A stretch of DNA of 63,097 nt, taken from contig JACQZI010000039.1 of NCBI GenBank assembly GCA_016207825.1, forward strand, positions 1 through 63,097, written 5' to 3'. The position numbers and the translations under genes are program-made. Below are positions 1 to 63,097 of this stretch, piece after piece. The stretch is from Planctomycetota bacterium. GTDB taxonomy: Bacteria > Planctomycetota > MHYJ01 > JACQXL01 > JACQZI01. Position 1 is the stretch's first letter. Each line of letters begins with the position of its first letter. The notes under the pieces are model-generated. The model was not told the origin of the DNA. It worked only from the letters and a program-made list of their open reading frames with translations, and did not search any database.

Positions 1-1003
1 GAAGCCAGCCTGAGAAATGGTTATTTCCCTGGTCATACCAATCCTCTGCCGAACCGCTGGCGTTATTGGTAACCAATGCCATGGAAGGCGGAAGATTTCC
101 CGCGGCAAGCTCCCAGCGATAACCCGAACCGGCTGACCAATTGCCATATTCTCCGTCCACCACGGTGGATTGAACCAATGTCCCATCGGCGGCGTTAACA
201 ACGGTTAAGTATGGCGCATAGATATAAGCTCCGGGTAATTGGTTCGCGGTGCTGATAGAAATGGTCGGCGCGATATAGATTGATAAAGCCTTAGTTGCGG
301 TTTGGCTGTCGTTAGAAGTTACCTGGACGGTAAAGTTCGATGCGCCGGAAGCCGTGGGCGTCCCGGCAATTAATCCGGTAGAAGAATTCAAGGATAATCC
401 GGCAGGCAGGCTTCCGTTTGTAATTGACCAGCTGTAAGGCGTAGTGCCGCCGGTGGCAACTACTGTTGCGCTATAGGCATAATTTATATCGTTTGGCGGT
501 AAAGAAGCGGTGGTAATATTCAACTGGTTGGTGCCGACGGTAATAGCAAACTGTTTGCTTACATTTGCCCCGCCGAAACAGTGGGCGGTCAAGGTGAAAG
601 TGACAACTCCGGTCTGGGTGGGCGAGCCTACTATTTTTATCTGGCCGGGCAAACGCGCGGTATAATAATTATAGCCCTGGTCATACCATTCAAAATCACC
701 TGTGCCGTTCGGGTTGGTGGTTTGGAGATTCATCCCGGCAGGCAAAGCACCGGCGGAGATTGTCCAGTAATAACCTGAGCCCGCGGGCCAATCGCCGTAT
801 TCGCCGTCAACTACCGTGGCGTTAAACACTGTGCCGTCTGCGGCGTTAACTTGTGTATTATATGCAGTATTAAGCAAGGCATCAGGCAAGGGGGAATTTG
901 TGGTGATGGTTGGGTCTGCAAAGGCGAGATTTACGGTGGCTATACATATTAATAAGGCGATGCCGAAAGCTCCTATGTTAACGGCGCGGTTGTTTTTCTG
1001 CAT
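1..1003 (-). CDS. Secreted Ig-like repeat protein (3' part off the window)
   Basis: The reading frame starts at ATG 1003, behind an AAGGAGG ribosome site and a strong promoter, and stays open to base 1, so only about 334 N-terminal residues are seen. Residues 1-31 form a signal peptide (basic start, hydrophobic core, AFA cleavage motif). The rest contains putative-Ig (He_PIG type) modules, recognised from LPAGLSLNSSTGLIAGTP and a following FTVQVTS strand. A larger module repeats twice: VNAADGT, then VVDGEYG, then W..AGSGY, then YDQG. Such proteins are usually extracellular or surface adhesive. No catalytic motif is seen, and the C-terminal anchoring signal lies outside the window. Confidence 0.8.
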   Translation of the reverse strand, partial: MQKNNRAVNIGAFGIALLICIATVNLAFADPTITTNSPLPDALLNTAYNTQVNAADGTVFNATVVDGEYGDWPAGSGYYWTISAGALPAGMNLQTTNPNGTGDFEWYDQGYNYYTARLPGQIKIVGSPTQTGVVTFTLTAHCFGGANVSKQFAITVGTNQLNITTASLPPNDINYAYSATVVATGGTTPYSWSITNGSLPAGLSLNSSTGLIAGTPTASGASNFTVQVTSNDSQTATKALSIYIAPTISISTANQLPGAYIYAPYLTVVNAADGTLVQSTVVDGEYGNWSAGSGYRWELAAGNLPPSMALVTNNASGSAEDWYDQGNNHFSGWL

Positions 1004-1030
1004 AACAATCCTCCTTATTTATTGTTTGAT

Positions 1031-1059
1031 ACTATAACTTTTATTAATCTCTTTGTCAA
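1031..1059 (-). promoter_or_regulatory. Sigma70-type promoter for the Ig-repeat gene
   Basis: On the minus strand TTGACA (1059-1054) and TATAGT (1036-1031) are separated by exactly 17 bases. This is followed by a short leader holding AAGGAGG and the ATG at 1003. It lies just downstream of the response-regulator stop codon, so the Ig-repeat gene can be transcribed independently. Confidence 0.75.
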
Positions 1060-1067
1060 GGGCAAAT

Positions 1068-1478
1068 TTATTTATTATCAATATTTCTTTTCAGCGACAC
1101 AGTAATACTCTTTTCTAAATCGTTTAGATGAATGGGTTTTTCCAGGTAATCTGAAATCCCGTATTTCTTTAATGACTCGAACGTTTCCGAATCAGGCAGT
1201 CCGGTCATAACCAAAACTTGCAGGTTGGGCTTTAATTCCTTAGATAATTTAATTAATTCTATTCCGCTTATTTCCCGCCCATTAGGGCGAGGCTCGCCAA
1301 CGGCGGCCGTCATGTTTAAATCTGCCAGCATCAAGTTAACCTGATTAGTTTTGAGGTATTCTAACGCCTTCTTAGGTTCGGCAAAACTGATTGCCTCATA
1401 ATTCTTTTTCCCCAGGAATCTCGTTAAAAAGTTACCGACGGACTGGTCATCATCCACCACCATTATTTTAGGTATCAT
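1068..1478 (-). CDS. Single-domain response regulator (CheY-like receiver)
   Basis: A 136-residue stand-alone receiver domain. Visible landmarks are the acidic pocket VVDDD (residues 8-12), the phospho-acceptor Asp53 in LADLNM, the VMTGLP strand with Thr, and the conserved Lys in LEKPI. No output domain follows, so signalling would be by protein contact. The start at ATG 1478 is preferred because AGGG precedes it and homology begins there; an ATG at 1505 adds nine poorly conserved residues. Odd: about 14 extra residues (TAAVGEPRPNGREI) sit directly after the phosphorylation site and are encoded by a palindromic GC-rich stretch. No histidine kinase is adjacent. Confidence 0.85.
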   Translation of the reverse strand: MIPKIMVVDDDQSVGNFLTRFLGKKNYEAISFAEPKKALEYLKTNQVNLMLADLNMTAAVGEPRPNGREISGIELIKLSKELKPNLQVLVMTGLPDSETFESLKKYGISDYLEKPIHLNDLEKSITVSLKRNIDNK

Positions 1479-1610
1479 TTTCCCTGCGATAAAATGGAAA
1501 ACCATTTCAGCGGTTGTCGTATCATATCAATCTATTTTCTATTTTTCGCTGCCTCCTTTTATCTAAACGGTTAAGATATAAAAGCAACATTTACTTTTCT
1601 TATGCCCAAT

Positions 1611-1650
1611 AAAAAAAGGGCAAGGAACCACTTGCTGGGTTTATGCCCTT
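1611..1650 (-). terminator. Rho-independent terminator of the small RNA
   Basis: On the minus strand AAGGGCA (1650-1644) pairs with TGCCCTT (1622-1616), with an inner AACC/GGTT hairpin. The stem runs straight into seven T residues (1617-1611). Confidence 0.75.
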
Positions 1651-1761
1651 CGTCGGCTAAGACTCTTGACACGACCAGCGTCGCGGAACCCCGCCCCAAA
1701 GGCAGAGTCCACGCATCAAGAGTATTACATTATTAGCCGACGAAAGTACTTTATTTAACTT
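1611..1761 (-). ncRNA. Orphan structured small RNA candidate (~150 nt)
   Basis: No protein is encoded here, yet the stretch has its own promoter upstream and a strong intrinsic terminator at its end. The RNA would fold into a long rod. A perfect 12-bp stem joins 1733-1744 with 1649-1660, an inner 7-bp stem joins 1716-1722 with 1663-1669, and a GC-rich apical hairpin lies between. The 3' hairpin is the terminator. It does not match tmRNA, SRP RNA, RNase P RNA or a riboswitch that I recognise. Its overall rod shape and autonomous transcription are loosely like 6S RNA, but it is short and the match is not convincing. It could also be a leader of the response-regulator gene 130 bases downstream. 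Confidence 0.55.
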
Positions 1762-1767
1762 GACCTG

Positions 1768-1796
1768 ATTTTATAAGTTTAGCTTAGACTTGTCAA
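1768..1796 (-). promoter_or_regulatory. Sigma70-type promoter of the small RNA
   Basis: TTGACA (1796-1791) and TAAAAT (1773-1768) are 17 bases apart on the minus strand. The predicted start is near 1761, just before the structured RNA. No open reading frame begins between this promoter and the terminator. Confidence 0.65.
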
Positions 1797-1878
1797 GCGA
1801 AAAATGATAAGATAATTGGCAAAATATTTTTAATCGTAATGGCTGTTGTTTGATACAACATCAGCCATCGTTTTTAAG

Positions 1879-3093
1879 CTACTTCTGCGGCTTGGTGAGC
1901 GTGTTCATCCTGCCGCAGTGGGGACATTGGATTTCCGGACGGCTGAAGGTGGGCGGTATCTTCATCTTTGTCCCGCATAAACACGTGATAAATATATAGT
2001 TGCTCATCGACCATAAGAGGTCCGTAGTCTGCCTGACACGCTCTTTTTTAGTGGGTTCAGGTTTTGCTTCCGCACCAATGGCGCCGCGTAATGCCACGCT
2101 TTGGAGTGACTTAAGCCCCGAAGCAGGGATGATATTCGCCGTGCTCCTGGTAACCTTTTTCCAGGCGGCGTTGAAATCCACATAACCTGCCCCGCCTGCC
2201 ATGCTCCTCAATATTTTCACACGTTCTTCAATCGGCGGATGCGTGGCGGAAAGAGAGGCCGCCTCGGCTTTCAATGGATTAATGATATACATCGGGGCGG
2301 TTGCCCGGTTGGCGGATTGCAGTTGATAACGCCCGGAAGAAGCGCCTATTTTTTCGAGAGCGCTAGCCAATCCTTCCGGATACCGGGTAAATAATGCCCC
2401 TGAGGCATCCGCCAGGTATTCGCGACGGCGCGAGATGGCAAAGTAAATCAATTGCGCGACGATGGGCGCCAGGATCGCCAGGACCAAGCCGATGACGAGT
2501 ATGAGCGCCTGTGCCTGCCCCCCGCCGGAAGAGCGGCGGCTCCTGCCCCCGCCCCACCTTAAAGAGCGCAGGAAAATATCCGACATAAGGACTATGACGC
2601 CGAGCATGATGCCTATCATAATCATAAAAAGGATATCGCGGTTTTTGATGTGCCCCATTTCATGGGCGATGACGCCCTGGAGTTCATCGCGGTTCAGGAT
2701 ATTGAGAAGACCCGAAGTTACGGCAACGGCCGAGTGTTCGGCGTCGCGTCCGGTGGCAAAGGCGTTGGGAGAGGGGTCGTCTATGATATAGACATCCGGC
2801 GCCTTGGGTAAGCCGGAGGCGATTTTCATCTCCTCCACGATATTGAAGAGCATCGGGTGGTCGGCGTGCTCTATTTTCCGGGCGCCGCTTATGGCGAGCA
2901 TGATATTGCCGCCCTGGAAATAGCTGATTAAAGAAAGGATTACCCAGAGTATTATGGCGGCGGCTATCCCAAGCGTTCCGCCTCCGGGCGCGATGAATTC
3001 TCCGAAGACCAGCCCGATAAGGAGCAGTATTCCCAGTATGAAAAACGCCAGGAAGATGGATTTATTCTTGTTTGCTCTGATTTGTTCCCACAT
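1879..3093 (-). CDS. M48 family membrane metalloprotease (HtpX-like) with zinc-ribbon tail
   Basis: A 404-residue integral membrane protease. Two membrane helices at about residues 13-60 precede a zinc-binding HEMGH motif (His144, Glu145, His148). A second hydrophobic pair follows at about 153-220, then REYLADASGA, whose Glu is the likely third zinc ligand. Family members degrade misfolded membrane proteins. It is about 110 residues longer than HtpX of E. coli. The extra tail ends in a CGT...CPHCG zinc-ribbon-like motif (residues about 373-395), suggesting an added binding function. It is followed directly by lemA, a recurrent pairing. No clear Shine-Dalgarno site precedes ATG 3093. Confidence 0.9.
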   Translation of the reverse strand: MWEQIRANKNKSIFLAFFILGILLLIGLVFGEFIAPGGGTLGIAAAIILWVILSLISYFQGGNIMLAISGARKIEHADHPMLFNIVEEMKIASGLPKAPDVYIIDDPSPNAFATGRDAEHSAVAVTSGLLNILNRDELQGVIAHEMGHIKNRDILFMIMIGIMLGVIVLMSDIFLRSLRWGGGRSRRSSGGGQAQALILVIGLVLAILAPIVAQLIYFAISRRREYLADASGALFTRYPEGLASALEKIGASSGRYQLQSANRATAPMYIINPLKAEAASLSATHPPIEERVKILRSMAGGAGYVDFNAAWKKVTRSTANIIPASGLKSLQSVALRGAIGAEAKPEPTKKERVRQTTDLLWSMSNYIFITCLCGTKMKIPPTFSRPEIQCPHCGRMNTLTKPQK

Positions 3094-3193
3094 AATCTAA
3101 TGAGGGATTTAGAAGGGATAAGAAGGCTTAAGAGGGCGGCCTTTTGCCGTCTTTCTCTTCTCACCCCGTTTTAATCCTCTTAACCCGTCTTGT

Positions 3194-3769
3194 TCAAAAA
3201 CTAACTTTCGGCGCTTCTTTTTCCGCCGCATTCGCTATTTCAAAGAAGACTTCTTTCTTAAATCCGCCCAGCGCGGCAACGATATTGGAAGGAATCTGTT
3301 CCACCAGATTATTCATCTTAAGGACGGTATCGTTATAAAACTGGCGGGAGAAGCCGATTTTATTTTCCGTGGAGGTTAGCTCTTCCTGCAAAGCGAGGAA
3401 ATTCTGGTTTGCCTTGAGCTCGGGATATGCCTCGGCAACGGCAAAGAGGCTCTTTAACGCCTGGGTCAGGAATCCTTCCTGCTTGCCCAGTTCGCCGATA
3501 TCGCCGGAGGCGGATGCCTTCATGCAGGCGGAACGCGCTGCGGCAATATTTTCAAAGGTTTTGTTTTCGTGCGCGGCATAGCCCTTGACCGTATTGACCA
3601 GGTTCGGGATGAGGTCGTAGCGGCGTTTCAGCTGGACATCAATCTGCGACCAGGCGTTTTTAACTTCGTTGCGGCTGCGGACGAGCCCGTTAAAGGCGCC
3701 GATAAACCAGAGAATCAGGATAAATGCCAGCACCCCGGCAACTATCAGGACAATTCCCGTTGTTCCCAT
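3194..3769 (-). CDS. lemA: LemA family protein
   Basis: A 191-residue protein of usual LemA length. An N-terminal membrane helix (about residues 5-26) is followed by the helical LemA domain, recognised from VKNAWSQIDVQLKRRYDLIP, NLVNTVKGYA and the tail FFEIANAAEK. LemA proteins have their C-terminal helices outside the membrane and their molecular role is unknown; they often sit beside M48 proteases or TPM proteins, as here. GGAG precedes the ATG at 3769. The gene order lemA then the M48 protease, same strand, suggests a shared transcript. Confidence 0.92.
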   Translation of the reverse strand: MGTTGIVLIVAGVLAFILILWFIGAFNGLVRSRNEVKNAWSQIDVQLKRRYDLIPNLVNTVKGYAAHENKTFENIAAARSACMKASASGDIGELGKQEGFLTQALKSLFAVAEAYPELKANQNFLALQEELTSTENKIGFSRQFYNDTVLKMNNLVEQIPSNIVAALGGFKKEVFFEIANAAEKEAPKVSF

Positions 3770-3827
3770 GTTTCTTCTCCTTTGCCACAGATTACACAGA
3801 TTATCTGCGAATCATCAGGCTATTATA

Positions 3828-4220
3828 TTATTTAATGAAAATCTCACCGAGAAAAGATATCACCCTGTTCTGGTCCTGGCAGCCTTCCGGAAGGCATTGG
3901 GCCATGACTTTTCCGAGTTCTCCCCCGTCGAACCATAAGCCTTCCTTATTGATACAGCGGTCGATGATGATTTCCGGGTTTTTACCGAGGGCGATTTTAT
4001 CCATTTTCCGGCGGCATATCGGGCAGGGCCGGAGTTGTTCCCGTATTTCTTTAGCCGGAAGCGCCATCAGGTCGTCCAGTTTTTTTAGGTCTACAGCTTC
4101 AAAGAGGAGTTCGAGCTCGCCCGAATCGAACCAGGCGCCTTTGCACTCGCTGCAGTAATCGAGTTCAACGCCTTTGTGCTCGACCACAATCATCGCCTCG
4201 TTGCAGACAGGGCATTCCAT
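3828..4220 (-). CDS. zf-TFIIB zinc-ribbon protein
   Basis: A 130-residue protein with two zinc-ribbon halves. The first has CPVCNEAM at the N-terminus and CSECKGAWFDSGELE; the second has CPICRRKMDK and CINKEGLWFDGGELG. This CxxC...CxxC plus WFD.GEL pattern is the zf-TFIIB family, common in bacteria and of unknown function. The ATG at 4220 is chosen because the first zinc knuckle starts there; a TTG at 4238 would add six residues. It heads a likely three-gene unit with lemA and the M48 protease. Confidence 0.85.
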   Translation of the reverse strand: MECPVCNEAMIVVEHKGVELDYCSECKGAWFDSGELELLFEAVDLKKLDDLMALPAKEIREQLRPCPICRRKMDKIALGKNPEIIIDRCINKEGLWFDGGELGKVMAQCLPEGCQDQNRVISFLGEIFIK

Positions 4221-4332
4221 ATGGTAATAAATAATCAAATATGTTTTTAGCGGTCAAGAAATATAGAAAGTAATACGATATAAAGCAGGGCGGCAAAGGG
4301 GGCAATTTTTTTACATATTATTTAACAAAAAG

Positions 4333-4361
4333 TTGACAGGGGAACAAAAAGAGGGTATATT
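4333..4361 (+). promoter_or_regulatory. Consensus sigma70 promoter for the seven-repeat secreted protein
   Basis: TTGACA (4333-4338) and TATATT (4356-4361) are separated by 17 bases. A start near 4368 gives a leader of about 22 bases holding GGAGG (4379-4383) before the ATG at 4391. Confidence 0.75.
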
Positions 4362-4390
4362 AAAATCAATAGGTAATGGAGGCGTTTTTT

Positions 4391-5767
4391 ATGAGTAAAA
4401 TTAAAGTCATTACATTATTGTTAGTGTCAGCCATTGCGCTTTTTTCCCTGAATGCAAACAAGGGTTGCTGGGGACAGAAAATCATTGATTTCGAAGATGC
4501 CGAGGTAATAATGACCGGCAGCAGCGGAAGCGGCGGCGGCGGTTCAGGCGGCGGAGGAACAGTGGCGAGCGGATGGGCTATTTCCGCTTATTTAAATGCC
4601 GGAGACACCGGAAATGCTACAGATGTTACTTCAGATTCAACATATTTGTATATCACAGGCTGGTATCTGGCATCAGGAGGAACGGCTACCGTATGGAGAA
4701 TAGAAAAACGGGAAAAGACGACCGGTGCGCTGGTAATAAATTTCGGCAGCAGCGGCGCCTTGACATCCACCGGAAACGCCGCGGCGATTGCATCTCCGAT
4801 GGATATTGTAGCTGATGCCGATTATTTGTATATTGCCGGTTATGATACATCATCCGGGGCAGCGGTAAGTGCCGAGTGGCGCGTTGAAAAAAGGACTAAA
4901 GATACCGGCATTTTAGTGAGCAGTTTCGGGACAAACGGCGTGGTGGTAAATAATATTTCAGCGGCAAGCGATATTGCTTATGCGATAGCTGTCGACGATA
5001 ATTTTATATATATTGCGGGACAGGCTTCCGGGACAAGCTGGAGAATCGAAAAGAGAAGCAAGATAACCGGTGCGTTGGATACGACCACCGGATTCGGGAC
5101 GGGCGGGGTGATTGCAGGGACTACAGGGTCGCCTTCCTGCATGATTTTAGAGGGTAGTTATCTTTATATCGGAGGGTATGATAACGTTGGTGGCGGGCGC
5201 TGGCGGTTGGAGAAACGCAGCAGTACTACCGGGTCAACAGTCGGTGGATTTTTCGTGGGTGGAGTTATTACAGAAGATATAAGCGTCGGGGCGGACAGTA
5301 TTAATAAGGTTATCAGCGACGGCGGATTCCTGTATATCGGCGGGTATGATAATACAGGCGGTAATAATCAATGGCGCGCGGAAAAAAGGGATACATTAGG
5401 AGGCTCTTTTGATGCTACTTTCGGACCGACGGGCATAATGACCAATAACCCCAGTTCCAGTGACGATACCATGTTTGCTTTGACTTCAGATACAACTTAT
5501 ATATACGCGGTCGGTTCAGATACCGCGGCCGGGCGCTGGCGCATAGAAAAACGATATAAAACTAACGGGGTCTTAGAATCAAGCTTTGGTTCGGACGGTT
5601 TAGTGGCGGAAAATTTTAGCTCCGCCTCTGACGAGGCATTCGACGTGCTCAGCGATGATAATTTTATTTACATCGTCGGGTATGATACCACAGGCACCGG
5701 CAGCGGTGCTACAACTGTGCAACAGTGGCGTATAGAAAAACGTTTTAAATCATCAGGCAGTTTTTAA
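4391..5767 (+). CDS. Secreted seven-repeat (probable beta-propeller) protein
   Basis: A 458-residue exported protein of unknown function. ATG 4391 follows GGAGG at a normal distance; an ATG at 4376 has no such site. A signal peptide (residues about 1-23) and a Gly/Ser linker near residues 50-62 are followed by seven copies of a roughly 55-60 residue unit. Each unit contains a YLYI.G strand, then W.(I/V/L)EKR and a TG.L...FG..G turn. Seven WRIEKR-type copies fit a seven-bladed propeller, though this is inferred from repeat count only. No active site or anchor is visible. It is monocistronic, between convergent neighbours. Confidence 0.7.
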   Translation: MSKIKVITLLLVSAIALFSLNANKGCWGQKIIDFEDAEVIMTGSSGSGGGGSGGGGTVASGWAISAYLNAGDTGNATDVTSDSTYLYITGWYLASGGTATVWRIEKREKTTGALVINFGSSGALTSTGNAAAIASPMDIVADADYLYIAGYDTSSGAAVSAEWRVEKRTKDTGILVSSFGTNGVVVNNISAASDIAYAIAVDDNFIYIAGQASGTSWRIEKRSKITGALDTTTGFGTGGVIAGTTGSPSCMILEGSYLYIGGYDNVGGGRWRLEKRSSTTGSTVGGFFVGGVITEDISVGADSINKVISDGGFLYIGGYDNTGGNNQWRAEKRDTLGGSFDATFGPTGIMTNNPSSSDDTMFALTSDTTYIYAVGSDTAAGRWRIEKRYKTNGVLESSFGSDGLVAENFSSASDEAFDVLSDDNFIYIVGYDTTGTGSGATTVQQWRIEKRFKSSGSF

Positions 5768-5815
5768 GCCATCTTTTCTGGTGTATTGATTCGATATGCT
5801 AGGCATGTTTTAAAC

Positions 5816-6502
5816 TTATCCCCCGATATATACCGCGATTAACCCCAAAAGATTAAAGAAGGAATGGATAATCGCGCTTGTCATCAGTGTTTTGGTTTTT
5901 TCAAAGATAATTGCACACGTTACCCCTACCATAAATATCGGTACCAACGAAGAAAGGTTTTGGTGCATAAGTGCGAAAACAAGTGAGCTTAAAATTATTC
6001 CCAAAAGAACGCCGAATCTCTTTTTAAGTGCCGAATAAAAACATGCCCGGTAAACTATTTCTTCCATGATTGGGCCAAATCCGCACACCATAAGAAACGC
6101 CATGAGTATTTCAGCTTGCGATTCTGTTTGAGATACCATGGTTACCACTTCCTGTTGCTGAAGTTCTATACCCAGGGCGGTCGAGATGATAACATACATC
6201 AAATTAAAAGCGTAAAGCCCGATTGTTGCTGCTATGATTATCAATAGCCATTTAGGTTTGAAAGGCGTTTGCAGCGCCCAGCCGCTTTTGACGCTTCCGA
6301 AATAACGTATGGAAAGCCAGCCAAGCCACGACAATATTAAAATGCCGGAAACTGCGTAACCGATAAATATTGACAAGGAATCCCCTAGTTTTAAGGGTAG
6401 TATGATTTGGTGTACGATTCCCATTAAGAATGGTGTTAAAAGGATTGATAATAAGACAATCAGGATGGGCCATCTATTTGAATATCCAGTTTGAGTTTCC
6501 AT
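5816..6502 (-). CDS. CPBP family intramembrane metalloprotease
   Basis: A 228-residue polytopic membrane protein with about seven hydrophobic segments. The conserved CPBP (CAAX prenyl protease 2 / bacteriocin-processing) motifs are present: MEE..YR at residues 146-152 (Glu147, Glu148, Arg152) and the later FALMH motif with His180. Bacterial members act in bacteriocin self-immunity, prenyl-protein processing or unknown membrane proteolysis; nothing here says which. There is no Shine-Dalgarno site, and the promoter places the transcript start only a few bases before ATG 6502, so the mRNA is probably leaderless. Confidence 0.87.
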   Translation of the reverse strand: METQTGYSNRWPILIVLLSILLTPFLMGIVHQIILPLKLGDSLSIFIGYAVSGILILSWLGWLSIRYFGSVKSGWALQTPFKPKWLLIIIAATIGLYAFNLMYVIISTALGIELQQQEVVTMVSQTESQAEILMAFLMVCGFGPIMEEIVYRACFYSALKKRFGVLLGIILSSLVFALMHQNLSSLVPIFMVGVTCAIIFEKTKTLMTSAIIHSFFNLLGLIAVYIGG

Positions 6503-6511
6503 AAGAAGGGT

Positions 6512-6539
6512 ATTATAGCCAAAGAGATATGATTGGCAA
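6512..6539 (-). promoter_or_regulatory. Promoter of the CPBP protease (near-leaderless)
   Basis: TTGCCA (6539-6534), a 16-base spacer and a perfect TATAAT (6517-6512) on the minus strand. Transcription would start near 6505, about three bases before the ATG. Confidence 0.65.
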
Positions 6540-6598
6540 TAAAATTATAAGGTAAAAACGCCGGACAGCTTTTGTAATTTCTATGTGATGATAAGAGC

Positions 6599-6928
6599 TT
6601 ATTTCTTAACGACTATTTTTTCTTTTTTATAGTCAGGAGATTTATAGCCTTCCTCGGCTTTAATGGCTTTCTGCAGGCAGTTTTCCGCGCAGACCCAGCA
6701 ATAAATACACCTGAAAGGGTCGTAGGTGATTTGTTTGGCCTTTTCTTCAACGAATATGGCACCAGCCGGGCATAGTCGCTGGCAATCGCCGCAATGGTCG
6801 CATTTAGTCTGGTCAAAGGTGATTTTGCCGCGGGAACCCTTAAACGGGTCGCGTTTTTCAAACGGGTATTTGCGGGTGGCCGGCTTGGAAAACAGGTTCT
6901 TAATAATTGTCAGAAGCATTTTACTCAT
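6599..6928 (-). CDS. echF: Ech-type hydrogenase 4Fe-4S ferredoxin subunit (EchF/NuoI-like)
   Basis: A 109-residue two-cluster ferredoxin of the NuoI/EchF kind. Two cysteine motifs are clear, CDHCGDCQRLCP (about residues 43-54) and CIYCWVCAENC (about 73-83), each ligating one [4Fe-4S] cluster. It is expected to pass electrons between ferredoxin and the membrane-bound hydrogenase module. It is the last gene of the A-B-C-D-E-F operon, 17 bases after the large subunit. AAAAGGAG precedes its ATG. Its length is near that of EchF. Confidence 0.88.
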   Translation of the reverse strand: MSKMLLTIIKNLFSKPATRKYPFEKRDPFKGSRGKITFDQTKCDHCGDCQRLCPAGAIFVEEKAKQITYDPFRCIYCWVCAENCLQKAIKAEEGYKSPDYKKEKIVVKK

Positions 6929-6945
6929 TTTATTCTCCTTTTACG

Positions 6946-8025
6946 TTATCTTTCCGTGCAGGAAATGCACGGGTCAATGGATAAAACGATAACCGGTAAA
7001 TCCGCCATGCTTGCGCCGGGAAGCATCACTAAAAGGGTTGGTATGTTGGCGAAAGTCGGGGTCCGGATTTTGAGCCTTTCCAGATTCCTGGTGCCGTTGC
7101 CTTTGATATAATAGAAAACCTCGCCCCTGGGCTGTTCGACTCTTTGAATCGCCTCGCCGTTCGGCCACGATTTTACCGGGACGCTAAGTTCTCCTCTGGG
7201 GGCGGCGTCAAGCGCCTTCAGGACTATTCCGATGGATTGGTAGATTTCTTTTGTCCTTACCAGGGCGCGGGCGTAACTGTCGCCGGCGGTTTCGGTAATC
7301 GGTTCGAATCCGAGCTCGTCATAGGGCAAATAATTAAGCGATCTTGAATCCTGCCGGACTCCGCTGGCGCGAGCGGTCGGGCCGACTGCGCCGAGGGTCA
7401 TGGCCTGCTCCTTGGAAAGCATTCCAGCGCCGACAGTCCTGGCTTTAAGCGAATAATCCTCCAACAGAACCGGGAGCATTTCATCAAGCGCTTCTTTTAC
7501 GGATTGCAGGTCTGTTTTTATCTTCGAGGCCATCTGGTCATCAATATTCCTTCTGACTCCGCCGATGATACAGGCGGATTGGATGACCCGCTGCCCGGTG
7601 GTTAATTCGAACAAATCCAGGATGCTTTCCCTGATTTTCCAGAACTGCATGAATAGCGATTCGAATCCGATGGCATCCGCCAGAAGCCCCAGCCACAAGA
7701 GGTGGCTGTGAATCCTGGAAAGTTCAGACCAGGCGACCCTCAGGTATTTCGCGCGGGGCGGAACTTCCATTTTCAGGAGGTCCTCGATTCCCTGGGAATA
7801 AGTCAGGGCATGGATGAAACTGCAGATACCGCAGGTCCGTTCAATCAAATGAAGGGTCTGCTGGAAATCCTTTATTTCTCCGCCTTTTTCTATTCCGCGA
7901 TGGATATATCCGATATTGGGAATGACCTCAACTATTTTTTCCCCTTCGCAAACCAGTTTCAACTGGATCGGTTCCGGAAGAACCGGATGCTGGGGACCGA
8001 ACGGGATAACTGTGCGATGGCTCAT
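6946..8025 (-). CDS. echE: Ech-type [NiFe]-hydrogenase large subunit (EchE/CooH/NuoD-like)
   Basis: A 359-residue group 4 hydrogenase large subunit. Both nickel-binding CxxC pairs are intact: RTCGIC (Cys65, Cys68) and the C-terminal DPCISC (Cys353, Cys356). This argues for a true hydrogenase rather than a NuoD-type complex I subunit that has lost them. The protein ends at DPCISCTER with nothing beyond, so no C-terminal maturation cleavage is expected, as in some group 4 enzymes. It would cycle H2 and protons at the cytoplasmic face, coupled to ion pumping by the EchA and EchB subunits. AGGAG precedes ATG 8025. Confidence 0.92.
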   Translation of the reverse strand: MSHRTVIPFGPQHPVLPEPIQLKLVCEGEKIVEVIPNIGYIHRGIEKGGEIKDFQQTLHLIERTCGICSFIHALTYSQGIEDLLKMEVPPRAKYLRVAWSELSRIHSHLLWLGLLADAIGFESLFMQFWKIRESILDLFELTTGQRVIQSACIIGGVRRNIDDQMASKIKTDLQSVKEALDEMLPVLLEDYSLKARTVGAGMLSKEQAMTLGAVGPTARASGVRQDSRSLNYLPYDELGFEPITETAGDSYARALVRTKEIYQSIGIVLKALDAAPRGELSVPVKSWPNGEAIQRVEQPRGEVFYYIKGNGTRNLERLKIRTPTFANIPTLLVMLPGASMADLPVIVLSIDPCISCTER

Positions 8026-8050
8026 ATTTATCTCCTATCTAATAATCCGT

Positions 8051-9832
8051 TTAACATTCAGTCCAATTGCAACGCCAGCAGCGCATGGCTTCTGTCAGTG
8101 CCATGTCTTCGGTCAGGCCGCATTCAACTTCCTTGAAATTATCCGACCGTTTATCGGCCTTGAGGCAGGGATTTCCGACCTGCTTACATCTTTTTAACCT
8201 ATCTTCAAGGTCGATGCGTTTGATAAATTCAGGATTGCCGGTTTTAGTTTCTTTCAGTATGACGCCGTCACCGCCGAGGAATTTATCGATTGACGCGGCG
8301 GCTTCACGGGCGGTCCGGATTGCCTCGACCACCGAGGTCGGCCCGGTCACCAGGTCTCCGGCGGCGAAAACGCCATTCTTATTAATCTTATCGATTTTAC
8401 CGCCTTTAGCCAGGGTGATGCCCATCTGGGGAGAAAGTTCCGCAGATTGCCCGATAGCGGCGATAAGGGAATCGGCTTCGATAGTGAATTCGCTGCCCGG
8501 AATCGGTTCCGGCCTGGGGCGCCCGCTTGAATCCGGCGCTCCGAGTTTCATCCGGATATTGGTTATTTGCAGTTTGTTATTAGCGCGGCTGATTTTAGTC
8601 GGCGCGCAGAGCGCTTCCAGTTTTACGCCTTCCTCAAGCGCTTCGTGTATTTCTTTTGGAGTAGCGGGCATTTCTTTTTGCGTCCTGCGGTAAAGCATGG
8701 TCACTTCCTTGGCTCCGGCGCGCAGGGCGACCCGGGCGGCGTCTATGGCGGAGTTTCCGCCTCCGACGACAAACACCTTGCTGCCCAGGTTTACTTTCTG
8801 TCCCAGATTGACTTCCCTCAAGAATTTGACGCAATTCAGAACGCCTTCGACCTCTTCACCCGGAACGCCCAGCGGCATATTTTTGTGGGCACCGGTTGCT
8901 ACCAGAACGGCGTTAAAGCCCTGCTGGAATAATGTATCAACGTTATCTATCCGGGTATTGGTCTTTATTTCCACGCCCTGGTCCTGGATAATTTTAATTT
9001 CTTTGGCGAGAATGTCGCGCGGCAGGCGGTATTCCGGGATTCCCACCCTCATATATCCGCCTGGTTCGGGCAGCGCTTCGAATATTGTTACCGAATGGCC
9101 TTTGCGGGCCAGGTAAAATCCGGCAACCAGTCCGCCCGGTCCTGAACCGATGATGGCGACTTTCTTGCCTGTTTTCGGGGCATTGGGCTTCGGAATGCCG
9201 ATGCCGACTTTATCCGAGACGAATCTTTTAAGGAGACGTATCATGACGGCCTCATCCTGTATGGTCTGGCGGCAGTTTATCTCGCAGGGCGCAAAGCAAA
9301 CGCGGCCGCAGATTGCCGGCAGTGGATTATTTTGATAAATGACTTCAAGCGCTTCTTTGTATTTGCCGTCCGAGATAAGGCGCACGTAATTAGGGACATT
9401 AATGCCGGCCGGGCAGGCATCGTGGCAACGGGCTTTTTTCTGGACGGTGCAGATTCCGATATCCGTGGTTAGTTTATTAAGCGTAAGCCTGGGAGAATCG
9501 CCCGTTATCAGGAATTTCTGCTCGTAATCAAGCGCGTTTCCGGTGAATTCCACTCCGAACTGGTCGTGAATTTCGTTTTCAATCAGCGTGGCGGCCAGGT
9601 ATATCTGCGAAATCGAAGGGATAACTTCGCCCTTTTTCGTCAGAAGCCGGACATTGGACAGCTTGCTTGACTCATCGGCGAAATGGTAAATGATTTCGGT
9701 CTGGTCTTTCCTGTCTATGCAGGTGGCGGTGGTAAAGCGCATTTTAGCCTGCATCATTTTCTGGATTCCGGAGATAAGTTCGGCTTTGGTTACATTAATT
9801 TCAACCACATCTTTCATAGAATTTGATTTCAT
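8051..9832 (-). CDS. echD: EchD/NuoC-like subunit fused to GltD-like FAD/NAD(P)H oxidoreductase
   Basis: A 593-residue fusion. Residues about 8-118 are an EchD/NuoC (30-kDa) domain ending in NEIHDQFGVEF. Residues about 125-190 form the Cys-rich Fer4_20 domain of glutamate-synthase small subunits (CHDACPAGINVP, CGRVCFAPCEINC). Residues about 224-530 hold an FAD Rossmann motif GSGPGG, an NAD(P) motif GGGNSAID with YRRT (NADPH-type arginines) and the second FAD motif AAGDLVTGP. The tail has RCWRCNWTEC. It would connect an NAD(P)H site directly to the hydrogenase arm. AAGGAG precedes ATG 9832, and the start overlaps the echC stop (ATGA). EchD of known operons lacks the second part. Confidence 0.9.
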   Translation of the reverse strand: MKSNSMKDVVEINVTKAELISGIQKMMQAKMRFTTATCIDRKDQTEIIYHFADESSKLSNVRLLTKKGEVIPSISQIYLAATLIENEIHDQFGVEFTGNALDYEQKFLITGDSPRLTLNKLTTDIGICTVQKKARCHDACPAGINVPNYVRLISDGKYKEALEVIYQNNPLPAICGRVCFAPCEINCRQTIQDEAVMIRLLKRFVSDKVGIGIPKPNAPKTGKKVAIIGSGPGGLVAGFYLARKGHSVTIFEALPEPGGYMRVGIPEYRLPRDILAKEIKIIQDQGVEIKTNTRIDNVDTLFQQGFNAVLVATGAHKNMPLGVPGEEVEGVLNCVKFLREVNLGQKVNLGSKVFVVGGGNSAIDAARVALRAGAKEVTMLYRRTQKEMPATPKEIHEALEEGVKLEALCAPTKISRANNKLQITNIRMKLGAPDSSGRPRPEPIPGSEFTIEADSLIAAIGQSAELSPQMGITLAKGGKIDKINKNGVFAAGDLVTGPTSVVEAIRTAREAAASIDKFLGGDGVILKETKTGNPEFIKRIDLEDRLKRCKQVGNPCLKADKRSDNFKEVECGLTEDMALTEAMRCWRCNWTEC

Positions 9833-10281
9833 GCTCTAACTCCTTCTTTTGCCTTAGCTTTTTTTTCGGCCAGTTTACCCAACGCCAGGACCGCCCCATC
9901 AATGATTGCCTCCGGTTTAACGGCGCAGCCCGGGATATAGACATCGACCGGGATGACTTTATCAACGCCGCCCAAAATATTGGGGCATTCGTTAAATACA
10001 CCGCCGGTGCAGGCGCAACTTCCGATGGCGATAACGACCTTTGGTTCAGGCATCTGTTCGTAAAGATTTTTCAAGACCCTGGCATTACGCCGGTTAGCCG
10101 AGCCGGTAACGACCAGGACATCGGCGTGCTTGGGGTTTCCCATATTGACCATGCCGAATCTTTCGATATCATACATCGGAGTCAGGCAGGCCAGTATTTC
10201 GATATCGCAGCCGTTACAGCTGCCGCAATCGAAATGGAGAATCCAGGGAGATTTAACTCTTGAATTGGTCACTAATCCCAT
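9829..10281 (-). CDS. echC: Ech-type hydrogenase small subunit (EchC/NuoB-like)
   Basis: A 150-residue small subunit carrying the proximal [4Fe-4S] cluster next to the NiFe site. The ligand motifs are CGSCNGCDIE, GSCACTGG and IPGCAVKPE. Start ATG 10281 is chosen because GGAGGTGATT stands directly before it; an upstream ATG at 10335 would add 18 residues read through a GC-rich hairpin. Its stop overlaps the start of the fused echD. The length and cysteine pattern fit EchC, without the twin-arginine signal of exported hydrogenases, so the catalytic side is cytoplasmic. Confidence 0.92.
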   Translation of the reverse strand: MGLVTNSRVKSPWILHFDCGSCNGCDIEILACLTPMYDIERFGMVNMGNPKHADVLVVTGSANRRNARVLKNLYEQMPEPKVVIAIGSCACTGGVFNECPNILGGVDKVIPVDVYIPGCAVKPEAIIDGAVLALGKLAEKKAKAKEGVRA

Positions 10282-10304
10282 AATCACCTCCTCGCCTCGC
10301 TTCC

Positions 10305-10317
10305 CCGCCTTTGGCGG
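10305..10317. repeat. Short GC-rich hairpin (CCGCC-TTT-GGCGG)
   Basis: A five-base-pair perfect hairpin in the short gap between echB and echC, inside a GC-rich run (10293-10325). Similar small hairpins lie at 26046-26071 and inside the response-regulator gene. No T-run follows, so it is not a usual terminator; it may affect mRNA stability within the operon. Confidence 0.4.
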
Positions 10318-10331
10318 AGAGCGGGCAATCA

Positions 10332-11189
10332 TCATTTACGAAGCAGATAAATACCCAGAATATTGAGAATTACCAGCCCAATGCCGAAAGTCCAGGTGAA
10401 TTTTAAAAGTATCGGCCAAGTAAGTCTGGCAAAAACGTTATCTATAATCAAGACGATGAAATAAACCGCCAGCGCGAGAATGATTCCCGCCCAGAAAGGC
10501 ATAGCCCAGAACATGGCCAATATTGCCAGGAGCAGGACCATTTCGTACCATTCCGCCAATTCAATCAGCGCGAGGTATTTGCCGGAGAATTCCGTAACCG
10601 GGCCGCGCACGATTTCCTGGTGGGCATGGTGCGAAAGCGAAATATCAAACGGGGATTTCCTCATCTTTATCACCATAACGATTACCATGGCGATAAATGC
10701 CAGCGGCAGTGAGTATATCAAAGGCGTCCCCGATGCGATAATTACATTTACATTAAAACTGCCCGTTGACAGGAATACCGCCAGGGCGATGAGGAAAAGC
10801 ATCGGCTCGTAAGCGAGCATCTGGATGAGTTCCCGGTTGCCGCCCAGATGGCTGTATGGGGATTTAATGCTTAACGCTCCCAGGACCAGGCATACCCCCG
10901 CCAAAACCAGGACGAAAAGCATCATCAGTATATCCCTGCCCAAAGCGAACACCAGAATGCTGGTAATGATAAACCCGAAATACCCGTAAGCCCAGATTAA
11001 TTGGTTTTTATGGGTGATATTTTTTTCCTTGTTCCATAATTTAATCACGTCATAAAACGGCTGGAGAATCGGCGGCCCGATGCGGCTTTGCATCCGGGCG
11101 GTCATTTTTCGGTCAAATCCTCTCAGCAATCCTCCGATAATGGGTACCGCTAAAATACTGGCAATCGCGATTAATATCTGGTTTGTCAT
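10332..11189 (-). CDS. echB: Ech-type hydrogenase membrane subunit (EchB/NuoH-like)
   Basis: A 285-residue integral membrane protein of the NuoH/HycD/EchB family with about eight hydrophobic helices. Conserved cues are RGFDRKMTARMQSRIGPPI near the N-terminus and the SPFDISLSHHAHQEIVRGP loop, where NuoH proteins contact the small subunit. It links the catalytic module to the ion channel. It lies 17 bases after echA and shortly before echC on the same transcript. AAGGAT precedes ATG 11189. Confidence 0.92.
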   Translation of the reverse strand: MTNQILIAIASILAVPIIGGLLRGFDRKMTARMQSRIGPPILQPFYDVIKLWNKEKNITHKNQLIWAYGYFGFIITSILVFALGRDILMMLFVLVLAGVCLVLGALSIKSPYSHLGGNRELIQMLAYEPMLFLIALAVFLSTGSFNVNVIIASGTPLIYSLPLAFIAMVIVMVIKMRKSPFDISLSHHAHQEIVRGPVTEFSGKYLALIELAEWYEMVLLLAILAMFWAMPFWAGIILALAVYFIVLIIDNVFARLTWPILLKFTWTFGIGLVILNILGIYLLRK

Positions 11190-11206
11190 ACTTTTTTATC
11201 CTTTAC

Positions 11207-13132
11207 TTATCTTAATATTATCCAAAACAGGGCGACCAATATAAAAACACCTATGGATGTGCATACTTTTTCCATGGTGCTTTCGCATATAATATCCATA
11301 AAGTACAATCCGCCGGTTTGTAACGGCTCGTTTTTATCGGCCATGGTGCAGAACGCGCAATCGTCGCCCGGGGCGTTTTCGCCGCACATATAAACCGGCA
11401 CCACGCTTTCCTTAGGCGCTTTTAATAGCAATAAAGGCAATACCAGGGCGAATCCGAAGAGGATAAACAACGGCCAGGTGGCGAAAGAACCGAACTCGGT
11501 GAACAGGCTGGCGCTGCCCGCGGTAAGAATCAAGTCGTAATTAAGCTGTTTGACCGCCGGGATAATTATTGCATTATAGAATGGAATGACCAGAACGCTT
11601 AAGGAAATCGCCAGAATAACCAGCGAAATCAACGGGAATTTGTAAAGGAAAGCCAGCGGCGTCGGGGCGCTTTCCTTGGGCGCGATGGGCTTGTTAATCA
11701 GGCGTCCCAAGTATTTAGTCCAGAATACCGTGGTGGCCGCGCTTCCCAGGACGAGCATAATGACCGCGATAAAGGCAGAGGTGGATTTTACGCTCATCAA
11801 CCCTTCGGTTGCCGCCCATTTGCCTACCAGCAGCCCGAACGGCGCCAGGAACATGGTGAATATCCCGATGACGGTTATATTTGTAAGCAACGGAAGCCGG
11901 GTAATCAATTCGGCCATGCGTTCTATCTCGCGGCTGTGAATAAAGGTTTCTATTGTGCCGACGCACATGAATAAAAGCCCTTTTGATATGGCGTGGAAGA
12001 CCAGCAATATCAATGCGGCGGTAATGGATAGCGGAGTATTAATGCCGGCGCACATGATAATCAGGCCGAGGTTGCCGATGGTTGAATATGCCAGGAGACG
12101 TTTGGCGTTATCCTGGGTCAGGGCGATGATTGCCGTAACCACGAAACTGAAAGCCCCGACCAGCATGACCATTTTAGAAAGCGCCGTGCCCTGGAATGCC
12201 GGAGCAAAGCGTAGAATGAGGTATACTCCGGCTTTGACCATGGTCGAAGAGTGTAGCAAGGCGGAAACCGGGGTAGGCGCCACCATCGCGCCGAGCAGCC
12301 AATTCTGGAACGGCACTTGGGCGGATTTGGTGAATCCGGCCAAACATAATAATGAAAGCGGGATTAAAATAGCCGCGCCGGACGGGTTCTTAATGATTTC
12401 TTTAACCGATAATAAATTAGGGTCGATATTGAACAGAAATATTATAGCGAATATGAAACCGACCCCGCCGACCAGGTTCATCCACAATGCCCTGATGGCG
12501 TTAGCCTTGGATTCCGTATTAAGGTCGTGGCGAATCAACTGGTAGCAGCAGAGCGTGGTTACTTCCCAGAAGAAATACAACCACAAGAGATTATTGGAAA
12601 ATACCAGCCCGTTCATCGCGCCCAGGAATAGTATGAAGAAAAAGAAGAATACCGGCTGGCGTGATTTGGAAAGCTTAAGGTGTTCTTCGTGGTCTTTCAT
12701 ATATTGAACCGCGTAGATGGCGGTCAGCGAACCGACGATTGAAATAATCAGGCACATGATAATTGCGGTTTGGTCTATCATGATTGACGGGGTTACGCTG
12801 AGCGAATGGCCCTGGGTATATTCGAAATAAGCCAAAGGCCCTATTTGTAAAAGGCTTAATACGATTATTGCGACATGGCCGGTGCGCAGCCCGATAAAAA
12901 GGAAATAGAGAAGTATTGCGAAATCGCAAATGGTAATTGCCTTGTTCCAAGATTCAGAAGGCGTAAACTCAAATCCGCCGTTTTTAAGTAAGAATACGGA
13001 AGCTATAATTAAAAGCAGCGCATTAAAAAGTATAATAAGCGAACGGAAGGTTTTTTCTCTTATGAGGTAACATAAAATTCCGCAGAAGATAGGCATTAAA
13101 ATGAGAATGGTCAGCATGGTTTGTTGTGTCAT
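11207..13132 (-). CDS. echA: Ech-type hydrogenase proton/sodium-antiporter subunit (EchA/NuoL-like)
   Basis: A 641-residue membrane protein of the Mrp/NuoL antiporter family, the size of EchA. It has more than a dozen hydrophobic helices. The core includes LLWLYFFWEVTTLCCYQLI and the conserved segment VPFQNWLLGAMVAPTPVSAL with the HSSTMVKAGVYL motif, whose Lys is used in ion translocation. The C-terminal loop contains a CGENAPGDDCAFCTMA cysteine cluster, then a final helix. It is the first gene of the operon; AAGGAG precedes ATG 13132. Confidence 0.92.
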   Translation of the reverse strand: MTQQTMLTILILMPIFCGILCYLIREKTFRSLIILFNALLLIIASVFLLKNGGFEFTPSESWNKAITICDFAILLYFLFIGLRTGHVAIIVLSLLQIGPLAYFEYTQGHSLSVTPSIMIDQTAIIMCLIISIVGSLTAIYAVQYMKDHEEHLKLSKSRQPVFFFFFILFLGAMNGLVFSNNLLWLYFFWEVTTLCCYQLIRHDLNTESKANAIRALWMNLVGGVGFIFAIIFLFNIDPNLLSVKEIIKNPSGAAILIPLSLLCLAGFTKSAQVPFQNWLLGAMVAPTPVSALLHSSTMVKAGVYLILRFAPAFQGTALSKMVMLVGAFSFVVTAIIALTQDNAKRLLAYSTIGNLGLIIMCAGINTPLSITAALILLVFHAISKGLLFMCVGTIETFIHSREIERMAELITRLPLLTNITVIGIFTMFLAPFGLLVGKWAATEGLMSVKSTSAFIAVIMLVLGSAATTVFWTKYLGRLINKPIAPKESAPTPLAFLYKFPLISLVILAISLSVLVIPFYNAIIIPAVKQLNYDLILTAGSASLFTEFGSFATWPLFILFGFALVLPLLLLKAPKESVVPVYMCGENAPGDDCAFCTMADKNEPLQTGGLYFMDIICESTMEKVCTSIGVFILVALFWIILR

Positions 13133-13456
13133 ATTATATTCTCCTTACATTATCATAATATAATAGGGACGTTTTGATGAAAATGTATATATGGGCGGCA
13201 TTTATTCCGGAGCCGTTTGGTGTTGCGCGGCAATTTCCCGATAAGTTTCTGCCGGTTTTCTTAAGCATTTCAATATCTTTCAAACACAGACGCATTAGTT
13301 TTATATCGAACCAGCGAACCGCGTACCTTAGCATTAATTTACTGTTTTGTCCAGAAATTACCGTATATTAAAATAAAAATATTTTCCATCCTGCCTAAGC
13401 ATGTCTTCTGTCCATATTTTCTTGCCTAATAGTTTAAAATAAGCTTAATTTATGCC
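13133..13456. other. Divergent intergenic region between echA and the kinase
   Basis: A 324-base AT-rich gap. Next to echA are its AAGGAG site and an AT-rich TATTATATTATG stretch that could be a -10 region, but no good -35 is visible. On the plus strand TTGCCT (13422-13427), a 17-base spacer and TTAATT (13445-13450) form a weak promoter whose start would fall at the kinase ATG. A 66-codon frame on the minus strand has no ribosome site and no recognisable sequence, so I do not call it. Confidence 0.5.
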
Positions 13457-14722
13457 ATGCAAAAAGAGAAAAGCGATTTGGTAGGCGTTTCTTTCCATTC
13501 AACATCAACTTATACGCTCGTTGATGAAATAGGCCGGGGCGGGATGGGAATAATCTTCCTGGCGGAAAAGCATACCGAAGGGGTAGAGGATAAAGTCGTC
13601 CTAAAGACGGTCAAGGCTCTTTCTACGGAACATGAAGAGCGTCTTAAGGAAGAAGCTAATGTGGCGACCAGCTTGCGGCATGAAAATATCGTTAAGACAT
13701 ACGGGCTGGAATCACTTCCCTTGCACCTGCTTCCGGAAGCGTTCCGCCAGGAAATAGATTCGCTTTCCTACGCAAAGCCGCACAGGCGCTACGAGCATTA
13801 TTCGCCGATTGCAAAGCTTTTGCATAAGAACAGAAATTTAATTATGGTGTCTTCGGTAAAGCCGGAATTGCATAAAGACCAGCGGAAGCTGTTTTTTATC
13901 GCTATGGATTATATCCAAGGGCCTGATTTGAGCACTTTGCATCATGAGCATGTTCGCAAAGGCCTGCTGATTCCGAATGAATTGATTGGCTTTGTCATCA
14001 GCCGGATATGCCGCGCGCTTGCTTACGCCCACAAATACATCATTCACCGTGATATTTCCCCGGAAAATGTTTTGATTGACCATCACGGCGTATGCAAGCT
14101 TTCGGATTTCGGCGTGGCCGCCCGGACAAAAGAGGAAATGCAGATGCTTGCCGGCAAACTCTCCTATATGTCGCCGGAACAAATCAGGATGGAAGAAATA
14201 GACAAGCGTACGGATATATTTGCGCTTGGACTGGTGGCGTATGAGATGCTAACGGGCATCCGTCTTTATTCTCATCCGTGGGATTTGCCGTTTGGCGAAC
14301 AGCGTATGCATGTTCTTAAACAGATGGAAAAAGAAATCATACCGCCCCACCAGTTCAGGACCGATATACCGGAAATATTATCGTTGATAGTCATGAAAAT
14401 GCTTGCCAAAGACAAAAACCAGCGTTATGAAAATATGTATGATGTCGGAGATATGCTTGAACAAAAATACCTTTATGCCAAAGGATTTGGTCCAACTAAT
14501 AATAGCCTTGCTTCTTATATAAGCATGTTTTACAGCAATTTTGAGAAATATACCAATGAACAGCTCCGGCAGTTGAACTTTCTCAAAGGGGCGGAAGGCA
14601 AACTGGTCTTGAAACGCAAGATTGAAGCGCGTTTTTATACTCCCAATGGCTTGAAACTAGTTATGTCCCGCCCGGAATCAACGCTTGCAAAGCATATTTC
14701 CAAGCAAATGGCCGGCATGTAA
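13457..14722 (+). CDS. Eukaryotic-like Ser/Thr protein kinase (cytosolic)
   Basis: A 421-residue Hanks-type kinase. It has the glycine loop GRGGMG (residues 27-31), the ATP-binding Lys50, the catalytic loop HRDISPENVL with Asp199, and DFG with Asp217. KLSYMSPEQIRMEEIDKRTD marks the substrate-binding lobe. An unusual insertion of about 60 residues (about 85-145) sits between the helix C region and the hinge. There is no membrane helix or sensor domain after the kinase fold (ends about residue 345), only a helical basic tail, so it is probably cytosolic. No Shine-Dalgarno site precedes ATG 13457. The substrate is unknown; the next gene in the same direction is a YgiQ protein. Confidence 0.9.
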   Translation: MQKEKSDLVGVSFHSTSTYTLVDEIGRGGMGIIFLAEKHTEGVEDKVVLKTVKALSTEHEERLKEEANVATSLRHENIVKTYGLESLPLHLLPEAFRQEIDSLSYAKPHRRYEHYSPIAKLLHKNRNLIMVSSVKPELHKDQRKLFFIAMDYIQGPDLSTLHHEHVRKGLLIPNELIGFVISRICRALAYAHKYIIHRDISPENVLIDHHGVCKLSDFGVAARTKEEMQMLAGKLSYMSPEQIRMEEIDKRTDIFALGLVAYEMLTGIRLYSHPWDLPFGEQRMHVLKQMEKEIIPPHQFRTDIPEILSLIVMKMLAKDKNQRYENMYDVGDMLEQKYLYAKGFGPTNNSLASYISMFYSNFEKYTNEQLRQLNFLKGAEGKLVLKRKIEARFYTPNGLKLVMSRPESTLAKHISKQMAGM

Positions 14723-14758
14723 TAAGATATTCCTGGAATATTACCAGGCTAAAAATGT

Positions 14759-16447
14759 ATGTTTTTACCCACCACCGCTGAAGAAATTGCTCAATTAGGA
14801 TGGAATACGCTGGATATTATACTTGTTACGGGCGATGCCTATCTAGACAGCTCGTTTATCGGCGTATCTGTCATTGGAAAAGTACTTTTGGATAAAGGCT
14901 ACAAAATCGGCATAATCGCACAGCCGGATGTTAAAAGCGGAACTGATATCATGCGCTTAGGCGAGCCGGCTCTGTTTTGGGGCGTAACCGCCGGCGCGAT
15001 TGATTCGATGGTCGCCAATTACACCGCTTTAAAGAAAAGAAAGAAGCAGGATGATTTTACCGCTGGTGGAAGTAATATTGCCAGGCCCGACCGTGCTTCC
15101 ATAGTTTATACTAATCTCATCAGGAAATACTTTAAAAACACCAAACCGATTGTCCTGGGCGGAGTGGAGGCAAGCCTGCGGCGTATTGCTCATTATGATT
15201 ACTGGGATAATGCCATACGACGTTCAATCCTCTTTGATGCCAAAGCGGATATCCTGGTCTATGGGATGGGCGAAAAGGCAACACTTGAACTGGCTGAAAA
15301 GCTTAAAAACGAGAAAGATTACCGCGATATCCGCGGCATATGTTATATCGCGCCTGAATGTAAAAATGGTTTTATAAACCTGCCTTCTTACGAAGAAACC
15401 AAAAAGGACAGGCAGAGCTTTGCCGGAATGTTTAAGCTCTTTTATGAAAATACTGACCCGATTACCGCCCACGGATTATGCCAGAAACAGGATACCAGAT
15501 ATTTAATCCAGAATCCGCCGGCCCAACACCTGACCATTAGTGAGTTGGACAACATTTATGAACTTGATTACGAAAGGAATGTGCATCCTTATTATCTTGA
15601 TAAAGGCATAGTTAAGGCGTTGGATACCATAAAGTTTTCCATAACAAGCCACCGCGGTTGTTACGGTGAGTGTAATTTCTGTTCCATTACCGTTCATCAG
15701 GGAAGAACCGTAATTTCGCGCAGCGAGGATTCTATTATCAGGGAAGCTAAAAAACTAATTGCCGCTAAAGATTTTAAGGGATATATTACAGATATCGGTG
15801 GGCCAACCGCGAATATGTACGGAATAGAATGCGCCCAAAAGATGAAATCCGGCGCCTGCCGCGATAAACGTTGTATTTATCCGGACTATTGCCGGGCTGT
15901 GGATATCAGCCACAAGCGCCAGATTGCATTGCTTGGAAAACTGCGCCGCCTTAAAGGCATTAAAAAAGTTTTCATAGGCTCCGGCATACGCCACGATATG
16001 GTTCTGGAGGATAAATTATGCGGCATGGCTTATCTGGAAGAGCTGATTAATCATCATATTTCGGGCCAGTTGAAAATAGCGCCTGAGCATGTTACCCCGT
16101 ATGTCCTTGATTGCATGGGGAAACCAAATAAAGAATATCTTCAAAGATTCAAAGAATTATTTAATAAGCTTAATAAGCAATCCGGCAAAAACCAATTCCT
16201 GACTTATTATTTTATTGCTGCACATCCCGGATGCCGTTATCAAGACATGGAAGAGCTTAGAGATTTTATCAGGAAAGAAATACGAATAAATATCGAGCAG
16301 GTACAGATATTCACTCCGCTTCCCTCCACCTACTCCGCCCTGATGTATTATACCGGGCAGAATCCGTTTAATAGAAGGCAGTTGATTGTGGAAAAAGACC
16401 TACGCGGGAAAGAAACACAGAAATTCCTTGTTGTGGCAGGAGAATAA
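14759..16447 (+). CDS. YgiQ family radical SAM protein
   Basis: A 562-residue UPF0313/YgiQ protein. The N-terminal third is a B12-binding-like domain (AEEIAQLGWNTLDIILVTGD). The radical SAM cluster motif is CYGECNFC (Cys301, Cys305, Cys308). The later GPTANMYG and a CRDKRCIYPDYC cysteine group are typical of the family. The reaction is unknown. The protein is somewhat shorter than many members (600-750) because it lacks the long C-terminal extension. A strong terminator follows it, ending this two-gene plus-strand unit. Confidence 0.93.
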   Translation: MFLPTTAEEIAQLGWNTLDIILVTGDAYLDSSFIGVSVIGKVLLDKGYKIGIIAQPDVKSGTDIMRLGEPALFWGVTAGAIDSMVANYTALKKRKKQDDFTAGGSNIARPDRASIVYTNLIRKYFKNTKPIVLGGVEASLRRIAHYDYWDNAIRRSILFDAKADILVYGMGEKATLELAEKLKNEKDYRDIRGICYIAPECKNGFINLPSYEETKKDRQSFAGMFKLFYENTDPITAHGLCQKQDTRYLIQNPPAQHLTISELDNIYELDYERNVHPYYLDKGIVKALDTIKFSITSHRGCYGECNFCSITVHQGRTVISRSEDSIIREAKKLIAAKDFKGYITDIGGPTANMYGIECAQKMKSGACRDKRCIYPDYCRAVDISHKRQIALLGKLRRLKGIKKVFIGSGIRHDMVLEDKLCGMAYLEELINHHISGQLKIAPEHVTPYVLDCMGKPNKEYLQRFKELFNKLNKQSGKNQFLTYYFIAAHPGCRYQDMEELRDFIRKEIRINIEQVQIFTPLPSTYSALMYYTGQNPFNRRQLIVEKDLRGKETQKFLVVAGE

Positions 16448-16460
16448 TCAAGATTTTAAT

Positions 16461-16499
16461 AGATACCCACGCCTGTAAAGGCGTGGGTATCTATTTTTT
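16461..16499 (+). terminator. Rho-independent terminator after the YgiQ gene
   Basis: A perfect 13-bp stem (AGATACCCACGCC with its complement) closes a six-base loop, TGTAAA. It is followed by A and a run of six T. It lies 14 bases after the stop codon. Confidence 0.92.
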
Positions 16500-16575
16500 C
16501 GTGATATATTTGGTCTGTTGATGTCAGTAATATATAGGGGCTTTATTTCAGCGGCTTGCCGACCATGGCTCCCGG

Positions 16576-17814
16576 CTATTCCGCCTTTTTTATCACGGTC
16601 TTTTCCGTCAGGTTAATGTCGCCGGATTTAAGGCCGGAAATCTTTGCCGTAAAGATTGCTTCCCCGCTTTTTTCGGCCTTGGCAATGATTATCCATTTGG
16701 CTGATTCCCCCTCTTTAAGGTTGCCTAAAGGCTCGAAAATCAGCTGGCGCGTGTTTTTGGAATCTTTTGGTTTTGTCCTTCCCGTGGAATTTACAAAGGT
16801 CAATTCATCCGGCAGAGTGCATTCAAGCTTGATATTTAAAAGCGGTTTGTCAGACTGATTGGAAAGCGAGAGAATATATTTCACTTCCCCGCTCTTCTTG
16901 ACCGTGTCGAAGAGGTCATAAAACTCTATTTCCGCATTGCCGTTTTTTACAATTGTCTTTTCCTTATAAAGGCGGATTGACTTTATTTTTATATCGGTTT
17001 CCGGTTTGCAAGCTTGGTTTACTTTTGTCTCGCCTGCTTTTTCCACCACTTCTATTCCCTTTATGACCTTGCCGAAGACCGTATGTTTTCCGGCAAGCCA
17101 GGGAGTATCCTTCATGTTAATGAAAAACTGAGAGCCGTTAGTATTAGGTCCGGCATTTGCCATGGCGAGTGAGCCTTTTACCGGTTCGTGTGATTTAAAC
17201 TTGTCGCTGTATTTATAGCCCATGTTTTCGTAGCATTCCTTGATAGTTAGCTCGCTGATTCTCTTGTTTATTTCTTCTTCTCTTTTTTTAAGTTCTTCAT
17301 CGCTTGTAATTCCCATGCGTCTAACAAGCGGTGCGGCAACTAGCTGCAGAAATTCTTCCTGCGAGCGTACCATTAGCCTTGGATCGACATTTCCGGTTTT
17401 AGAATCTATAACCTTTATTTTATCAAGGCCTAATAACGCGGCGTTGATTTCATCCTCAAAGTGATATCCCGGCCCGCCCGTACCGTCGCCGCTCGGGCAG
17501 CCGCCCTGCATCATAAAATCCTTGATTACCCGGTGGAAAATAAGGCCGTCATAAAACGGCCGGGTAATTGATAAATTAGTTTTAGGGTCTTGAAATTCCT
17601 TTGCTCCTTCGGCTAGCTCTATAAAATTACTAACGGTCTTGGGTGCTTCATCGGCAAAAAGCTCGATGTAAATATCCCCCATTGAGGTGGAAATTATGCA
17701 AACAGGGTCGTCCGGGTATTCCTTTTCAAATATTTCCATTTTATTTTCATCCTTTGCTATGGCTAAGGCATAACCGGATAAAATCGCTATACATATAAAT
17801 AATGCGCTTTTCAT
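16576..17814 (-). CDS. Secreted cyclophilin-type peptidyl-prolyl isomerase with insertion and beta-sandwich tail
   Basis: A 412-residue exported protein with a signal peptide (about residues 1-20). The cyclophilin fold begins at IISTSMGDIYIELFADEAPK, and FHRVIKDFMMQGGCPSGDGT carries the catalytic Arg and Met-Gln. GSLAMANAGPNTNGSQFFI and the WLAGKHTVFGKV motif follow. Between the two halves lies an extra segment of about 80 residues (about 120-210), rich in charged helix. Residues about 300-410 form a DUF11-like beta-sandwich. It likely folds exported proteins. AGGAG precedes ATG 17814. Confidence 0.9.
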   Translation of the reverse strand: MKSALFICIAILSGYALAIAKDENKMEIFEKEYPDDPVCIISTSMGDIYIELFADEAPKTVSNFIELAEGAKEFQDPKTNLSITRPFYDGLIFHRVIKDFMMQGGCPSGDGTGGPGYHFEDEINAALLGLDKIKVIDSKTGNVDPRLMVRSQEEFLQLVAAPLVRRMGITSDEELKKREEEINKRISELTIKECYENMGYKYSDKFKSHEPVKGSLAMANAGPNTNGSQFFINMKDTPWLAGKHTVFGKVIKGIEVVEKAGETKVNQACKPETDIKIKSIRLYKEKTIVKNGNAEIEFYDLFDTVKKSGEVKYILSLSNQSDKPLLNIKLECTLPDELTFVNSTGRTKPKDSKNTRQLIFEPLGNLKEGESAKWIIIAKAEKSGEAIFTAKISGLKSGDINLTEKTVIKKAE

Positions 17815-17889
17815 GATTTGCTCCTATAAATTAGGTGGCCATATGGAAAGACAGTATAATATGAATTGATTGATGTCAAGTAAACTATC

Positions 17890-18879
17890 TTATTTTCCAT
17901 TGTTCGGGATATTAAATATTTTAAAAGCGTCTTCTCTGCTGGTTAGGATAAATTGGTAACTGTATCCCTGGGCGTTTATTTTTAAAGCGTTCCGGCTGCT
18001 ATCAAGCCATCCGCATACTTCGCACTCTGAAACCGTTCCGGTGAACTTGTTGCATTTGATTTTATTCCCTTTGTAGGAAATCGCATCTTCTCCGATGAAT
18101 CTGACCGGAGTAGTGGACAGCATTTCAAAACCATGGACAGGACAAAGGTAAAAGATGGTATATGGAAACGTTTCGTTTTCATCCATAGGGAGAGCCGTTG
18201 CCCACATAAACCCGGTTTCCCATGTGATGGTGTTCTCAGGGATATCCACCACTTGGTTAAAAGGAACTGTTATGCCTAATTTAGTTACGTTAAGCGTTAC
18301 CGAGCCTCTGCCGTCTTTGACCTTCATATTAAAATCACAATTTGCTTCACTGCTTGCTATCTTTGCTTCCTCATAGATCGGGGAAAGGTATTTGTTCTTT
18401 TGGGTATAAGCGGTCAGGTGCATTTCTCCTTCAATCATGTCATTGCTTATCCATTTGGAAGTTACTTTAAAAACTGGTTGTTTTTCGTATTCCGCATCCT
18501 CAATTTTTAAGTGCATATAACCTATTATGTCAGTTCCTTTTACCCATGTATAATACCGCTCATCGAAAGTTTTGGGCAGGTTGTAAATGCGTTCAAGCCA
18601 TTGGATATCCTTTATTGCTTTCTTAGCACGTATCTTGATTTCCGGGTCTGTGGATGTTTCAACCGCGGTGCTTAGGGCATCTAAAGCCGTGGTGCCGATT
18701 TCTTCGAGTTCTTTTTGGGCTTGTTCCCTTTCTTGCCAATCCTTAGCGCCTAATTGAGCAATTAGGTTATCGATTTTTTGCTCTGGTTCTGTTCTAACAG
18801 TTTTTGGCTCTGGTAGAGAACTGCAGGCAAGGCATGTAACTATTAGGCATCCGATCAAACCTAAAAACAGTTTATTCAT
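17890..18879 (-). CDS. Lipoprotein with short HEAT-like N-terminal motif
   Basis: A 329-residue predicted lipoprotein; LIVTCLACS near residues 12-20 is a lipobox. Residues about 38-95 hold a helical HEAT-like unit (IAQLGAKDWQEREQAQKELE). The same kind of motif occurs in the 902-residue lipoprotein at 28.3-31.0 kb. The remaining 230 residues are beta-rich and not recognised; they include a CEVCGW pair near residue 290. No Shine-Dalgarno site is seen before ATG 18879. Function unknown; probably attached to a periplasmic membrane face. Confidence 0.7.
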   Translation of the reverse strand: MNKLFLGLIGCLIVTCLACSSLPEPKTVRTEPEQKIDNLIAQLGAKDWQEREQAQKELEEIGTTALDALSTAVETSTDPEIKIRAKKAIKDIQWLERIYNLPKTFDERYYTWVKGTDIIGYMHLKIEDAEYEKQPVFKVTSKWISNDMIEGEMHLTAYTQKNKYLSPIYEEAKIASSEANCDFNMKVKDGRGSVTLNVTKLGITVPFNQVVDIPENTITWETGFMWATALPMDENETFPYTIFYLCPVHGFEMLSTTPVRFIGEDAISYKGNKIKCNKFTGTVSECEVCGWLDSSRNALKINAQGYSYQFILTSREDAFKIFNIPNNGK

Positions 18880-18944
18880 TTTAGGCGAACGATATTTAAA
18901 GTGGTTTATTCTCAGAAAGTTTTGTTAATCCGTGTAATCCGCGG

Positions 18945-19199
18945 TCAGTTATTCTCCGGGTCGTTTCGATACTCCGGGTTGTTGTAAAGGTCATCCAGTG
19001 CGGCAAAGACTTGCCTGATGATTCCCTTTCCTACCCCGAACATGACTTTGTCATCCATTTTATAAGCGGCTTCCACGGCCTCTTCGCACGACCCGCCCAG
19101 GATATAAGCAAGATAAAGATTCTTCGCTTGTTCAAACGTCAGTACAAATCGCTCGGCTAATACCTTAACGACTTTGTTATCGATTTCCGGTTTGTTCAT
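18945..19199 (-). CDS. Small helical protein of unknown function
   Basis: An 84-residue protein, largely alpha-helical and acidic at the end. AAGGAG lies seven to ten bases before ATG 19199, which supports a real gene. I recognise no family. It follows no obvious partner; the neighbouring lipoprotein gene downstream on the same strand might be co-transcribed. Confidence 0.6.
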   Translation of the reverse strand: MNKPEIDNKVVKVLAERFVLTFEQAKNLYLAYILGGSCEEAVEAAYKMDDKVMFGVGKGIIRQVFAALDDLYNNPEYRNDPENN

Positions 19200-19392
19200 A
19201 ATATTTTATCTCCTTTTCGTTTTAGCCCGCTTGATCGGCTGATTGCTGCAGTCTATTCGTATTTGATTTTATTATACTATCCTATTCCCAGATGTCAAGG
19301 GAATAATTTACAGGGAGTTTTATCAAAGAGTCACAGAGAACGCTGGAAAAACTATTGGCTCGTTTTTTCTGCGTTTCTAGAACAAAAAGATA

Positions 19393-19422
19393 TTGACAAA
19401 TAGCAGCCTACTATGTTACAGT
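19393..19422 (+). promoter_or_regulatory. Promoter of the zinc-ribbon HEAT protein (near-leaderless)
   Basis: TTGACA (19393-19398) and TACAGT (19417-19422) with an 18-base spacer. The predicted start is near 19429, about eight bases before ATG 19437, and no Shine-Dalgarno site is present. Confidence 0.6.
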
Positions 19423-19436
19423 CAGTCGTAACATAA

Positions 19437-20855
19437 ATGAGCATCAAATTTGCCTGTCTTTGCGGCAAGCCTATTGAAGTCTTGGATGAATTAGCCGGTA
19501 CTTCTTACAAATGCCGCGCCTGCGGGGCTAATGTCAAGGTGCCTTCTTTCAAGCAGGCGTCTTCCACGGCAAGTGCGTTATCAGAAAAGAAATGTTATCT
19601 TTGCAAGCAGAATATGCCGGCTGATGAAATCGTTTGCCCGCACTGCGGATGGGATAGCAATAAAATGGAACGCACTTGCCATGCGTGCGGCGGAAAAATC
19701 GCTCTTTTACCCGGTAGCGGATTAAACGCGCCGCTATTAAACTCAGCCGTTATTTTTGCGAGTTTAATCTGTGGGTTTCTTTTTGGATTTATCGGCGCAA
19801 TGGCTTTCGGATTGGCTATCCTGGCTTTTGTTAACCTGTATACGGCGCTTACATTGGGATACCAGTGCAAAGGTTGCGGGATGGATATTCCCGTACCGTC
19901 CGTTTTGGAAAATAAGATCGAGCAGGATTCACGCCGGTTCAAACGGGCTGCGCATTTTATCGGGGTTGGCGCCGCCGCCGTTGGCTCGTTGGTTTTTGGC
20001 ATTATCTGGATTGTCAGCGTCCTTTCCTTTTCAGGGATGGATTTAAAAGGCGCACTGCCTGATATCAAAGCGCTTGAGGCAAAAGGGCTTTCCGCCCTAC
20101 CGGAGCTTATTCAGGCACTTAAAGATGACCGGGTTCGTGTTGAGGCTTCTCAGGCAATTCAGAAAATGGGATGCACGTTAACTCTCGGCCAACTTAGTGT
20201 TGCCTTAGAAGATAGCGACCGTAAGTTACGGTACGATGTGGCAAACATTATCGGTTTTTACAAAGAAGAAGCCGCGGCAGCCGTGCCGGAACTTCTCCAG
20301 GCGTTAAAAGAGGAAAAAGAATATACCTATCCGTTTTCCGAGGCATTGCAAAAAATCGGCTTACCTGCTGTTAAGCCGCTGGCCGGTGCTTTAAAAGATG
20401 AGGATAGGAAATTCCGCGCTAAAGCGGCATATGTCCTGATGCACCTCGGTAAAAAATCCGTGGATGCCCTTCCTGCGCTTACCGAAGCGCTTAAGGATAA
20501 TGATGAAGATACCCTTGCATATGTTTTAGATACCTTGGGCAGGCTTGGTTCTGGTGCATCCGCGGCAATTCCTGAGCTCTCTTTAGTCTTAAAGCATAAA
20601 ACAGCTCTTATCCGTTCACTGGCCGCCAAAGCAATCGGTCGCATCAGGCAAAACGCATATTCGGCAGTGCCCCATCTTATAACCGGGCTTAAAGATGCGG
20701 ATGCAGGAGTTCGCCATGCTTGTGCCGAGGCGTTGGGCTCTCTCGGACCGGATGCCAGTGAATCGATTCCGGCTCTGACCGAGGCATCAAATGACCTTGA
20801 TGAATCCGTCCGCCGGGAAGCCAAACAAGCTTTGAAGGCAATACAAAAGCAATGA
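19437..20855 (+). CDS. Membrane protein with zinc ribbons and HEAT repeats
   Basis: A 472-residue protein. Residues 1-85 hold two or three zinc knuckles (CLCGKPIEV, CRACGANV, CYLCKQNM, CPHCGW, CHACGGKI). Two hydrophobic helices follow (about 105-140) and a further CKGCGMDIP. Another helix lies at about 175-200. Residues about 205-472 are seven or eight HEAT/Armadillo repeats of about 36 residues, such as AVPELLQALKEE and SIPALTEASNDLDESVRREA. The repeats would form a binding scaffold. Function unknown. Confidence 0.8.
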   Translation: MSIKFACLCGKPIEVLDELAGTSYKCRACGANVKVPSFKQASSTASALSEKKCYLCKQNMPADEIVCPHCGWDSNKMERTCHACGGKIALLPGSGLNAPLLNSAVIFASLICGFLFGFIGAMAFGLAILAFVNLYTALTLGYQCKGCGMDIPVPSVLENKIEQDSRRFKRAAHFIGVGAAAVGSLVFGIIWIVSVLSFSGMDLKGALPDIKALEAKGLSALPELIQALKDDRVRVEASQAIQKMGCTLTLGQLSVALEDSDRKLRYDVANIIGFYKEEAAAAVPELLQALKEEKEYTYPFSEALQKIGLPAVKPLAGALKDEDRKFRAKAAYVLMHLGKKSVDALPALTEALKDNDEDTLAYVLDTLGRLGSGASAAIPELSLVLKHKTALIRSLAAKAIGRIRQNAYSAVPHLITGLKDADAGVRHACAEALGSLGPDASESIPALTEASNDLDESVRREAKQALKAIQKQ

Positions 20856-20908
20856 GACAGACGAGTCGTTTAAAAGTGATATGAGTTGAAAGGAGCTGAA
20901 AACGGTCT

Positions 20909-21448
20909 ATGAAAAAATTAGCCGGTTATTTCCTGAAAGGGTTGCTCTTCACTATTCCACTGGTTATAACTATTTATGTCGTCTATGAATTGTTCCTGAA
21001 AATCGACGGTATTTTAAATATCCCGATTCCAGGATTGGGATTCATTGTAACGCTTATTTGTATAACTATTATTGGTTTCATGGTTTCTACTATCCTTACA
21101 AAGGGATTATTGTCTTTTATAGACAGGATATTTTACCGGCTTCCTTTTATCAAATTGCTGTATTCTTCCTTAAAAGACCTTATGAACGCCCTTGCCGGCG
21201 ATAAGAAAATGCTCGATAAGCCGGTCATGGTTAAATTGTCAAACCCGGATATCAAGGTTTTGGGGTTTATTACTGCTGAAAGTCTGGATATTATTAACGT
21301 CAAGGATCATGTGGCCGTTTACCTGCCGCAGGCGTATAATTTCGCGGGGAATCTTATCATTTGCCCGAAAGAAAATGTCATTCCCATAAATAAGGACGGC
21401 GCGGAAATGATGAAATTTATCGTTTCAGCCGGTATAAGCGGGAAATAA
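20909..21448 (+). CDS. DUF502 family membrane protein
   Basis: A 179-residue protein of DUF502. Two N-terminal membrane helices occur at about residues 10-31 and 45-68, and FIDRIFYRLPFIKLLYSSLK is the family hallmark. A soluble beta-rich domain follows, with VKDHVAVYLPQAYNFAGNLI. The role is unknown. GGAG stands before ATG 20909. It follows the HEAT-repeat gene by 53 bases and may share its transcript. Confidence 0.88.
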   Translation: MKKLAGYFLKGLLFTIPLVITIYVVYELFLKIDGILNIPIPGLGFIVTLICITIIGFMVSTILTKGLLSFIDRIFYRLPFIKLLYSSLKDLMNALAGDKKMLDKPVMVKLSNPDIKVLGFITAESLDIINVKDHVAVYLPQAYNFAGNLIICPKENVIPINKDGAEMMKFIVSAGISGK

Positions 21449-21579
21449 ACTGCCTAAAGTCAAATCAAAATCCTATTCATCCCCCGGACGGTCCATAATT
21501 TTCCCGAATTAGTTTGCATCATTTTACAATAATCATCATAATACTGAGTTCTTTAGTTCTAAATATTTAGGAGAATGAC

Positions 21580-22641
21580 ATGTCAAAATCCGAATCCGGG
21601 AAATTCAAAATCATCACCAAACCCAATTTCGCCAAATTCGTCAACGCCCTGATTAAAGGCGCCAAATACCGGGTTGTCGGGGTAAAGGAAAAAGACGCCG
21701 GATACAAAAAATACGCGTTTGATGATTTGGAAAACGCCTCTGAACTGAGGCTTGATTACGATTTAACGGTCCTGCCGCCTAAAAAATATTTCTATCCGCC
21801 GAAGGAATCATATTTGAAGTTTAATCTGGGCGGCCCGGCCGCACCGACACCGATTCTGGAAACCAAGCCTGTTGCCATAATCGGCGCGCATCCTTATGAT
21901 ATCAGGGCAATCGAGCTTATGGATAAGGTGTTTTCCGAAACTTTCCCCGACCCTAATTATTTATCCAGGAAGGAAAATTCGGCCATCATCGGCATCCATT
22001 GCCTTAATCCGTACGGAAAGTCGTTTGCCAAAAGCATGGGCACCACTACGGTTGAACGCGGATTCGACCTGATGTTGACCGATCTCGGCGCGAATTACCT
22101 GGTCGAAATCGGCACGGTGAAAGGCGAAAAACTCCTGGAAAAATACGCCACGGTGAAAAAGGCCGCAGAAAACGATATCTCTTCAAAAGATAAAGCCATG
22201 GCCAAAGCCGCCGGTAAATACAAATTATCAATAGATGGCGGTGTCAAGGCGTTTTCTTCGCTCGTCGAAAAATCTTACGACCATTCTTACTGGGCGGAAA
22301 TTGCCGAAAAATGCTTTGCCTGCAGTTCCTGCACCATGGTCTGCCCCACCTGCGTTTGCTTTGATGTCCGCGAAGATGTCGGCATCAACCTTAAGGAAGG
22401 AACGCGGTCCCGCAATTGGGACAGCTGCCTAGTCGATGATTTCGCCAAGGTCGGCACGGGCGAGAATTTCCGTGAGAATAAAAGTTCGCGCACCCGCCAC
22501 CGGATGCTGCGCAAGGGGAAATATATGCTCGACCGCTTCGGCATCCAGGGATGCGTCGGATGCGGACGCTGTATAACGGCGTGCCTGCCGGATATCGCCA
22601 GCCCGGTCGAAGCTTATAAAAGATTAAAAGGAGAAAAATAA
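21580..22641 (+). CDS. hydB: Group 3b hydrogenase beta subunit (HydB, 4Fe-4S)
   Basis: A 353-residue iron-sulfur subunit of the HydB/AsrA family. Two C-terminal cluster motifs are clear: CFACSSCTMVCPTC (about residues 247-260) and CVGCGRCITACLPDI (about 326-340). It carries electrons between the HydG flavoprotein and the hydrogenase core. AGGAG precedes ATG 21580, and the next gene begins directly after its stop. The order hydB-hydG-hydD-hydA is that of NADP-linked sulfhydrogenases. AsrA of sulfite reductase is similar, but the hydrogenase genes that follow decide the call. Confidence 0.92.
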   Translation: MSKSESGKFKIITKPNFAKFVNALIKGAKYRVVGVKEKDAGYKKYAFDDLENASELRLDYDLTVLPPKKYFYPPKESYLKFNLGGPAAPTPILETKPVAIIGAHPYDIRAIELMDKVFSETFPDPNYLSRKENSAIIGIHCLNPYGKSFAKSMGTTTVERGFDLMLTDLGANYLVEIGTVKGEKLLEKYATVKKAAENDISSKDKAMAKAAGKYKLSIDGGVKAFSSLVEKSYDHSYWAEIAEKCFACSSCTMVCPTCVCFDVREDVGINLKEGTRSRNWDSCLVDDFAKVGTGENFRENKSSRTRHRMLRKGKYMLDRFGIQGCVGCGRCITACLPDIASPVEAYKRLKGEK

Positions 22642-23484
22642 ATGCTTTCAGAAACTAAAATCGATAAGAACCTTTACGCACCGCAGATTGGCACCCTTAG
22701 CCGTGTCTGCAACCTGACGGAAAAAGAAAAGCTCTTTGAAGTGAAATTGAATAACGGCAAAGAGCTGGGCCACCAGCCCGGGCAATTCGTCGAGGTCTCC
22801 GTTTTCGGCATAGGCGAAGCGCCGATTTCTATCTCATCCTCCCCGACCAAAAAAGGAAGCTTTGAGCTCGGCATCCGTGCGGTCGGCAACGTGACCAACG
22901 CCATACATAAGTTAAAAGAAGGCGATACCGTCGGCATACGCGGCCCATTCGGCAACGGATTTCCCGTGGATGAACTTAAAGGCCGGGATATCCTCTTCGT
23001 CGCAGCGGGCATCGGCTATTTTCCGCTGCGTTCGCTTATGAATTACGTTTTGGATAAAAGGGATTCATTCGGCGAAGTAACTGTTTTCTGCGGGACCAAA
23101 AGGGCCTGCGACCGCCTGATGCCGGATGAATGCAACCAATTATCCTGCAGAAGCGACGTAAGATTCCATGAGACCGTGGACGTGGGCGATGACAGCTGGA
23201 AAGGCAATGTTGGCTTAATCACCACCCTTTTCCAGAAAAATATAAAATTCAATCCGGCAAAGACCACGGCCATAATCGTCGGCCCGCCGGTCATGTATAA
23301 ATTCGCCATCGCGGCCGCCCAGAAAGTCGGCATACCGGATAAGGAAATAATCCTTTCCCTTGAACGCAAGATGAAGTGCGGCGTGGCCAAATGCGGACAT
23401 TGCCAGATGAATAATATCTATGTATGCAAGGAAGGGCCTGTATTCAGGTATAATGAAATTAAAAATATCAGGGAGGCATTATGA
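22642..23484 (+). CDS. hydG: Group 3b hydrogenase gamma subunit (HydG, FAD/NAD(P)-binding)
   Basis: A 280-residue flavoprotein reductase of the HydG/AsrB type. Residues about 10-105 are the FAD-binding barrel (EAPISISSSP is the flavin motif). Residues about 108-235 are the nucleotide-binding domain, starting at DILFVAAGIGYFPLRS. The C-terminus has CGVAKCGHCQ plus a later Cys for a [2Fe-2S] cluster. It is the site of NADP(H) reaction. AGGAG precedes the ATG, and its stop overlaps the next start (ATGA). Confidence 0.93.
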   Translation: MLSETKIDKNLYAPQIGTLSRVCNLTEKEKLFEVKLNNGKELGHQPGQFVEVSVFGIGEAPISISSSPTKKGSFELGIRAVGNVTNAIHKLKEGDTVGIRGPFGNGFPVDELKGRDILFVAAGIGYFPLRSLMNYVLDKRDSFGEVTVFCGTKRACDRLMPDECNQLSCRSDVRFHETVDVGDDSWKGNVGLITTLFQKNIKFNPAKTTAIIVGPPVMYKFAIAAAQKVGIPDKEIILSLERKMKCGVAKCGHCQMNNIYVCKEGPVFRYNEIKNIREAL

Positions 23485-24224
23485 GCAATAAACCCAAACT
23501 GGCGTTTTTTGATATCACCAGCTGTGAAGGCTGCCAACTGGAGTTTCTCAATTGCGAACAGGAGCTGCCCCATATCATCGCGAATACGGAAATCGTCAAT
23601 TTCCGGGAAGCCTCCAGCGACCGGCGCGATGATTACGATATTGCCTTTATCGAGGGCAGTGTCACAACCGAAGAAGATATGGAAAGGGTTAAAGACATCC
23701 GGGCGAAAGCCCCGGTTCTCGTTGCCTTCGGCGCCTGCGCCTCTATCGGAGGCGTTAATTGCATGAAGAATAAATATTCCATGGAGGAAGTCAAACAAAT
23801 CGTCTACGGGAAAGACGCCAAATTATATTCGACCATTCCCACCCGCCCCATCAATGCCGTGGTTAAGGTGGATTATTATATCCGCGGTTGCCCGCCTTCC
23901 AAGAAAGAAATCCTTAAAGTGGTCAAGGCGCTGCTTCTGGGTAAAAAACCGGAAATCCCGAATGTGCCGGTGTGCTATGAATGCAAGCTCGCGGAAAATG
24001 TCTGCATGTTCGAAAAAGACGCCTTCTGCCTGGGTCCGGTTACCCTGGCCGGATGCACGGCAATCTGCCCCACCAATAACGAAGGCTGCTGCGGATGCCG
24101 GGGTCTGATGGATAAACCCAATATCAATGCGGAAAAGGGCGTCCTGGAAAAATACGGCTTGACCGCCGATGAAATTATCGCGCAATATAAAAAATATAAC
24201 GGATGCACGGAGGTGATAAAATGA
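23481..24224 (+). CDS. hydD: Group 3b hydrogenase delta (small) subunit HydD
   Basis: A 247-residue [NiFe]-hydrogenase small subunit. CEGCQLEFLNC near the N-terminus, GACASIGGVNC and RGCPPSKKE ligate the proximal cluster. A C-terminal block (CYECKLAENVCMFEKDAFC and TAICPTNNEGCCGC) would hold one or two more clusters. There is no export signal, so it is cytoplasmic. GGAGG precedes ATG 23481. Start and stop both overlap neighbours by four bases, typical of tight translational coupling. Confidence 0.93.
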   Translation: MSNKPKLAFFDITSCEGCQLEFLNCEQELPHIIANTEIVNFREASSDRRDDYDIAFIEGSVTTEEDMERVKDIRAKAPVLVAFGACASIGGVNCMKNKYSMEEVKQIVYGKDAKLYSTIPTRPINAVVKVDYYIRGCPPSKKEILKVVKALLLGKKPEIPNVPVCYECKLAENVCMFEKDAFCLGPVTLAGCTAICPTNNEGCCGCRGLMDKPNINAEKGVLEKYGLTADEIIAQYKKYNGCTEVIK

Positions 24225-25516
24225 CAGTGACGAAAGACTTGAATATTGATGTCCACAAAATTACCCGTGTTGAAGGCCATGGTAATATAACCGTTAACGC
24301 CAAAAACGGCCGGATAGAAAAAATCCTGTGGTCTGTCCCGGAATCCCCAAGGTTTTTTGAGGCAATGGTCCGGGAACGTTCCTATAAGGAAGTCTGCTCA
24401 ATCGTTTCCCGGATATGCGGTATCTGCTCGGTCGGCCACCAGATGGCTTCTTTGGAAGCAACCGAAGATGCGTTCGGCATTACCCCATCGGAACAAACCG
24501 TGATGCTGAGGAAACTCATCCTCCACGGGGAAACTATCCAGAGCCATGTCCTGCATTATTATTTCCTGGCCGCGCCGGATTTCCTGGGCGTCAACAGCGT
24601 ATTTCCCCTGGTCAAAACGCATCCGGATGTGGTCTTAAGGGCGCTCAGGCTTAAAAAACTCGCCAATGATATCGTTATAACCATCGGCGGGCGCGCCATC
24701 CACCCGATTAGGCTCGTGGTAAAAGGATTTTCCAAGCTTCCCACGGCAAAGGAATTGAAAAACCTGCAGGCAGAAATTAAATCCGCATTGAAAGACTTCG
24801 ATGCGACGGTCAAATTATTTGCCACCCTGAAGCTACCGGATTTCCAGAGGGAAACCGAATATATTTCCTTGAAAAACACCAAGGAATATGCATTTTATGA
24901 CGGCAAGATTTGTTCCTCGGATACCGGTTTGGTTCCGGCCGGCCAATACCGGAAAATCACCAATGAATATTGCGTGTCCCAGTCCACTGCCAAATACACA
25001 AAGCATAACCGCGAATCGTATTTTGTGGGTGCTTTGTCAAGGTTCAATAATAACTTTAAGCAGCTTTCGCCTTTGGCGCAAAAGGCCGCCAAAACTTTGG
25101 GCTTAAAAGCGCCCTGCCATAACCCTTATATGAACACCATCGCCCAGGTCGTGGAATCCATCCACGCGGCTGAGGATGCCATCCGCCTTATCGATAAGAT
25201 TCTTAAAAAAGGAATCAAGGCGGAAACGCCTAAGGTTAAGGTGAAGGCCGGCACCGGAGTCGGCGCGGTAGAAGTGCCCCGCGGCATTCTCTTCCACGAA
25301 TATACCTACGATAAAAAAGGCATCCTGGTGAACGCCAATTGCATTATCCCAACCAACCAGAATCACGCCAATATCCAGAAGGATATGGAAGGTCTGGTCC
25401 CCAAGATTCTGGATAAATCCAAGGAGGAAATAACACTTGGCCTGGAAATGCTTGTCCGGGCATATGATCCTTGCATCTCCTGCTCTACCCATATGCTGAA
25501 AGTGGAGTTTGTATAA
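24221..25516 (+). CDS. hydA: Group 3b [NiFe]-hydrogenase alpha (large) subunit HydA
   Basis: A 431-residue large subunit. Both nickel-ligand pairs are present: RICGIC (Cys66, Cys69) and DPCISC (Cys418, Cys421). KITRVEGHG opens the family fold. After DPCISCSTH seven residues remain (MLKVEFV); cleavage after His is expected during maturation, which fits the protease gene that follows. ATG 24221 is chosen because GGAGGTGATAAA stands before it; an ATG 18 bases upstream lacks that spacing. Expected role: reversible H2 oxidation with NADP+, possibly sulfur reduction. Confidence 0.94.
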   Translation: MTVTKDLNIDVHKITRVEGHGNITVNAKNGRIEKILWSVPESPRFFEAMVRERSYKEVCSIVSRICGICSVGHQMASLEATEDAFGITPSEQTVMLRKLILHGETIQSHVLHYYFLAAPDFLGVNSVFPLVKTHPDVVLRALRLKKLANDIVITIGGRAIHPIRLVVKGFSKLPTAKELKNLQAEIKSALKDFDATVKLFATLKLPDFQRETEYISLKNTKEYAFYDGKICSSDTGLVPAGQYRKITNEYCVSQSTAKYTKHNRESYFVGALSRFNNNFKQLSPLAQKAAKTLGLKAPCHNPYMNTIAQVVESIHAAEDAIRLIDKILKKGIKAETPKVKVKAGTGVGAVEVPRGILFHEYTYDKKGILVNANCIIPTNQNHANIQKDMEGLVPKILDKSKEEITLGLEMLVRAYDPCISCSTHMLKVEFV

Positions 25517-25536
25517 ATCCCGCGGCAGTTTGGAAT

Positions 25537-26010
25537 ATGCCTAAAAAGAAACCGGTTACCAAGCATCCTGTCCTGATTCTCGGCATAGGTAACACCCTTC
25601 TTAAGGATGATGGGATTGGGATTCATGTCACGAGGAAACTGGAAAAACTACCACTCCATAAAAACGTGACGCTTATGGACGGCGGAACCGGAGGCCTTAA
25701 TTTATTTGAGGCGATAACAACACACAAAAAAATCATTATCATAGACGCGATAGATTTGAAATCCGTTCCCGGCACGATTAAAAGGATAAGCCTGGATGAA
25801 GCCCGCCTTATCCTGGATGAAACGCACAGTTCAATGCACCAGAACAGTATTTCCGAGGTCTTTAAGCTGGCGGAATCATTAGGGAAGCGCCTGGATGTGG
25901 TCATATTCGGGATTCAGCCCAAGGAGGTAGCGGCGGGATTGGAACTGACACACGAGCTTAAAGCCGTTATTCCGGCTGCCATCCGGCAGATATTGGCGGA
26001 ATTAAGATAG
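25537..26010 (+). CDS. Hydrogenase maturation protease
   Basis: A 157-residue HyaD/HycI-family peptidase. ILGIGNTLLKDDGIGIHV holds the conserved first metal-ligand acidic residue. DGGTGGLNL and the VIFGIQPKEV segment fit the family. It would trim the C-terminus of HydA, whose gene ends 21 bases upstream. The Ech large subunit in this window lacks a tail to cut. Start: ATG 25537 keeps the usual N-terminus; a longer frame from 25471 would overlap hydA by 46 bases and adds no conserved sequence. Confidence 0.9.
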   Translation: MPKKKPVTKHPVLILGIGNTLLKDDGIGIHVTRKLEKLPLHKNVTLMDGGTGGLNLFEAITTHKKIIIIDAIDLKSVPGTIKRISLDEARLILDETHSSMHQNSISEVFKLAESLGKRLDVVIFGIQPKEVAAGLELTHELKAVIPAAIRQILAELR

Positions 26011-26045
26011 AGGTCTTAATCTACCGCGGTTCTTTTCCCCCCACT

Positions 26046-26071
26046 CCGCCCCGCAAGGCGGGACTGCGGGG
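26046..26071. terminator. GC-rich hairpin between convergent genes
   Basis: CCCCGCA (26049-26055) pairs with TGCGGGG (26065-26071); an alternative CCGCC/GGCGG stem (26046-26061) is also possible. It lies between the convergent hydrogenase protease and beta-helix genes. There is no long T-run next to it, so it may be a stability or weak bidirectional termination element. Confidence 0.4.
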
Positions 26072-26107
26072 GCGCCCAAATCTATTTTTCTTGTTGGGCA
26101 CCCTCCA

Positions 26108-28159
26108 TTATTTATTTTTAATTATCCCGATTTTATCGATCGGGATTGGTTCAAAGCCGAGTTTTAAGGCCGGGGATTTCGGGTTAAGCGTAAAATCGTA
26201 TTTCTTGGGATTAACAAAGAGCGGGTTTTCGATTAGAGAGTTTGTGTCCATTCCTTTTCCCTGCCAGGCTTCCCATGGAAATCCGCCGAAAACGAATTTC
26301 CCTGCGTTTTCATTCCAGTAGATATTTTTGTCAAAGGCGAATTGGAAATCGCTGATATTGCCTTCGATAAGCTTGCCGCCATTCCAGTAAATGATGTTCT
26401 TTTCAAAGGTGAATCTCAGGTGCGGCTCCGGCCGGGTGAATTGCAGTTGCTGGTCGCGTCCAAAAGCGAATATATTGTTTCGTATGATGTTTTCTTTTCC
26501 GTAATGCTGGTGGAATCCGCCGTGCGTGGTGTTATAAACGATATTCTTTTCTGCCACGATGCCGGTGCTTCCTTCATCAAAGTAAATGCCCCAGCCGCCA
26601 TACTGAAGTGCGCCGATATCATGGAACAGGTTATTTCTTATTACGGTGCCGGGCTGGATACCGAGCGTGTAGATGCCGGCCATATCGCTTAAGATGGGTG
26701 TGGCTTCTCCTGATTTGATGCCGATATTGTGCACATGGTTAGACTCCACTTTGTTATTGTTAGCCAGTGATTTGCCATAACCCCATGTCCATCCGATGGA
26801 GATGCCGGAATAATAAAAATCGTGAATCAGGTTATGCTTAAGCGTGTTATTATAACTTTGCCCAATCCATACGCCGATAGCGCTGTGGAAGATTACTCCC
26901 CCATCATGGATACGGCAGTTAGAGATTCCAGTATCATGGGTCTGTTCAGCAGGGTTTTCCCGGCAACCACATTCGCCTATTTTTATTCCGCCTGCGCCTA
27001 AATCAAAAATATCACAGTTTGTGACTACGTTATTCGCATTACCGCGGGAGAATTCCAGCCCATAGGTTCCGATATGTGATATCTCACAGTTTTCAAACCC
27101 GCAGTTCTGCATTCCTTCCGCGTAAACGGCGCCGGGCACACCGAAAGCCGCTTGGCAGAAGCCGCTCGTTTCCGGCGCCAGCCGCCATTCCGTATGGCTG
27201 AAAGTCAAGCCGGAAAAGGTAATATGCCGAATAAATTTGCCGGATTCTGGATTTCCCGACAATTTAACGAGTTGCGGAATGACCGGTGCAATCACCGCAG
27301 CATTATTAATGTCTTCGCCGGGCAAGGGATAATAGTAAAGAATTCCTCGTTCGCGGTCAAGATACCATTCGCCCGGAGAATCCAGTATGTCAGGAGAGTG
27401 TTCGACATAATAGAGGTCGTTTACATCCGGCAGGAATACGGTTCGGGCGGTAAAAGTGATTAGGTTTTTCTCATGGTCAATGGCTGAAACCGGTAGATGG
27501 GATTCTATCCAGCGGTTCATCAGGAGTACTTCAGTATCCTTGGTGTTTTGGATGGTTTTCAGGTCGTCGTGATGGAACCCGAAGGAAATTTGCCCGTCTG
27601 TCCACTGTGACTGGGGAGTTTTGTTCGGGACGGACGCTAATTTAAGGTAGCCCTTGTCCGGATAACGCGCGCGGGAGCGGCGTTGGCCATTTATCCAGAG
27701 TTGATGGAAAAACCATTTGCCGGATTTGACGTCGGGAATTTCTGTCATCGAGATATCTTTTCCGTTTAAGGCGGCTTTCTTCCATCCGGTAATAATCCGC
27801 CCGCCGCTTATTATAGGCTTTTCATCCATGTAGGCATTGAATGTAACCGGTGACTCATCAGCGCCGGAATCTTCCGGGCTGAAAACCAAAGGTTCGGATA
27901 GGAAGTAGGTTCCGTTGCGGATTGATATGGTAACAGGGGAATCCTGGTTCTTTTTGGTTTCGCGCAGGGCATTGCATGCCTTTTGCAGGGTGGCGAATGG
28001 GCCGTCTGTTTTTTCCTGGTTAGGAGAAGCAATTTTACCGGACCAGGCGTCATTGCCGTCCTGTGCCACGTAGAATGCCACAGTTGCCGATTTAGGTTTA
28101 TCCGCTATTGCCAGGAGTATAATACAGAAGGTCAACACGCTCCAGATAACTTTTCTCAT
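26108..28159 (-). CDS. Secreted right-handed beta-helix protein (probable glycoside hydrolase, GH141-like)
   Basis: A 683-residue exported protein with a signal peptide (about 1-25). FYVAQDGNDAWSG opens the mature part and PFATLQKACNALR follows, as in many secreted carbohydrate-active beta-helix proteins. Residues about 300-620 hold parallel beta-helix coils rich in NNxV, GI.I and N-x-I-x-x-x patterns (HDIGALQYGGWGIYFDEGS). The overall layout with a lid-like N-terminal region resembles GH141 family proteins (alpha-L-fucosidase or xylanase). The substrate is not decidable. AAGGAT precedes ATG 28159. Confidence 0.75.
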   Translation of the reverse strand: MRKVIWSVLTFCIILLAIADKPKSATVAFYVAQDGNDAWSGKIASPNQEKTDGPFATLQKACNALRETKKNQDSPVTISIRNGTYFLSEPLVFSPEDSGADESPVTFNAYMDEKPIISGGRIITGWKKAALNGKDISMTEIPDVKSGKWFFHQLWINGQRRSRARYPDKGYLKLASVPNKTPQSQWTDGQISFGFHHDDLKTIQNTKDTEVLLMNRWIESHLPVSAIDHEKNLITFTARTVFLPDVNDLYYVEHSPDILDSPGEWYLDRERGILYYYPLPGEDINNAAVIAPVIPQLVKLSGNPESGKFIRHITFSGLTFSHTEWRLAPETSGFCQAAFGVPGAVYAEGMQNCGFENCEISHIGTYGLEFSRGNANNVVTNCDIFDLGAGGIKIGECGCRENPAEQTHDTGISNCRIHDGGVIFHSAIGVWIGQSYNNTLKHNLIHDFYYSGISIGWTWGYGKSLANNNKVESNHVHNIGIKSGEATPILSDMAGIYTLGIQPGTVIRNNLFHDIGALQYGGWGIYFDEGSTGIVAEKNIVYNTTHGGFHQHYGKENIIRNNIFAFGRDQQLQFTRPEPHLRFTFEKNIIYWNGGKLIEGNISDFQFAFDKNIYWNENAGKFVFGGFPWEAWQGKGMDTNSLIENPLFVNPKKYDFTLNPKSPALKLGFEPIPIDKIGIIKNK

Positions 28160-28324
28160 CTTTAATCCTTAAATCATCACGCGAGTAACCGTATTTTATG
28201 AATGGTTTAATGATTAGTCAATATATAGTGCTAATGCTGATGCGCAAACGTGTTAAAATCCCGGTTATTCATCGGGGTAAACCTGAGTTAGCCAGAGCGC
28301 CTTGCGAGATAAAGTAAAGAGGAG

Positions 28325-31033
28325 TTATTCTTCCTCTTCTTCCATATCTTCTTCATCATCGTCTTTAGGCTGCGGCCTTCTTTTCCGGCCCGACCCTTCA
28401 CCGCCGCCCATCATCTGGCTGCCGATTTTCAAAGCCCCGTGGATGACTTTAGATATTTTCAGGTTAGACCAGAAGTTGACATTAATTTCATCCGGCTTAT
28501 CCAGTCCAATCGTGCCGACGACAACCGTATCTTTTTCTACCCCGAACATCATTGCCTCAAGAGGGACCGGCAAGCGCATGCCGAAATCTTTCAGCATCCC
28601 CAATATGGAATGCAGGTTAAGCACGATTAAAAGTGAGGCGTTATTGACCGCCTCCGGCTTCAGCCCTTCTTTTTCCAGGGACGCCAATAATTTGTCCATT
28701 GTTTTGCCTTCTTTAGCGGTATCAATCATGTTTTTCAGGGGCTCGCAGTGCCTTTCAAAACCCATAATAAAGTTATTATCAAAAAAGGAATAAGGGGTTT
28801 CTTTGTCTTCCCCGTAGATTTTAACCCCGTTGTGTTCTGTTTCTTTATATTGGCCGAACTTGCCTCTGTCAAACCCCTTGACTGTTTCTTTCGCCTTCTC
28901 CGCGTCTTTAGCCGGGAAGATTACAAATCCGGTTGGTCCCCGCCGCCCTATTGTAGATAACGATACGCCGGCTCCCTGGTTAACCTGCCCGAAAATATCT
29001 TCCGGTTTGCTTCCCATTTCATTGGTCATTTCTTCGATTATTTCTTCCTCGGTATCATCTTCTCCGAAGTCATTCGCTTTGCTTAAAATATACTTAAATC
29101 CTTCTTCCCATATCTTGGCGGAATCTTTGCTAAAAGACCAGGTGGCGGTGAAGAAACTATCCGCCGGCATCATTTTTAAGAGCGATTTTTGGTCAGCCTG
29201 CTTGGAGCAGATAATCTTATAGAAACCGTGGCCCGGGTCAAGCCGGATGATTTCCGTGTCGCTAAACCGGTTATCCTTAATCGTTACTCCGAAGCAATAA
29301 GATTTAATCCTGGTCAGGTCCGTGGCGGATTCAAATTGCAGGTACCCCCTCAATGAACCCCGTCCAGTCGGGGAGAATGATGAGGCAATCAAATCTCCCG
29401 GCAGCATATATCCCCATAAATAGCTTTCGTTTCCCAGCCGTTCTTTGGCAAAGCGGTAATGCTCTTCATCCTGCATGCGTTTTTCCAGCCCGCCCGAGAT
29501 TATCATTCCCTTAAATATTTCTTTATCCATTCCCAGTGCCAGCCCCCGCTCGTTAATCCATGCCCAGATGCCCGGCTTGATGCAAAAGACATCGTTGCCT
29601 TCGAGTTTTTCCTTTAGGAAAACATATTTTGCCAGCGGACCGGCAAAGAGTTCTTTGAGCTGGTCGGGTTTGTCAAAAGCTATTTCAGCAAACACATTCG
29701 GGATAGTCTGTTTATGGAACAGGTCGTCTTTTCCTTTGAGTTCGGCTTCGCTTGAGCCGTAATAGGCGATTTGGATGCCGTTAACGGAATCAATCAGCTG
29801 CCTGGCAACTTCCGCCGGAATGCCGGTTTCCTGGGCAATAATCGGCAGGTACATTTCATAGAGCTGCGTGGCGGTATTTTTAAGCTCACTATCCTCTTCC
29901 CAGCAAGGCAGTGATAAGAAAGCATCCTTGATTTTCTGGACATTCCGAAGGGCCAGATATGCGGAAATCTTAGGAGGTTTTAATGCGGCCGGTTTTGTAT
30001 TTTGCTCCTCAATCCATTTTTGCCAGCATGCGACGGCCGCGGCCCGGCTTGGCTTGGAATCATACGGATTATAGCCGAAACGCTCGCCCGAGCTAATCCG
30101 GCTCAAACTGCTGCAGGCAGTGACCCGGACCATCGGGTTGTCATCGGACAAGCCTTTCAACAGGAAGTTGGTCGCTTCTTTAGTCCGGTAATTGCTCAAG
30201 CCGCCATAAGCCAGAATGCGCATATTTTCATCAGAGCTCTGCCCCGCTTTAATAAGTTCCGGAACGGCGTTTTCATCTTTCAGTTTGCCGAGCGCGTCCA
30301 GGGCAAGGTATTTGACGGAGTCGTTGCTGTCGTTAACCATTTTGGCGACTGCCGAAGTGGATTCTTTGGAAGGCAATTTGCCGATGATGTAGAGAAGTAT
30401 GGCTTTGTTAATAGGTTCTGTCGTCGTTTCCAGATTCTTAACCAGTGCGGGGACGACTTCGCTGCCGGCGGATTTAAGACCCTTGTATAAATCTGCCGTG
30501 GCGCGCTGCAGCTGGTATGAGCTTAAAGCGCCGTAATACCGCAATGACCAGCTATCCACCAGATACTCGGGCCGCAAATCTTTAGTATCTATTTCGCTCA
30601 AGAGCGCCCTGATGCGCTCTTCGGCAAGCGCCGGGATTCTTATCCAGCCGCCGGTGGTATTAAGGATTTTTTTCGCCCGCATTTTTACTTCCGGTTCGGA
30701 GCTGTTATATGCCTCGATGGCAAAGGGAATGACCATCTTGCCCATCTTAATAAGTTCTTCCATGGCATTTTCACGGTCCTGCCATTCTTCGGCATTGAGT
30801 TGGGGAATAAGTTCTTTGATGCGTTTTTCCGCCGCCGGGGTAAGCGGTTCGTCTTTAATCTCAGGAACGGCGGCATCATCATAGTGGCCATCCCATGAGG
30901 GGCCCATTCCGACCACTAAAAAATTCGGGATGGCGATGGAAGCAAAACCCATCCCCATGCATCCGGCAAAAATTACCGCCATGGAAAATATCAGGGATAA
31001 TCTTACAAGCATTCCTTTTGGCAGCCTGTTCAT
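28325..31033 (-). CDS. Large HEAT-repeat lipoprotein
   Basis: A 902-residue predicted lipoprotein; VIFAGCMGMGF near residue 25 is a lipobox. An early IPQLNAEEWQDRENAMEEL unit matches the motif of the lipoprotein at 17.9-18.9 kb. Residues about 160-330 are HEAT repeats (TSAVAKMVNDSNDSVKYLAL, AVPELIKAGQS). Residues about 350-860 are a mixed alpha/beta region that I do not recognise. The tail is first Gly/Arg/Lys-rich and then almost wholly acidic (DDDEEDMEEEEE). GGAGG precedes ATG 31033. Role unknown; probably periplasmic scaffold. Confidence 0.72.
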   Translation of the reverse strand: MNRLPKGMLVRLSLIFSMAVIFAGCMGMGFASIAIPNFLVVGMGPSWDGHYDDAAVPEIKDEPLTPAAEKRIKELIPQLNAEEWQDRENAMEELIKMGKMVIPFAIEAYNSSEPEVKMRAKKILNTTGGWIRIPALAEERIRALLSEIDTKDLRPEYLVDSWSLRYYGALSSYQLQRATADLYKGLKSAGSEVVPALVKNLETTTEPINKAILLYIIGKLPSKESTSAVAKMVNDSNDSVKYLALDALGKLKDENAVPELIKAGQSSDENMRILAYGGLSNYRTKEATNFLLKGLSDDNPMVRVTACSSLSRISSGERFGYNPYDSKPSRAAAVACWQKWIEEQNTKPAALKPPKISAYLALRNVQKIKDAFLSLPCWEEDSELKNTATQLYEMYLPIIAQETGIPAEVARQLIDSVNGIQIAYYGSSEAELKGKDDLFHKQTIPNVFAEIAFDKPDQLKELFAGPLAKYVFLKEKLEGNDVFCIKPGIWAWINERGLALGMDKEIFKGMIISGGLEKRMQDEEHYRFAKERLGNESYLWGYMLPGDLIASSFSPTGRGSLRGYLQFESATDLTRIKSYCFGVTIKDNRFSDTEIIRLDPGHGFYKIICSKQADQKSLLKMMPADSFFTATWSFSKDSAKIWEEGFKYILSKANDFGEDDTEEEIIEEMTNEMGSKPEDIFGQVNQGAGVSLSTIGRRGPTGFVIFPAKDAEKAKETVKGFDRGKFGQYKETEHNGVKIYGEDKETPYSFFDNNFIMGFERHCEPLKNMIDTAKEGKTMDKLLASLEKEGLKPEAVNNASLLIVLNLHSILGMLKDFGMRLPVPLEAMMFGVEKDTVVVGTIGLDKPDEINVNFWSNLKISKVIHGALKIGSQMMGGGEGSGRKRRPQPKDDDEEDMEEEEE

Positions 31034-31192
31034 TTTTTATCCTCCATATTGTTAATTAACTGAGAACGCGATTTTGGCAAATAATAGATTACTATCGTTT
31101 TAAAGCGTTCCTGTCAAGTAATTGTCAGGTGATTTAAATTCATAATCAGCGTTATCCGCTCAATCGGCGTACTGATAATAGCGAAAATAATA

Positions 31193-31253
31193 TTTCGGAA
31201 AGCGTAAAAAATATTACGAAAAACTTGACAAATCTTCACGAATTTGATATATT
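31193..31253 (+). promoter_or_regulatory. Promoter and possible operator of the hspR-dnaK unit
   Basis: TTGACA (31225-31230), 17 bases, then TATATT (31248-31253): a near-perfect sigma70 promoter. Just upstream, AATATTTCGGAAA and AATATTACGAAAA form a direct repeat about 21 bases apart, with a further TTCACGAATT between the -35 and -10. These could bind the MerR-type repressor. They do not match the published HAIR sequence of actinobacterial HspR, so the operator part is inference. Confidence 0.6.
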
Positions 31254-31277
31254 GCTTTTGTGAGGAAAGGAGAGATT

Positions 31278-31691
31278 ATGGAAAAGAAGAATGCTAAAAT
31301 CATCAAGAAACCCAGGGAAATCTTTCCCCCGGTGCCGATAAACCGCACCGAACCCGTCTTCACGAGCGGCGTAATCTCGCGCCTTCTCGATATTCCGGTC
31401 TGGGTCTTGAAGCAGCTTGACCGGGAAAAACTGGTCTCCCCTGACCGTAAGAAAAGCAAGGTCAGGCTTTACTCACAGGAGGAATTGAATAAACTCAGCC
31501 ACATCTGGTACCTGATGAAGGAGCGCAAGGTCAAGGTGGACGGGGTCAAGGTGATACTGGAAATGGAAGAGACCATGTACACACATGGATTTTCCGCGCC
31601 CGGGATGGTCGGTTACAGCTCAGGGCGCTCGATTACGATTGTCTCGCGTAAAAGCGAGGGGAAAAACCTTAAGAAGTCCAAACAACAATAA
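31278..31691 (+). CDS. hspR: HspR-like MerR-family regulator
   Basis: A 137-residue MerR-type DNA-binding protein. The helix-turn-helix segment is FTSGVISRLLDIPVWVLKQL, followed by the wing KVRLYSQEELNKL and a short helical tail, the layout of HspR. HspR represses dnaK operons and senses DnaK. Its place 25 bases upstream of dnaK on one transcript strongly suggests auto-repression of the chaperone unit. AAAGGAGAG precedes ATG 31278; a GTG at 31260 coincides with the predicted transcription start and is rejected. Confidence 0.82.
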   Translation: MEKKNAKIIKKPREIFPPVPINRTEPVFTSGVISRLLDIPVWVLKQLDREKLVSPDRKKSKVRLYSQEELNKLSHIWYLMKERKVKVDGVKVILEMEETMYTHGFSAPGMVGYSSGRSITIVSRKSEGKNLKKSKQQ

Positions 31692-31716
31692 AATTAAATA
31701 TTGAAAGGAGCAAAAT

Positions 31717-33636
31717 ATGGGTAAGATAATAGGGATAGATTTGGGCACGACACTTTCTGTCGTCGCCGTCAGGGAAGGAGATGAAACCACGGTCATAACC
31801 AACAAGGAAGGCAGCCGTCTGACGCCCTCTGTCGTCGCGTTTACCGACAAAGGCGAGCGGCTTGTCGGGAATTTGGCCAAGAGGCAGGCGGTGATTAACC
31901 CGACCAACACCATTTATTCAATCAAGCGCTTTATGGGACGCCGTCGTTCGGAAGTCGGCCAGGAAGAAAAGATGGTCCCCTACAAAATAGTCGGCGGGCC
32001 TGATGACCTGGTCAAGGTGGAATCGCGCGGCAAGCAGTACTCCCCTCCCGAGATCTCCGCCATGGTCCTCCAGAACCTCAAAGAAACCGCGGAGGCGTAT
32101 CTGGGCGAAAAAGTCACCGAGGCGGTCATAACCGTTCCGGCGTATTTTAACGACAGCCAGCGCCAGGCAACCAAGGATGCCGGCAGGATTGCCGGGCTTG
32201 ATGTCAAGCGCATTATCAATGAACCGACTGCCGCGGCGCTTGCCTACGGGCTTGATAAAAAGAAGGCCGGAAAGATTGCCGTTTACGATTTAGGCGGAGG
32301 CACATTCGATATCTCCATCCTGGAAGTGGGCGATGGCGTGGTGGAAGTCCTTTCCACAAACGGAAATACCCATCTGGGTGGCGATGATTTCGACCAGCGG
32401 CTGATTAATTACGTGGCGGATGAATTCAAAAAGGAACAGGGAATAGATTTACGTAAAGACCAGATGGCGCTCCAGCGCCTGAAAGAAGCCTGCGAGAAAG
32501 CCAAATGCGAGCTTTCCAGCTCCATGGAAACGGAAATCAATCTTCCCTTTATCACGGCGGATGCCTCCGGACCAAAACACATGGTCATGAAGATTACCCG
32601 CGCCAAATTCGTCCAACTGGTGGATGATTTACTGCTCTCCAGCCTTGCGCCGTGCAAACAGGCATTGGCGGATGCGAAACTGAGCGTGGAAGAAATCAAG
32701 GAAGTGGTCATGGTCGGCGGCTCGACCAGGATTCCGAGAGTTTTGGAAATCGTCAAGGATTTCTTTAAGAAAGAGTTGAACAGAAGCGTCAATCCGGATG
32801 AAGTGGTCGGCGTCGGCGCGGCAATCCAGGGCGCGGTTCTGAAAGGCGATATCAAGGACGTCCTGCTTTTGGACGTCACCCCGCTTACCTTGGGCATAGA
32901 AACCCTGGGCGGAGTGCGGACGGCTTTAATCACCCGCAATACGACCATTCCGACCTCCAAGAAAGAGATATTCTCCACCGCCGGGGACAGCCAGACCGAG
33001 GTGGAAATCCACGTCCTGCAGGGCGAGCGCGAGATGGCCGCGGATAACCGGACTTTGGGCAAATTCAGATTGGCCGGCATTCCTCCGGCACCGCGCGGAG
33101 TCCCGCAAATCGAGGTCAGCTTTGATATCGATGCCAACGGAATACTCAACGTGGCGGCAAAGGATATGGCAACCGGCAAGAAGCAGTCGATTGTGATACA
33201 ATCCTCTTCTGGACTGACCGAAAACGATATCAAGAAGATGGTGGATGAATCCAAGAAATACGAAGAGCAGGATAAGAAGAAGAAGGAGCTGATTGACGCC
33301 CGTAACCAGGCGGACCATTTGATATATGTAACGGAAAAGTCGGTGAGCGACATGGGGGATAAGATAAGCGCCGATGAAAAATCCAAGGTCACTTCCGCCT
33401 TAGAGGAGTTAAAGAAGGCGAAGGACAAGGATGACGCCGCGGATATCAAGAAAGCGATTGAAGGGGTGACCAGGGCGAGCCACACCTTTGCTCAGCGGAT
33501 GTATGAAGAAGCGGCAAAGGCAAAGGGCGGCGCGGGCGCTCCCCCGCCCCAGGGAGAAGCTCCGGGAGAAGAGCCCAAGGGCAAGGAGAAAAAGTCAGAC
33601 GAAAACGTCATCGACGCCGAATTCGAAGCCAAGTGA
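31717..33636 (+). CDS. dnaK: Molecular chaperone DnaK (Hsp70)
   Basis: A 639-residue Hsp70 of normal length. The ATPase domain has [24 protein letters not shown] and [13 protein letters not shown]. The substrate domain begins with [16 protein letters not shown]. The C-terminal linker is Gly/Pro/Glu rich and ends in [10 protein letters not shown], the usual bacterial tail. It refolds proteins with ATP. grpE and dnaJ are not adjacent, unlike most dnaK operons. GAAAGGAG precedes ATG 31717. Confidence 0.98.
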
Positions 33637-33652
33637 AGTGTGTTACATCAAT

Positions 33653-33685
33653 CCGCCCTCGGATAAAGTATCCGAGGGCGGGTTT
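33653..33685 (+). terminator. Terminator-like hairpin after dnaK
   Basis: A 13-bp perfect stem (CCGCCCTCGGATA with its complement) around the loop AAG, 16 bases after the dnaK stop, then GGTTT. The T-run is short (three). Confidence 0.65.
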
Positions 33686-33797
33686 GACCAAGCCATCTGT
33701 CCCATCCTTAACAACAAACAGCCCAAACCGGCGAATGAAAGCATAAAAATACAGTTATCGTATTGTCAACAGAGAAGGTTTAGTGTATAACAAGGTG

Positions 33798-34017
33798 GAG
33801 TGAGGACCGTAGGGGTGGATTATGGGATGCAGGGGTAATAGGTATGGGATACACGGGTCAGTGGCATGGGATACACGGGTGAGTGGTATGTAATATATGG
33901 GTAAGTAGCGTGATATCCTGGGGTAGGCAGTATGGGATCCACGGGGGTGAGGGGGGTATATCCAGGGGGTAGGAGGGGGTACCCCACGGGGGGCAGGGGT
34001 GGCAGGCGGATATATAT
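33798..34017. repeat. 22-bp minisatellite array (about 10 degenerate units), G-rich on plus strand
   Basis: Ten contiguous 22-base units with no spacers. The middle units are clearest, for example GTATGGGATACACGGGTCAG then TG at 33842, and its near copy at 33864. Later units (33886, 33908, 33930, 33952, 33974, 33996) drift and become G-richer. Since 22 is not a multiple of three, all frames cycle and no protein is preserved. The same repeat family occurs in inverse orientation at 54.9-55.2 kb. Runs of five or six G at 33943-33979 could fold into a G-quadruplex. Confidence 0.8.
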
Positions 34018-34481
34018 AGGAGGGGATTCTCTTCCCTGTTTTCTTAGCCGATCAGGAGCTTGCGTTTGGCCTGGTATTGCTTATCCAGCCGCTCTATCCT
34101 CTTATATAGTGTTTGGATTTCAATCCCCAATTCCATGGATAATTCGGGGCATCCCATCGGCATAACTCTTTTAACACAAGAATATTAGGACGACGATTTT
34201 TCACTTTTCCGTCTTTTCTTCCGGTCCACCTGAAGTCAGGGCAGGCGGGAATATTTTATTAACCCAGAGCGAAGCCTCCCATTCGGGATAGTTTTATTTA
34301 TTTTCCGTTGGTCTAAAATAGCAGTATGACAATAAATTAACGATTAATCCCTCCACTCTGTATGTTCATTAGTTCAGTATGCTGTCCACTACAATAATAT
34401 AATAGATTTAGGCGTCCCCTTTAGAGGGCTCTCCCCTGAATTCCGGAATTCTCATCACGGGCGCTATGGGATTACCGGGGT
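34018..34481. other. Non-coding stretch after the minisatellite
   Basis: Apart from one small minus-strand frame (34044-34163) I see no gene. There is a CCTGAAGTCAGG palindrome near 34230 and long AT-rich tracts at 34270-34410. No promoter of good quality for the minus-strand cyclase operon is visible. Confidence 0.5.
34044..34163 (-). CDS. Possible 39-residue peptide with helix-turn-helix-like sequence
   Basis: ATG 34163 to TAA 34044. The peptide ELGIEIQTLYKRIERLDKQY and its basic end (AKRKLLIG) look like the recognition part of a small DNA-binding domain. It has no Shine-Dalgarno site and no partner domain. The adjoining upstream sequence, in another frame, also reads as plausible protein (NILVLKELCRWDAP), so it may be a frameshifted remnant of a longer gene. 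Low certainty. Confidence 0.3.
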   Translation of the reverse strand: MPMGCPELSMELGIEIQTLYKRIERLDKQYQAKRKLLIG

Positions 34482-35096
34482 TTATTCGGCGCCGAGACGC
34501 GCAATCACCCGGCAAGGCGCCCCGTCTATTCGGTCGTATTTTATCGGCATTATGTAAATGGTAAATTCCGGCCGGTGTATCTTATCCAGGTTAACCAGGT
34601 TCTCCAGTATCAGGATATCCTTCCGGAAGAATATCTTGTGCAGGTCAAAGGGCGCGTTGTCCGGGCTGCAGCTATCCAGCCCAATAATGCCGATGCCTTT
34701 CCGCGCCAAGCCTTCGGCCAGCTTACGGCTGATGACCGGATTAGTCCGGAAATAATCGGCATCATACGCCTTGCGGCTATGGTCGGTCCGCAATAACACG
34801 ATGTCATTGCGCCTTATGCGCGCTAACGGAATATCTATTTCCTTCTGCCCTTTGACATTGAATAATTTGGCCGTGCCGATAAAGCGACGGAGCGGGAACT
34901 CGGTCAGCTTCCTGCCCTTGGCCAGCATGTGCCAGGGCGCGTCAATGTGCGTGCCGAAATGGGTGTTAAGGGAAATCAGGTGCTTGGTATAACCGTCTTT
35001 CCGGATATTGGCCAGCTGGCGGAATTCCGGTTTCGGATCGCCCGGCCACAAGGGCGTTCGGGCATTCAAAGGCATGGTTAAATCTATCAGCTTCAT
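34482..35096 (-). CDS. Cyclase family metal-dependent hydrolase (kynurenine formamidase-like)
   Basis: A 204-residue member of the cyclase/kynurenine formamidase family. The metal-binding motif THFGTHIDAPWH has His46, His50 and Asp52, and GLDSCSPDN near residue 150 holds the later conserved block. Family members hydrolyse amide or ester bonds of varied substrates (N-formylkynurenine, isatin, polyketide cyclisation), so the substrate here is open. No other tryptophan-degradation gene is near. It is the last gene of a minus-strand run that begins with the thiolase. Confidence 0.87.
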   Translation of the reverse strand: MKLIDLTMPLNARTPLWPGDPKPEFRQLANIRKDGYTKHLISLNTHFGTHIDAPWHMLAKGRKLTEFPLRRFIGTAKLFNVKGQKEIDIPLARIRRNDIVLLRTDHSRKAYDADYFRTNPVISRKLAEGLARKGIGIIGLDSCSPDNAPFDLHKIFFRKDILILENLVNLDKIHRPEFTIYIMPIKYDRIDGAPCRVIARLGAE

Positions 35097-35104
35097 ATAG
35101 TTAA

Positions 35105-35383
35105 TTAGCTAACTTTGCTAGGCTTTTTCTTCCGGGCGGCAATGCGCCTGATGACATTCGCGATAAACATTGGTGTGGCAACCGCGAACATGGCGAATCC
35201 GCCCCACCTGATCCATTTTAAGGCTTCTATCTCCTTTTCCATTACCTTGGCGGAGTAAAAGGCAATCAGGCAGATAAACCCGAGCGTAAAGATAAGCTGG
35301 TATAAATGCCGCTTCCTAATAAAAAGCCAGCCGAATACCACGGTGTGGATGATAAAGATAATAAGCAGAATAAGCGGCCACAT
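35105..35383 (-). CDS. Small membrane protein of unknown function
   Basis: A 92-residue protein with three hydrophobic helices (about residues 1-20, 30-48, 58-80) and a basic tail (RRIAARKKKPSK). No family recognised. It sits between the DUF35 gene (6 bases) and the cyclase gene (8 bases), so it is almost certainly co-transcribed with them. Confidence 0.65.
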   Translation of the reverse strand: MWPLILLIIFIIHTVVFGWLFIRKRHLYQLIFTLGFICLIAFYSAKVMEKEIEALKWIRWGGFAMFAVATPMFIANVIRRIAARKKKPSKVS

Positions 35384-35389
35384 CAGAGT

Positions 35390-35857
35390 TTATTTGTCAA
35401 TCACAAACTTATATCCATACATCCAATTGCCGCTTTCCTCGCGCTTGTGCTTCCGGAAGACCATCTTTACGCGGGTGCCTGGTTTTTTCTCCGTTGGCCG
35501 GGCAGGCTTGACCTCATCCTCGGCGCAATCCATTACTTCGCTGATAATATGTATGCCGTCATCAAGTCGTATCAGGCAGATATTGCGCGGGGCGAGTTCG
35601 CCGTAACCCATGGCGGGATAGCCCATTATTTCTTTCTGCAGTGAGATGACCTCTCCGGTCCGAGCGCATTCGTACGGTTCCATATTAGATTTATGGCATT
35701 TGGGGCAGGGAAGACCGGTGCGCGGAGGGAACCATTTTTCCCCGCATTCCTTGCAGCGTGTGCCTTCCAGGCGGTAACGGCCTGCGCGTTCGCGCCAGGT
35801 TTTTATGGTCGAATAGCTTTCCAATCTTGGGATGAGTTCCGGAAACTGGCTGTTCAT
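35390..35857 (-). CDS. DUF35 zinc-ribbon/OB-fold protein, thiolase partner
   Basis: A 155-residue DUF35 (Zn-ribbon plus OB-fold acyl-CoA-associated) protein. The rubredoxin-like zinc ribbon is CKECGEKWFPP followed by CPKCHKSN. The OB-fold follows, with GYGELAPRNICLIRLDDG. Such proteins bind thiolase-superfamily enzymes and act as a scaffold for acyl-CoA transfer. The thiolase gene is in the same transcript, two genes upstream, with a repeat lipoprotein between. AAAGGG precedes ATG 35857. Confidence 0.9.
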   Translation of the reverse strand: MNSQFPELIPRLESYSTIKTWRERAGRYRLEGTRCKECGEKWFPPRTGLPCPKCHKSNMEPYECARTGEVISLQKEIMGYPAMGYGELAPRNICLIRLDDGIHIISEVMDCAEDEVKPARPTEKKPGTRVKMVFRKHKREESGNWMYGYKFVIDK

Positions 35858-35872
35858 ATTATGACCCTTTCT

Positions 35873-38053
35873 CTATCTTACTTCTTTTATTTTGCCGGTC
35901 GTGGTATCAATACCGATACTGAATGTTTTATCGGGATTGCCTTCCTCGCCTTTTGTCGACGTTATTCTTTTCCAGGCCGTATTATTCCCGACTTTTCCCC
36001 ATTCGCGCAAGTCATCCGGCGGATTATTTTTGAGGTCGTAATTATCTTTTCCGCCCAGGTCTATAAACATCGCGATATTATTTATATCATACCTCCATGA
36101 AGATGGTGGTGCTCTGTGTAAACACCAGGCAAAGCTATCCTTGCTGTAAAACCGGTAAGTGTCGTTGCCTTCGATATTGAGATAGATGGCGATTGAGGTG
36201 GTGATGGCGGAGCCGATAAGCGTGCCGCCGCCTTCGTCTTTTATCCCGCTTTCTTCCAAAGTCTGCTCGCCTTCTTTATCCTTCCATTCCCAGGAGGAGG
36301 TCGTATCATCGCCGCCTTTATCGATAAACCAGGAAACGGATAAATCGTGCGCGCCGGCCAGGGAGATGGCGTGCCAGACGTGGTAAGTATCATTGCCTTC
36401 CTCATCCAGGAACATGGTCAGTCCCATATGGGCGGTGCCGGACTGGACGAAGAACGAGCCTTCGTATTTATCATTTCCTTTTTTATCGTGTAGGATGCCC
36501 GTTCCATACCAGTAGCCGGTTGCCTGCCCATAGACCCCGCACTGGTAGGAATCATCGCCTGATAAATCCTGGAGTATTCCGGTGCCGCCGGCCATGGAGT
36601 GGCCTCCGCTTAAATCCCCGCGCTGTCCCCAGCCGGCGCCCTGGCAGAAATTATAATTGCGCATATTATCGTGCCCGCCTTTTGCCGGGCTGAAGAGCTT
36701 GTAAGGCTCGGCAATATATGTATCGTTACCGTCGCGGTCGATGAGGAATCCGTAGCCGCCGGTAAATCCGAAGCCCTGGCTCGTGTAACAGGCATAGTAT
36801 TTATCACTGCCGCCTGATTTAACCAATCCCGCCACGCCGAAAGAGGCGGAGCCTTGCGCGGCATAACGCCCTTCAAAGGAGTCGTCTCCCCCATCCACCC
36901 AAAGGAAGCCCACGCCAAAATAGCACATTCCCTGGGCATTATCAAAAGCGCGGAAGGTATCGTTGCCGCCGTGGTCAAAGAGGAATCCGTAGCCTAAAAT
37001 GCCGGCGCCCTGGGCGCAAGGAGTTTTTTCATCGGCGAGGTAGCTATCATCACCGGACCAATCTATAACCGTGGAAACAGGGTGTTCCAGCTTCCAGGAA
37101 GCCCCGGCACTGCCGTTATAGGTATCTTTGCCTGCCAAATCTATGATGAGGAGATAATCGCTTGCGTTGTAGGTATTATCCTCCTTCTTCCCGCGGAATG
37201 CGACCTTGCCCAAAGGCGTATCAAATTCCATATCAATCAAATCAATATCAAGCTCGATTATTTGCTCGTCTTTAGGCTTCATTTCTTTTATTGCTACCAA
37301 TTGCTGGTTTAGGAATTTTTCCATCTGGAGTGAGGCGGTAAGCGGGAAAAGTCCGCCGGTATAAAGGTCGTCGAAATCTATTTTAAGCCCGAAATCCCAG
37401 TTGATGATATCGCCGCCTTCGAATTCCGACTTTGGGTTAAATGCCTGCTGGGCGAATTCGAGCGCCTTTGGCCAGCGTTCTTTTGGGATATCGCGCAAGG
37501 CGCGGTCGCGGTAATATTTCGCCTCGCCGGCGGCGTAAACAAGTTTTGCCAGGGCGAGCTGGATTTCCGCTGGTGTATTTCTTATAAGGGCTTCGACATT
37601 CTCTTTTTCCGCCTCGCTTAATGTGGTTTCGCAACGCTCGTAAAGCATGCCGAGCGCCTCGATGAGCGGGTGTCCGGTTTTGGGCTCAAAGACAGGAGCG
37701 AAATCCTGTATCCCCGTTACACGGTGACCGGTCCTGATTGTGCCGATGGTAAATAAATCGTAGAGTCCGCCGACTTTTTGTGAGACGCTTTCGTTTGCAT
37801 CGGCCAAGCCGTATACAAATTTTGGGAATTCCCACGGGCTTTTCCAGTAACGCTTAAAATGCGCCTGGACGAGAGCCTGTTGGGCGAGCATGGGGTCAAC
37901 CAGGTCTTTATCAAAGCAGGCGGTTTCCCTGGTCTGCCCGCGTGAGTGTAACAGCGCGCCGATAAGGTCGGTCTCGGCAGCCGGTGCGGCCGTATTATTC
38001 CCGCAACCTGTAAGCATTGCGCCAAATACGAGCAAGCAGAAAACACGCTTCAT
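35873..38053 (-). CDS. Lipoprotein with 12 Asp/Gly/Asn-rich repeats
   Basis: A 726-residue predicted lipoprotein (GAMLTGCGNN is the lipobox). Residues about 25-280 are helical and unrecognised. From about residue 285 there are 12 copies of a D-x-x-G-(N/D/K)-D-(T/S)-(Y/F) motif, for example DLAGKDTY, DHGGNDTF and DEEGNDTY. They are spaced about 25-40 residues apart and often joined by QG.G..G.G.L. The pattern suggests a calcium-binding beta-solenoid, but it is not the RTX nonapeptide. It lies between the thiolase and DUF35 genes and overlaps neither. Function unknown. AAGGAT precedes ATG 38053. Confidence 0.72.
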   Translation of the reverse strand: MKRVFCLLVFGAMLTGCGNNTAAPAAETDLIGALLHSRGQTRETACFDKDLVDPMLAQQALVQAHFKRYWKSPWEFPKFVYGLADANESVSQKVGGLYDLFTIGTIRTGHRVTGIQDFAPVFEPKTGHPLIEALGMLYERCETTLSEAEKENVEALIRNTPAEIQLALAKLVYAAGEAKYYRDRALRDIPKERWPKALEFAQQAFNPKSEFEGGDIINWDFGLKIDFDDLYTGGLFPLTASLQMEKFLNQQLVAIKEMKPKDEQIIELDIDLIDMEFDTPLGKVAFRGKKEDNTYNASDYLLIIDLAGKDTYNGSAGASWKLEHPVSTVIDWSGDDSYLADEKTPCAQGAGILGYGFLFDHGGNDTFRAFDNAQGMCYFGVGFLWVDGGDDSFEGRYAAQGSASFGVAGLVKSGGSDKYYACYTSQGFGFTGGYGFLIDRDGNDTYIAEPYKLFSPAKGGHDNMRNYNFCQGAGWGQRGDLSGGHSMAGGTGILQDLSGDDSYQCGVYGQATGYWYGTGILHDKKGNDKYEGSFFVQSGTAHMGLTMFLDEEGNDTYHVWHAISLAGAHDLSVSWFIDKGGDDTTSSWEWKDKEGEQTLEESGIKDEGGGTLIGSAITTSIAIYLNIEGNDTYRFYSKDSFAWCLHRAPPSSWRYDINNIAMFIDLGGKDNYDLKNNPPDDLREWGKVGNNTAWKRITSTKGEEGNPDKTFSIGIDTTTGKIKEVR

Positions 38054-38057
38054 CCGG

Positions 38058-39257
38058 TTATCCTTTCCTGACGACTCCGACTACATCGAGTGAATGATGC
38101 GTGCCGTAGGCATGCGCGACGGTGACTTTTGGGTTTTTTACCTGGCGCTCTCCGGCTTTGCCAAGAAGCTGGAGCCAATTTTCATACGCCTTGGACTGGA
38201 AATCGCCTCCGGCGGATGAATGGGCAAAGGCAATCGCTCCCCCATCGGTATTGGTCGGGCATTTGCCTTCTATGGCGGTCTGTCCATCCAAAACGAAGTG
38301 CCCGCCTTTTCCGGGTTGGCAGATGCCTAGCCATTCCATTGCCATGATGCCGTCGTAAAGGGAAAGGTCGTGCACCTGGGCGATATCGATATCTTCAGGC
38401 TTAATGCCGGCGATTTCATAGGCTTCTTCGGCGGCCAATTTTATAGCCGGCTGGTCAGCCATATCATACTTGGAGAAATTGCCGTTTTTATCCTGGAAGA
38501 AATAATGGTTGCCGATATAAACCGGCCTATGCATGTATGAGACGTTGATATAAATCTGGGGAAGTCCGAGCTTTTTGGCTTTTTCCTCGCTCATCAGGAT
38601 GAGGCAGGTGGCCATATTGCGCCCGGTGGCGGTGCGCATCCGGTATCCGGCCGGGGATTGCTCATTGAGTTCATCATCGGTCGGCAAGGGTCCGGAATTA
38701 TGCAGAGCCATCGGGTTTTTGCGGGCATACCAGTGGCACTGGTAAGACCATTTGGCGGCGGCTTTATCGTCGTAGCCGTATTTAAGCTTGTAATATTCTC
38801 CGCGAAGAGCGCCGTAATTTTCGTGGGTGAAGCCGAGCATATAATCAAAATCACACCAGTTGCCGATCGGGCCCATGGCATCGCGGAAATCGAAGTTATC
38901 AGGTTTATTAATTCCCAGGACAATGCCGACGTCGTAGCGTCCGGTGCCGATATAATTCCAGATGATATCGGCGCAGATGCCGCCGGCCGGGCATGCCTGA
39001 GAGAGAGAGACAAAAGGAATCGGGCTCATTCCAAGCGCGTCCGCGACGACGCTGCCTAAAGCGCCTTCGGTGATATTGCGTTCGTTATAGGAAATGGCGC
39101 CGATTTGGATATCAGCCGTGGTAAGATGCGCGGTGGCAAGGGCGTCTTTGACGACATTTGCCAGGTATTGCCGGTAGGATTGCCCCAAGACCGCCCTTTC
39201 CGGCGCGGAAGCCGAAGCGCCTGCCAGGACCACGTTGCGGAACTTCTTATTTGCCAT
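38058..39257 (-). CDS. Thiolase-superfamily enzyme (SCP2/acetyl-CoA acyltransferase-like)
   Basis: A 399-residue thiolase-fold protein. The nucleophile is probably Cys89 in SLSQACPAGG. CPTNTDGGAIAFAHSSAG and the C-terminal HAYGTHHSLD (His387/His388) complete the active site. As in SCP2-type and archaeal thiolases, the second classical cysteine is replaced by His. These enzymes work with a DUF35 partner, encoded here two genes downstream. The reaction could be acetoacetyl-CoA formation or beta-ketoacyl cleavage. AAGGAG precedes ATG 39257. Confidence 0.88.
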   Translation of the reverse strand: MANKKFRNVVLAGASASAPERAVLGQSYRQYLANVVKDALATAHLTTADIQIGAISYNERNITEGALGSVVADALGMSPIPFVSLSQACPAGGICADIIWNYIGTGRYDVGIVLGINKPDNFDFRDAMGPIGNWCDFDYMLGFTHENYGALRGEYYKLKYGYDDKAAAKWSYQCHWYARKNPMALHNSGPLPTDDELNEQSPAGYRMRTATGRNMATCLILMSEEKAKKLGLPQIYINVSYMHRPVYIGNHYFFQDKNGNFSKYDMADQPAIKLAAEEAYEIAGIKPEDIDIAQVHDLSLYDGIMAMEWLGICQPGKGGHFVLDGQTAIEGKCPTNTDGGAIAFAHSSAGGDFQSKAYENWLQLLGKAGERQVKNPKVTVAHAYGTHHSLDVVGVVRKG

Positions 39258-39278
39258 CAGTCATCTCCTTAAATTCAG

Positions 39279-41204
39279 TTACTCATTGCCTTTTATCGCG
39301 TTTCGAAATTCGCCCAGGAAATATTTTACTATTTTCTTTTCGAAGGCGGTGGTGGTCACCAATAAGCCATCCTGTTCGACGGGTTTACCGGTATATTTCT
39401 TGGTTTTTTCCATAATCTGCTTGGAAAATGTTTCGTCGGTGGTTATTTTCTTGTCGGCCAGGGAAGTATCCGCGTAGAGCGCCGCGATAGACGCCCCGCC
39501 GATTGCGCCGATTACTTTTTTCTGGTCAACGGCCTGCTTCAATATTTCCAGGATGTTTTTATCCGACCAGAGGCTTTCGACGCCTTCTCCATTGGCCAGA
39601 AGCACGGCATCGAATTCCAGCTTGTCCAGTTTTTTATCGCCCGGCGTAATATTGATTAAGAAACATCCGTTCGTAATCAGGAACCGGTTGACCAGCTCCG
39701 CGTATTCGGATTTTCCATCCGGAGAAATGACCACTATTTTTTTCTCGGAAAGCTCGTAATTAGGCTTAAGCGCGGTCTTGACGGTATCGTTCCCGCGCTG
39801 AAGGGTGATCAGTATATATTTCTGGGTCTTAGCTAAACGCTTTTCCAGCTCCGAGCGGAAGTCATCCAATCCGTTAACCGGTTGTTCGTCGATATGGGTG
39901 ATGATATCTCCCTCGGCAAGGCCGGCTTTTTGGGCGATGCCGTCTACCCTGACCACTCTTACGCCTTTTACGGTCGGGATGCGGTAAATCAGGCTGGTCG
40001 CAAGAGTCATCCTTTTGACGCCTAACCCGATATCATCATATCTAAGTTCTTTGAGTTCCCCGAACTGGTAGGCATATTCAACGGCCGGTTCATCTTCAAG
40101 GAGTTTACCGGTGATTAAATGTTCACCGTAACTTCCTTTTTTACCGCGAAGCACCTTTAGCTTAACCGTTGAACCGATTTCCATAGTGCTTAGTTTCCAG
40201 GTAAAATCGCGCATTTGTGCCTTATCCTTGGCGGAAACCGCGTTTCCGTTAAGTTCAACCAGGATATCGCCGTTCATCAAGCCGGCCTTGGCAGCCGGTG
40301 AATCCGGAATCACATAATCAATCAGGATTCCATCGGAGACCCCGAATATCTGTGCCAGTTCATCATAGATTTCACTGGAGATAAAATAAGGGAAATCGGC
40401 ACGTTTAAAATATCCGTATTTCAGGTAATGGTCCTTAAGAACAAGGACAAAATTAATGGGGATGGTGAATCCCTGGCCGCCCCTTCCGCCGTAGGTATTG
40501 ATTCCAATTACTTCGGCATCTTCGGTAAGAAGCGGGCCGCCGCTGTTTCCCGGATTAATGGAAGCGTCTGTTTGCAGCACCTTTGTGAATGTGGGCAAAT
40601 CCGTCCGTTCGGTATTGCTGACGATACCGGCGGTAAGAGTTCGTTTCATCCCGCCGGGAGAACCGTAGGCGTAAACTTTCTGCCCGCTTTTTACGTTATC
40701 CGAATTGCCTATTTTTACCGGTGTCAAAGGCTCGCGAGGGTCTATTTTGATTAATGCCACATCCGGGTCGAGCGAATGGCCTATTACTTTCGCCTGGTAG
40801 CGCGTATTATCAAAAAGCGTAACGGTTATCTTTTTCGCGGTTGCTTTCGGGTCGTCTTCCTCACGGTCATAAAGAACTGAGGCAACTACGTGGCCGTTGG
40901 TCAGGATGTAACCATCTGCGGAGATGATAAAGCCGCTGCCGATGGCCTGTTCATGCTTTATTTCGACCACGCCCGGGTCGATTTTCTTTATAAGGGTATC
41001 CTCGGCATTAGGCGCGGGAGGCTGTTCCTCGACCGCGGGCGGTTCTATTTCCGGTTCCGTGGTCGGTTCTTCCTCTGGCGGAGAAATTTCTTCTGTTTCC
41101 TCCATAACTTCTTCCGATTCTTCCGCCATTTCCTCAGCTTCCTGCGCAAAAAGGCAAACGCTGCCGGCTAAAAAGAGAACGATAATCAATAATTTACGAA
41201 TCAT
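39279..41204 (-). CDS. HtrA/Deg-type serine protease with two PDZ domains and a PfpI-like tail
   Basis: A 641-residue exported protease. Signal peptide about 1-21; a Glu/Pro-rich linker about 22-68. The trypsin-like domain is complete: His in TNGHVVASV, Asp in LDPDVALIKID and Ser in NPGNSGGPLL. Two PDZ domains follow (about 285-370 and 385-470). Residues about 480-640 resemble a DJ-1/PfpI domain (VVISPDGKSEYAEL, VIGAIGGASIAAL), but the nucleophilic Cys of that family is Gly. It likely handles misfolded envelope proteins. GGGAGG precedes ATG 41204, two bases after the stop of the pseudo-protease gene. Confidence 0.9.
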   Translation of the reverse strand: MIRKLLIIVLFLAGSVCLFAQEAEEMAEESEEVMEETEEISPPEEEPTTEPEIEPPAVEEQPPAPNAEDTLIKKIDPGVVEIKHEQAIGSGFIISADGYILTNGHVVASVLYDREEDDPKATAKKITVTLFDNTRYQAKVIGHSLDPDVALIKIDPREPLTPVKIGNSDNVKSGQKVYAYGSPGGMKRTLTAGIVSNTERTDLPTFTKVLQTDASINPGNSGGPLLTEDAEVIGINTYGGRGGQGFTIPINFVLVLKDHYLKYGYFKRADFPYFISSEIYDELAQIFGVSDGILIDYVIPDSPAAKAGLMNGDILVELNGNAVSAKDKAQMRDFTWKLSTMEIGSTVKLKVLRGKKGSYGEHLITGKLLEDEPAVEYAYQFGELKELRYDDIGLGVKRMTLATSLIYRIPTVKGVRVVRVDGIAQKAGLAEGDIITHIDEQPVNGLDDFRSELEKRLAKTQKYILITLQRGNDTVKTALKPNYELSEKKIVVISPDGKSEYAELVNRFLITNGCFLINITPGDKKLDKLEFDAVLLANGEGVESLWSDKNILEILKQAVDQKKVIGAIGGASIAALYADTSLADKKITTDETFSKQIMEKTKKYTGKPVEQDGLLVTTTAFEKKIVKYFLGEFRNAIKGNE

Positions 41205-41206
41205 GT

Positions 41207-42568
41207 TTATTTCCTCCCTATTTTAAGATTTAACGCCTGCATTGTTTGGAAAGTTCCGCGCCACAGTTTTACCAAAACGACGTTTGGTTTTTCCCTGCGC
41301 ACGGTTTCCACGGCTTTAATGAAATCTTCCAGGTTATTAATCGGCATAAAATTGAATTCCATTATAATATCGCCCTGGTAAATCAGGTATTCATTGGCCG
41401 ATTCGGCAGTTGCGGCCGGGCTGCCCGGCATTACGGCGGTCACCAGGACACCTTCGCGGCGGGTCAGTTTCCAACCACGGTATTCGGCGTCGGTTATATT
41501 CTGGACGTTAAGGCCGATATCTTCTGCTTTGAATTCCTTGGGTTCCGGGCGTTCCTCGAATTTGCATTTGACTATTTTGGTTTCGCCGCCGCGTAAAACC
41601 TTAAAAGTGATTTCACGGTTCATTTCGGCATCCATGTATTTATTGAATTGCTCCGCCAATTGCGGCCCGCTTTTGGTCAGTTTTTGCCCGTCGACTTCGA
41701 TAATCAAGTCGTCTTCTTTCATCCCGTTCTTATCGGCCGGGCTGTCGGCAATCACCGCTTCTACCAGCATGCTTTCCTTGGGGAATCCTTTTACCGTTGC
41801 ATAATCTTCATTAATGGGCGTAAAATATATTCCAACCCATGGTTTCTTTTTCTCGTCTTCAAAGGAAGGCGGGTTCTTGGCTTTCGCGAAGATTTTATTT
41901 ACAGCCCGTTTTATATCGTTCGCGGCAATCAGCTGCCCTTGCATTCCGATTCCGATGAGTTCGCCTTTAAGATTAACCACCACCGTTCCGGTGCCGATGT
42001 TCAATCCATTGACCAGCACCTGGTCAAAAAAGCCTTCCTGGGTTCCCCTGACCATCCCCACCTCGGAGAGTTTTTGGTAATCGAGGTCTTTTCCGGAAGT
42101 GTTAATTCCTATCAGCCATTCGCCTATGCCCGCCTGGGCGATTTTTTCCAGTGAAATCGGGGTGATTTTAACTTCGGGCGGCAATTTAACCTTAATGATA
42201 GACATATAACGCTTATCATCTGATTGGACGAGTTTTGCCGTATATTCCTCTTTGTTTATCCAGACGGAAATTTTCCTGATGGTATCTTTTTTCAAATAAG
42301 CCGGTATAAACATATTATTTTCCGCATCAATGAATATGCCGGTCATACGATCCGGATCACGGTCGCCGGTAAGAGCAATTTCCACGTAAGCGACGGACGG
42401 TCCAACCATCCGGCTGATATCGTTGACGGAATTCTTAACCGCGGATAAAACCCGAACCCCTTCCGGGACATTCGGCTCCCCGGCCTGTTTGTTTCCCGGC
42501 GCGGTGCAGGCCGGCATCAAAGATGCCAGTATAACGCACCCGCACAATACCTTTCTTATTGCTTTCAT
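41207..42568 (-). CDS. PDZ lipoprotein with degenerate trypsin fold (pseudo-protease)
   Basis: A 453-residue predicted lipoprotein (ASLMPACTAPG). Residues about 45-220 keep the spacing of an HtrA trypsin fold, but the His position reads NMFIPAY, and NIGTGTVVVN replaces the NPGNSGGPL serine loop. So catalysis is unlikely. Two PDZ domains follow (about 240-330 and 350-445). It sits immediately upstream of the active HtrA gene and is co-transcribed. A regulatory or scaffold role for the active protease is inferred from this pairing. AAAGGAAA precedes ATG 42568. Confidence 0.82.
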   Translation of the reverse strand: MKAIRKVLCGCVILASLMPACTAPGNKQAGEPNVPEGVRVLSAVKNSVNDISRMVGPSVAYVEIALTGDRDPDRMTGIFIDAENNMFIPAYLKKDTIRKISVWINKEEYTAKLVQSDDKRYMSIIKVKLPPEVKITPISLEKIAQAGIGEWLIGINTSGKDLDYQKLSEVGMVRGTQEGFFDQVLVNGLNIGTGTVVVNLKGELIGIGMQGQLIAANDIKRAVNKIFAKAKNPPSFEDEKKKPWVGIYFTPINEDYATVKGFPKESMLVEAVIADSPADKNGMKEDDLIIEVDGQKLTKSGPQLAEQFNKYMDAEMNREITFKVLRGGETKIVKCKFEERPEPKEFKAEDIGLNVQNITDAEYRGWKLTRREGVLVTAVMPGSPAATAESANEYLIYQGDIIMEFNFMPINNLEDFIKAVETVRREKPNVVLVKLWRGTFQTMQALNLKIGRK

Positions 42569-42602
42569 GTGTTTCCTTTCATTTATATATATGTAAAATC
42601 AA

Positions 42603-44051
42603 TCAACAGCCCATCTTCAATCCCATGCGTTCATTTTCTATCATGCTGAACAGTTTTTCCGGGACCCTGGTCGGGTAATTTCCGGTGAAACAGGCGGTGC
42701 AAACAGAGTCTCCGAATTTGATGCTTTTTATCAGTCCTTCGACGGTTTGGTAAATCAGGGCATCCACCCCTATTTCCCGGGCTATTTTTTCTTCGCTTTT
42801 ATTGCGGGCGATGAATTCGCCCTTGGTCTGCATGTCGATTCCGTAAACGCACGGATGTCTTAAAGGAGGGGAAAAGACCCCGAAATAGACCTTTTTCGCG
42901 CCGGCGCTCCTTATCATATTGACCAGCTCCCGGGAAGTTGTTCCGCGGACGATGCTGTCATCCACCAAAAGAACGTCTTTGCCGTTTATTTCCTCGCGTA
43001 TCGGGTTTAGCTTTTGCCTGACCGATTGTTCCCGCTTGGTTTGGTCCGGCATGATAAATGTCCGGCCGATATAGCGGTTTTTGATTAAGCCTTCGCGATG
43101 AGGTATTTTAAGGTATTCGGCAACCGCGGACGCCGCCGGGCGGGATGTATCCGGAATCGGGATGACCACATCCGGTTTTACGCCTAACTGTTTAACCCTT
43201 TTGGCCAGTTCCAAGCCCAGCCTGAATCTGGCGGAATAGACATTAATTCCTTCTATGACAGAATCCGGTCGGGCAAAATACACCCATTCAAAGATGCATG
43301 GCGTGTGCTTTGCGGTTACCAGCCTTTTACGGTAAAGTTTTCTTCCTTCCTTAAAGAATCTCGGGGTTTCTTCGATATAAACGACTTCGCCTGGTGCGAT
43401 ATCCCCCATAATATTGTATCCGAGGATATCCAGGGCGGCGCTTTCGGAAGCGAAAGCGTAATCATCGTCCTTTTTTCCCATAACCAGCGGTTTTATGCCG
43501 TGAGGGTCCCGGAACGCCACAATGCCGTGCCCGGCAATTACCGCCACGGCAGAATAGCTTCCCTCAGCCCGCTTGTATACACGTTTAACAGTTTGATAAA
43601 TAGCGTCCACGGAAAGCTTGCAAAGATTTTCCGCCATAAGCTCATCGGCGAAAACATTCAAAAGAGCTTCGACATCGCAGCCTGAATTAAGGTGGCGGAA
43701 ATCCTTGCGGAAAAGTTCTTTTTTAAGCTCGAAATAGTTTACCAGATTGCCGTTATGGACCATGGCGATTCCAAAAGGCGAGTTTACGTAAAAAGGCTGG
43801 GCGTCATCCGCGCCGCCGCCGCCCACAGTCGGGTAGCGCACGTGGCCGATTCCCATATTGCCGGTCAATCTGGAGAGGTTTTTGGAATTGAAAACATTCT
43901 GGACCAGGCCGTCGCCTTTTTTAAGGTTGAATTTCTCTGAAAATGTCGCGATACCAGCGGCGTCCTGCCCCCGGTGCTGGAGCGCATTTAAGCCCTGATA
44001 TAATTCCAGAACCACGTCTTTACTGCCGCAAATCCCTAATACGCCGCACAT
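42603..44051 (-). CDS. purF: Amidophosphoribosyltransferase (PurF)
   Basis: A 482-residue enzyme for the first step of purine synthesis. Met-Cys at the start gives the glutaminase nucleophile Cys2 without a propeptide. HVRYPTVGG and HNGNLVN belong to the glutaminase domain. DVLLVDDSIVRGTTS is the PRPP-binding loop. CIFEWVYFARPDS, HPCVYGIDM and VCTACFTGNYP supply four cysteines for the structural [4Fe-4S] cluster known in the Bacillus-type enzyme, so this is the oxygen-sensitive class. A good promoter lies just upstream. Length is normal. Confidence 0.97.
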   Translation of the reverse strand: MCGVLGICGSKDVVLELYQGLNALQHRGQDAAGIATFSEKFNLKKGDGLVQNVFNSKNLSRLTGNMGIGHVRYPTVGGGGADDAQPFYVNSPFGIAMVHNGNLVNYFELKKELFRKDFRHLNSGCDVEALLNVFADELMAENLCKLSVDAIYQTVKRVYKRAEGSYSAVAVIAGHGIVAFRDPHGIKPLVMGKKDDDYAFASESAALDILGYNIMGDIAPGEVVYIEETPRFFKEGRKLYRKRLVTAKHTPCIFEWVYFARPDSVIEGINVYSARFRLGLELAKRVKQLGVKPDVVIPIPDTSRPAASAVAEYLKIPHREGLIKNRYIGRTFIMPDQTKREQSVRQKLNPIREEINGKDVLLVDDSIVRGTTSRELVNMIRSAGAKKVYFGVFSPPLRHPCVYGIDMQTKGEFIARNKSEEKIAREIGVDALIYQTVEGLIKSIKFGDSVCTACFTGNYPTRVPEKLFSMIENERMGLKMGC

Positions 44052-44089
44052 TCTTTATTATGCCTCAATTTGCAAAACAGAAACCATAC

Positions 44090-44118
44090 TCTATACTTTA
44101 AATCAAAGATTTTGTCAA
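44090..44118 (-). promoter_or_regulatory. Promoter of purF
   Basis: TTGACA (44118-44113), 17-base spacer, TATAGA (44095-44090) on the minus strand, with a leader of about 30 bases to ATG 44051. No PurR or guanine-riboswitch signature was seen in the leader. Confidence 0.72.
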
Positions 44119-44179
44119 GATAACTTTCATAATGATTTATCGAAAACTTACCGATAATATAGATGTTAATAAATAAAAT

Positions 44180-44536
44180 ATGAAAGAGATGCTAATTGCC
44201 GGAGGGTTGCTCCTTCTTTCCAATATTTTCATGATTACCGCCTGGTACGGGCACCTTAAATATAAAACATCGCCTTTATTTATTGCCATTGCAGTCAGCT
44301 GGGGAATTGCTTTTTTCGAATACTGCATACAGGTGCCGGCAAACCGCATAGGTTATAAAAGCTGTTCCGCCTACCAGCTGAAAGTAATGCAGGAGTGCAT
44401 TACGATACTTGTTTTTATGGCGTTTGCCTGGCTTTATCTTAATGAGGGCATTAGCTGGCGTTATTTGGTGGCCTTCGGGTTGATTGTCCTGGCAGCCGTT
44501 ATCGCTTTTTATCCCGCTTCGAAACTCCCGTGCTGA
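44180..44536 (+). CDS. DMT superfamily protein (DUF486)
   Basis: A 118-residue membrane protein of DUF486, with four hydrophobic helices. Landmarks are NIFMITAWYGHLKYK, WGIAFFEYCIQVPANRIGY and a conserved FMAFAWLYLNE. It belongs to the small drug/metabolite transporter group, but no substrate is known. Its last 38 bases overlap the end of the convergent RimK-type gene. No strong ribosome site precedes ATG 44180. Confidence 0.9.
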   Translation: MKEMLIAGGLLLLSNIFMITAWYGHLKYKTSPLFIAIAVSWGIAFFEYCIQVPANRIGYKSCSAYQLKVMQECITILVFMAFAWLYLNEGISWRYLVAFGLIVLAAVIAFYPASKLPC

Positions 44537-45374
44537 AGTCGATTATTTCCTTTGCGATATCCTTACCGGTAACTTTTTCCAATCCTTCGAATCCTGGCGA
44601 GGCATTGACTTCAATGATTAGCGGGCCGCGTTTCGATTCCAATATATCCACTCCGCCTATTTGCAAGCCCAGCGCCTTAACCGCCTTTTTAGCCAGCGTT
44701 TTGTAAAGCGCCGGAAGTTTTATCAGTTCTCCCCTGCCGCCCTGATGAATATTGGAGCGGAAATCATTACGCGGTGCGTATCTCTTCATCCCGCCGATTA
44801 CTTTATTCCCGATAACCAGTATCCGTATGTCTTGCCCTTTCGATTCCGGTATATATTCCTGCAAGATTGCATCGTGGTCGGCATCCCAATTTGCTTTAAG
44901 AAGGGCGTATAATTCTTTCATCGTTTTAGCCAATGCCACGCCTATTCCTTGAGAGCCGCGCAAAGGCTTAATTACAATCGGTAAGCCGCCCAATTGTTTA
45001 ACCGTTTTGCCAAGCGACTTCCGCGAACGCAGCATTACGGTTTTTAGCACCGGCAACCCTTTTGCTTTCAGCACCATTAATGAAACGAATTTATCCTTGG
45101 CAAGGTAAATAGCAGCAGACCCATTGACCGCTGGTATTCCGGAAAGCTCAAAATATTTAACCAAGGCGAGCGAATATTCAATCGCAACATTTCCAATTCT
45201 GGGGAGAATCAAATCGAATCTTGGTCTGGAATTTTGTATTTGTTCTTTGGAGTTTGTAATTACATATTTAAGCGGATCTATCACCGTGACAGAATGGCCC
45301 GATTCCCGACAGGTCTCAACCAAACGCATTGTGGCATAATAACGTTCCCGGCGGGAAAGAATCAGTATATTCAT
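44499..45374 (-). CDS. RimK-family ATP-grasp ligase
   Basis: A 291-residue ATP-grasp protein of the RimK alpha-L-glutamate ligase family. PIVIKPLRGSQGIGVALAK is the ATP-grasp lysine and glycine loop. LQEYIPESKGQDIRILVIG and the metal-binding IIEVNASPGFEGLE close the fold. Members add glutamate to ribosomal protein S6, to cofactor F420, or make peptide bonds in other amines (LysX, MptN), and the target is undecided here. It is the downstream end of a minus-strand group and overlaps the DMT gene tail-to-tail. Confidence 0.9.
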   Translation of the reverse strand: MNILILSRRERYYATMRLVETCRESGHSVTVIDPLKYVITNSKEQIQNSRPRFDLILPRIGNVAIEYSLALVKYFELSGIPAVNGSAAIYLAKDKFVSLMVLKAKGLPVLKTVMLRSRKSLGKTVKQLGGLPIVIKPLRGSQGIGVALAKTMKELYALLKANWDADHDAILQEYIPESKGQDIRILVIGNKVIGGMKRYAPRNDFRSNIHQGGRGELIKLPALYKTLAKKAVKALGLQIGGVDILESKRGPLIIEVNASPGFEGLEKVTGKDIAKEIIDFSTGVSKRDKKR

Positions 45375-45382
45375 ATCGGTTT

Positions 45383-45673
45383 TTATTTTGGAGGGTTACA
45401 AACTTTACAGGGCAAATAATTTTTCTTGGCGTTTTCCAATCTTAGCGCGGTTTTATTTTTACCTAAATCGGCACATCCTTCTTTATGGTATTTCGTTCCG
45501 GTAGGTGATATATATACGATTATCTTTGTTAGGGTGGTTCGGCTGGTTGAATTAACCGGAGTAATTGAGCGTTTCCCTGGGACAGAAATCGTCTGTGAAT
45601 CGTCATGATTTTTACCGCAGCCGTAAACCAAGGTTAGAAGTATCCATATTATTGTTGCGAGTGTTTTATGCAT
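45383..45673 (-). CDS. Small lipoprotein with Cys/His metal-binding motif
   Basis: A 96-residue predicted lipoprotein (LTLVYGCGKN). The mature part ends in YHKEGCADLG ... NAKKNYLPCKVCNP. This YH..GC ... A...Y.PC..C.P pattern is found in small Ada-like metal-binding tails of secreted nucleases and exported proteins. No catalytic domain accompanies it here. It follows the 45.7-46.3 kb lipoprotein gene and precedes the RimK-type gene by 8 bases. Confidence 0.65.
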   Translation of the reverse strand: MHKTLATIIWILLTLVYGCGKNHDDSQTISVPGKRSITPVNSTSRTTLTKIIVYISPTGTKYHKEGCADLGKNKTALRLENAKKNYLPCKVCNPPK

Positions 45674-45697
45674 CTTTTTGAATCGGCTTTTTTACGG

Positions 45698-46315
45698 TTA
45701 TTTCGTAAGTTTAAATGAGTTGAAAAACGCCAGTATTTCCGGTTTTTCTGCCGCATCCTTGCTGTTATTCAAATGAACAATTTGGTAAATCCTGTTTTTT
45801 ACCAAGAGGAAAACAGCCTGGCCATAAAGCTCCAGTTCCTGGTGTTTCCCAGAGAAGTAAATTTTACGCCCCTGATTGCCATCTATTGAGTAATGCTCTT
45901 CTTTTTCAAGTTTACCCCCGGTATTTTTCATGGCGTTGTCACGCTCATTGTTTAGGATAGTTTCGATGCTCATTTTTGCAATAGCTTCTTTGGGGTAATC
46001 GCAAAAACTGATCATGCATGCTCCTTCAGGTGTTTCAGATAGGTACGTAGTCATTATAACATTAGAAAGATTGTCAGGGATATTTTGCGTCTTTTTCTCC
46101 GCCGAAGGGTATCCTGAAGGGAAAGTGATGCTGAATTTACCTTCAGGTGATGTCAATGTTTCCCGGGCGTCGTGACTGCATCCCCATACTATGACGCATA
46201 GGGCAAGTGCTAAAGACAAAGTGTATCTTTCCCGTTTTATCAAGTTTTTACGTCGTCTTTGTTTTAATAGTATGTTATATAAAGATCCTGCATGCACCCC
46301 TGGCATCGTGTGCAT
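45698..46315 (-). CDS. Predicted lipoprotein of unknown function
   Basis: Up to 205 residues. LCVIVWGCSHD near residues 39-49 is a lipobox, so the N-terminal part before NLIKRERY may not be translated. A TTG about 25 codons downstream gives a more usual signal peptide, but neither start has a clear ribosome site. The mature part (LTSPEGKFSITFPSGYP) looks like a PsbP/DUF1795-type single-domain beta-sandwich. The ATG version overlaps the upstream gene by 52 bases. Confidence 0.6.
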   Translation of the reverse strand: MHTMPGVHAGSLYNILLKQRRRKNLIKRERYTLSLALALCVIVWGCSHDARETLTSPEGKFSITFPSGYPSAEKKTQNIPDNLSNVIMTTYLSETPEGACMISFCDYPKEAIAKMSIETILNNERDNAMKNTGGKLEKEEHYSIDGNQGRKIYFSGKHQELELYGQAVFLLVKNRIYQIVHLNNSKDAAEKPEILAFFNSFKLTK

Positions 46316-47667
46316 AATTCAAATGACTTTGATGACTTACGGGTGATTCCTTCTCCGCGGCAATTCGGGCAGAATTCGGTTTTTCGGTCGACTCCTTTGC
46401 CCTGTCGTTCGCCGAAATATGCAAGTAGCCAGTCTTTTTTAGATGATGCCGTAGCGTTTTTCCACCAGGTATCTGAATTAAGCAGTTTCTTTTTCTGGGA
46501 AGCATCGCTTTTTGCTTGGTTTATCAGAGCCATTTTTTCTTCGTAACGGGCATATTCGCTTATATCGGAAGGGTCTGGAGCTTTCATTGACGATGCTTTA
46601 AGGAATGAACCATCGCCGTATGATATCGTGCGCTTTTTGCTTTGCTCCAGAGTGCGTGTTTTCCACATCTTATCAATTTCCGCTTCTTCCATGTCCATTT
46701 TCTCGGCGACTTTACTGGTAACTTCTTTAAGAAGATAAGTATCCGCATATTGAGTGACTATCGAATATGAGAGTTTATTATCAAATGCTATTTTTGACAC
46801 AGAGGCTTCAACTGTTTTATAATACTCACCAATAATGCGTTTTACCAAGTCGTTTGTTACATCCTGCGTGTTTTTCTTTTCGTAATCGGTTATTTTTTGC
46901 TGGGTTTCCTGAAAGATTTTTTGTGCATCAGGATTGTTTTTAAATTCCGGCATTTTTTTTAACTTATCCAGTGCGGTGGCCGCATCCTTTGTTTTCCCTT
47001 TTAACAGGACATTTTCGATTTTCTGTATTTCCTGCTTAAGTGCAGCGAGATTCATTTCAGCAACTCTTTTCTCGACTTTTTCTTTGTAGCTGGCGTCTAA
47101 GCTAACTGCTTTATCGAAGTGTAAGCGGGCTTTGTCCAGGGCGACTAAGGTTGCAACACAGTATTCCGCCAGTTTGTAATTATCTTCAGCTTTGGCCAAA
47201 TCATATTTTTTGACTTCCATGTCGTAAGCTTCCTGGGGGGTGTAAATATCAAGAATAGAAACCTTTGTCTTTTCGGAAAGCCAGATATTGTCCAATGGAA
47301 TTATTTTTTCTCCATCTTTGGTTTTAATGGTCAATTCTTTGTCTGTTTCGGAGATTTTTATTCCAACCATGGTTTTGCCGCTTTTAAGGTAAATACGCTC
47401 GGCTTCCACCTGATTTCCTTGGATTTTTATATCGAGAAAATCGTAGAGCCGGGTGATTTCTTCCTGTGGTAATTGAGTCCATTTAAACCGGATAATAGCC
47501 TCCGACCCCCATTTTTTAAAGTCAAAGCCGTTATCATCCCAATCAGTAATTTCACCCTGAACATATGAGCCGTCGCGTAACTTGATGCTGACGGCGTGCA
47601 ATCCGGTCACAGTTGAGAAAGTCAGGATAAGAATGAGCAAGATTAACAACCGGTTTTTAGTTGGCAT
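46264..47667 (-). CDS. Exported coiled-coil protein with C-terminal zinc-finger motif
   Basis: A 467-residue protein with a signal peptide (about 1-25). Residues about 27-75 look like a small SH3/Sm-like barrel (IKLRDGSYVQGEITDWDDN). Residues about 140-300 are helical and coiled-coil. The end has FCPNCRGEG and CTRCQG, a DnaJ-type CxxCxGxG zinc motif pair. No enzyme domain. GGAGG precedes ATG 47667. It could be a periplasmic binding or folding factor, but the function is unknown. Confidence 0.68.
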   Translation of the reverse strand: MPTKNRLLILLILILTFSTVTGLHAVSIKLRDGSYVQGEITDWDDNGFDFKKWGSEAIIRFKWTQLPQEEITRLYDFLDIKIQGNQVEAERIYLKSGKTMVGIKISETDKELTIKTKDGEKIIPLDNIWLSEKTKVSILDIYTPQEAYDMEVKKYDLAKAEDNYKLAEYCVATLVALDKARLHFDKAVSLDASYKEKVEKRVAEMNLAALKQEIQKIENVLLKGKTKDAATALDKLKKMPEFKNNPDAQKIFQETQQKITDYEKKNTQDVTNDLVKRIIGEYYKTVEASVSKIAFDNKLSYSIVTQYADTYLLKEVTSKVAEKMDMEEAEIDKMWKTRTLEQSKKRTISYGDGSFLKASSMKAPDPSDISEYARYEEKMALINQAKSDASQKKKLLNSDTWWKNATASSKKDWLLAYFGERQGKGVDRKTEFCPNCRGEGITRKSSKSFELCTRCQGCMQDLYITYY

Positions 47668-47687
47668 AAATCGAGCCCTCCGTATTA

Positions 47688-49427
47688 TTAAAACAACTGA
47701 GGTATAACCTGTTTGGTATAATCCAACAGGTAATTTGCGGCAGTTTGTGCGTCTGTGAATTCAAGAGCGTGTTTCGCTACCTGCCTGGCTTCGTCCATGG
47801 AAACCGAACGAATGACTTTTTTTATTTCCGGAACAACTATCGGCGCCATGCTGAAGACTTTCAAGCCCAGGCCCAAAAGCAGTATGGTATAAACTACATT
47901 TCCGGACATTTCGCCGCACATAGCTACTATTTTACCATTTTCTCCGCCAATATCAATAACTTTTTTGATTAATCTTAATACTGCCGGGTTGGTTGGTTGG
48001 TATAAAGACGCGACGCCTTCGTTACCGCGGTCTACCGCTAGGGTATACTGGATAAGGTCGTTGGTCCCGATGCTGAAAAAATCCACTTCTTTTATCAGGA
48101 TATCCGCAATGACGGCGGCCGAAGGGACTTCGATCATTATGCCGATTTTAACATCAGGGTTAAAAAGTATCTTTTCTTTTCTCAATTCATTTTGCACATC
48201 TTTTAAAATGGCTTTTGCCTTAATCACTTCTTCCAGTGAAGAAATCATCGGGAACATTATGCTGATGTTGCCGAATTCAGAGGCGCGTAAAATAGCGCGT
48301 AGCTGGGTTTTAAATAAGTCAATATGGCGCAGGGAAAAACGTATTGCCCGGATGCCCAGGTAAGGGTTTTGTTCAGTGGATTGTCCGTCAATAGGCAATT
48401 TATCGGCGCCTAGATCGAGCGTCCGGATGACTATTTCCTTGTCATCCATTTGGCGTATTATTTTCTTGAAAACTTCCAGCTGTTCCTGCTCGCTTGGTAA
48501 TTTTTCTATCGAGGGGTAGAAAAACTCAGTCCTTAATAATCCGATGCCGGCGGCGCCGTGCTTTACGGCTGTAGGCACTTCATCAGGCAAATCAATATTA
48601 ACATAAAGGTTAATGCGATATCCATCTTTGGTTTCAGCAGGTAATTTTTTGCTTTCTTCGAGCAACTGGCGTTCGTAGACTACAAAATTACGTTCTTTTG
48701 CGGAGTATTTTTTGATTGTTTCGGAATCCGGATTTATTATTACCACGCCGCTGTTACCGTCAATGATAATGGTGTCTCCACCGGAAATATCCAAGGTGAT
48801 GGTGTTTAACCCGACTACGGCCGGAATCCCTATAGACCTGGCAATAATTGCTGTATGGGAAGTAGTTCCCCCTGCGTCCGTAGCAAATCCTTTTACCTTG
48901 CTGCGGTCAAGAAGAATTGTTTGTGATGGTGTTAAGTCGTGAGCGACCACAACGACTTCATTTTTAAGGTCACTCAATTCATCGCTTTTCGTTTTAAGGA
49001 GTTTTTGGAGGAGTCTGCGTTCAATATCATAAATATCCTGAACGCGGTTGGCAAAAAACGCATCATCTGCGGAAACAAGCGCCTTGGCATACTTTTTAAA
49101 AGTGAGCGTGACGGCATATTCCGGGAGATATTTATTTTCCTTGATAAGTTTAATCACCTGTTGGTGCAGGTGTTTATCCTGCAGCATTTGTATGTGAGCG
49201 CTGATAATCGGATCGGTCTTTTCACGCAGATTAGGAGAGAGCCGTCTTCTAATGTCATTAAAACTGTCAATAGCTTCAGTGACCGCTTCGGAAAAACGGT
49301 TTATTTCGTGCGCTATATTTTTCTGCTCGACCCGGTGTTCCGGTATCTGATATGCTTCCGTATCTAAAAGGAACGCATTCGCGATGCAAATGCCGGGTGA
49401 AGCCGGAATCCCTTTTTTGATCAGCAT
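47688..49427 (-). CDS. ptsI: PTS enzyme I (phosphoenolpyruvate-protein phosphotransferase)
   Basis: A 579-residue enzyme I. GGTTSHTAIIARS has the phosphorylated His191. LLRTEFFYP and the C-terminal PEP-binding barrel (GTNDLIQYTLAVDRGN, CGEMSGN) are complete. It passes phosphate from PEP to HPr. ATG 49427 is chosen because GAAGAG stands before it and MLIKKGIPASPGI is the normal N-terminus; a longer frame to 49502 runs back through the HPr gene. HPr ends four bases upstream. Confidence 0.96.
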   Translation of the reverse strand: MLIKKGIPASPGICIANAFLLDTEAYQIPEHRVEQKNIAHEINRFSEAVTEAIDSFNDIRRRLSPNLREKTDPIISAHIQMLQDKHLHQQVIKLIKENKYLPEYAVTLTFKKYAKALVSADDAFFANRVQDIYDIERRLLQKLLKTKSDELSDLKNEVVVVAHDLTPSQTILLDRSKVKGFATDAGGTTSHTAIIARSIGIPAVVGLNTITLDISGGDTIIIDGNSGVVIINPDSETIKKYSAKERNFVVYERQLLEESKKLPAETKDGYRINLYVNIDLPDEVPTAVKHGAAGIGLLRTEFFYPSIEKLPSEQEQLEVFKKIIRQMDDKEIVIRTLDLGADKLPIDGQSTEQNPYLGIRAIRFSLRHIDLFKTQLRAILRASEFGNISIMFPMISSLEEVIKAKAILKDVQNELRKEKILFNPDVKIGIMIEVPSAAVIADILIKEVDFFSIGTNDLIQYTLAVDRGNEGVASLYQPTNPAVLRLIKKVIDIGGENGKIVAMCGEMSGNVVYTILLLGLGLKVFSMAPIVVPEIKKVIRSVSMDEARQVAKHALEFTDAQTAANYLLDYTKQVIPQLF

Positions 49428-49431
49428 ATGT

Positions 49432-49701
49432 TTACTCTTCGCCGAATTTTGAATTAATAAGTTTTTGGATGGCATCAATAGCCGCTTCGGCATCCGGTCC
49501 ATCCACCTTTATTGTCAGTGACGTCCCGCCCGTAGCGGCCAGCGTCAATAAATCCATAATGCTTTTTGCGTTTGCCTGAAGGGATTCTTTGATAATTATA
49601 ACATCAGATTTATATTTTGACGCCAGTTCCGCCAGCTGCGCCGAAGGCCGGACATGCAAACCCAGTTTATTTTCCAGGCGGATTATTCGCTCAACTGCCA
49701 T
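49432..49701 (-). CDS. ptsH: PTS phosphocarrier protein HPr
   Basis: An 89-residue HPr. GLHVRPSAQ contains the phosphorylated His16, and NAKSIMDLLTLAA has the regulatory Ser47 position. The Ser is present, but no HPr kinase gene (hprK) is in the window. It connects enzyme I with the PtsN-type IIA protein, whose gene ends 6 bases upstream of its start. Confidence 0.96.
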   Translation of the reverse strand: MAVERIIRLENKLGLHVRPSAQLAELASKYKSDVIIIKESLQANAKSIMDLLTLAATGGTSLTIKVDGPDAEAAIDAIQKLINSKFGEE

Positions 49702-49707
49702 TGTTCG

Positions 49708-50178
49708 CTATTTGAGTAACTCATCTGCTTCATTGAGCACGTCGGCAATTGCTTTTATATCTTTTGCGCTTTTAAGGAATTTGCAAAAATTCTGTTGCTT
49801 GATAGCGCGCGAGATATGTTGGAGCGCCGCTAAATTAGCCTCAGGCTTTTCAGCAGGAGCAAGTATTAAGAAAACTAAGTGTACCGGCATGCCGTCCACT
49901 GCGTTAAACTCTATTCCGCTTGGTGAGCGCCCGAAAGCACCCACTACTTTATCCAGTCCCTCAAGTTTTGCATGAGGAACGGCTATCCCGTTGCCGATTC
50001 CGGTGCTTCCGATTTTTTCACGCTTAATCAAAAGTTCAACAACATCGTTAACTTTAAATCCGGGAAGCCCGAAAACATCTTTTATTTTTTCGACCATTTC
50101 TTTGATAACGTCTTTTTTACCAGTGGTTTGCAGTTCTTTAACGACCGAGGTGCTCGGCAGAAATTCGCTGAATTTCAT
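49708..50178 (-). CDS. ptsN: PTS EIIA-type regulatory protein (PtsN-like)
   Basis: A 156-residue fructose/mannitol-type IIA domain. GIAVPHAKLEG contains the phosphorylated His69. It stands alone with no IIB or IIC domain. With HPr and enzyme I next to it and a ribosome hibernation factor upstream, it has the context of the nitrogen PTS, which senses metabolic state and controls potassium uptake, stress or central metabolism. The exact target is unknown here. AAGGAG precedes ATG 50178. Confidence 0.93.
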   Translation of the reverse strand: MKFSEFLPSTSVVKELQTTGKKDVIKEMVEKIKDVFGLPGFKVNDVVELLIKREKIGSTGIGNGIAVPHAKLEGLDKVVGAFGRSPSGIEFNAVDGMPVHLVFLILAPAEKPEANLAALQHISRAIKQQNFCKFLKSAKDIKAIADVLNEADELLK

Positions 50179-50196
50179 GATTTTAACTCCTTCTAT

Positions 50197-50571
50197 TTAA
50201 TACCAATCATTTTGCTTGAATTCATTGTCTTTTTTACGCTTGGTTTTCTTCTGTTCTTTCAGTGCATCTTTAAACCCTTTGCCGTGATGTCCTTTGATTT
50301 TGTCTTTTTCCCGGCCCAACTGCTTTTCTATTTTTCCAAATACTACGTCAATCACGTTTATAAGATTACGCTCGGTGGAATGTGCTACCATGGTGACACG
50401 ATGAGGTCCTTTTGCTATTACCTCGACTTCATAGATATTCTTGTTGAAATTAACTATTACGTCAATCCTGCTTATACGGTCAAAATATCTGATAAGCCGG
50501 TTGCATCTGTCCTCGATAAATGCTTTTAAGTCCGCGGTGATTTCTAAATGTCGCGCCGTGATATTTATCAT
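50197..50571 (-). CDS. hpf: Ribosome hibernation-promoting factor (short HPF/RaiA)
   Basis: A 124-residue short-form hibernation factor. The beta-alpha-beta S30AE fold is seen (INITARHLEITADLKAFIED, then DVIVNFNKNIYEVEVIAKG), followed by a basic Lys/Arg-rich tail. It binds the 30S subunit and silences ribosomes when growth stops. GGGGAG precedes ATG 50571. Its place before ptsN resembles the order in the proteobacterial rpoN operon, but rpoN is not here. Confidence 0.92.
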   Translation of the reverse strand: MINITARHLEITADLKAFIEDRCNRLIRYFDRISRIDVIVNFNKNIYEVEVIAKGPHRVTMVAHSTERNLINVIDVVFGKIEKQLGREKDKIKGHHGKGFKDALKEQKKTKRKKDNEFKQNDWY

Positions 50572-50579
50572 ATAAAAAG

Positions 50580-51365
50580 TTATCTCCCCAAAGCCAGGCG
50601 TTCGCCGAAATAGCGTTCCAACCCGGTTTCTTTGAAAATTTTCTCTGCCGTAATATTAAAATCGTAAGGGACCCGCCGGAAGCTTATGGTTTTACCGTCG
50701 AAAATAACGTAACAGGCACGATTGTCCCCGTCGCGGGGTTGTCCGACTGACCCGTCGTTAACGATGACTTTTACTCCTTCCTTGATTTCGTACGTATAGT
50801 TTATTTCATCAGGGGCAAGGAATTTATATTTTCCGTTATCATCCTCTTTTGGGATAATTCCCGGGTCATGGGTATGCCCGACAAAGCACACGTGCTTTAT
50901 CATGCTGAAAATCTCGTCCAGTTTGCCGGCCCCGCCGAACTGGTCATCGCAATCCGTTCGTAAAATATACTCGGTGGTAGGCTGGCGCGGAGAAGCATGG
51001 ACGTATAGCACGTCTCCATCCTGATGGATATTGGGCAGCGTTTCGATGAATTTCCACCTGTCCTTTTTTATTTTAGGGCTAAGCCAGTTAGGCTTAAGCT
51101 GGTTACGTGTCCATTCCAGTGCTTTTCGCGCCCTCAAGGTAAATCCGACCGGCTCTTCAATGAGTCCTTCATCATGATTTCCCATTAAAACCATCTTGAA
51201 ATTTCTTACTATGTCTATGCACTCACCCGGGTTCGGGCCGTAGCCGATGACATCGCCAAGGCAGATGATATCCTTGATATTCTGGTCCTGGATATCTTTG
51301 ACTACTGCTTGGAGTGCTTCAAGGTTGGAATGTATGTCAGAGACAATGGCAAATGGGTCAGGCAT
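50580..51365 (-). CDS. Metallophosphoesterase (calcineurin-like)
   Basis: A 261-residue phosphoesterase. The five metal motifs are visible: DIHSN near residue 10, GDVIGYG, GNHDEG, a YVHASPR segment and GHTHDPG. It fits the bis(5'-nucleosyl)-tetraphosphatase/phosphodiesterase group, with an unknown substrate. It lies in the run between the glycosyltransferase and hpf, only 8 bases from hpf. Confidence 0.9.
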   Translation of the reverse strand: MPDPFAIVSDIHSNLEALQAVVKDIQDQNIKDIICLGDVIGYGPNPGECIDIVRNFKMVLMGNHDEGLIEEPVGFTLRARKALEWTRNQLKPNWLSPKIKKDRWKFIETLPNIHQDGDVLYVHASPRQPTTEYILRTDCDDQFGGAGKLDEIFSMIKHVCFVGHTHDPGIIPKEDDNGKYKFLAPDEINYTYEIKEGVKVIVNDGSVGQPRDGDNRACYVIFDGKTISFRRVPYDFNITAEKIFKETGLERYFGERLALGR

Positions 51366-51420
51366 ATTTTCTCGTTTGATTACTTGTTATTTCGGCTAAA
51401 CGCTATCATATATTATCGGC

Positions 51421-52593
51421 TTATTCAAGTAATTTCTGATATAATTTGTGGACTTTCTCGACCATGGTTTTACCGTCAAACCAGTCTTTGACCAGTTCAT
51501 ATCCCCGGTTTCCCATTTTCCGCGCATTGGCATCGTCAGACAATAACGTTTCCACCGCGCTATAAAGGGCGTTGGCGTCTTTTGGGGTCACCAGGAACCC
51601 GGTTTTTCCGTTAATAATGACCTCCCCTGCCCCATCCAACTCGAATGATACGGCCGGCTTTTTCATGATTAATGCCTGTGGTAAGGCGCGTGCCAGCCCT
51701 TCCCTCAATGACGGGTGAACCAGGACATTCATCAGGCGTATGAGATGCGGAATTAATTCCGGTTTGACATGCCCGGTAAAGACAAAGTGCTTTTCCATGC
51801 CTTTGCGTGCAATTTCATCCTCTATCTGTGTCCTCAGGATTCCGTCTCCGACAAGCATAAACTTTACGTCCGGGAACTTCGCTATCAGGCGCGGGGCAAT
51901 CTCCAGCAAAAACTCATGCCCCTTTAAAGGGAATAAACGCGCCACCGTGCCGATGACTTTATCCGTTTCGGCAATTCCATATTTGGTGCGCAGTTCATCC
52001 GTCCTATCCGGCTCGCCGAGGAAGTTTTCCAGCTCTATCCCGCTCCGGATGGTTTCAAACTGTTCCCTGCGGCCCACCCCAGCGGCCAGCGATTGCCTGG
52101 TCATGGCGTCCGCTATGCTTATGAGTTTCGTGGTAAAAGGCGCGCAAAACCTTTCCGCCAGTATATAAAACAGGTTCACCAGCTTATTCTGGAACGGATG
52201 GAACGGCAATCCGTATATGCTGTGGACGATTGTTTTTACCCCGGCCATCTTGGCGGCTAATCGTCCCAATATGCCTGCCTTTGAGCTGTGCGTATGGACG
52301 ATATCCGGCCTCATGTTGCTTATCAAGCGGTAAATTTTTATAAAAGCGATAAAGTCCCTTATCGGGCAGATGTTGCGCCGTAGTTCCGGTATGAAAAGCA
52401 GGTTGATTTTATATCCTTTGGCGCGGGTGACGAGTTCCCCTTCTGGACCGATTGCCGGCCCGGTTGCAAGATAAATCTGGTATTGCGGCTTTTTCTGGAG
52501 GCCGTTAACGAGTAATAATGTATCTTCCTGTGCCCCGCCGAGAATCAAACGGGTGATTATATGTAATACTCTCGTCGGCTTGGCCGGTTTCAT
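51421..52593 (-). CDS. Glycosyltransferase family 4
   Basis: A 390-residue GT-B enzyme. LGGAQEDTLLLVNGL near the N-terminus and PDIVHTHSSKAGILGRLAAK are acceptor-domain features. The donor domain has VIGTVARLFPLKGHEFLLE and HPSLREGLARALPQALIMKK, the E-x7-E nucleotide-sugar motif. It would add a sugar to a lipid-linked or cell-envelope glycan. Its start overlaps the cvpA stop (ATGA). No other glycan genes are near, so the pathway is unknown. Confidence 0.93.
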   Translation of the reverse strand: MKPAKPTRVLHIITRLILGGAQEDTLLLVNGLQKKPQYQIYLATGPAIGPEGELVTRAKGYKINLLFIPELRRNICPIRDFIAFIKIYRLISNMRPDIVHTHSSKAGILGRLAAKMAGVKTIVHSIYGLPFHPFQNKLVNLFYILAERFCAPFTTKLISIADAMTRQSLAAGVGRREQFETIRSGIELENFLGEPDRTDELRTKYGIAETDKVIGTVARLFPLKGHEFLLEIAPRLIAKFPDVKFMLVGDGILRTQIEDEIARKGMEKHFVFTGHVKPELIPHLIRLMNVLVHPSLREGLARALPQALIMKKPAVSFELDGAGEVIINGKTGFLVTPKDANALYSAVETLLSDDANARKMGNRGYELVKDWFDGKTMVEKVHKLYQKLLE

Positions 52594-53138
52594 TTAGCGG
52601 TTTCCTTTTGTTCCGGTTTGTCAATATTGTTTTTGGTGATCCTGACGAAATATTGAATTTTATCCCGGTAGGTTTTCGGCATGAAAAAGATTACATTCCT
52701 GGTGTATTTTAAGACAGGCACGGTTAGGAACGAGTTCTTCAGCGTTGCAATCCCGAAAGCAGGGTAATATATAAGTCCCAGCAAAACAAAACCGCAGATA
52801 AGAGCGCTTTTTAGAAGCCCGAAAATCCCTCCGAATATCTGGTCGGCAAGCTTCAGCTTCACTTTCTCGACAGCCTTTTCCACGAACCAGCTGATAAAAA
52901 ACATGATGAGATACATTATCAAAAACACAAAGAGGTATATAATCAGCTGGGCGACAAACTGGCTGTTAACCTTATCGGAAAGCCAATCCGCCAAAGGTTC
53001 GTGGATAATCAAGGTGATATAAACCGCAAGGATTAAAAACACAAAGCGCGAAAATTGCCAGATAAACCCGCTGAAAAACCCTAAAGTGATTCCGCCAAGC
53101 AGAATCACAATAAGTATAATATCAATTGCCCAGCCCAT
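52590..53138 (-). CDS. cvpA: CvpA family membrane protein
   Basis: A 182-residue CvpA family protein with four membrane helices (MGWAIDIILIVILLGG starts the first). CvpA is linked with colicin V production and envelope homeostasis. ATG 53138 is chosen, six bases after the truA stop; an upstream in-frame start at 53168 lies inside truA. The protein ends with a basic polar tail. It is co-translated with the glycosyltransferase. Confidence 0.85.
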   Translation of the reverse strand: MGWAIDIILIVILLGGITLGFFSGFIWQFSRFVFLILAVYITLIIHEPLADWLSDKVNSQFVAQLIIYLFVFLIMYLIMFFISWFVEKAVEKVKLKLADQIFGGIFGLLKSALICGFVLLGLIYYPAFGIATLKNSFLTVPVLKYTRNVIFFMPKTYRDKIQYFVRITKNNIDKPEQKETAK

Positions 53139-53143
53139 ATTTT

Positions 53144-53953
53144 TTAATACTCTATCTTCAAAAGGCACAATCCGTGCGCCGGCATGGTCGGCCCGGCTTT
53201 GTTGCGGTCGCGCGATTTCAATATCTTCTTGATGTCCTCCGGGCTTATTTTCCCTTTGCCTGCCAGAAGCAGTGTACCGGCAATCGTCCTGACCATATTG
53301 TAAAGGAATCCGTTTCCTTTTACCATTATTTGGATGATGCGGTTTTCCCGTCCGTAAATATCGCGGATGCTGAGCCCGTTGAACATCGTAGTCGCCTCTT
53401 TAACGCTTATGGAATAAATGGTTCTGATGTTGTGGTATCTGCGGTTACGTTCAGAAGGCGAGCCGAAGGCACCGAAATCATGTTTCCCTTTTAAATACCG
53501 CGCGGCTTTCATCATCGCTTTTATATCCAGCCCGCTATCTTTGGAGTAATAGGCGAAGTTACGCTGTAAAGCCGATGATGTCGCCCCGTTGATTACAGTA
53601 TAGCAATATGTCTTTGATTTCGCCTGGAATTGGGCGTTGAATTTATCCGGGGCTTGTTCAGCCCGGCGGATGATAATATCGCGCGGCAGATAGGCGTTAA
53701 TGGCGGCGCGCAGGCGCTCCGGCGGTAATTTGGTTTGAGAGCTGAAATTAGCCACCTGGCCGAAGGCATGGACTCCGGTATCCGTCCGGCTGGCGCCGTA
53801 GAGTATCGGTTTTTCCCCGGTCGCTTTTTGGATAGCCTTTAGCACGGTTTCCTGGATAGTGGCGTGGTGGCCGTTTTGGCTTTGCCACCCGAAGTAGCCC
53901 GATCCGTCGTATTCGATAGTCAGTTTTATGTTTCTTTTCACTGTAGCATCCAT
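53144..53953 (-). CDS. truA: tRNA pseudouridine synthase A
   Basis: A 269-residue TruA, which makes pseudouridine at positions 38-40 of tRNA. GASRTDTGVHAFGQ contains the catalytic Asp58, and IEYDGSGYFGWQ and NGFLYNMVRTIAGTLL are the other conserved blocks. The promoter's -10 overlaps the ATG at 53953, so the GTG at 53941 (VKRNIKLTIEYDG), only a few bases after the expected transcript start, may be the true start. It is the first gene of a long minus-strand operon reaching ptsI. Confidence 0.95.
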   Translation of the reverse strand: MDATVKRNIKLTIEYDGSGYFGWQSQNGHHATIQETVLKAIQKATGEKPILYGASRTDTGVHAFGQVANFSSQTKLPPERLRAAINAYLPRDIIIRRAEQAPDKFNAQFQAKSKTYCYTVINGATSSALQRNFAYYSKDSGLDIKAMMKAARYLKGKHDFGAFGSPSERNRRYHNIRTIYSISVKEATTMFNGLSIRDIYGRENRIIQIMVKGNGFLYNMVRTIAGTLLLAGKGKISPEDIKKILKSRDRNKAGPTMPAHGLCLLKIEY

Positions 53954-53981
53954 TTATACCAATTATTTTTGATAGGGTCAA
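53953..53981 (-). promoter_or_regulatory. Promoter of the truA-ptsI operon
   Basis: TTGACC (53981-53976), 17 bases, TATAAA (53958-53953) on the minus strand. The -10 covers the first base of the annotated ATG, which points to a leaderless transcript beginning near 53946. Confidence 0.62.
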
Positions 53982-54942
53982 GAAATGATTATGCTGGGCA
54001 ATGCCGGAGAAAAGAAAAGGTGGAGTCCCGATAAATCGGGACGACATTCCCGAGCCTCTACCATAATAAAACATAATAAGGCGTCCCCCGCAACGTAGTG
54101 AAGAGGGGAAATAAAATAAAGGGGGGCGGCCATCCCAAAACCAATCATGAGACCGCCCTCTAACTCTTTAGACTCCAAGAACTCTTTCGACTCCACGGAC
54201 TCTATTATACTTGGTTCATTTTCACCGATAGATACAACTGCGGAACGTCTTTACAAAAGGGTCCGTTATCCTTCATAACGTCACTTGACTGCGCAATTTG
54301 GAGTAAGATGATTCAGCTCCAAGGCATTACTTATCATTACTGAATATGCTAATTATCCGAAGTATTTACTGCGGAAAGAATCATATCAATCTGAGTCCAA
54401 TAAACTTTGGAACGGCTAAAGACTTCGCACCCTACCAGATAAGTAATCTACCCCCTCCCTACCCGTATACCCTATACCCCCTGCCATACCCCTATCCGGA
54501 GTATCCCGAACCCGGAAAGGGAGTATATAGATTTTCTATCCGGAGGGAATAAAATAGCCTGAACCACCCGGAGCCGGTATCACCACCACCTATACCCACC
54601 TACCCTATACCTCCCTCCCTACCCGCATCCGGAGCGTCTAAAGCACTTAGAGGGTATGTCCGACGGAAAATAAGATTAACAAGACGTTTTGCCTGTCCCA
54701 CTTATTTAAAGCGGCATTTTATGTTAAGAATAATTCATTCGTAGTCGTTGATTTTGTTGGGGTTGGCAAGAGTGTCCCAGCTCCCAGACACTATGTATAT
54801 ACGGCATGGTAAGCAAAAAGGGACAGGAAAAATTTGAGCATTTTGAAAATAGTTTCCAACCCCAGATAAATAAAGATGTTGGAAATACATAAATTTTCGC
54901 TTTACAAAATTTTGTAGGGGGGAGGGGTGGCAGTGGGGAGTG
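53982..54942. other. Long non-coding stretch left of the inverse minisatellite
   Basis: No gene with a ribosome site or recognisable product is seen. It holds a perfect 8-bp palindrome GTCCCGAT-AA-ATCGGGAC (54025-54042) and short direct repeats of AACTCTTT.GACTCC type at 54160-54200. A pyrimidine-rich tract at 54440-54640, with CCCGTATACCCTATACCCCC-like pieces, resembles degenerate copies of the 22-bp repeat. A G-rich motif GGGGGGAGGGGTGGCAG lies at 54917-54933 and nearly matches one at 33988-34004. Confidence 0.6.
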
Positions 54943-55241
54943 GTATGGCATGCACTCACCCGGCATATAGCGTGCACTCTCCCAGCGTATGGCATATACT
55001 CCCCCCGCATAGAGCATATACTGCCCCGGCATTCGGTATGCACCCGCCCCGCGTATAGCGTGCCCCCTTCCCTCATAGAGCGTATACTACCCCCTGATTC
55101 GGTATACACTCCCCTCGCATAGGGTATGCACCCTCACCGCGTATAGCGTGCACTCCCCCTCAGTTCGGTATACACTCCCCCGGCATATGGCATGCACTCC
55201 CCCAGCATACAGTATACACTCTCCCCGCACAGAGCATAAGG
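54943..55241. repeat. 22-bp minisatellite array (about 13 units), C-rich on plus strand
   Basis: About thirteen contiguous degenerate units of about 22 bases, such as CGTATAGCGTGCACTCCCCC and CATATGGCATGCACTCCCCC, with no spacers between. Read on the minus strand a unit is GGGGGAGTG then a purine/pyrimidine mix ending in CTATAC or CATATG, which matches the 33.8-kb array (GGGTGAGTGGTATG). The two arrays are therefore one repeat family in opposite orientation. Any open frame here is produced by the 66-base (three-unit) periodicity. Confidence 0.8.
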
Positions 55242-55333
55242 TGTCTACTTAACTTTCCTTACCGACAGGAAATGTTCATCGTTAATGGCAAGGCAGGTTT
55301 AACCCGCCTGTTTTGGTGTGGTACAGATACTAC

Positions 55334-55834
55334 TTAACAATTACACTCCAGTTGCTTAATATCTAATAGAGCAAAAATAGGGTATTCTTGAACTGTTGCT
55401 CCTTCAACTGATTTTTTAGCAGATTCGGCAAGCATATCTAAGTTTTCTAAATCTGAATATTTAAGCTCTCTGCTAAAGCCAATAATAGGACCTTGTTGCG
55501 TTCCGGGAGTATTAGTTTCTGTTAGTTTTTCTCCTCGTGATCCTCCTCGTGCTCTTGTTCTTTTCAACCCAAACGAATCTATAAAATCAATCGAATTGTT
55601 GCCACAATACGTATATAGATTAAACAACTCGTCATCACGCTCAGGGTCGGTTTGGAGGAATCTACCTAAAGTCGTGCTGTAGGTTCTGGCTCTATAGAAA
55701 TACAAACCAGTTTCTGCGTCAAGTTCCCTGCCGGTAAACAAGAACCTATTCCCTATCACGGATTCTGTCCGTTCAGTTGTTCCATCCGGAGCATAAATCT
55801 TTGTCTTGCCGTAAGCTTCGTATTTATCAAATTG
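55334..55834 (-). pseudogene. Rhs core remnant with short variable tail (Rhs module 4)
   Basis: The frame opens right after a stop codon (TGA at 55837-55835) and about 26 bases after the third immunity gene. It begins within the Rhs repeat (FDKYEAYGKT), continues through FTGRELDAETGLYFYRARTY and GRFLQTDPERDDELFNLYTY, and passes the core end DSFGLKR. A tail of about 75 residues follows (ARGGSRGEKL to LLDIKQLECNC) that I do not recognise as a toxin. There is no start signal (the ATG/ATA at 55759 is internal) and no immunity gene follows. Probably a displaced fragment. Confidence 0.7.
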
Positions 55835-55860
55835 TCAAAGAACAGTAATTGTTTCTATTG

Positions 55861-56427
55861 CTATTTTAATTCATTAGAAGGAATTAATCTCGCGCCAGTC
55901 AACTCATTGCTAATGATTAATTCTTTCACTTTTTCAGCAACCAATATAATTCTCGGATAGCCGACAACGGTAAATACGTCACTTCCATCCCAAGTTCTCT
56001 CGTTCACAATTATTCCATGTTTAAAGCCAGAATATATTTTTAATCCACAATAGTCGCATTTTTCTTTGAGGGAAATACCTGATTTTTTATCAGCATCCCC
56101 ACCCTTTCCAGTCACGGTGAATTCCCATAGTTTATAAGATAATTTTATTTTAGCCTTATTAACTTCAACCGGTTTAAGTTTATATCCAGTTATTTTATTC
56201 TCATGTAATATCTTTGCAATTTTATCTGTAATTATACATTCACTTAAAAAAGTCCACAAAAAATCACCAGTTGTCTTGCTTGGGATATCAATTTTTAACG
56301 TTCCAACTCTATCGCCATTCCTTTGGTGACCTTTATATCTTGGGCATTTAATACTTTTCCAATCCGTATCCAACGCATAATCAATATGTTTAAATCGATG
56401 GTCATTCCACATATGATAGAAATTCAT
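55861..56427 (-). CDS. Candidate immunity protein, SitI6-like (double-CXXCG family)
   Basis: A 188-residue protein with AAGGAG before ATG 56427, directly after Rhs module 3. CDYCGLKIYSG near residues 124-134 is a CXXCG motif in the setting known from the SitI6/TIGR02264 myxobacterial immunity family. The first motif is degenerate here (IKCPRYKGH, second Cys lost). The preceding toxin tip resembles SitA6 (TIGR02269), whose gene is the usual neighbour of this family, so the pairing supports an immunity role. Family assignment is from memory of motifs, not a search. Confidence 0.62.
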   Translation of the reverse strand: MNFYHMWNDHRFKHIDYALDTDWKSIKCPRYKGHQRNGDRVGTLKIDIPSKTTGDFLWTFLSECIITDKIAKILHENKITGYKLKPVEVNKAKIKLSYKLWEFTVTGKGGDADKKSGISLKEKCDYCGLKIYSGFKHGIIVNERTWDGSDVFTVVGYPRIILVAEKVKELIISNELTGARLIPSNELK

Positions 56428-56442
56428 AATTTCTCCTTCCTG

Positions 56443-58512
56443 TTAAATACCAAATTTTTTCCTCATCGCTTTCAATTGGTTTAATATTTGTCCGGACGTG
56501 GCATCAGGATTCCTCAATATCCATTCTTCCCAGACCTTGTTCCAGTTCCCACCTAATAAAGTATGAATGCCTTTGCCGGATTTCAATCTATGTTTTGCTC
56601 GACTTAATAAAACCGTGAATTCTTCTACATCTAATCCTTTACTTGCAAAGAATTTCTTAAGTTTTTTTGCTTTTGGAAGCAGATGATGAACCTCAAGTAT
56701 TTCCTGTGCTTTCTTAAGTTTTTTTGCAAGTCTTGCGATTTTCGCAACAGCCCTACCTCCCTTAGCCGCAATTTTTGCGGCGGTTTTTTCTTGTCCTAAT
56801 CCAGGAACATAACTAAGCGCTGCATCTACTCCAAACGCGGCAATCGCAACCACCGCGATTGCTTTTGCATACCATGCTCCGCCTTTATAATATTTAGTTG
56901 CGGTTTCGATATCTGATTTATTTGTGGCGACATCCGCGACAAGTTCAGCTATCGCTGAAGATAGAGCTTCTTCTGCTTGTTTTTCCTCCTCTAACGCTTT
57001 TATTAATTCAGGATTTTCCAATGCAAGAATCATCGCATCTATCGCATCTAAAAAATCTTGCCGCGCTTGTCGTTCCCTCTGTTCTTTTCGTGCTTGCTCC
57101 ATTTGGGAGGGGAGAACAGGAAATAATGTATTAAATAGCAAGTCGAACCCTGATTTTGGCGGCTTATATTCTTTTTGACCTCCTATTATATTATCAGGAT
57201 CAATAATAATCGGCCCTTCCGGAATTATCACGTCGGAGCCTTGGAATATTGAGGGATCTACATATAGTGTTATTCCCTCCGATAAACCTGAATCTCCTGC
57301 TGCCGCTTCTGCTGCTGCAGCCTTCTTTGCATTTATATCCTGCAATGCTCGTCCCAATTCATGGCTAAAATCAGTGTTTCCTACTTCATAAGTGCCTATC
57401 TCTTGATTATAATTATATCCATTAAACAATATAGTGTTGCCAATTGCAGATTGCGCGATTGAATTACCATTTGCATCAAAAAAGCTTGGCTTTCCATAAG
57501 CGCTATATTTATACCTTTCAACAATATTCCCAGCGGAATTAGTAACAGCATATATTGAACCGGTTTCGTTTTCATGGAAATAAAATAGTCCCGCAACAGG
57601 GAATTGCGTGCTTGGAGCGGGAACTTCCATCTGCACTATTTCATTACCGTAAATAGAATATGCTAAAACGACATCATTAGTATTTATTTTCTGAACTACG
57701 TGTAAACCGTCAAAATAATGCTTTATTGTCTCTTGAGCGCTATTTGTCTTTGATACCCGCCTCCCCGTAGCGTCATACCAATACTTGGCTACCAGAGAGT
57801 TATCGCTCACCAGCCTAACTTCCGCAAGCCTGTTGGCGTAATCGTAATAATACTTATACGTGCCATCATTGGTGAGATTTCCGTTTGAATCATACGTATA
57901 CGGATTGCCGTTGATATTCGTATAACGGTTCAAGACGTCCGGCGTGTATTGACCGTTTACATAATTATAATAATCAATATTGTTACTACCCTTATCAACC
58001 GTTTTACGGTTGCCTACATCATCCAGCGTGAAATCTTCCTTGCTGTCAAAAGTCGTATAGTCGGCATAGGTTTTCTGCGGGTCTAATTCTGATGAGGGCA
58101 CCCCGTATTTCACACCTGTCAGGCGATAAATAGAATCCATCCCGTAAACATCACCTTTGGCCTCATGTGTCCGCTTCTCGTATTTCTTGTTATCCTCTTT
58201 ATCATACGCATATTCGAAACCAGCGATAAGCTGTTGGGTGCTGGTGACTTGATGCTTGTAAGAAGAAATCCTGCGGTTATCATCCCAATCAACCACTAAT
58301 TGCGTTCCGTTTAGATAATCCCTTTGCTTGACACGCCCCGGACCATTATAGGTATACTGTGCTATAACGTCATTCGAGGCGTTCTTGATTTGCTGGATTC
58401 TGTTAAGTTCATCCGGGACAAATGTTAATGCCTTGCCAGATGGGCCACAATTAGTTTCACGAAATATCCAAGCGAGTAATTGTCCAGAAATATTTAAAAG
58501 TAGTATTAGCAT
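56443..58512 (-). CDS. Rhs module 3: truncated Rhs core with SitA6/DUF2380-like nuclease tip
   Basis: Up to 689 residues. The core begins near PSGKALTFVPDELNR, directly after the second immunity gene. The first 20 or so residues are that gene's end read in another frame, so no true start exists. RHS/YD repeats (NRYTNINGNPYTYDSNGN, YWYDATGRRVSKTN) run to about residue 380. The tail has Glu/Ala-rich helices. It ends in EVHHLLPKAKKLKKFF and GGNWNKVWEEWILRNPDAT, which resembles the myxobacterial SitA6/DUF2380 toxin, with an AHH-like His-His pair as possible nuclease site. A SitI6-like gene follows by 15 bases. Confidence 0.7.
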   Translation of the reverse strand: MLILLLNISGQLLAWIFRETNCGPSGKALTFVPDELNRIQQIKNASNDVIAQYTYNGPGRVKQRDYLNGTQLVVDWDDNRRISSYKHQVTSTQQLIAGFEYAYDKEDNKKYEKRTHEAKGDVYGMDSIYRLTGVKYGVPSSELDPQKTYADYTTFDSKEDFTLDDVGNRKTVDKGSNNIDYYNYVNGQYTPDVLNRYTNINGNPYTYDSNGNLTNDGTYKYYYDYANRLAEVRLVSDNSLVAKYWYDATGRRVSKTNSAQETIKHYFDGLHVVQKINTNDVVLAYSIYGNEIVQMEVPAPSTQFPVAGLFYFHENETGSIYAVTNSAGNIVERYKYSAYGKPSFFDANGNSIAQSAIGNTILFNGYNYNQEIGTYEVGNTDFSHELGRALQDINAKKAAAAEAAAGDSGLSEGITLYVDPSIFQGSDVIIPEGPIIIDPDNIIGGQKEYKPPKSGFDLLFNTLFPVLPSQMEQARKEQRERQARQDFLDAIDAMILALENPELIKALEEEKQAEEALSSAIAELVADVATNKSDIETATKYYKGGAWYAKAIAVVAIAAFGVDAALSYVPGLGQEKTAAKIAAKGGRAVAKIARLAKKLKKAQEILEVHHLLPKAKKLKKFFASKGLDVEEFTVLLSRAKHRLKSGKGIHTLLGGNWNKVWEEWILRNPDATSGQILNQLKAMRKKFGI

Positions 58513-58918
58513 TTATTTTGTTAAGCATCCCTGTTTCTTCAGCAACTTCTTCCTCAGTTCTAACGATTTTTTCTATAGACACCCTATCTTTTATTGTAGT
58601 ATCAATAGTAGCATAGCGAATATCATATTTAACTATTGCAAAAACATGGGAATATTTGGAGTTACGTTTCCATGTATTATCAAGAGACAGAGCATATTTT
58701 CTAAGCCTAAATAAGCGGGTTTGCAGATAAAAATAAACACCTTTGCCTATATTAAGATTACTTAGCCTGTTTATTTCATGTCTCGCATAATCTGCTGACC
58801 AAACAACCTTTTTGACAGTTATTTTATGCTCTATTGGTGTGCCTTGCTCACAATATAGGTCAGCACGAATTATCGCAAACACATCATCATATTCCCGTTC
58901 AATTCTTTTATGATTCAT
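58457..58918 (-). CDS. Candidate immunity protein with internal duplication
   Basis: A 153-residue protein whose ATG overlaps the stop of Rhs module 2 (TAATG). GGGGGA lies before it. The two halves are repeats: DDVFAIIRADLYCEQGTPIE with HKITVKKVVWSADYA, then SHVFAIVKYDIRYATIDTTI with RVSIEKIVRTEEEVA, each ending in a FYLQTRL/FWTITRL strand. No family recognised. Its position next to a toxin tip gives the immunity role by context only. Confidence 0.6.
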   Translation of the reverse strand: MNHKRIEREYDDVFAIIRADLYCEQGTPIEHKITVKKVVWSADYARHEINRLSNLNIGKGVYFYLQTRLFRLRKYALSLDNTWKRNSKYSHVFAIVKYDIRYATIDTTIKDRVSIEKIVRTEEEVAEETGMLNKINANTTFKYFWTITRLDIS

Positions 58919-60948
58919 TATTTCCCCCAAGAAGGATCAGTTAATGAACCAATTTTGTCTCCTGTTATAGGATGATAAACATCTCCAGTAGCTCCAATTA
59001 TTACATTATCAGCGGGACCAAGATTTACGCTTTCTTTCATCTTATGTAGCCTATTGCTTGCAACATTAGGATCTAAACCATGGTAATCTTTCAAGTGGCT
59101 AAATGCCTCTTGTATGCCTTTGTCTCCTGTATAGTGCTTGCTTCCAGGAATATTCTTCGCCACATCTCCGACATCATCACCTTTTTTTATAAACCTACGC
59201 GTTGTTCCCGGAACGAAAGGAAGTAAACCAAGTCCATGGTACCAACTAAAACCATGCTCCCTAATGTCTTCAATTGTTAACGCCAAATCTGCTGGTTCCC
59301 ATAGCACCGAGGCTGCGAATTCAGGTACTTCTGTAAAGACTGATTCCATTGCTGCATAAATTGCCTGATCAAGCATTTGACCTAAATTAGCAAGATAGTT
59401 TGCATTTCCTTTTAATCTTTCTATTTCAGATTTGAGATAGAACGCATATTCCGCACCTGACCAACACAGTTTATATGCCCAATGACTTTGAAGCTCTTTT
59501 AGCTCTGTCTCTAACTCTTTTATTTGTCGCTCCGCTTCTTTTTCATGTTTTTCAATTAGGGCTTTCTTTTCTTCAAGTGCAATCAGAGCATCTACGTATT
59601 CTAACCATTCTTGGAATTCCGCTGCTGCTTTTGCACCTGGGTCTATTTCTTGTTTACTTTTAGCGTATAGTCCAAACGGGTCAACTAAATTTGCTGGATT
59701 ATTTCCGCAATACGCATACGGGTTAAATAGCTCATCATACCCCTGCGGGTCGCGGGCTAAGAATCTGCCCAATTCAGGCGAATAGTAACGCGCTCTGTAA
59801 TAATATAAACCCGTCTCAGTATCGTATTCACGCCCAGTATAAAGATACACATTGCCGATAGCGGATTGTTGTAAGGGATTACCAGAGCCGTCAAATATAC
59901 TCACCTTGCCATACGGGTCGTAAGTATACTTTTCCACAATAACGCCACTGCTATTCGTCACGGCATAGATTGAGCCCTGAGTATTTTCATGGTAATAATA
60001 AGTGTTACTATTTCGCTCCATGGTCAGGAGTTCGTCTATCCCATTACCGTGCACATAGGTTGCCAAGAGATTGTTTGACCCATCGCGCTCCTCTATAACC
60101 CTTACCCCATCTAAGTAGTATTTAGTTGTTTGTTGTTGGCTGTTAGTCTTGGAAATCCTCCTGCCAAGCGCATCATACTTGAATGAAGCAATTAACTCGT
60201 TATCGCTCTTACGGCGAATTTCTATTAAGCGATTAGCATAATCATAGGCATATAAATTAACCCCATCGTCCTTTAGATTACCGTTATTGTCATACACATA
60301 CGAATTACCGTCTATTAACATATACTGATTCAAGCTGTTGGTGGTATAGTTCTTGGTTGTTGGATTTTGTCCCCATAAAGTCGTTACCAAAGATTCACGA
60401 TTTCCAACTCCGTCAAAGTTATATTCTTCCTTTTTCTCCCAAGTCGTATAATCCGTGTAATCTGTGGTTGGTGCAAGATTGGTTACACCATATTTCACTC
60501 CAACCAAGCGGTAAATGGAATCATGGTTATAGGCATCGCCTTTGTTTTCGTGCGTACGCTTTTCGTATTTCTTGTTGTCTTCTTTATCGTAGGCATACTC
60601 GAAGCCAGCGATAACAGATGGCGGATTGGAGATTGTAACATGGGAGTAACTCGTTATACGGCGATTGTCGTCCCAACCCACCGTTAGTTTGGTTTGGTTT
60701 AGATATTCTCTTTCTGTTACGCGATACCCAGGTCCAGCATAGGTATATTTGGCTATAATATTATTAACCGAATCTTTGATTTCTTTGTTTCGGTTCAGTT
60801 CGTCAGGCACAAAAGTCAAGGCCTTACCGGAGGGATAAGTCAAGCCGGTCTGCTTGCCAACGATATTATAACCCGATGACACGATACCGCTATATGCCCC
60901 CAAAATCTGCTCTTCCTCTATGGTCAAGCCGAATGAATTATATTTCAT
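58918..60948 (-). CDS. Rhs module 2: Rhs core with unassigned C-terminal toxin tip
   Basis: 676 residues. It starts five bases after the first immunity gene's stop, at an internal point of the Rhs shell (KYNSFGLTIEEEQILGAYSG), so the N-terminal two-thirds of a normal Rhs protein is missing. YD repeats (RRISKTNSQQQTTKYYLDG) run to the core end YYRARYYSPELGRFLARDP and LVDPFGL at about 430. After about 50 coiled-coil residues a PVPGTTRR-like pretoxin segment leads to the tip KDYHGLDPNVASNRLHKMK and GATGDVYHPITGDKIGSL. The tip looks like a small polymorphic toxin, but I cannot name its family. No start region with a Shine-Dalgarno site. Confidence 0.72.
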   Translation of the reverse strand: MKYNSFGLTIEEEQILGAYSGIVSSGYNIVGKQTGLTYPSGKALTFVPDELNRNKEIKDSVNNIIAKYTYAGPGYRVTEREYLNQTKLTVGWDDNRRITSYSHVTISNPPSVIAGFEYAYDKEDNKKYEKRTHENKGDAYNHDSIYRLVGVKYGVTNLAPTTDYTDYTTWEKKEEYNFDGVGNRESLVTTLWGQNPTTKNYTTNSLNQYMLIDGNSYVYDNNGNLKDDGVNLYAYDYANRLIEIRRKSDNELIASFKYDALGRRISKTNSQQQTTKYYLDGVRVIEERDGSNNLLATYVHGNGIDELLTMERNSNTYYYHENTQGSIYAVTNSSGVIVEKYTYDPYGKVSIFDGSGNPLQQSAIGNVYLYTGREYDTETGLYYYRARYYSPELGRFLARDPQGYDELFNPYAYCGNNPANLVDPFGLYAKSKQEIDPGAKAAAEFQEWLEYVDALIALEEKKALIEKHEKEAERQIKELETELKELQSHWAYKLCWSGAEYAFYLKSEIERLKGNANYLANLGQMLDQAIYAAMESVFTEVPEFAASVLWEPADLALTIEDIREHGFSWYHGLGLLPFVPGTTRRFIKKGDDVGDVAKNIPGSKHYTGDKGIQEAFSHLKDYHGLDPNVASNRLHKMKESVNLGPADNVIIGATGDVYHPITGDKIGSLTDPSWGK

Positions 60949-60953
60949 GTTGA

Positions 60954-61301
60954 CTAATAGTGTTTCTTCATAGATGTTATCCGCTTTTTACTTACTCCAT
61001 GTTTTACAGAAACCTTATAAATAGATAGCGGCAAGCTGTCCTTTTCAATTTTGCCATATAAAGGCAAATGAACATGCATGCCTTCAGTAGCTTTATCATG
61101 TAACGCTAACGCAACAAGAAACCTTGCAAAATAAAGCAATCCTTCTGATGTTCCATCTATTGCTATCTCACTTCCCCCCAACGAATTATCAATTCTAAAC
61201 CTAACTCTAGCAAATTTGTTCTTTTTTATATGAGGAAACTCATCAGGCTTAAGAGATGGTAGTATATATATAAATCTTTTTGCGTTTCGTTTTCTTTTCA
61301 T
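60954..61301 (-). CDS. Candidate immunity protein of Rhs module 1
   Basis: A 115-residue protein with AGGAG before ATG 61301, two bases after the Rhs 1 stop. The sequence AIDGTSEGLLYFARFLVALA and MHVHLPLYGK resembles small Imm32-type immunity proteins, but the match is weak. The N-terminus is strongly basic (KRKRNAKRF). Immunity role inferred from position. Confidence 0.55.
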   Translation of the reverse strand: MKRKRNAKRFIYILPSLKPDEFPHIKKNKFARVRFRIDNSLGGSEIAIDGTSEGLLYFARFLVALALHDKATEGMHVHLPLYGKIEKDSLPLSIYKVSVKHGVSKKRITSMKKHY

Positions 61302-61303
61302 AG

Positions 61304-63097
61304 TTACTCTCCTGTTGCTCTTTCAATTGATTCAAAACCCTTTTTGATAGCATTAATTACTTCTTGATTATTCCTAAGCCCACGTGGTAGCCAATCAAGA
61401 GCTTCTTGTAATGTATTAAAACTCCGATATATTTTTTCCCCGCCTTTAAGTATCAAATGCAAGTGAAATCCATAGCCACGGGTTACTGCGACTACTATTT
61501 TGTCGTAGGCTTTTGATAGTCCAATTGTTTTAGTAAATATGTTCTCGGCGCCAGATGGCAGAGGTAATCTTGCAAATCCGGCGTTGCCGAGTTGCACAAC
61601 CCAGTTCCAAATTCCGCTCACTGCATTTGCAGCTTTTCCCGCTATAGCTGCAGCCGCTTGTGCTAATTCTTTGGCTTTAACGGCGACTGTAGTTGCAACA
61701 GTAGTCACAATAGGTTGAGCAGCTACATATGTTCCAGCGGCTGACCCTCCATATATAGCTCCCGTTATAACCACTGCGCCACCACATGGAATACCAACAT
61801 ATTTCATCATGAAATCAAGAACATCATCATATTGATCATAATCAGATGGTTGTATTATGGTGCTGGGGTGCGGACGACCTTCATTTTCAAGCACAATAGC
61901 GTATTGCATTCTTATCGAAACTTTAAAGGCATCACCAGGTTTAATAATCCCCTGGGCAAGTCGTGCTGGTGAGTAAGTTACATTTCGCCCTTCAGCCCTA
62001 ATTATTAAGAAAGATTCTAATGTTATATATGCTTGAGCTAGTAAATCCTTTAAACTTTCAATCGTATCGCCATACTCTGCCACATAAACATTTCCTTCCT
62101 CGTTAGGACTAGATTTCCATAATCCAAAAGGATCTAAGAAATTCACCGGATTGTTAATTACATACGCATATAGGTTCATTCCATCACTGTATCCCATCGG
62201 ATCTCTGGCGAGGAACCGACCTAATGCAGGTGAATAGTATCTGGCGCGATAATAATATAACCCGATTTCCGCATCCCATTCTCTACCAGTATACAGATAA
62301 CTATCACCAATTGCGGATTGTTGTAATGGATTTCCAGAACCATCAAATATGCTTACTTTTCCATACGGATCGTAAATATACTTCTCCACAATAACGCCAC
62401 TGCTATTCGTCACAGCATAGATTGAACCCTGAGTATTCTCATGGAAATAATAGGTGTTGCTGTTTCGTTCCATGGTCAGGAGTTCGTCTATGCCATTACC
62501 ATGCACATAGGTTGCCAAGAGAGTGTCCGAACCGTTGCGTTCTTCTATAACCCTTCCCCCATCTAAGTAGTATTTAGTTGTTTGTTGTTGGTTGTTAGTC
62601 TTGGAAATCCTCCTGCCAAGCGCATCATACTTGAACGAAGCAATTAACTCGTTATCGCTCTTACGGCGAACTTCTACTAAGCGATTAGCATAATCATACG
62701 CATATAAATTAGCCCCATCGTCTTTCAGGTTTCCGTTTGCGTCATAGGATAGGGATTGTGAGTCTATCTGGTAATATTGGTTAAGGGCATTCGTGGAATA
62801 GTTCTTGGTTACCGGATTCTGACCCCAAACCGTTGTTACCAAAGATTCACGATTCCCAACTCCGTCAAAGTTGTATTCTTCCTTTTTCTCCCAAGTCGTA
62901 TAATCCGCATATTCTGAAGTTGATGCAAGATTCGTAACGCCATACTTAACTCCGACCAAGCGGTAAATGGAATCAAGATTATAGGCATCGCCTTTGTTTT
63001 CGTGCGTACGCTTTTCGTATTTCTTGTTGTCTTCTTTATCGTAGGCATACTCGAAGCCAGCGATAACAGATGGCGGATTGGAGATTGTAACATGGGA
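61304..63097 (-). CDS. Rhs module 1: Rhs protein with variable tip (5' part off the window)
   Basis: The frame is open to base 63097, so the N-terminal part is outside the window and this may be the one full-length Rhs gene of the array. The core (VIAGFEYAYDKEDNKKYEKR, then RRISKTNNQQQTTKYYLDGG) ends at GRFLARDPMGYSDGMNLYAY and NFLDPFGL. The tip is about 265 residues: a LysM-like stretch (VYVAEYGDTIESL), an Ala/Gly-rich membrane-like segment (GGAVVITGAIYGGSAAG), and the end HLHLILKGGEKIYRSFNTLQ. I do not recognise a toxin family. The DNA of its core is nearly identical to that of module 2. Confidence 0.75.
   Translation of the reverse strand, partial: SHVTISNPPSVIAGFEYAYDKEDNKKYEKRTHENKGDAYNLDSIYRLVGVKYGVTNLASTSEYADYTTWEKKEEYNFDGVGNRESLVTTVWGQNPVTKNYSTNALNQYYQIDSQSLSYDANGNLKDDGANLYAYDYANRLVEVRRKSDNELIASFKYDALGRRISKTNNQQQTTKYYLDGGRVIEERNGSDTLLATYVHGNGIDELLTMERNSNTYYFHENTQGSIYAVTNSSGVIVEKYIYDPYGKVSIFDGSGNPLQQSAIGDSYLYTGREWDAEIGLYYYRARYYSPALGRFLARDPMGYSDGMNLYAYVINNPVNFLDPFGLWKSSPNEEGNVYVAEYGDTIESLKDLLAQAYITLESFLIIRAEGRNVTYSPARLAQGIIKPGDAFKVSIRMQYAIVLENEGRPHPSTIIQPSDYDQYDDVLDFMMKYVGIPCGGAVVITGAIYGGSAAGTYVAAQPIVTTVATTVAVKAKELAQAAAAIAGKAANAVSGIWNWVVQLGNAGFARLPLPSGAENIFTKTIGLSKAYDKIVVAVTRGYGFHLHLILKGGEKIYRSFNTLQEALDWLPRGLRNNQEVINAIKKGFESIERATGE

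Follow-up and report, generated by a model that had tools for sequence, protein, structure and literature searches.

An Ech-type [NiFe] hydrogenase operon from Planctomycetota with a predicted NADPH module fused to its NuoC-like subunit

RESULTS

An ech operon with an extended EchD subunit

The window analyzed here is a 63,097-nucleotide stretch of a Planctomycetota contig (JACQZI010000039.1). It contains six intact genes on the minus strand in the Ech order A-B-C-D-E-F, with 4-base overlaps at the EchB/EchC and EchC/EchD joints; both the order and the coordinates agree with an earlier note on this DNA:

11207-13132, minus strand: EchA, 641 aa, NuoL/MrpD-type antiporter-like membrane subunit (Pfam Proton_antipo_M, E 5.8e-52)
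10332-11189, minus strand: EchB, 285 aa, NuoH-type membrane subunit (NADHdh, E 5.5e-47)
9829-10335, minus strand: EchC, NuoB-type small subunit (Oxidored_q6, E 9.5e-34), CxxC...C...C cluster ligands kept
8051-9832, minus strand: EchD fused to a predicted NADPH module, 593 aa
6946-8025, minus strand: EchE, [NiFe] large subunit with C65xxC68 and C353xxC356, without a C-terminal extension
6599-6928, minus strand: EchF, NuoI-type 2[4Fe-4S] ferredoxin subunit (Fer4_7, E 2.6e-12), all 8 Cys kept

Both CxxC nickel-binding pairs of EchE (C65/C68 and C353/C356) are invariant in comparison with its relatives, and the best solved relative of this subunit is the Mbh large subunit (6cfw_L, E 9.9e-97). Trees of EchE and of EchABCEF place the window subunits among Ech sequences. 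EchA and EchC are, respectively, 49-50% and 76-77% identical to their counterparts in the fused operons L067 and L068 of Dehalococcoidia. The presence of EchA-F in one operon, the EchE CxxC pairs, and the tree placement identify an Ech-type (group 4) [NiFe] hydrogenase. EchD in such enzymes consists of the NuoC-like domain only; because here it is a 593-aa fusion, we classified the system as an Ech variant.

The echD gene is a stop-free open reading frame of 593 codons. A profile HMM search, proposed in the earlier note, matched both expected parts of the protein in Pfam: a NuoC-like domain (Complex1_30kDa, residues 14-99, E 1.2e-10, with 42.5 bits exceeding the cut-off of 22.5) and a FAD/NAD(P)H module (residues 128-588 in full) comprising Fer4_20 (residues 128-208, E 2.9e-24) and Pyr_redox_2 (residues 223-508, E 5.3e-32). 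The domains are arranged as follows:

9503-9811, minus strand: NuoC/EchD-like domain, residues ~8-110 (Complex1_30kDa), pLDDT mainly >90
9209-9451, minus strand: Fer4_20 two-cluster domain, residues 128-208, with C136, C140, C179, C183, C187, and K202, invariant in 9 fusions
8870-9166, minus strand: FAD domain, part 1, residues 223-321, GSGPGG at 229 (Pyr_redox_2)
8474-8869, minus strand: NAD(P)H-binding domain, residues 322-453, GGGNSA at 357 and YRRT at 381
8276-8473, minus strand: FAD domain, part 2, residues 454-519, with FAAGD
8069-8155, minus strand: C-terminal motif, residues 560-588, ending in RCWRC, counterpart of the N-terminal RCLxC segment of NfnB

The motifs for FAD (GSGPGG) and NAD(P) (GGGNSA) and the YRRT motif are all intact, and the fusion contains 16 Cys, which bears out the earlier description of a complete module with both Rossmann motifs, YRRT, and at least nine cysteines. 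AlphaFold modeling from a 9-row alignment was poor (pLDDT 65). With 86 rows, two domains were predicted with confidence (mean pLDDT 92.1, pTM 0.79), whereas the linker between them, at about residues 111-130, had low confidence.

Relationship of the EchD module to StnC and NfnABC

The solved structures nearest to the EchD module are the NADPH-oxidizing subunits of NfnABC and StnABC (8oh5_C, 9bov_A, and 9n5u_A), to which it is 36-42% identical. Seven Cys and K202 are invariant in 9 fusions and together provide 8 ligands, the exact set for two [4Fe-4S] clusters. In a gap-free alignment, K202 corresponds to K170 of StnC, the Lys observed at the cluster nearest the FAD, in a protein whose flavin was demonstrated to be non-bifurcating (PMC10482914); NfnB has Glu at this site. 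HMMER aligned the C-terminal motif of EchD with 4ylf_B (residues 14-45) and 5jca_L (residues 11-45), and its alignment with the NfnB encoded in the same genome scored 72, compared with 59 for the best of 2000 shuffles. We propose that this motif completes the distal [4Fe-4S] cluster through C585 and C588.

The combination of Fer4_20 and Pyr_redox_2, the proximal-cluster Lys, and the C-terminal RCxxC identifies the EchD module, at the level of sequence, as a non-bifurcating NADPH module of the StnC/NfnABC type. The "GltD-like" label of the earlier note thus captured a real FAD/NAD(P)H module but not its kind: the Lys ligand and the position of the RCxxC motif led us to reject both an ordinary GltD and a bifurcating NfnB, with K202 replacing Glu and the operon lacking an NfnA-like gene. 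The same note left the pyridine nucleotide as NAD(P)H; NADPH is the likelier partner because YRRT at 381 is of the NADP type and the Lys ligand is that of a non-bifurcating flavin.

Distribution and phylogeny of the fusion

As the earlier note had suggested looking for, the full-length fusion recurs within echC-D-E, with its motifs intact, in four Dehalococcoidia genomes (L067, L123, L157/L222, and L158/L223), which rules out a chance open reading frame or an assembly chimera. Misbinning of the contig is countered by the flanking purF, which is 95% identical to that of a same-genus genome (G001). Two further EchD matches, in Chloroflexota G858 and G865, are open reading frames of 292 and 255 residues.

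In the module tree, every fused module falls in one clade (support 100/99), showing a single origin of the fused module; the paralogs encoded in the same genome (the NuoF-GltD protein C16, C23, C5, and the NfnB C12) lie elsewhere in this tree and are ruled out as its source. The core Ech tree rejected grouping of the fused operons in one clade (p 4.7e-13), and the unfused relatives L219 and L220 nest among them. The module has therefore been lost or transferred on more than one occasion, Ech does not depend on it, and the fusion cannot serve as a clade marker for the whole operon.

Loss of the NAD(P)H-binding domain in Dehalococcoides-type relatives

In Dehalococcoides-like genomes and L068, NuoE/F/G-like (BfuCBA) genes sit inside the operon. 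Such genes lie between echC and echD in L216-L218, L221, and L225; none was found at this position in the window operon. The aligned fused proteins from such loci (L068, L216, L218, and L225) all lack residues 322-453, that is, exactly the NAD(P)H-binding domain, and keep the other parts of the module, including the FAD motif and the cluster ligands. Loss of this domain alongside the NuoE/F/G-like genes is expected if the input port was exchanged.

The Mbh-Bfu enzyme of Dehalococcoides mccartyi is encoded by a 9-gene cluster and has a subunit, Mbh-BfuG, that is reported to carry a flavin of unknown function (Schut et al. 2022, PMC9304861). Mbh-BfuG is probably the shorter fused subunit, with FAD kept and the pyridine-nucleotide domain gone, which would account for its puzzling flavin. 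A literature search found no paper on an NADPH module fused to Ech. The operon in the window is the simpler of the two arrangements, with a predicted NADPH port on Ech. The fusion as such is not wholly new, given that its shorter version fits the published Mbh-Bfu (PMC9304861).

Maturation genes and genome context

HypD and HypF are required for building any [NiFe] site. Neither was found in the genome assembly, which is 97.6% complete, so that this absence is not final, and a single one of 14 relatives had a HypF match above the cut-off, with none in the same order. Because both are missing from the assembly, the enzyme may be unmatured in this organism; of the earlier claim of a live hydrogenase, the intact EchE CxxC pairs stand, but "live" is unproven. 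A second [NiFe] enzyme, outside the complex, is encoded 8.4 kb from the ech operon:

21580-26010, plus strand: group-3b-like soluble NAD(P)H hydrogenase (beta, gamma, delta, and alpha subunits) and maturation protease

DISCUSSION

We propose, with a probability of roughly 0.6, that the locus encodes an energy-converting (Ech) [NiFe] hydrogenase whose NuoC-like subunit carries an integral NADPH port that does not bifurcate electrons. With its cofactor sites presumably occupied, the EchD module would accept a hydride from NADPH at the FAD, from which single electrons would exit through the proximal, Lys-ligated [4Fe-4S] cluster (C140, C179, C183, and K202) to the distal cluster (C136, C187, C585, and C588) and then to EchF/EchC. 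They would reach the [NiFe] site of EchE and react there with H+/H2, a reaction that EchA and EchB would couple to ion movement. The complex would be reversible, producing H2 from NADPH (with or beside ferredoxin) at low H2 pressure and, in reverse, NADPH from H2 with the aid of the ion gradient. Dehalococcoides-type relatives lack the NAD(P)H domain and have a NADH/ferredoxin BfuABC (NuoEFG-like) module in its stead; their FAD and clusters would persist as a relay or as a relic.

Several observations count against such a port. The EchD linker (~111-130) is flexible, so that the single-protein model does not fix how far the module lies from EchF; HypD and HypF are missing; the fused operons are not monophyletic in the core tree; and the energy yield of NADPH -> H2 is low. 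This reaction releases little energy unless H2 is very low, and ion pumping powered by NADPH alone is energetically marginal.

Alternatively, the module may run mainly toward NADPH, with Ech reducing NADP+ with H2 and the ion gradient for biosynthesis and making little use of ferredoxin. Ech is reversible in general, and StnC-type modules operate in both directions (PMC10482914); however, the 3b-like soluble hydrogenase 8.4 kb away could perform the same task without an ion gradient, and the retained EchF would still serve ferredoxin. We consider this direction unlikely. Slightly less likely still is a non-functional hydrogenase, in which both [NiFe] enzymes were acquired by an organism unable to mature them and the locus is in decay or soon to be lost. 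The missing HypD/HypF and the scarcity of HypF among relatives fit this scenario, but all 6 genes and all ligands are intact and stop-free on an end branch that is long (0.6), the same contig has another intact [NiFe] operon that includes a protease of its own, and the hyp genes may sit in the small part of the genome that the assembly lacks or in an unbinned contig.

The remaining alternatives concern the flavin. It is doubtful that the FAD bifurcates as in NfnB, so that NADPH and ferredoxin would be confurcated to H2 (or H2 bifurcated) in combination with ion pumping: the fold is that of NfnB (5jca_L, 4ylf_B) and Ech ordinarily works with a low-potential ferredoxin, whereas the proximal cluster has the Lys ligand of non-bifurcating StnC in place of the Glu of NfnB (PMC10482914), and the operon lacks an NfnA-like [2Fe-2S]/FAD partner. 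Least probable of all is an independent oxidoreductase merely tethered to the complex, exchanging no electrons with it. The flexible linker and the module-free Ech of L219 and L220 would allow this, but the ligands of both clusters are invariant, as is the FAD motif, even where the NAD(P)H domain has been lost, and their retention is most sensibly explained by a wire within the enzyme complex.

The Ech hydrogenases known so far are pumps linked to ferredoxin. With a covalently attached NADPH module, electrons could also enter at another redox potential, and a single enzyme would connect NADPH and H2 with the ion gradient. Living genomes, moreover, display an input-module swap in a complex-I relative: the NADPH domain is gone where the NuoEFG-like module is present, and the flavin/cluster wire stays. 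This offers a concrete explanation, open to testing, for the flavin whose function was reported as unknown in the Mbh-Bfu enzyme of Dehalococcoides, organisms used in the clean-up of chlorinated solvents.

Comparison with known systems

The EchD module shares with the StnC/NfnABC modules the Lys at the FAD-proximal cluster, the C-terminal RCxxC, and 36-42% identity; those modules are joined to a NuoG-like domain and feed the BfuBC bifurcating core, whereas here the module is attached to the NuoC-like Ech domain. With NfnB (NfnL, a subunit of the bifurcating Fd:NADP transhydrogenase), it shares the GltD fold and the sites for two [4Fe-4S] clusters, FAD, and NADP(H); NfnB differs in its Glu ligand, in the N-terminal location of RCLxC, and in requiring NfnA. 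Canonical Ech systems (for example, L069-L077) have the same gene order, with EchE 60-64% and EchC 65-74% identical to those of the window, but their EchD is the NuoC-like domain alone.

The closest counterpart is Mbh-Bfu, likewise an Ech-type membrane [NiFe] hydrogenase whose NuoC-like subunit is extended with Fer4_20 and FAD domains and so carries an extra flavin site; the FAD module of the window belongs to the same clade, and C136/C140/C179/C183/C187/K202/C585/C588 are invariant in the Dehalococcoides-like loci. Unlike Mbh-Bfu, the window has no BfuABC (NuoEFG-like) genes, and its EchD retains the NAD(P)H-binding domain, whereas Mbh-BfuG-like proteins lack residues 322-453. Somewhat short of even odds, we place the further possibility that the NADPH-linked Ech represents an ion-pumping NADPH:proton oxidoreductase in its own right and that Mbh-Bfu descends from such a form by swapping the NADPH port for a bifurcating NADH/ferredoxin port, the Mbh-BfuG flavin being a retained relay of the old port. 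If so, these loci would capture a module swap in mid-course in a complex-I relative.

Operon and domain architecture of the EchD fusion

The ech operon occupies the minus strand of the window and comprises six closely packed genes (13132 to 6599) in the order echA-B-C-D-E-F, with all six products falling in the expected complex-I/Ech families of Pfam. The D gene (8051-9832) is a single open frame of 593 codons, and a profile search of its product matched three families:

Residues 14-99, NuoC-like part (Complex1_30kDa, E = 1.2e-10)
Residues 128-208, two-cluster part (Fer4_20, E = 2.9e-24)
Residues 223-508, FAD/NAD(P)H part (Pyr_redox_2, E = 5.3e-32)

The earlier note had described six genes in Ech order with a D gene fusing NuoC to an oxidoreductase, and coordinates and Pfam bear this out in full; both CxxC nickel pairs that it reported in EchE are likewise present. 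In the AlphaFold model of the fusion, both domains are confident (mean pLDDT 92.1) and the linker is loose. The interpretation given there, NAD(P)H coupled directly to Ech, is supported in part, and the assignment of the module as GltD-like is sharpened here: the sequence points to an Ech hydrogenase with an StnC-type NADPH port.

Identity of the module and its presumed cluster ligands

By both sequence and fold, the nearest solved proteins to the module are the NADPH-oxidizing subunits of NfnABC (9bov, 9n5u) and StnABC (8oh5), with NfnB, glutamate synthase, and dihydropyrimidine dehydrogenase ranking behind them. Seven cysteines (136, 140, 179, 183, 187, 585, and 588) and K202 are invariant in nine aligned fusions. 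K202 corresponds, in a gap-free alignment, to K170 of StnC, the lysine reported at the FAD-proximal cluster, where the flavin was shown not to bifurcate (PMC10482914). NfnB, in contrast, has glutamate at this position and carries its RCLxC segment at the N-terminus, whereas the counterpart in the EchD fusion is C-terminal and ends in RCWRC. HMMER aligned residues 560-591 of the fusion with 14-45 of 4ylf_B and residues 554-588 with 11-45 of 5jca_L, and the alignment of this C-terminal stretch with the NfnB encoded in the same genome scored above all of 2000 shuffles. With the ligand pattern of dihydropyrimidine dehydrogenase, which we take to apply here, the proximal cluster would be bound by C140, C179, C183, and K202 and the distal cluster by C136, C187, C585, and C588.

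Elsewhere in this genome (contig C16, 9659-11119; L002), a NuoF-like protein is joined to another NADPH module of this kind (47% identity). Its gene adjoins one that looks GltB-like, making this a further mixed oxidoreductase.

Maturation genes

The genome, assembled in 42 contigs and 97.6% complete, carries two [NiFe] operons, both intact, and encodes a maturation protease. No HypD was found in this assembly and no HypF either, the latter giving weak partial matches only. Either a hyp cluster lies in the unassembled part or the [NiFe] enzymes are not matured. The CxxC motifs by themselves cannot carry the earlier description of a live hydrogenase, and this is our main doubt. Located 8.4 kb from the ech operon, at 21580-26010, are the genes for a soluble NAD(P)H hydrogenase (group-3b-like) and for its protease.

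Recurrence of the fusion and exchange of the NAD(P)H domain

An EchE alignment was used to scan 84,980 species genomes, and among the best 80 Ech loci retained, three, all from Chloroflexota, encode the fusion (L067, L068, and L123); L067 and L068 are also the closest to the window in this set (EchE identity 67 and 66%). Two more genomes, L157 and L158 (also counted as L222 and L223, respectively), emerged when 393 genomes from the class to which L123 belongs were surveyed. The search for the fusion in other genomes proposed earlier proved positive. Shorter forms in G491, G407, G443, and G593 were recovered with a profile (A2) built on the NuoC-like part. No second EchD fusion was found in 362 genomes of the window's phylum, which gave one further strong match, to a short EchD of the ordinary kind; the nearest Ech loci in the phylum (L036-L038) encode ordinary EchD of ~125 residues. 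Searches by phylum returned the Dehalococcoidia fusions in another phylum but not in that of the window, and this is the sole ground for assigning the two to different phyla. In the full-length fusion operon of L123, EchF (4915-5310) has CDLSGDC vs CDLCGDC in relatives, with serine replacing cysteine at one of the presumed cluster ligands.

In L068/L221, L216, L217, L225, and L218, NuoE-, NuoF-, and NuoG-like genes lie between echC and echD. L216, L217, and L225 are single-contig genomes of 1.36-1.52 Mb whose size and gene order fit Dehalococcoides, and the L218 genome is 2.07 Mb. The fused protein of four aligned loci of this type has 460-468 residues and lacks the stretch matching 322-453 in the window's EchD. 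This stretch is the NAD(P)H-binding domain and contains GGGNSA and YRRT; the eight presumed ligands all remain, as does the FAD motif. Operons without NuoEFG-like genes (the window, L067, L123, L157/L222, and L158/L223) keep the NAD(P)H-binding domain. The operons compared have either this domain or the NuoEFG-like genes, not both.

Evolution of the module and the operon

A tree was built from 77 modules of this type; all the fused ones form one clade (100/99), with the window outermost, adjoining Dehalococcoidia NuoF/NuoG-linked modules and distant from four paralogs of the window's genome. In the core tree (EchA, B, C, E, and F; 1540 columns), the window's neighbors are two clades, one of Dehalococcoidia and one of Peptococcaceae; the unfused L219 and L220 sit among the fused operons of the Dehalococcoidia. 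Monophyly in the core tree was rejected for all fused operons (p = 4.7e-13), for full-length fused operons with the window (p = 3.7e-5), and for truncated ones (p = 7e-4). Read most simply, the data imply a single fusion, with the module later dropped by some lines and echD traveling together with the NuoEFG-like (BfuABC) genes as a cassette. The cassette is suggested by L068, which the core tree pairs with L067 (83/64, weak) and the module tree with the Dehalococcoides type. The window's lineage is a likely recipient of a transfer.

At L068 (5598-6995; same genome as L221), the operon looks mosaic, its core resembling L067 with the full-length fusion and its module the type without the NAD(P)H domain, which would fit joint movement of echD and the NuoEFG-like genes. 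The EchD proteins of L219 (7439-7816) and L220 (5556-5909) are no longer than 118-126 residues and share 60-66% identity with the NuoC-like part of the fusion in L068; these two operons seem to have lost the module.

Proposed electron path

Electrons would pass from NADPH, the donor probably preferred given YRRT and the nearest relatives, to FAD, the proximal and distal clusters, EchF/EchC, and [NiFe], with ion movement via EchA/B. Domain content, conserved ligands, recurrence, and the swap of modules are results of this analysis; cofactor content, NADPH preference, the step from the module to EchF, direction, and ion coupling are inferences. NADPH lies near -370 mV and the H2 couple at about -300 mV at 10 Pa, so that NADPH-dependent H2 formation is feasible only under scarce H2, with some 14 kJ per mol left over for pumping. 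Because these textbook potentials leave a small energy yield, the port may discharge electrons from NADPH as H2 where H2 is low, or work in reverse, from H2 to NADPH, aided by the ion gradient.

Other genes in the window

The region 55861-62959 encodes three large RHS/YD-repeat proteins, which differ at their C-terminal ends, and a small neighboring protein containing two CxxC-like motifs (55861-56427). It resembles a polymorphic toxin and immunity arrangement.

Relationship to Mbh-Bfu

The gene set that combines NuoEFG-like genes with a shortened EchD fusion corresponds to the Mbh-Bfu cluster described by Schut et al. (PMC9304861) in Dehalococcoides. From gene order and domain content, we identify the shortened fusion as the probable Mbh-BfuG. 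The window enzyme and Mbh-Bfu of Dehalococcoides are sister enzymes, and the EchD fusion is likely the key to the unexplained flavin of the latter.
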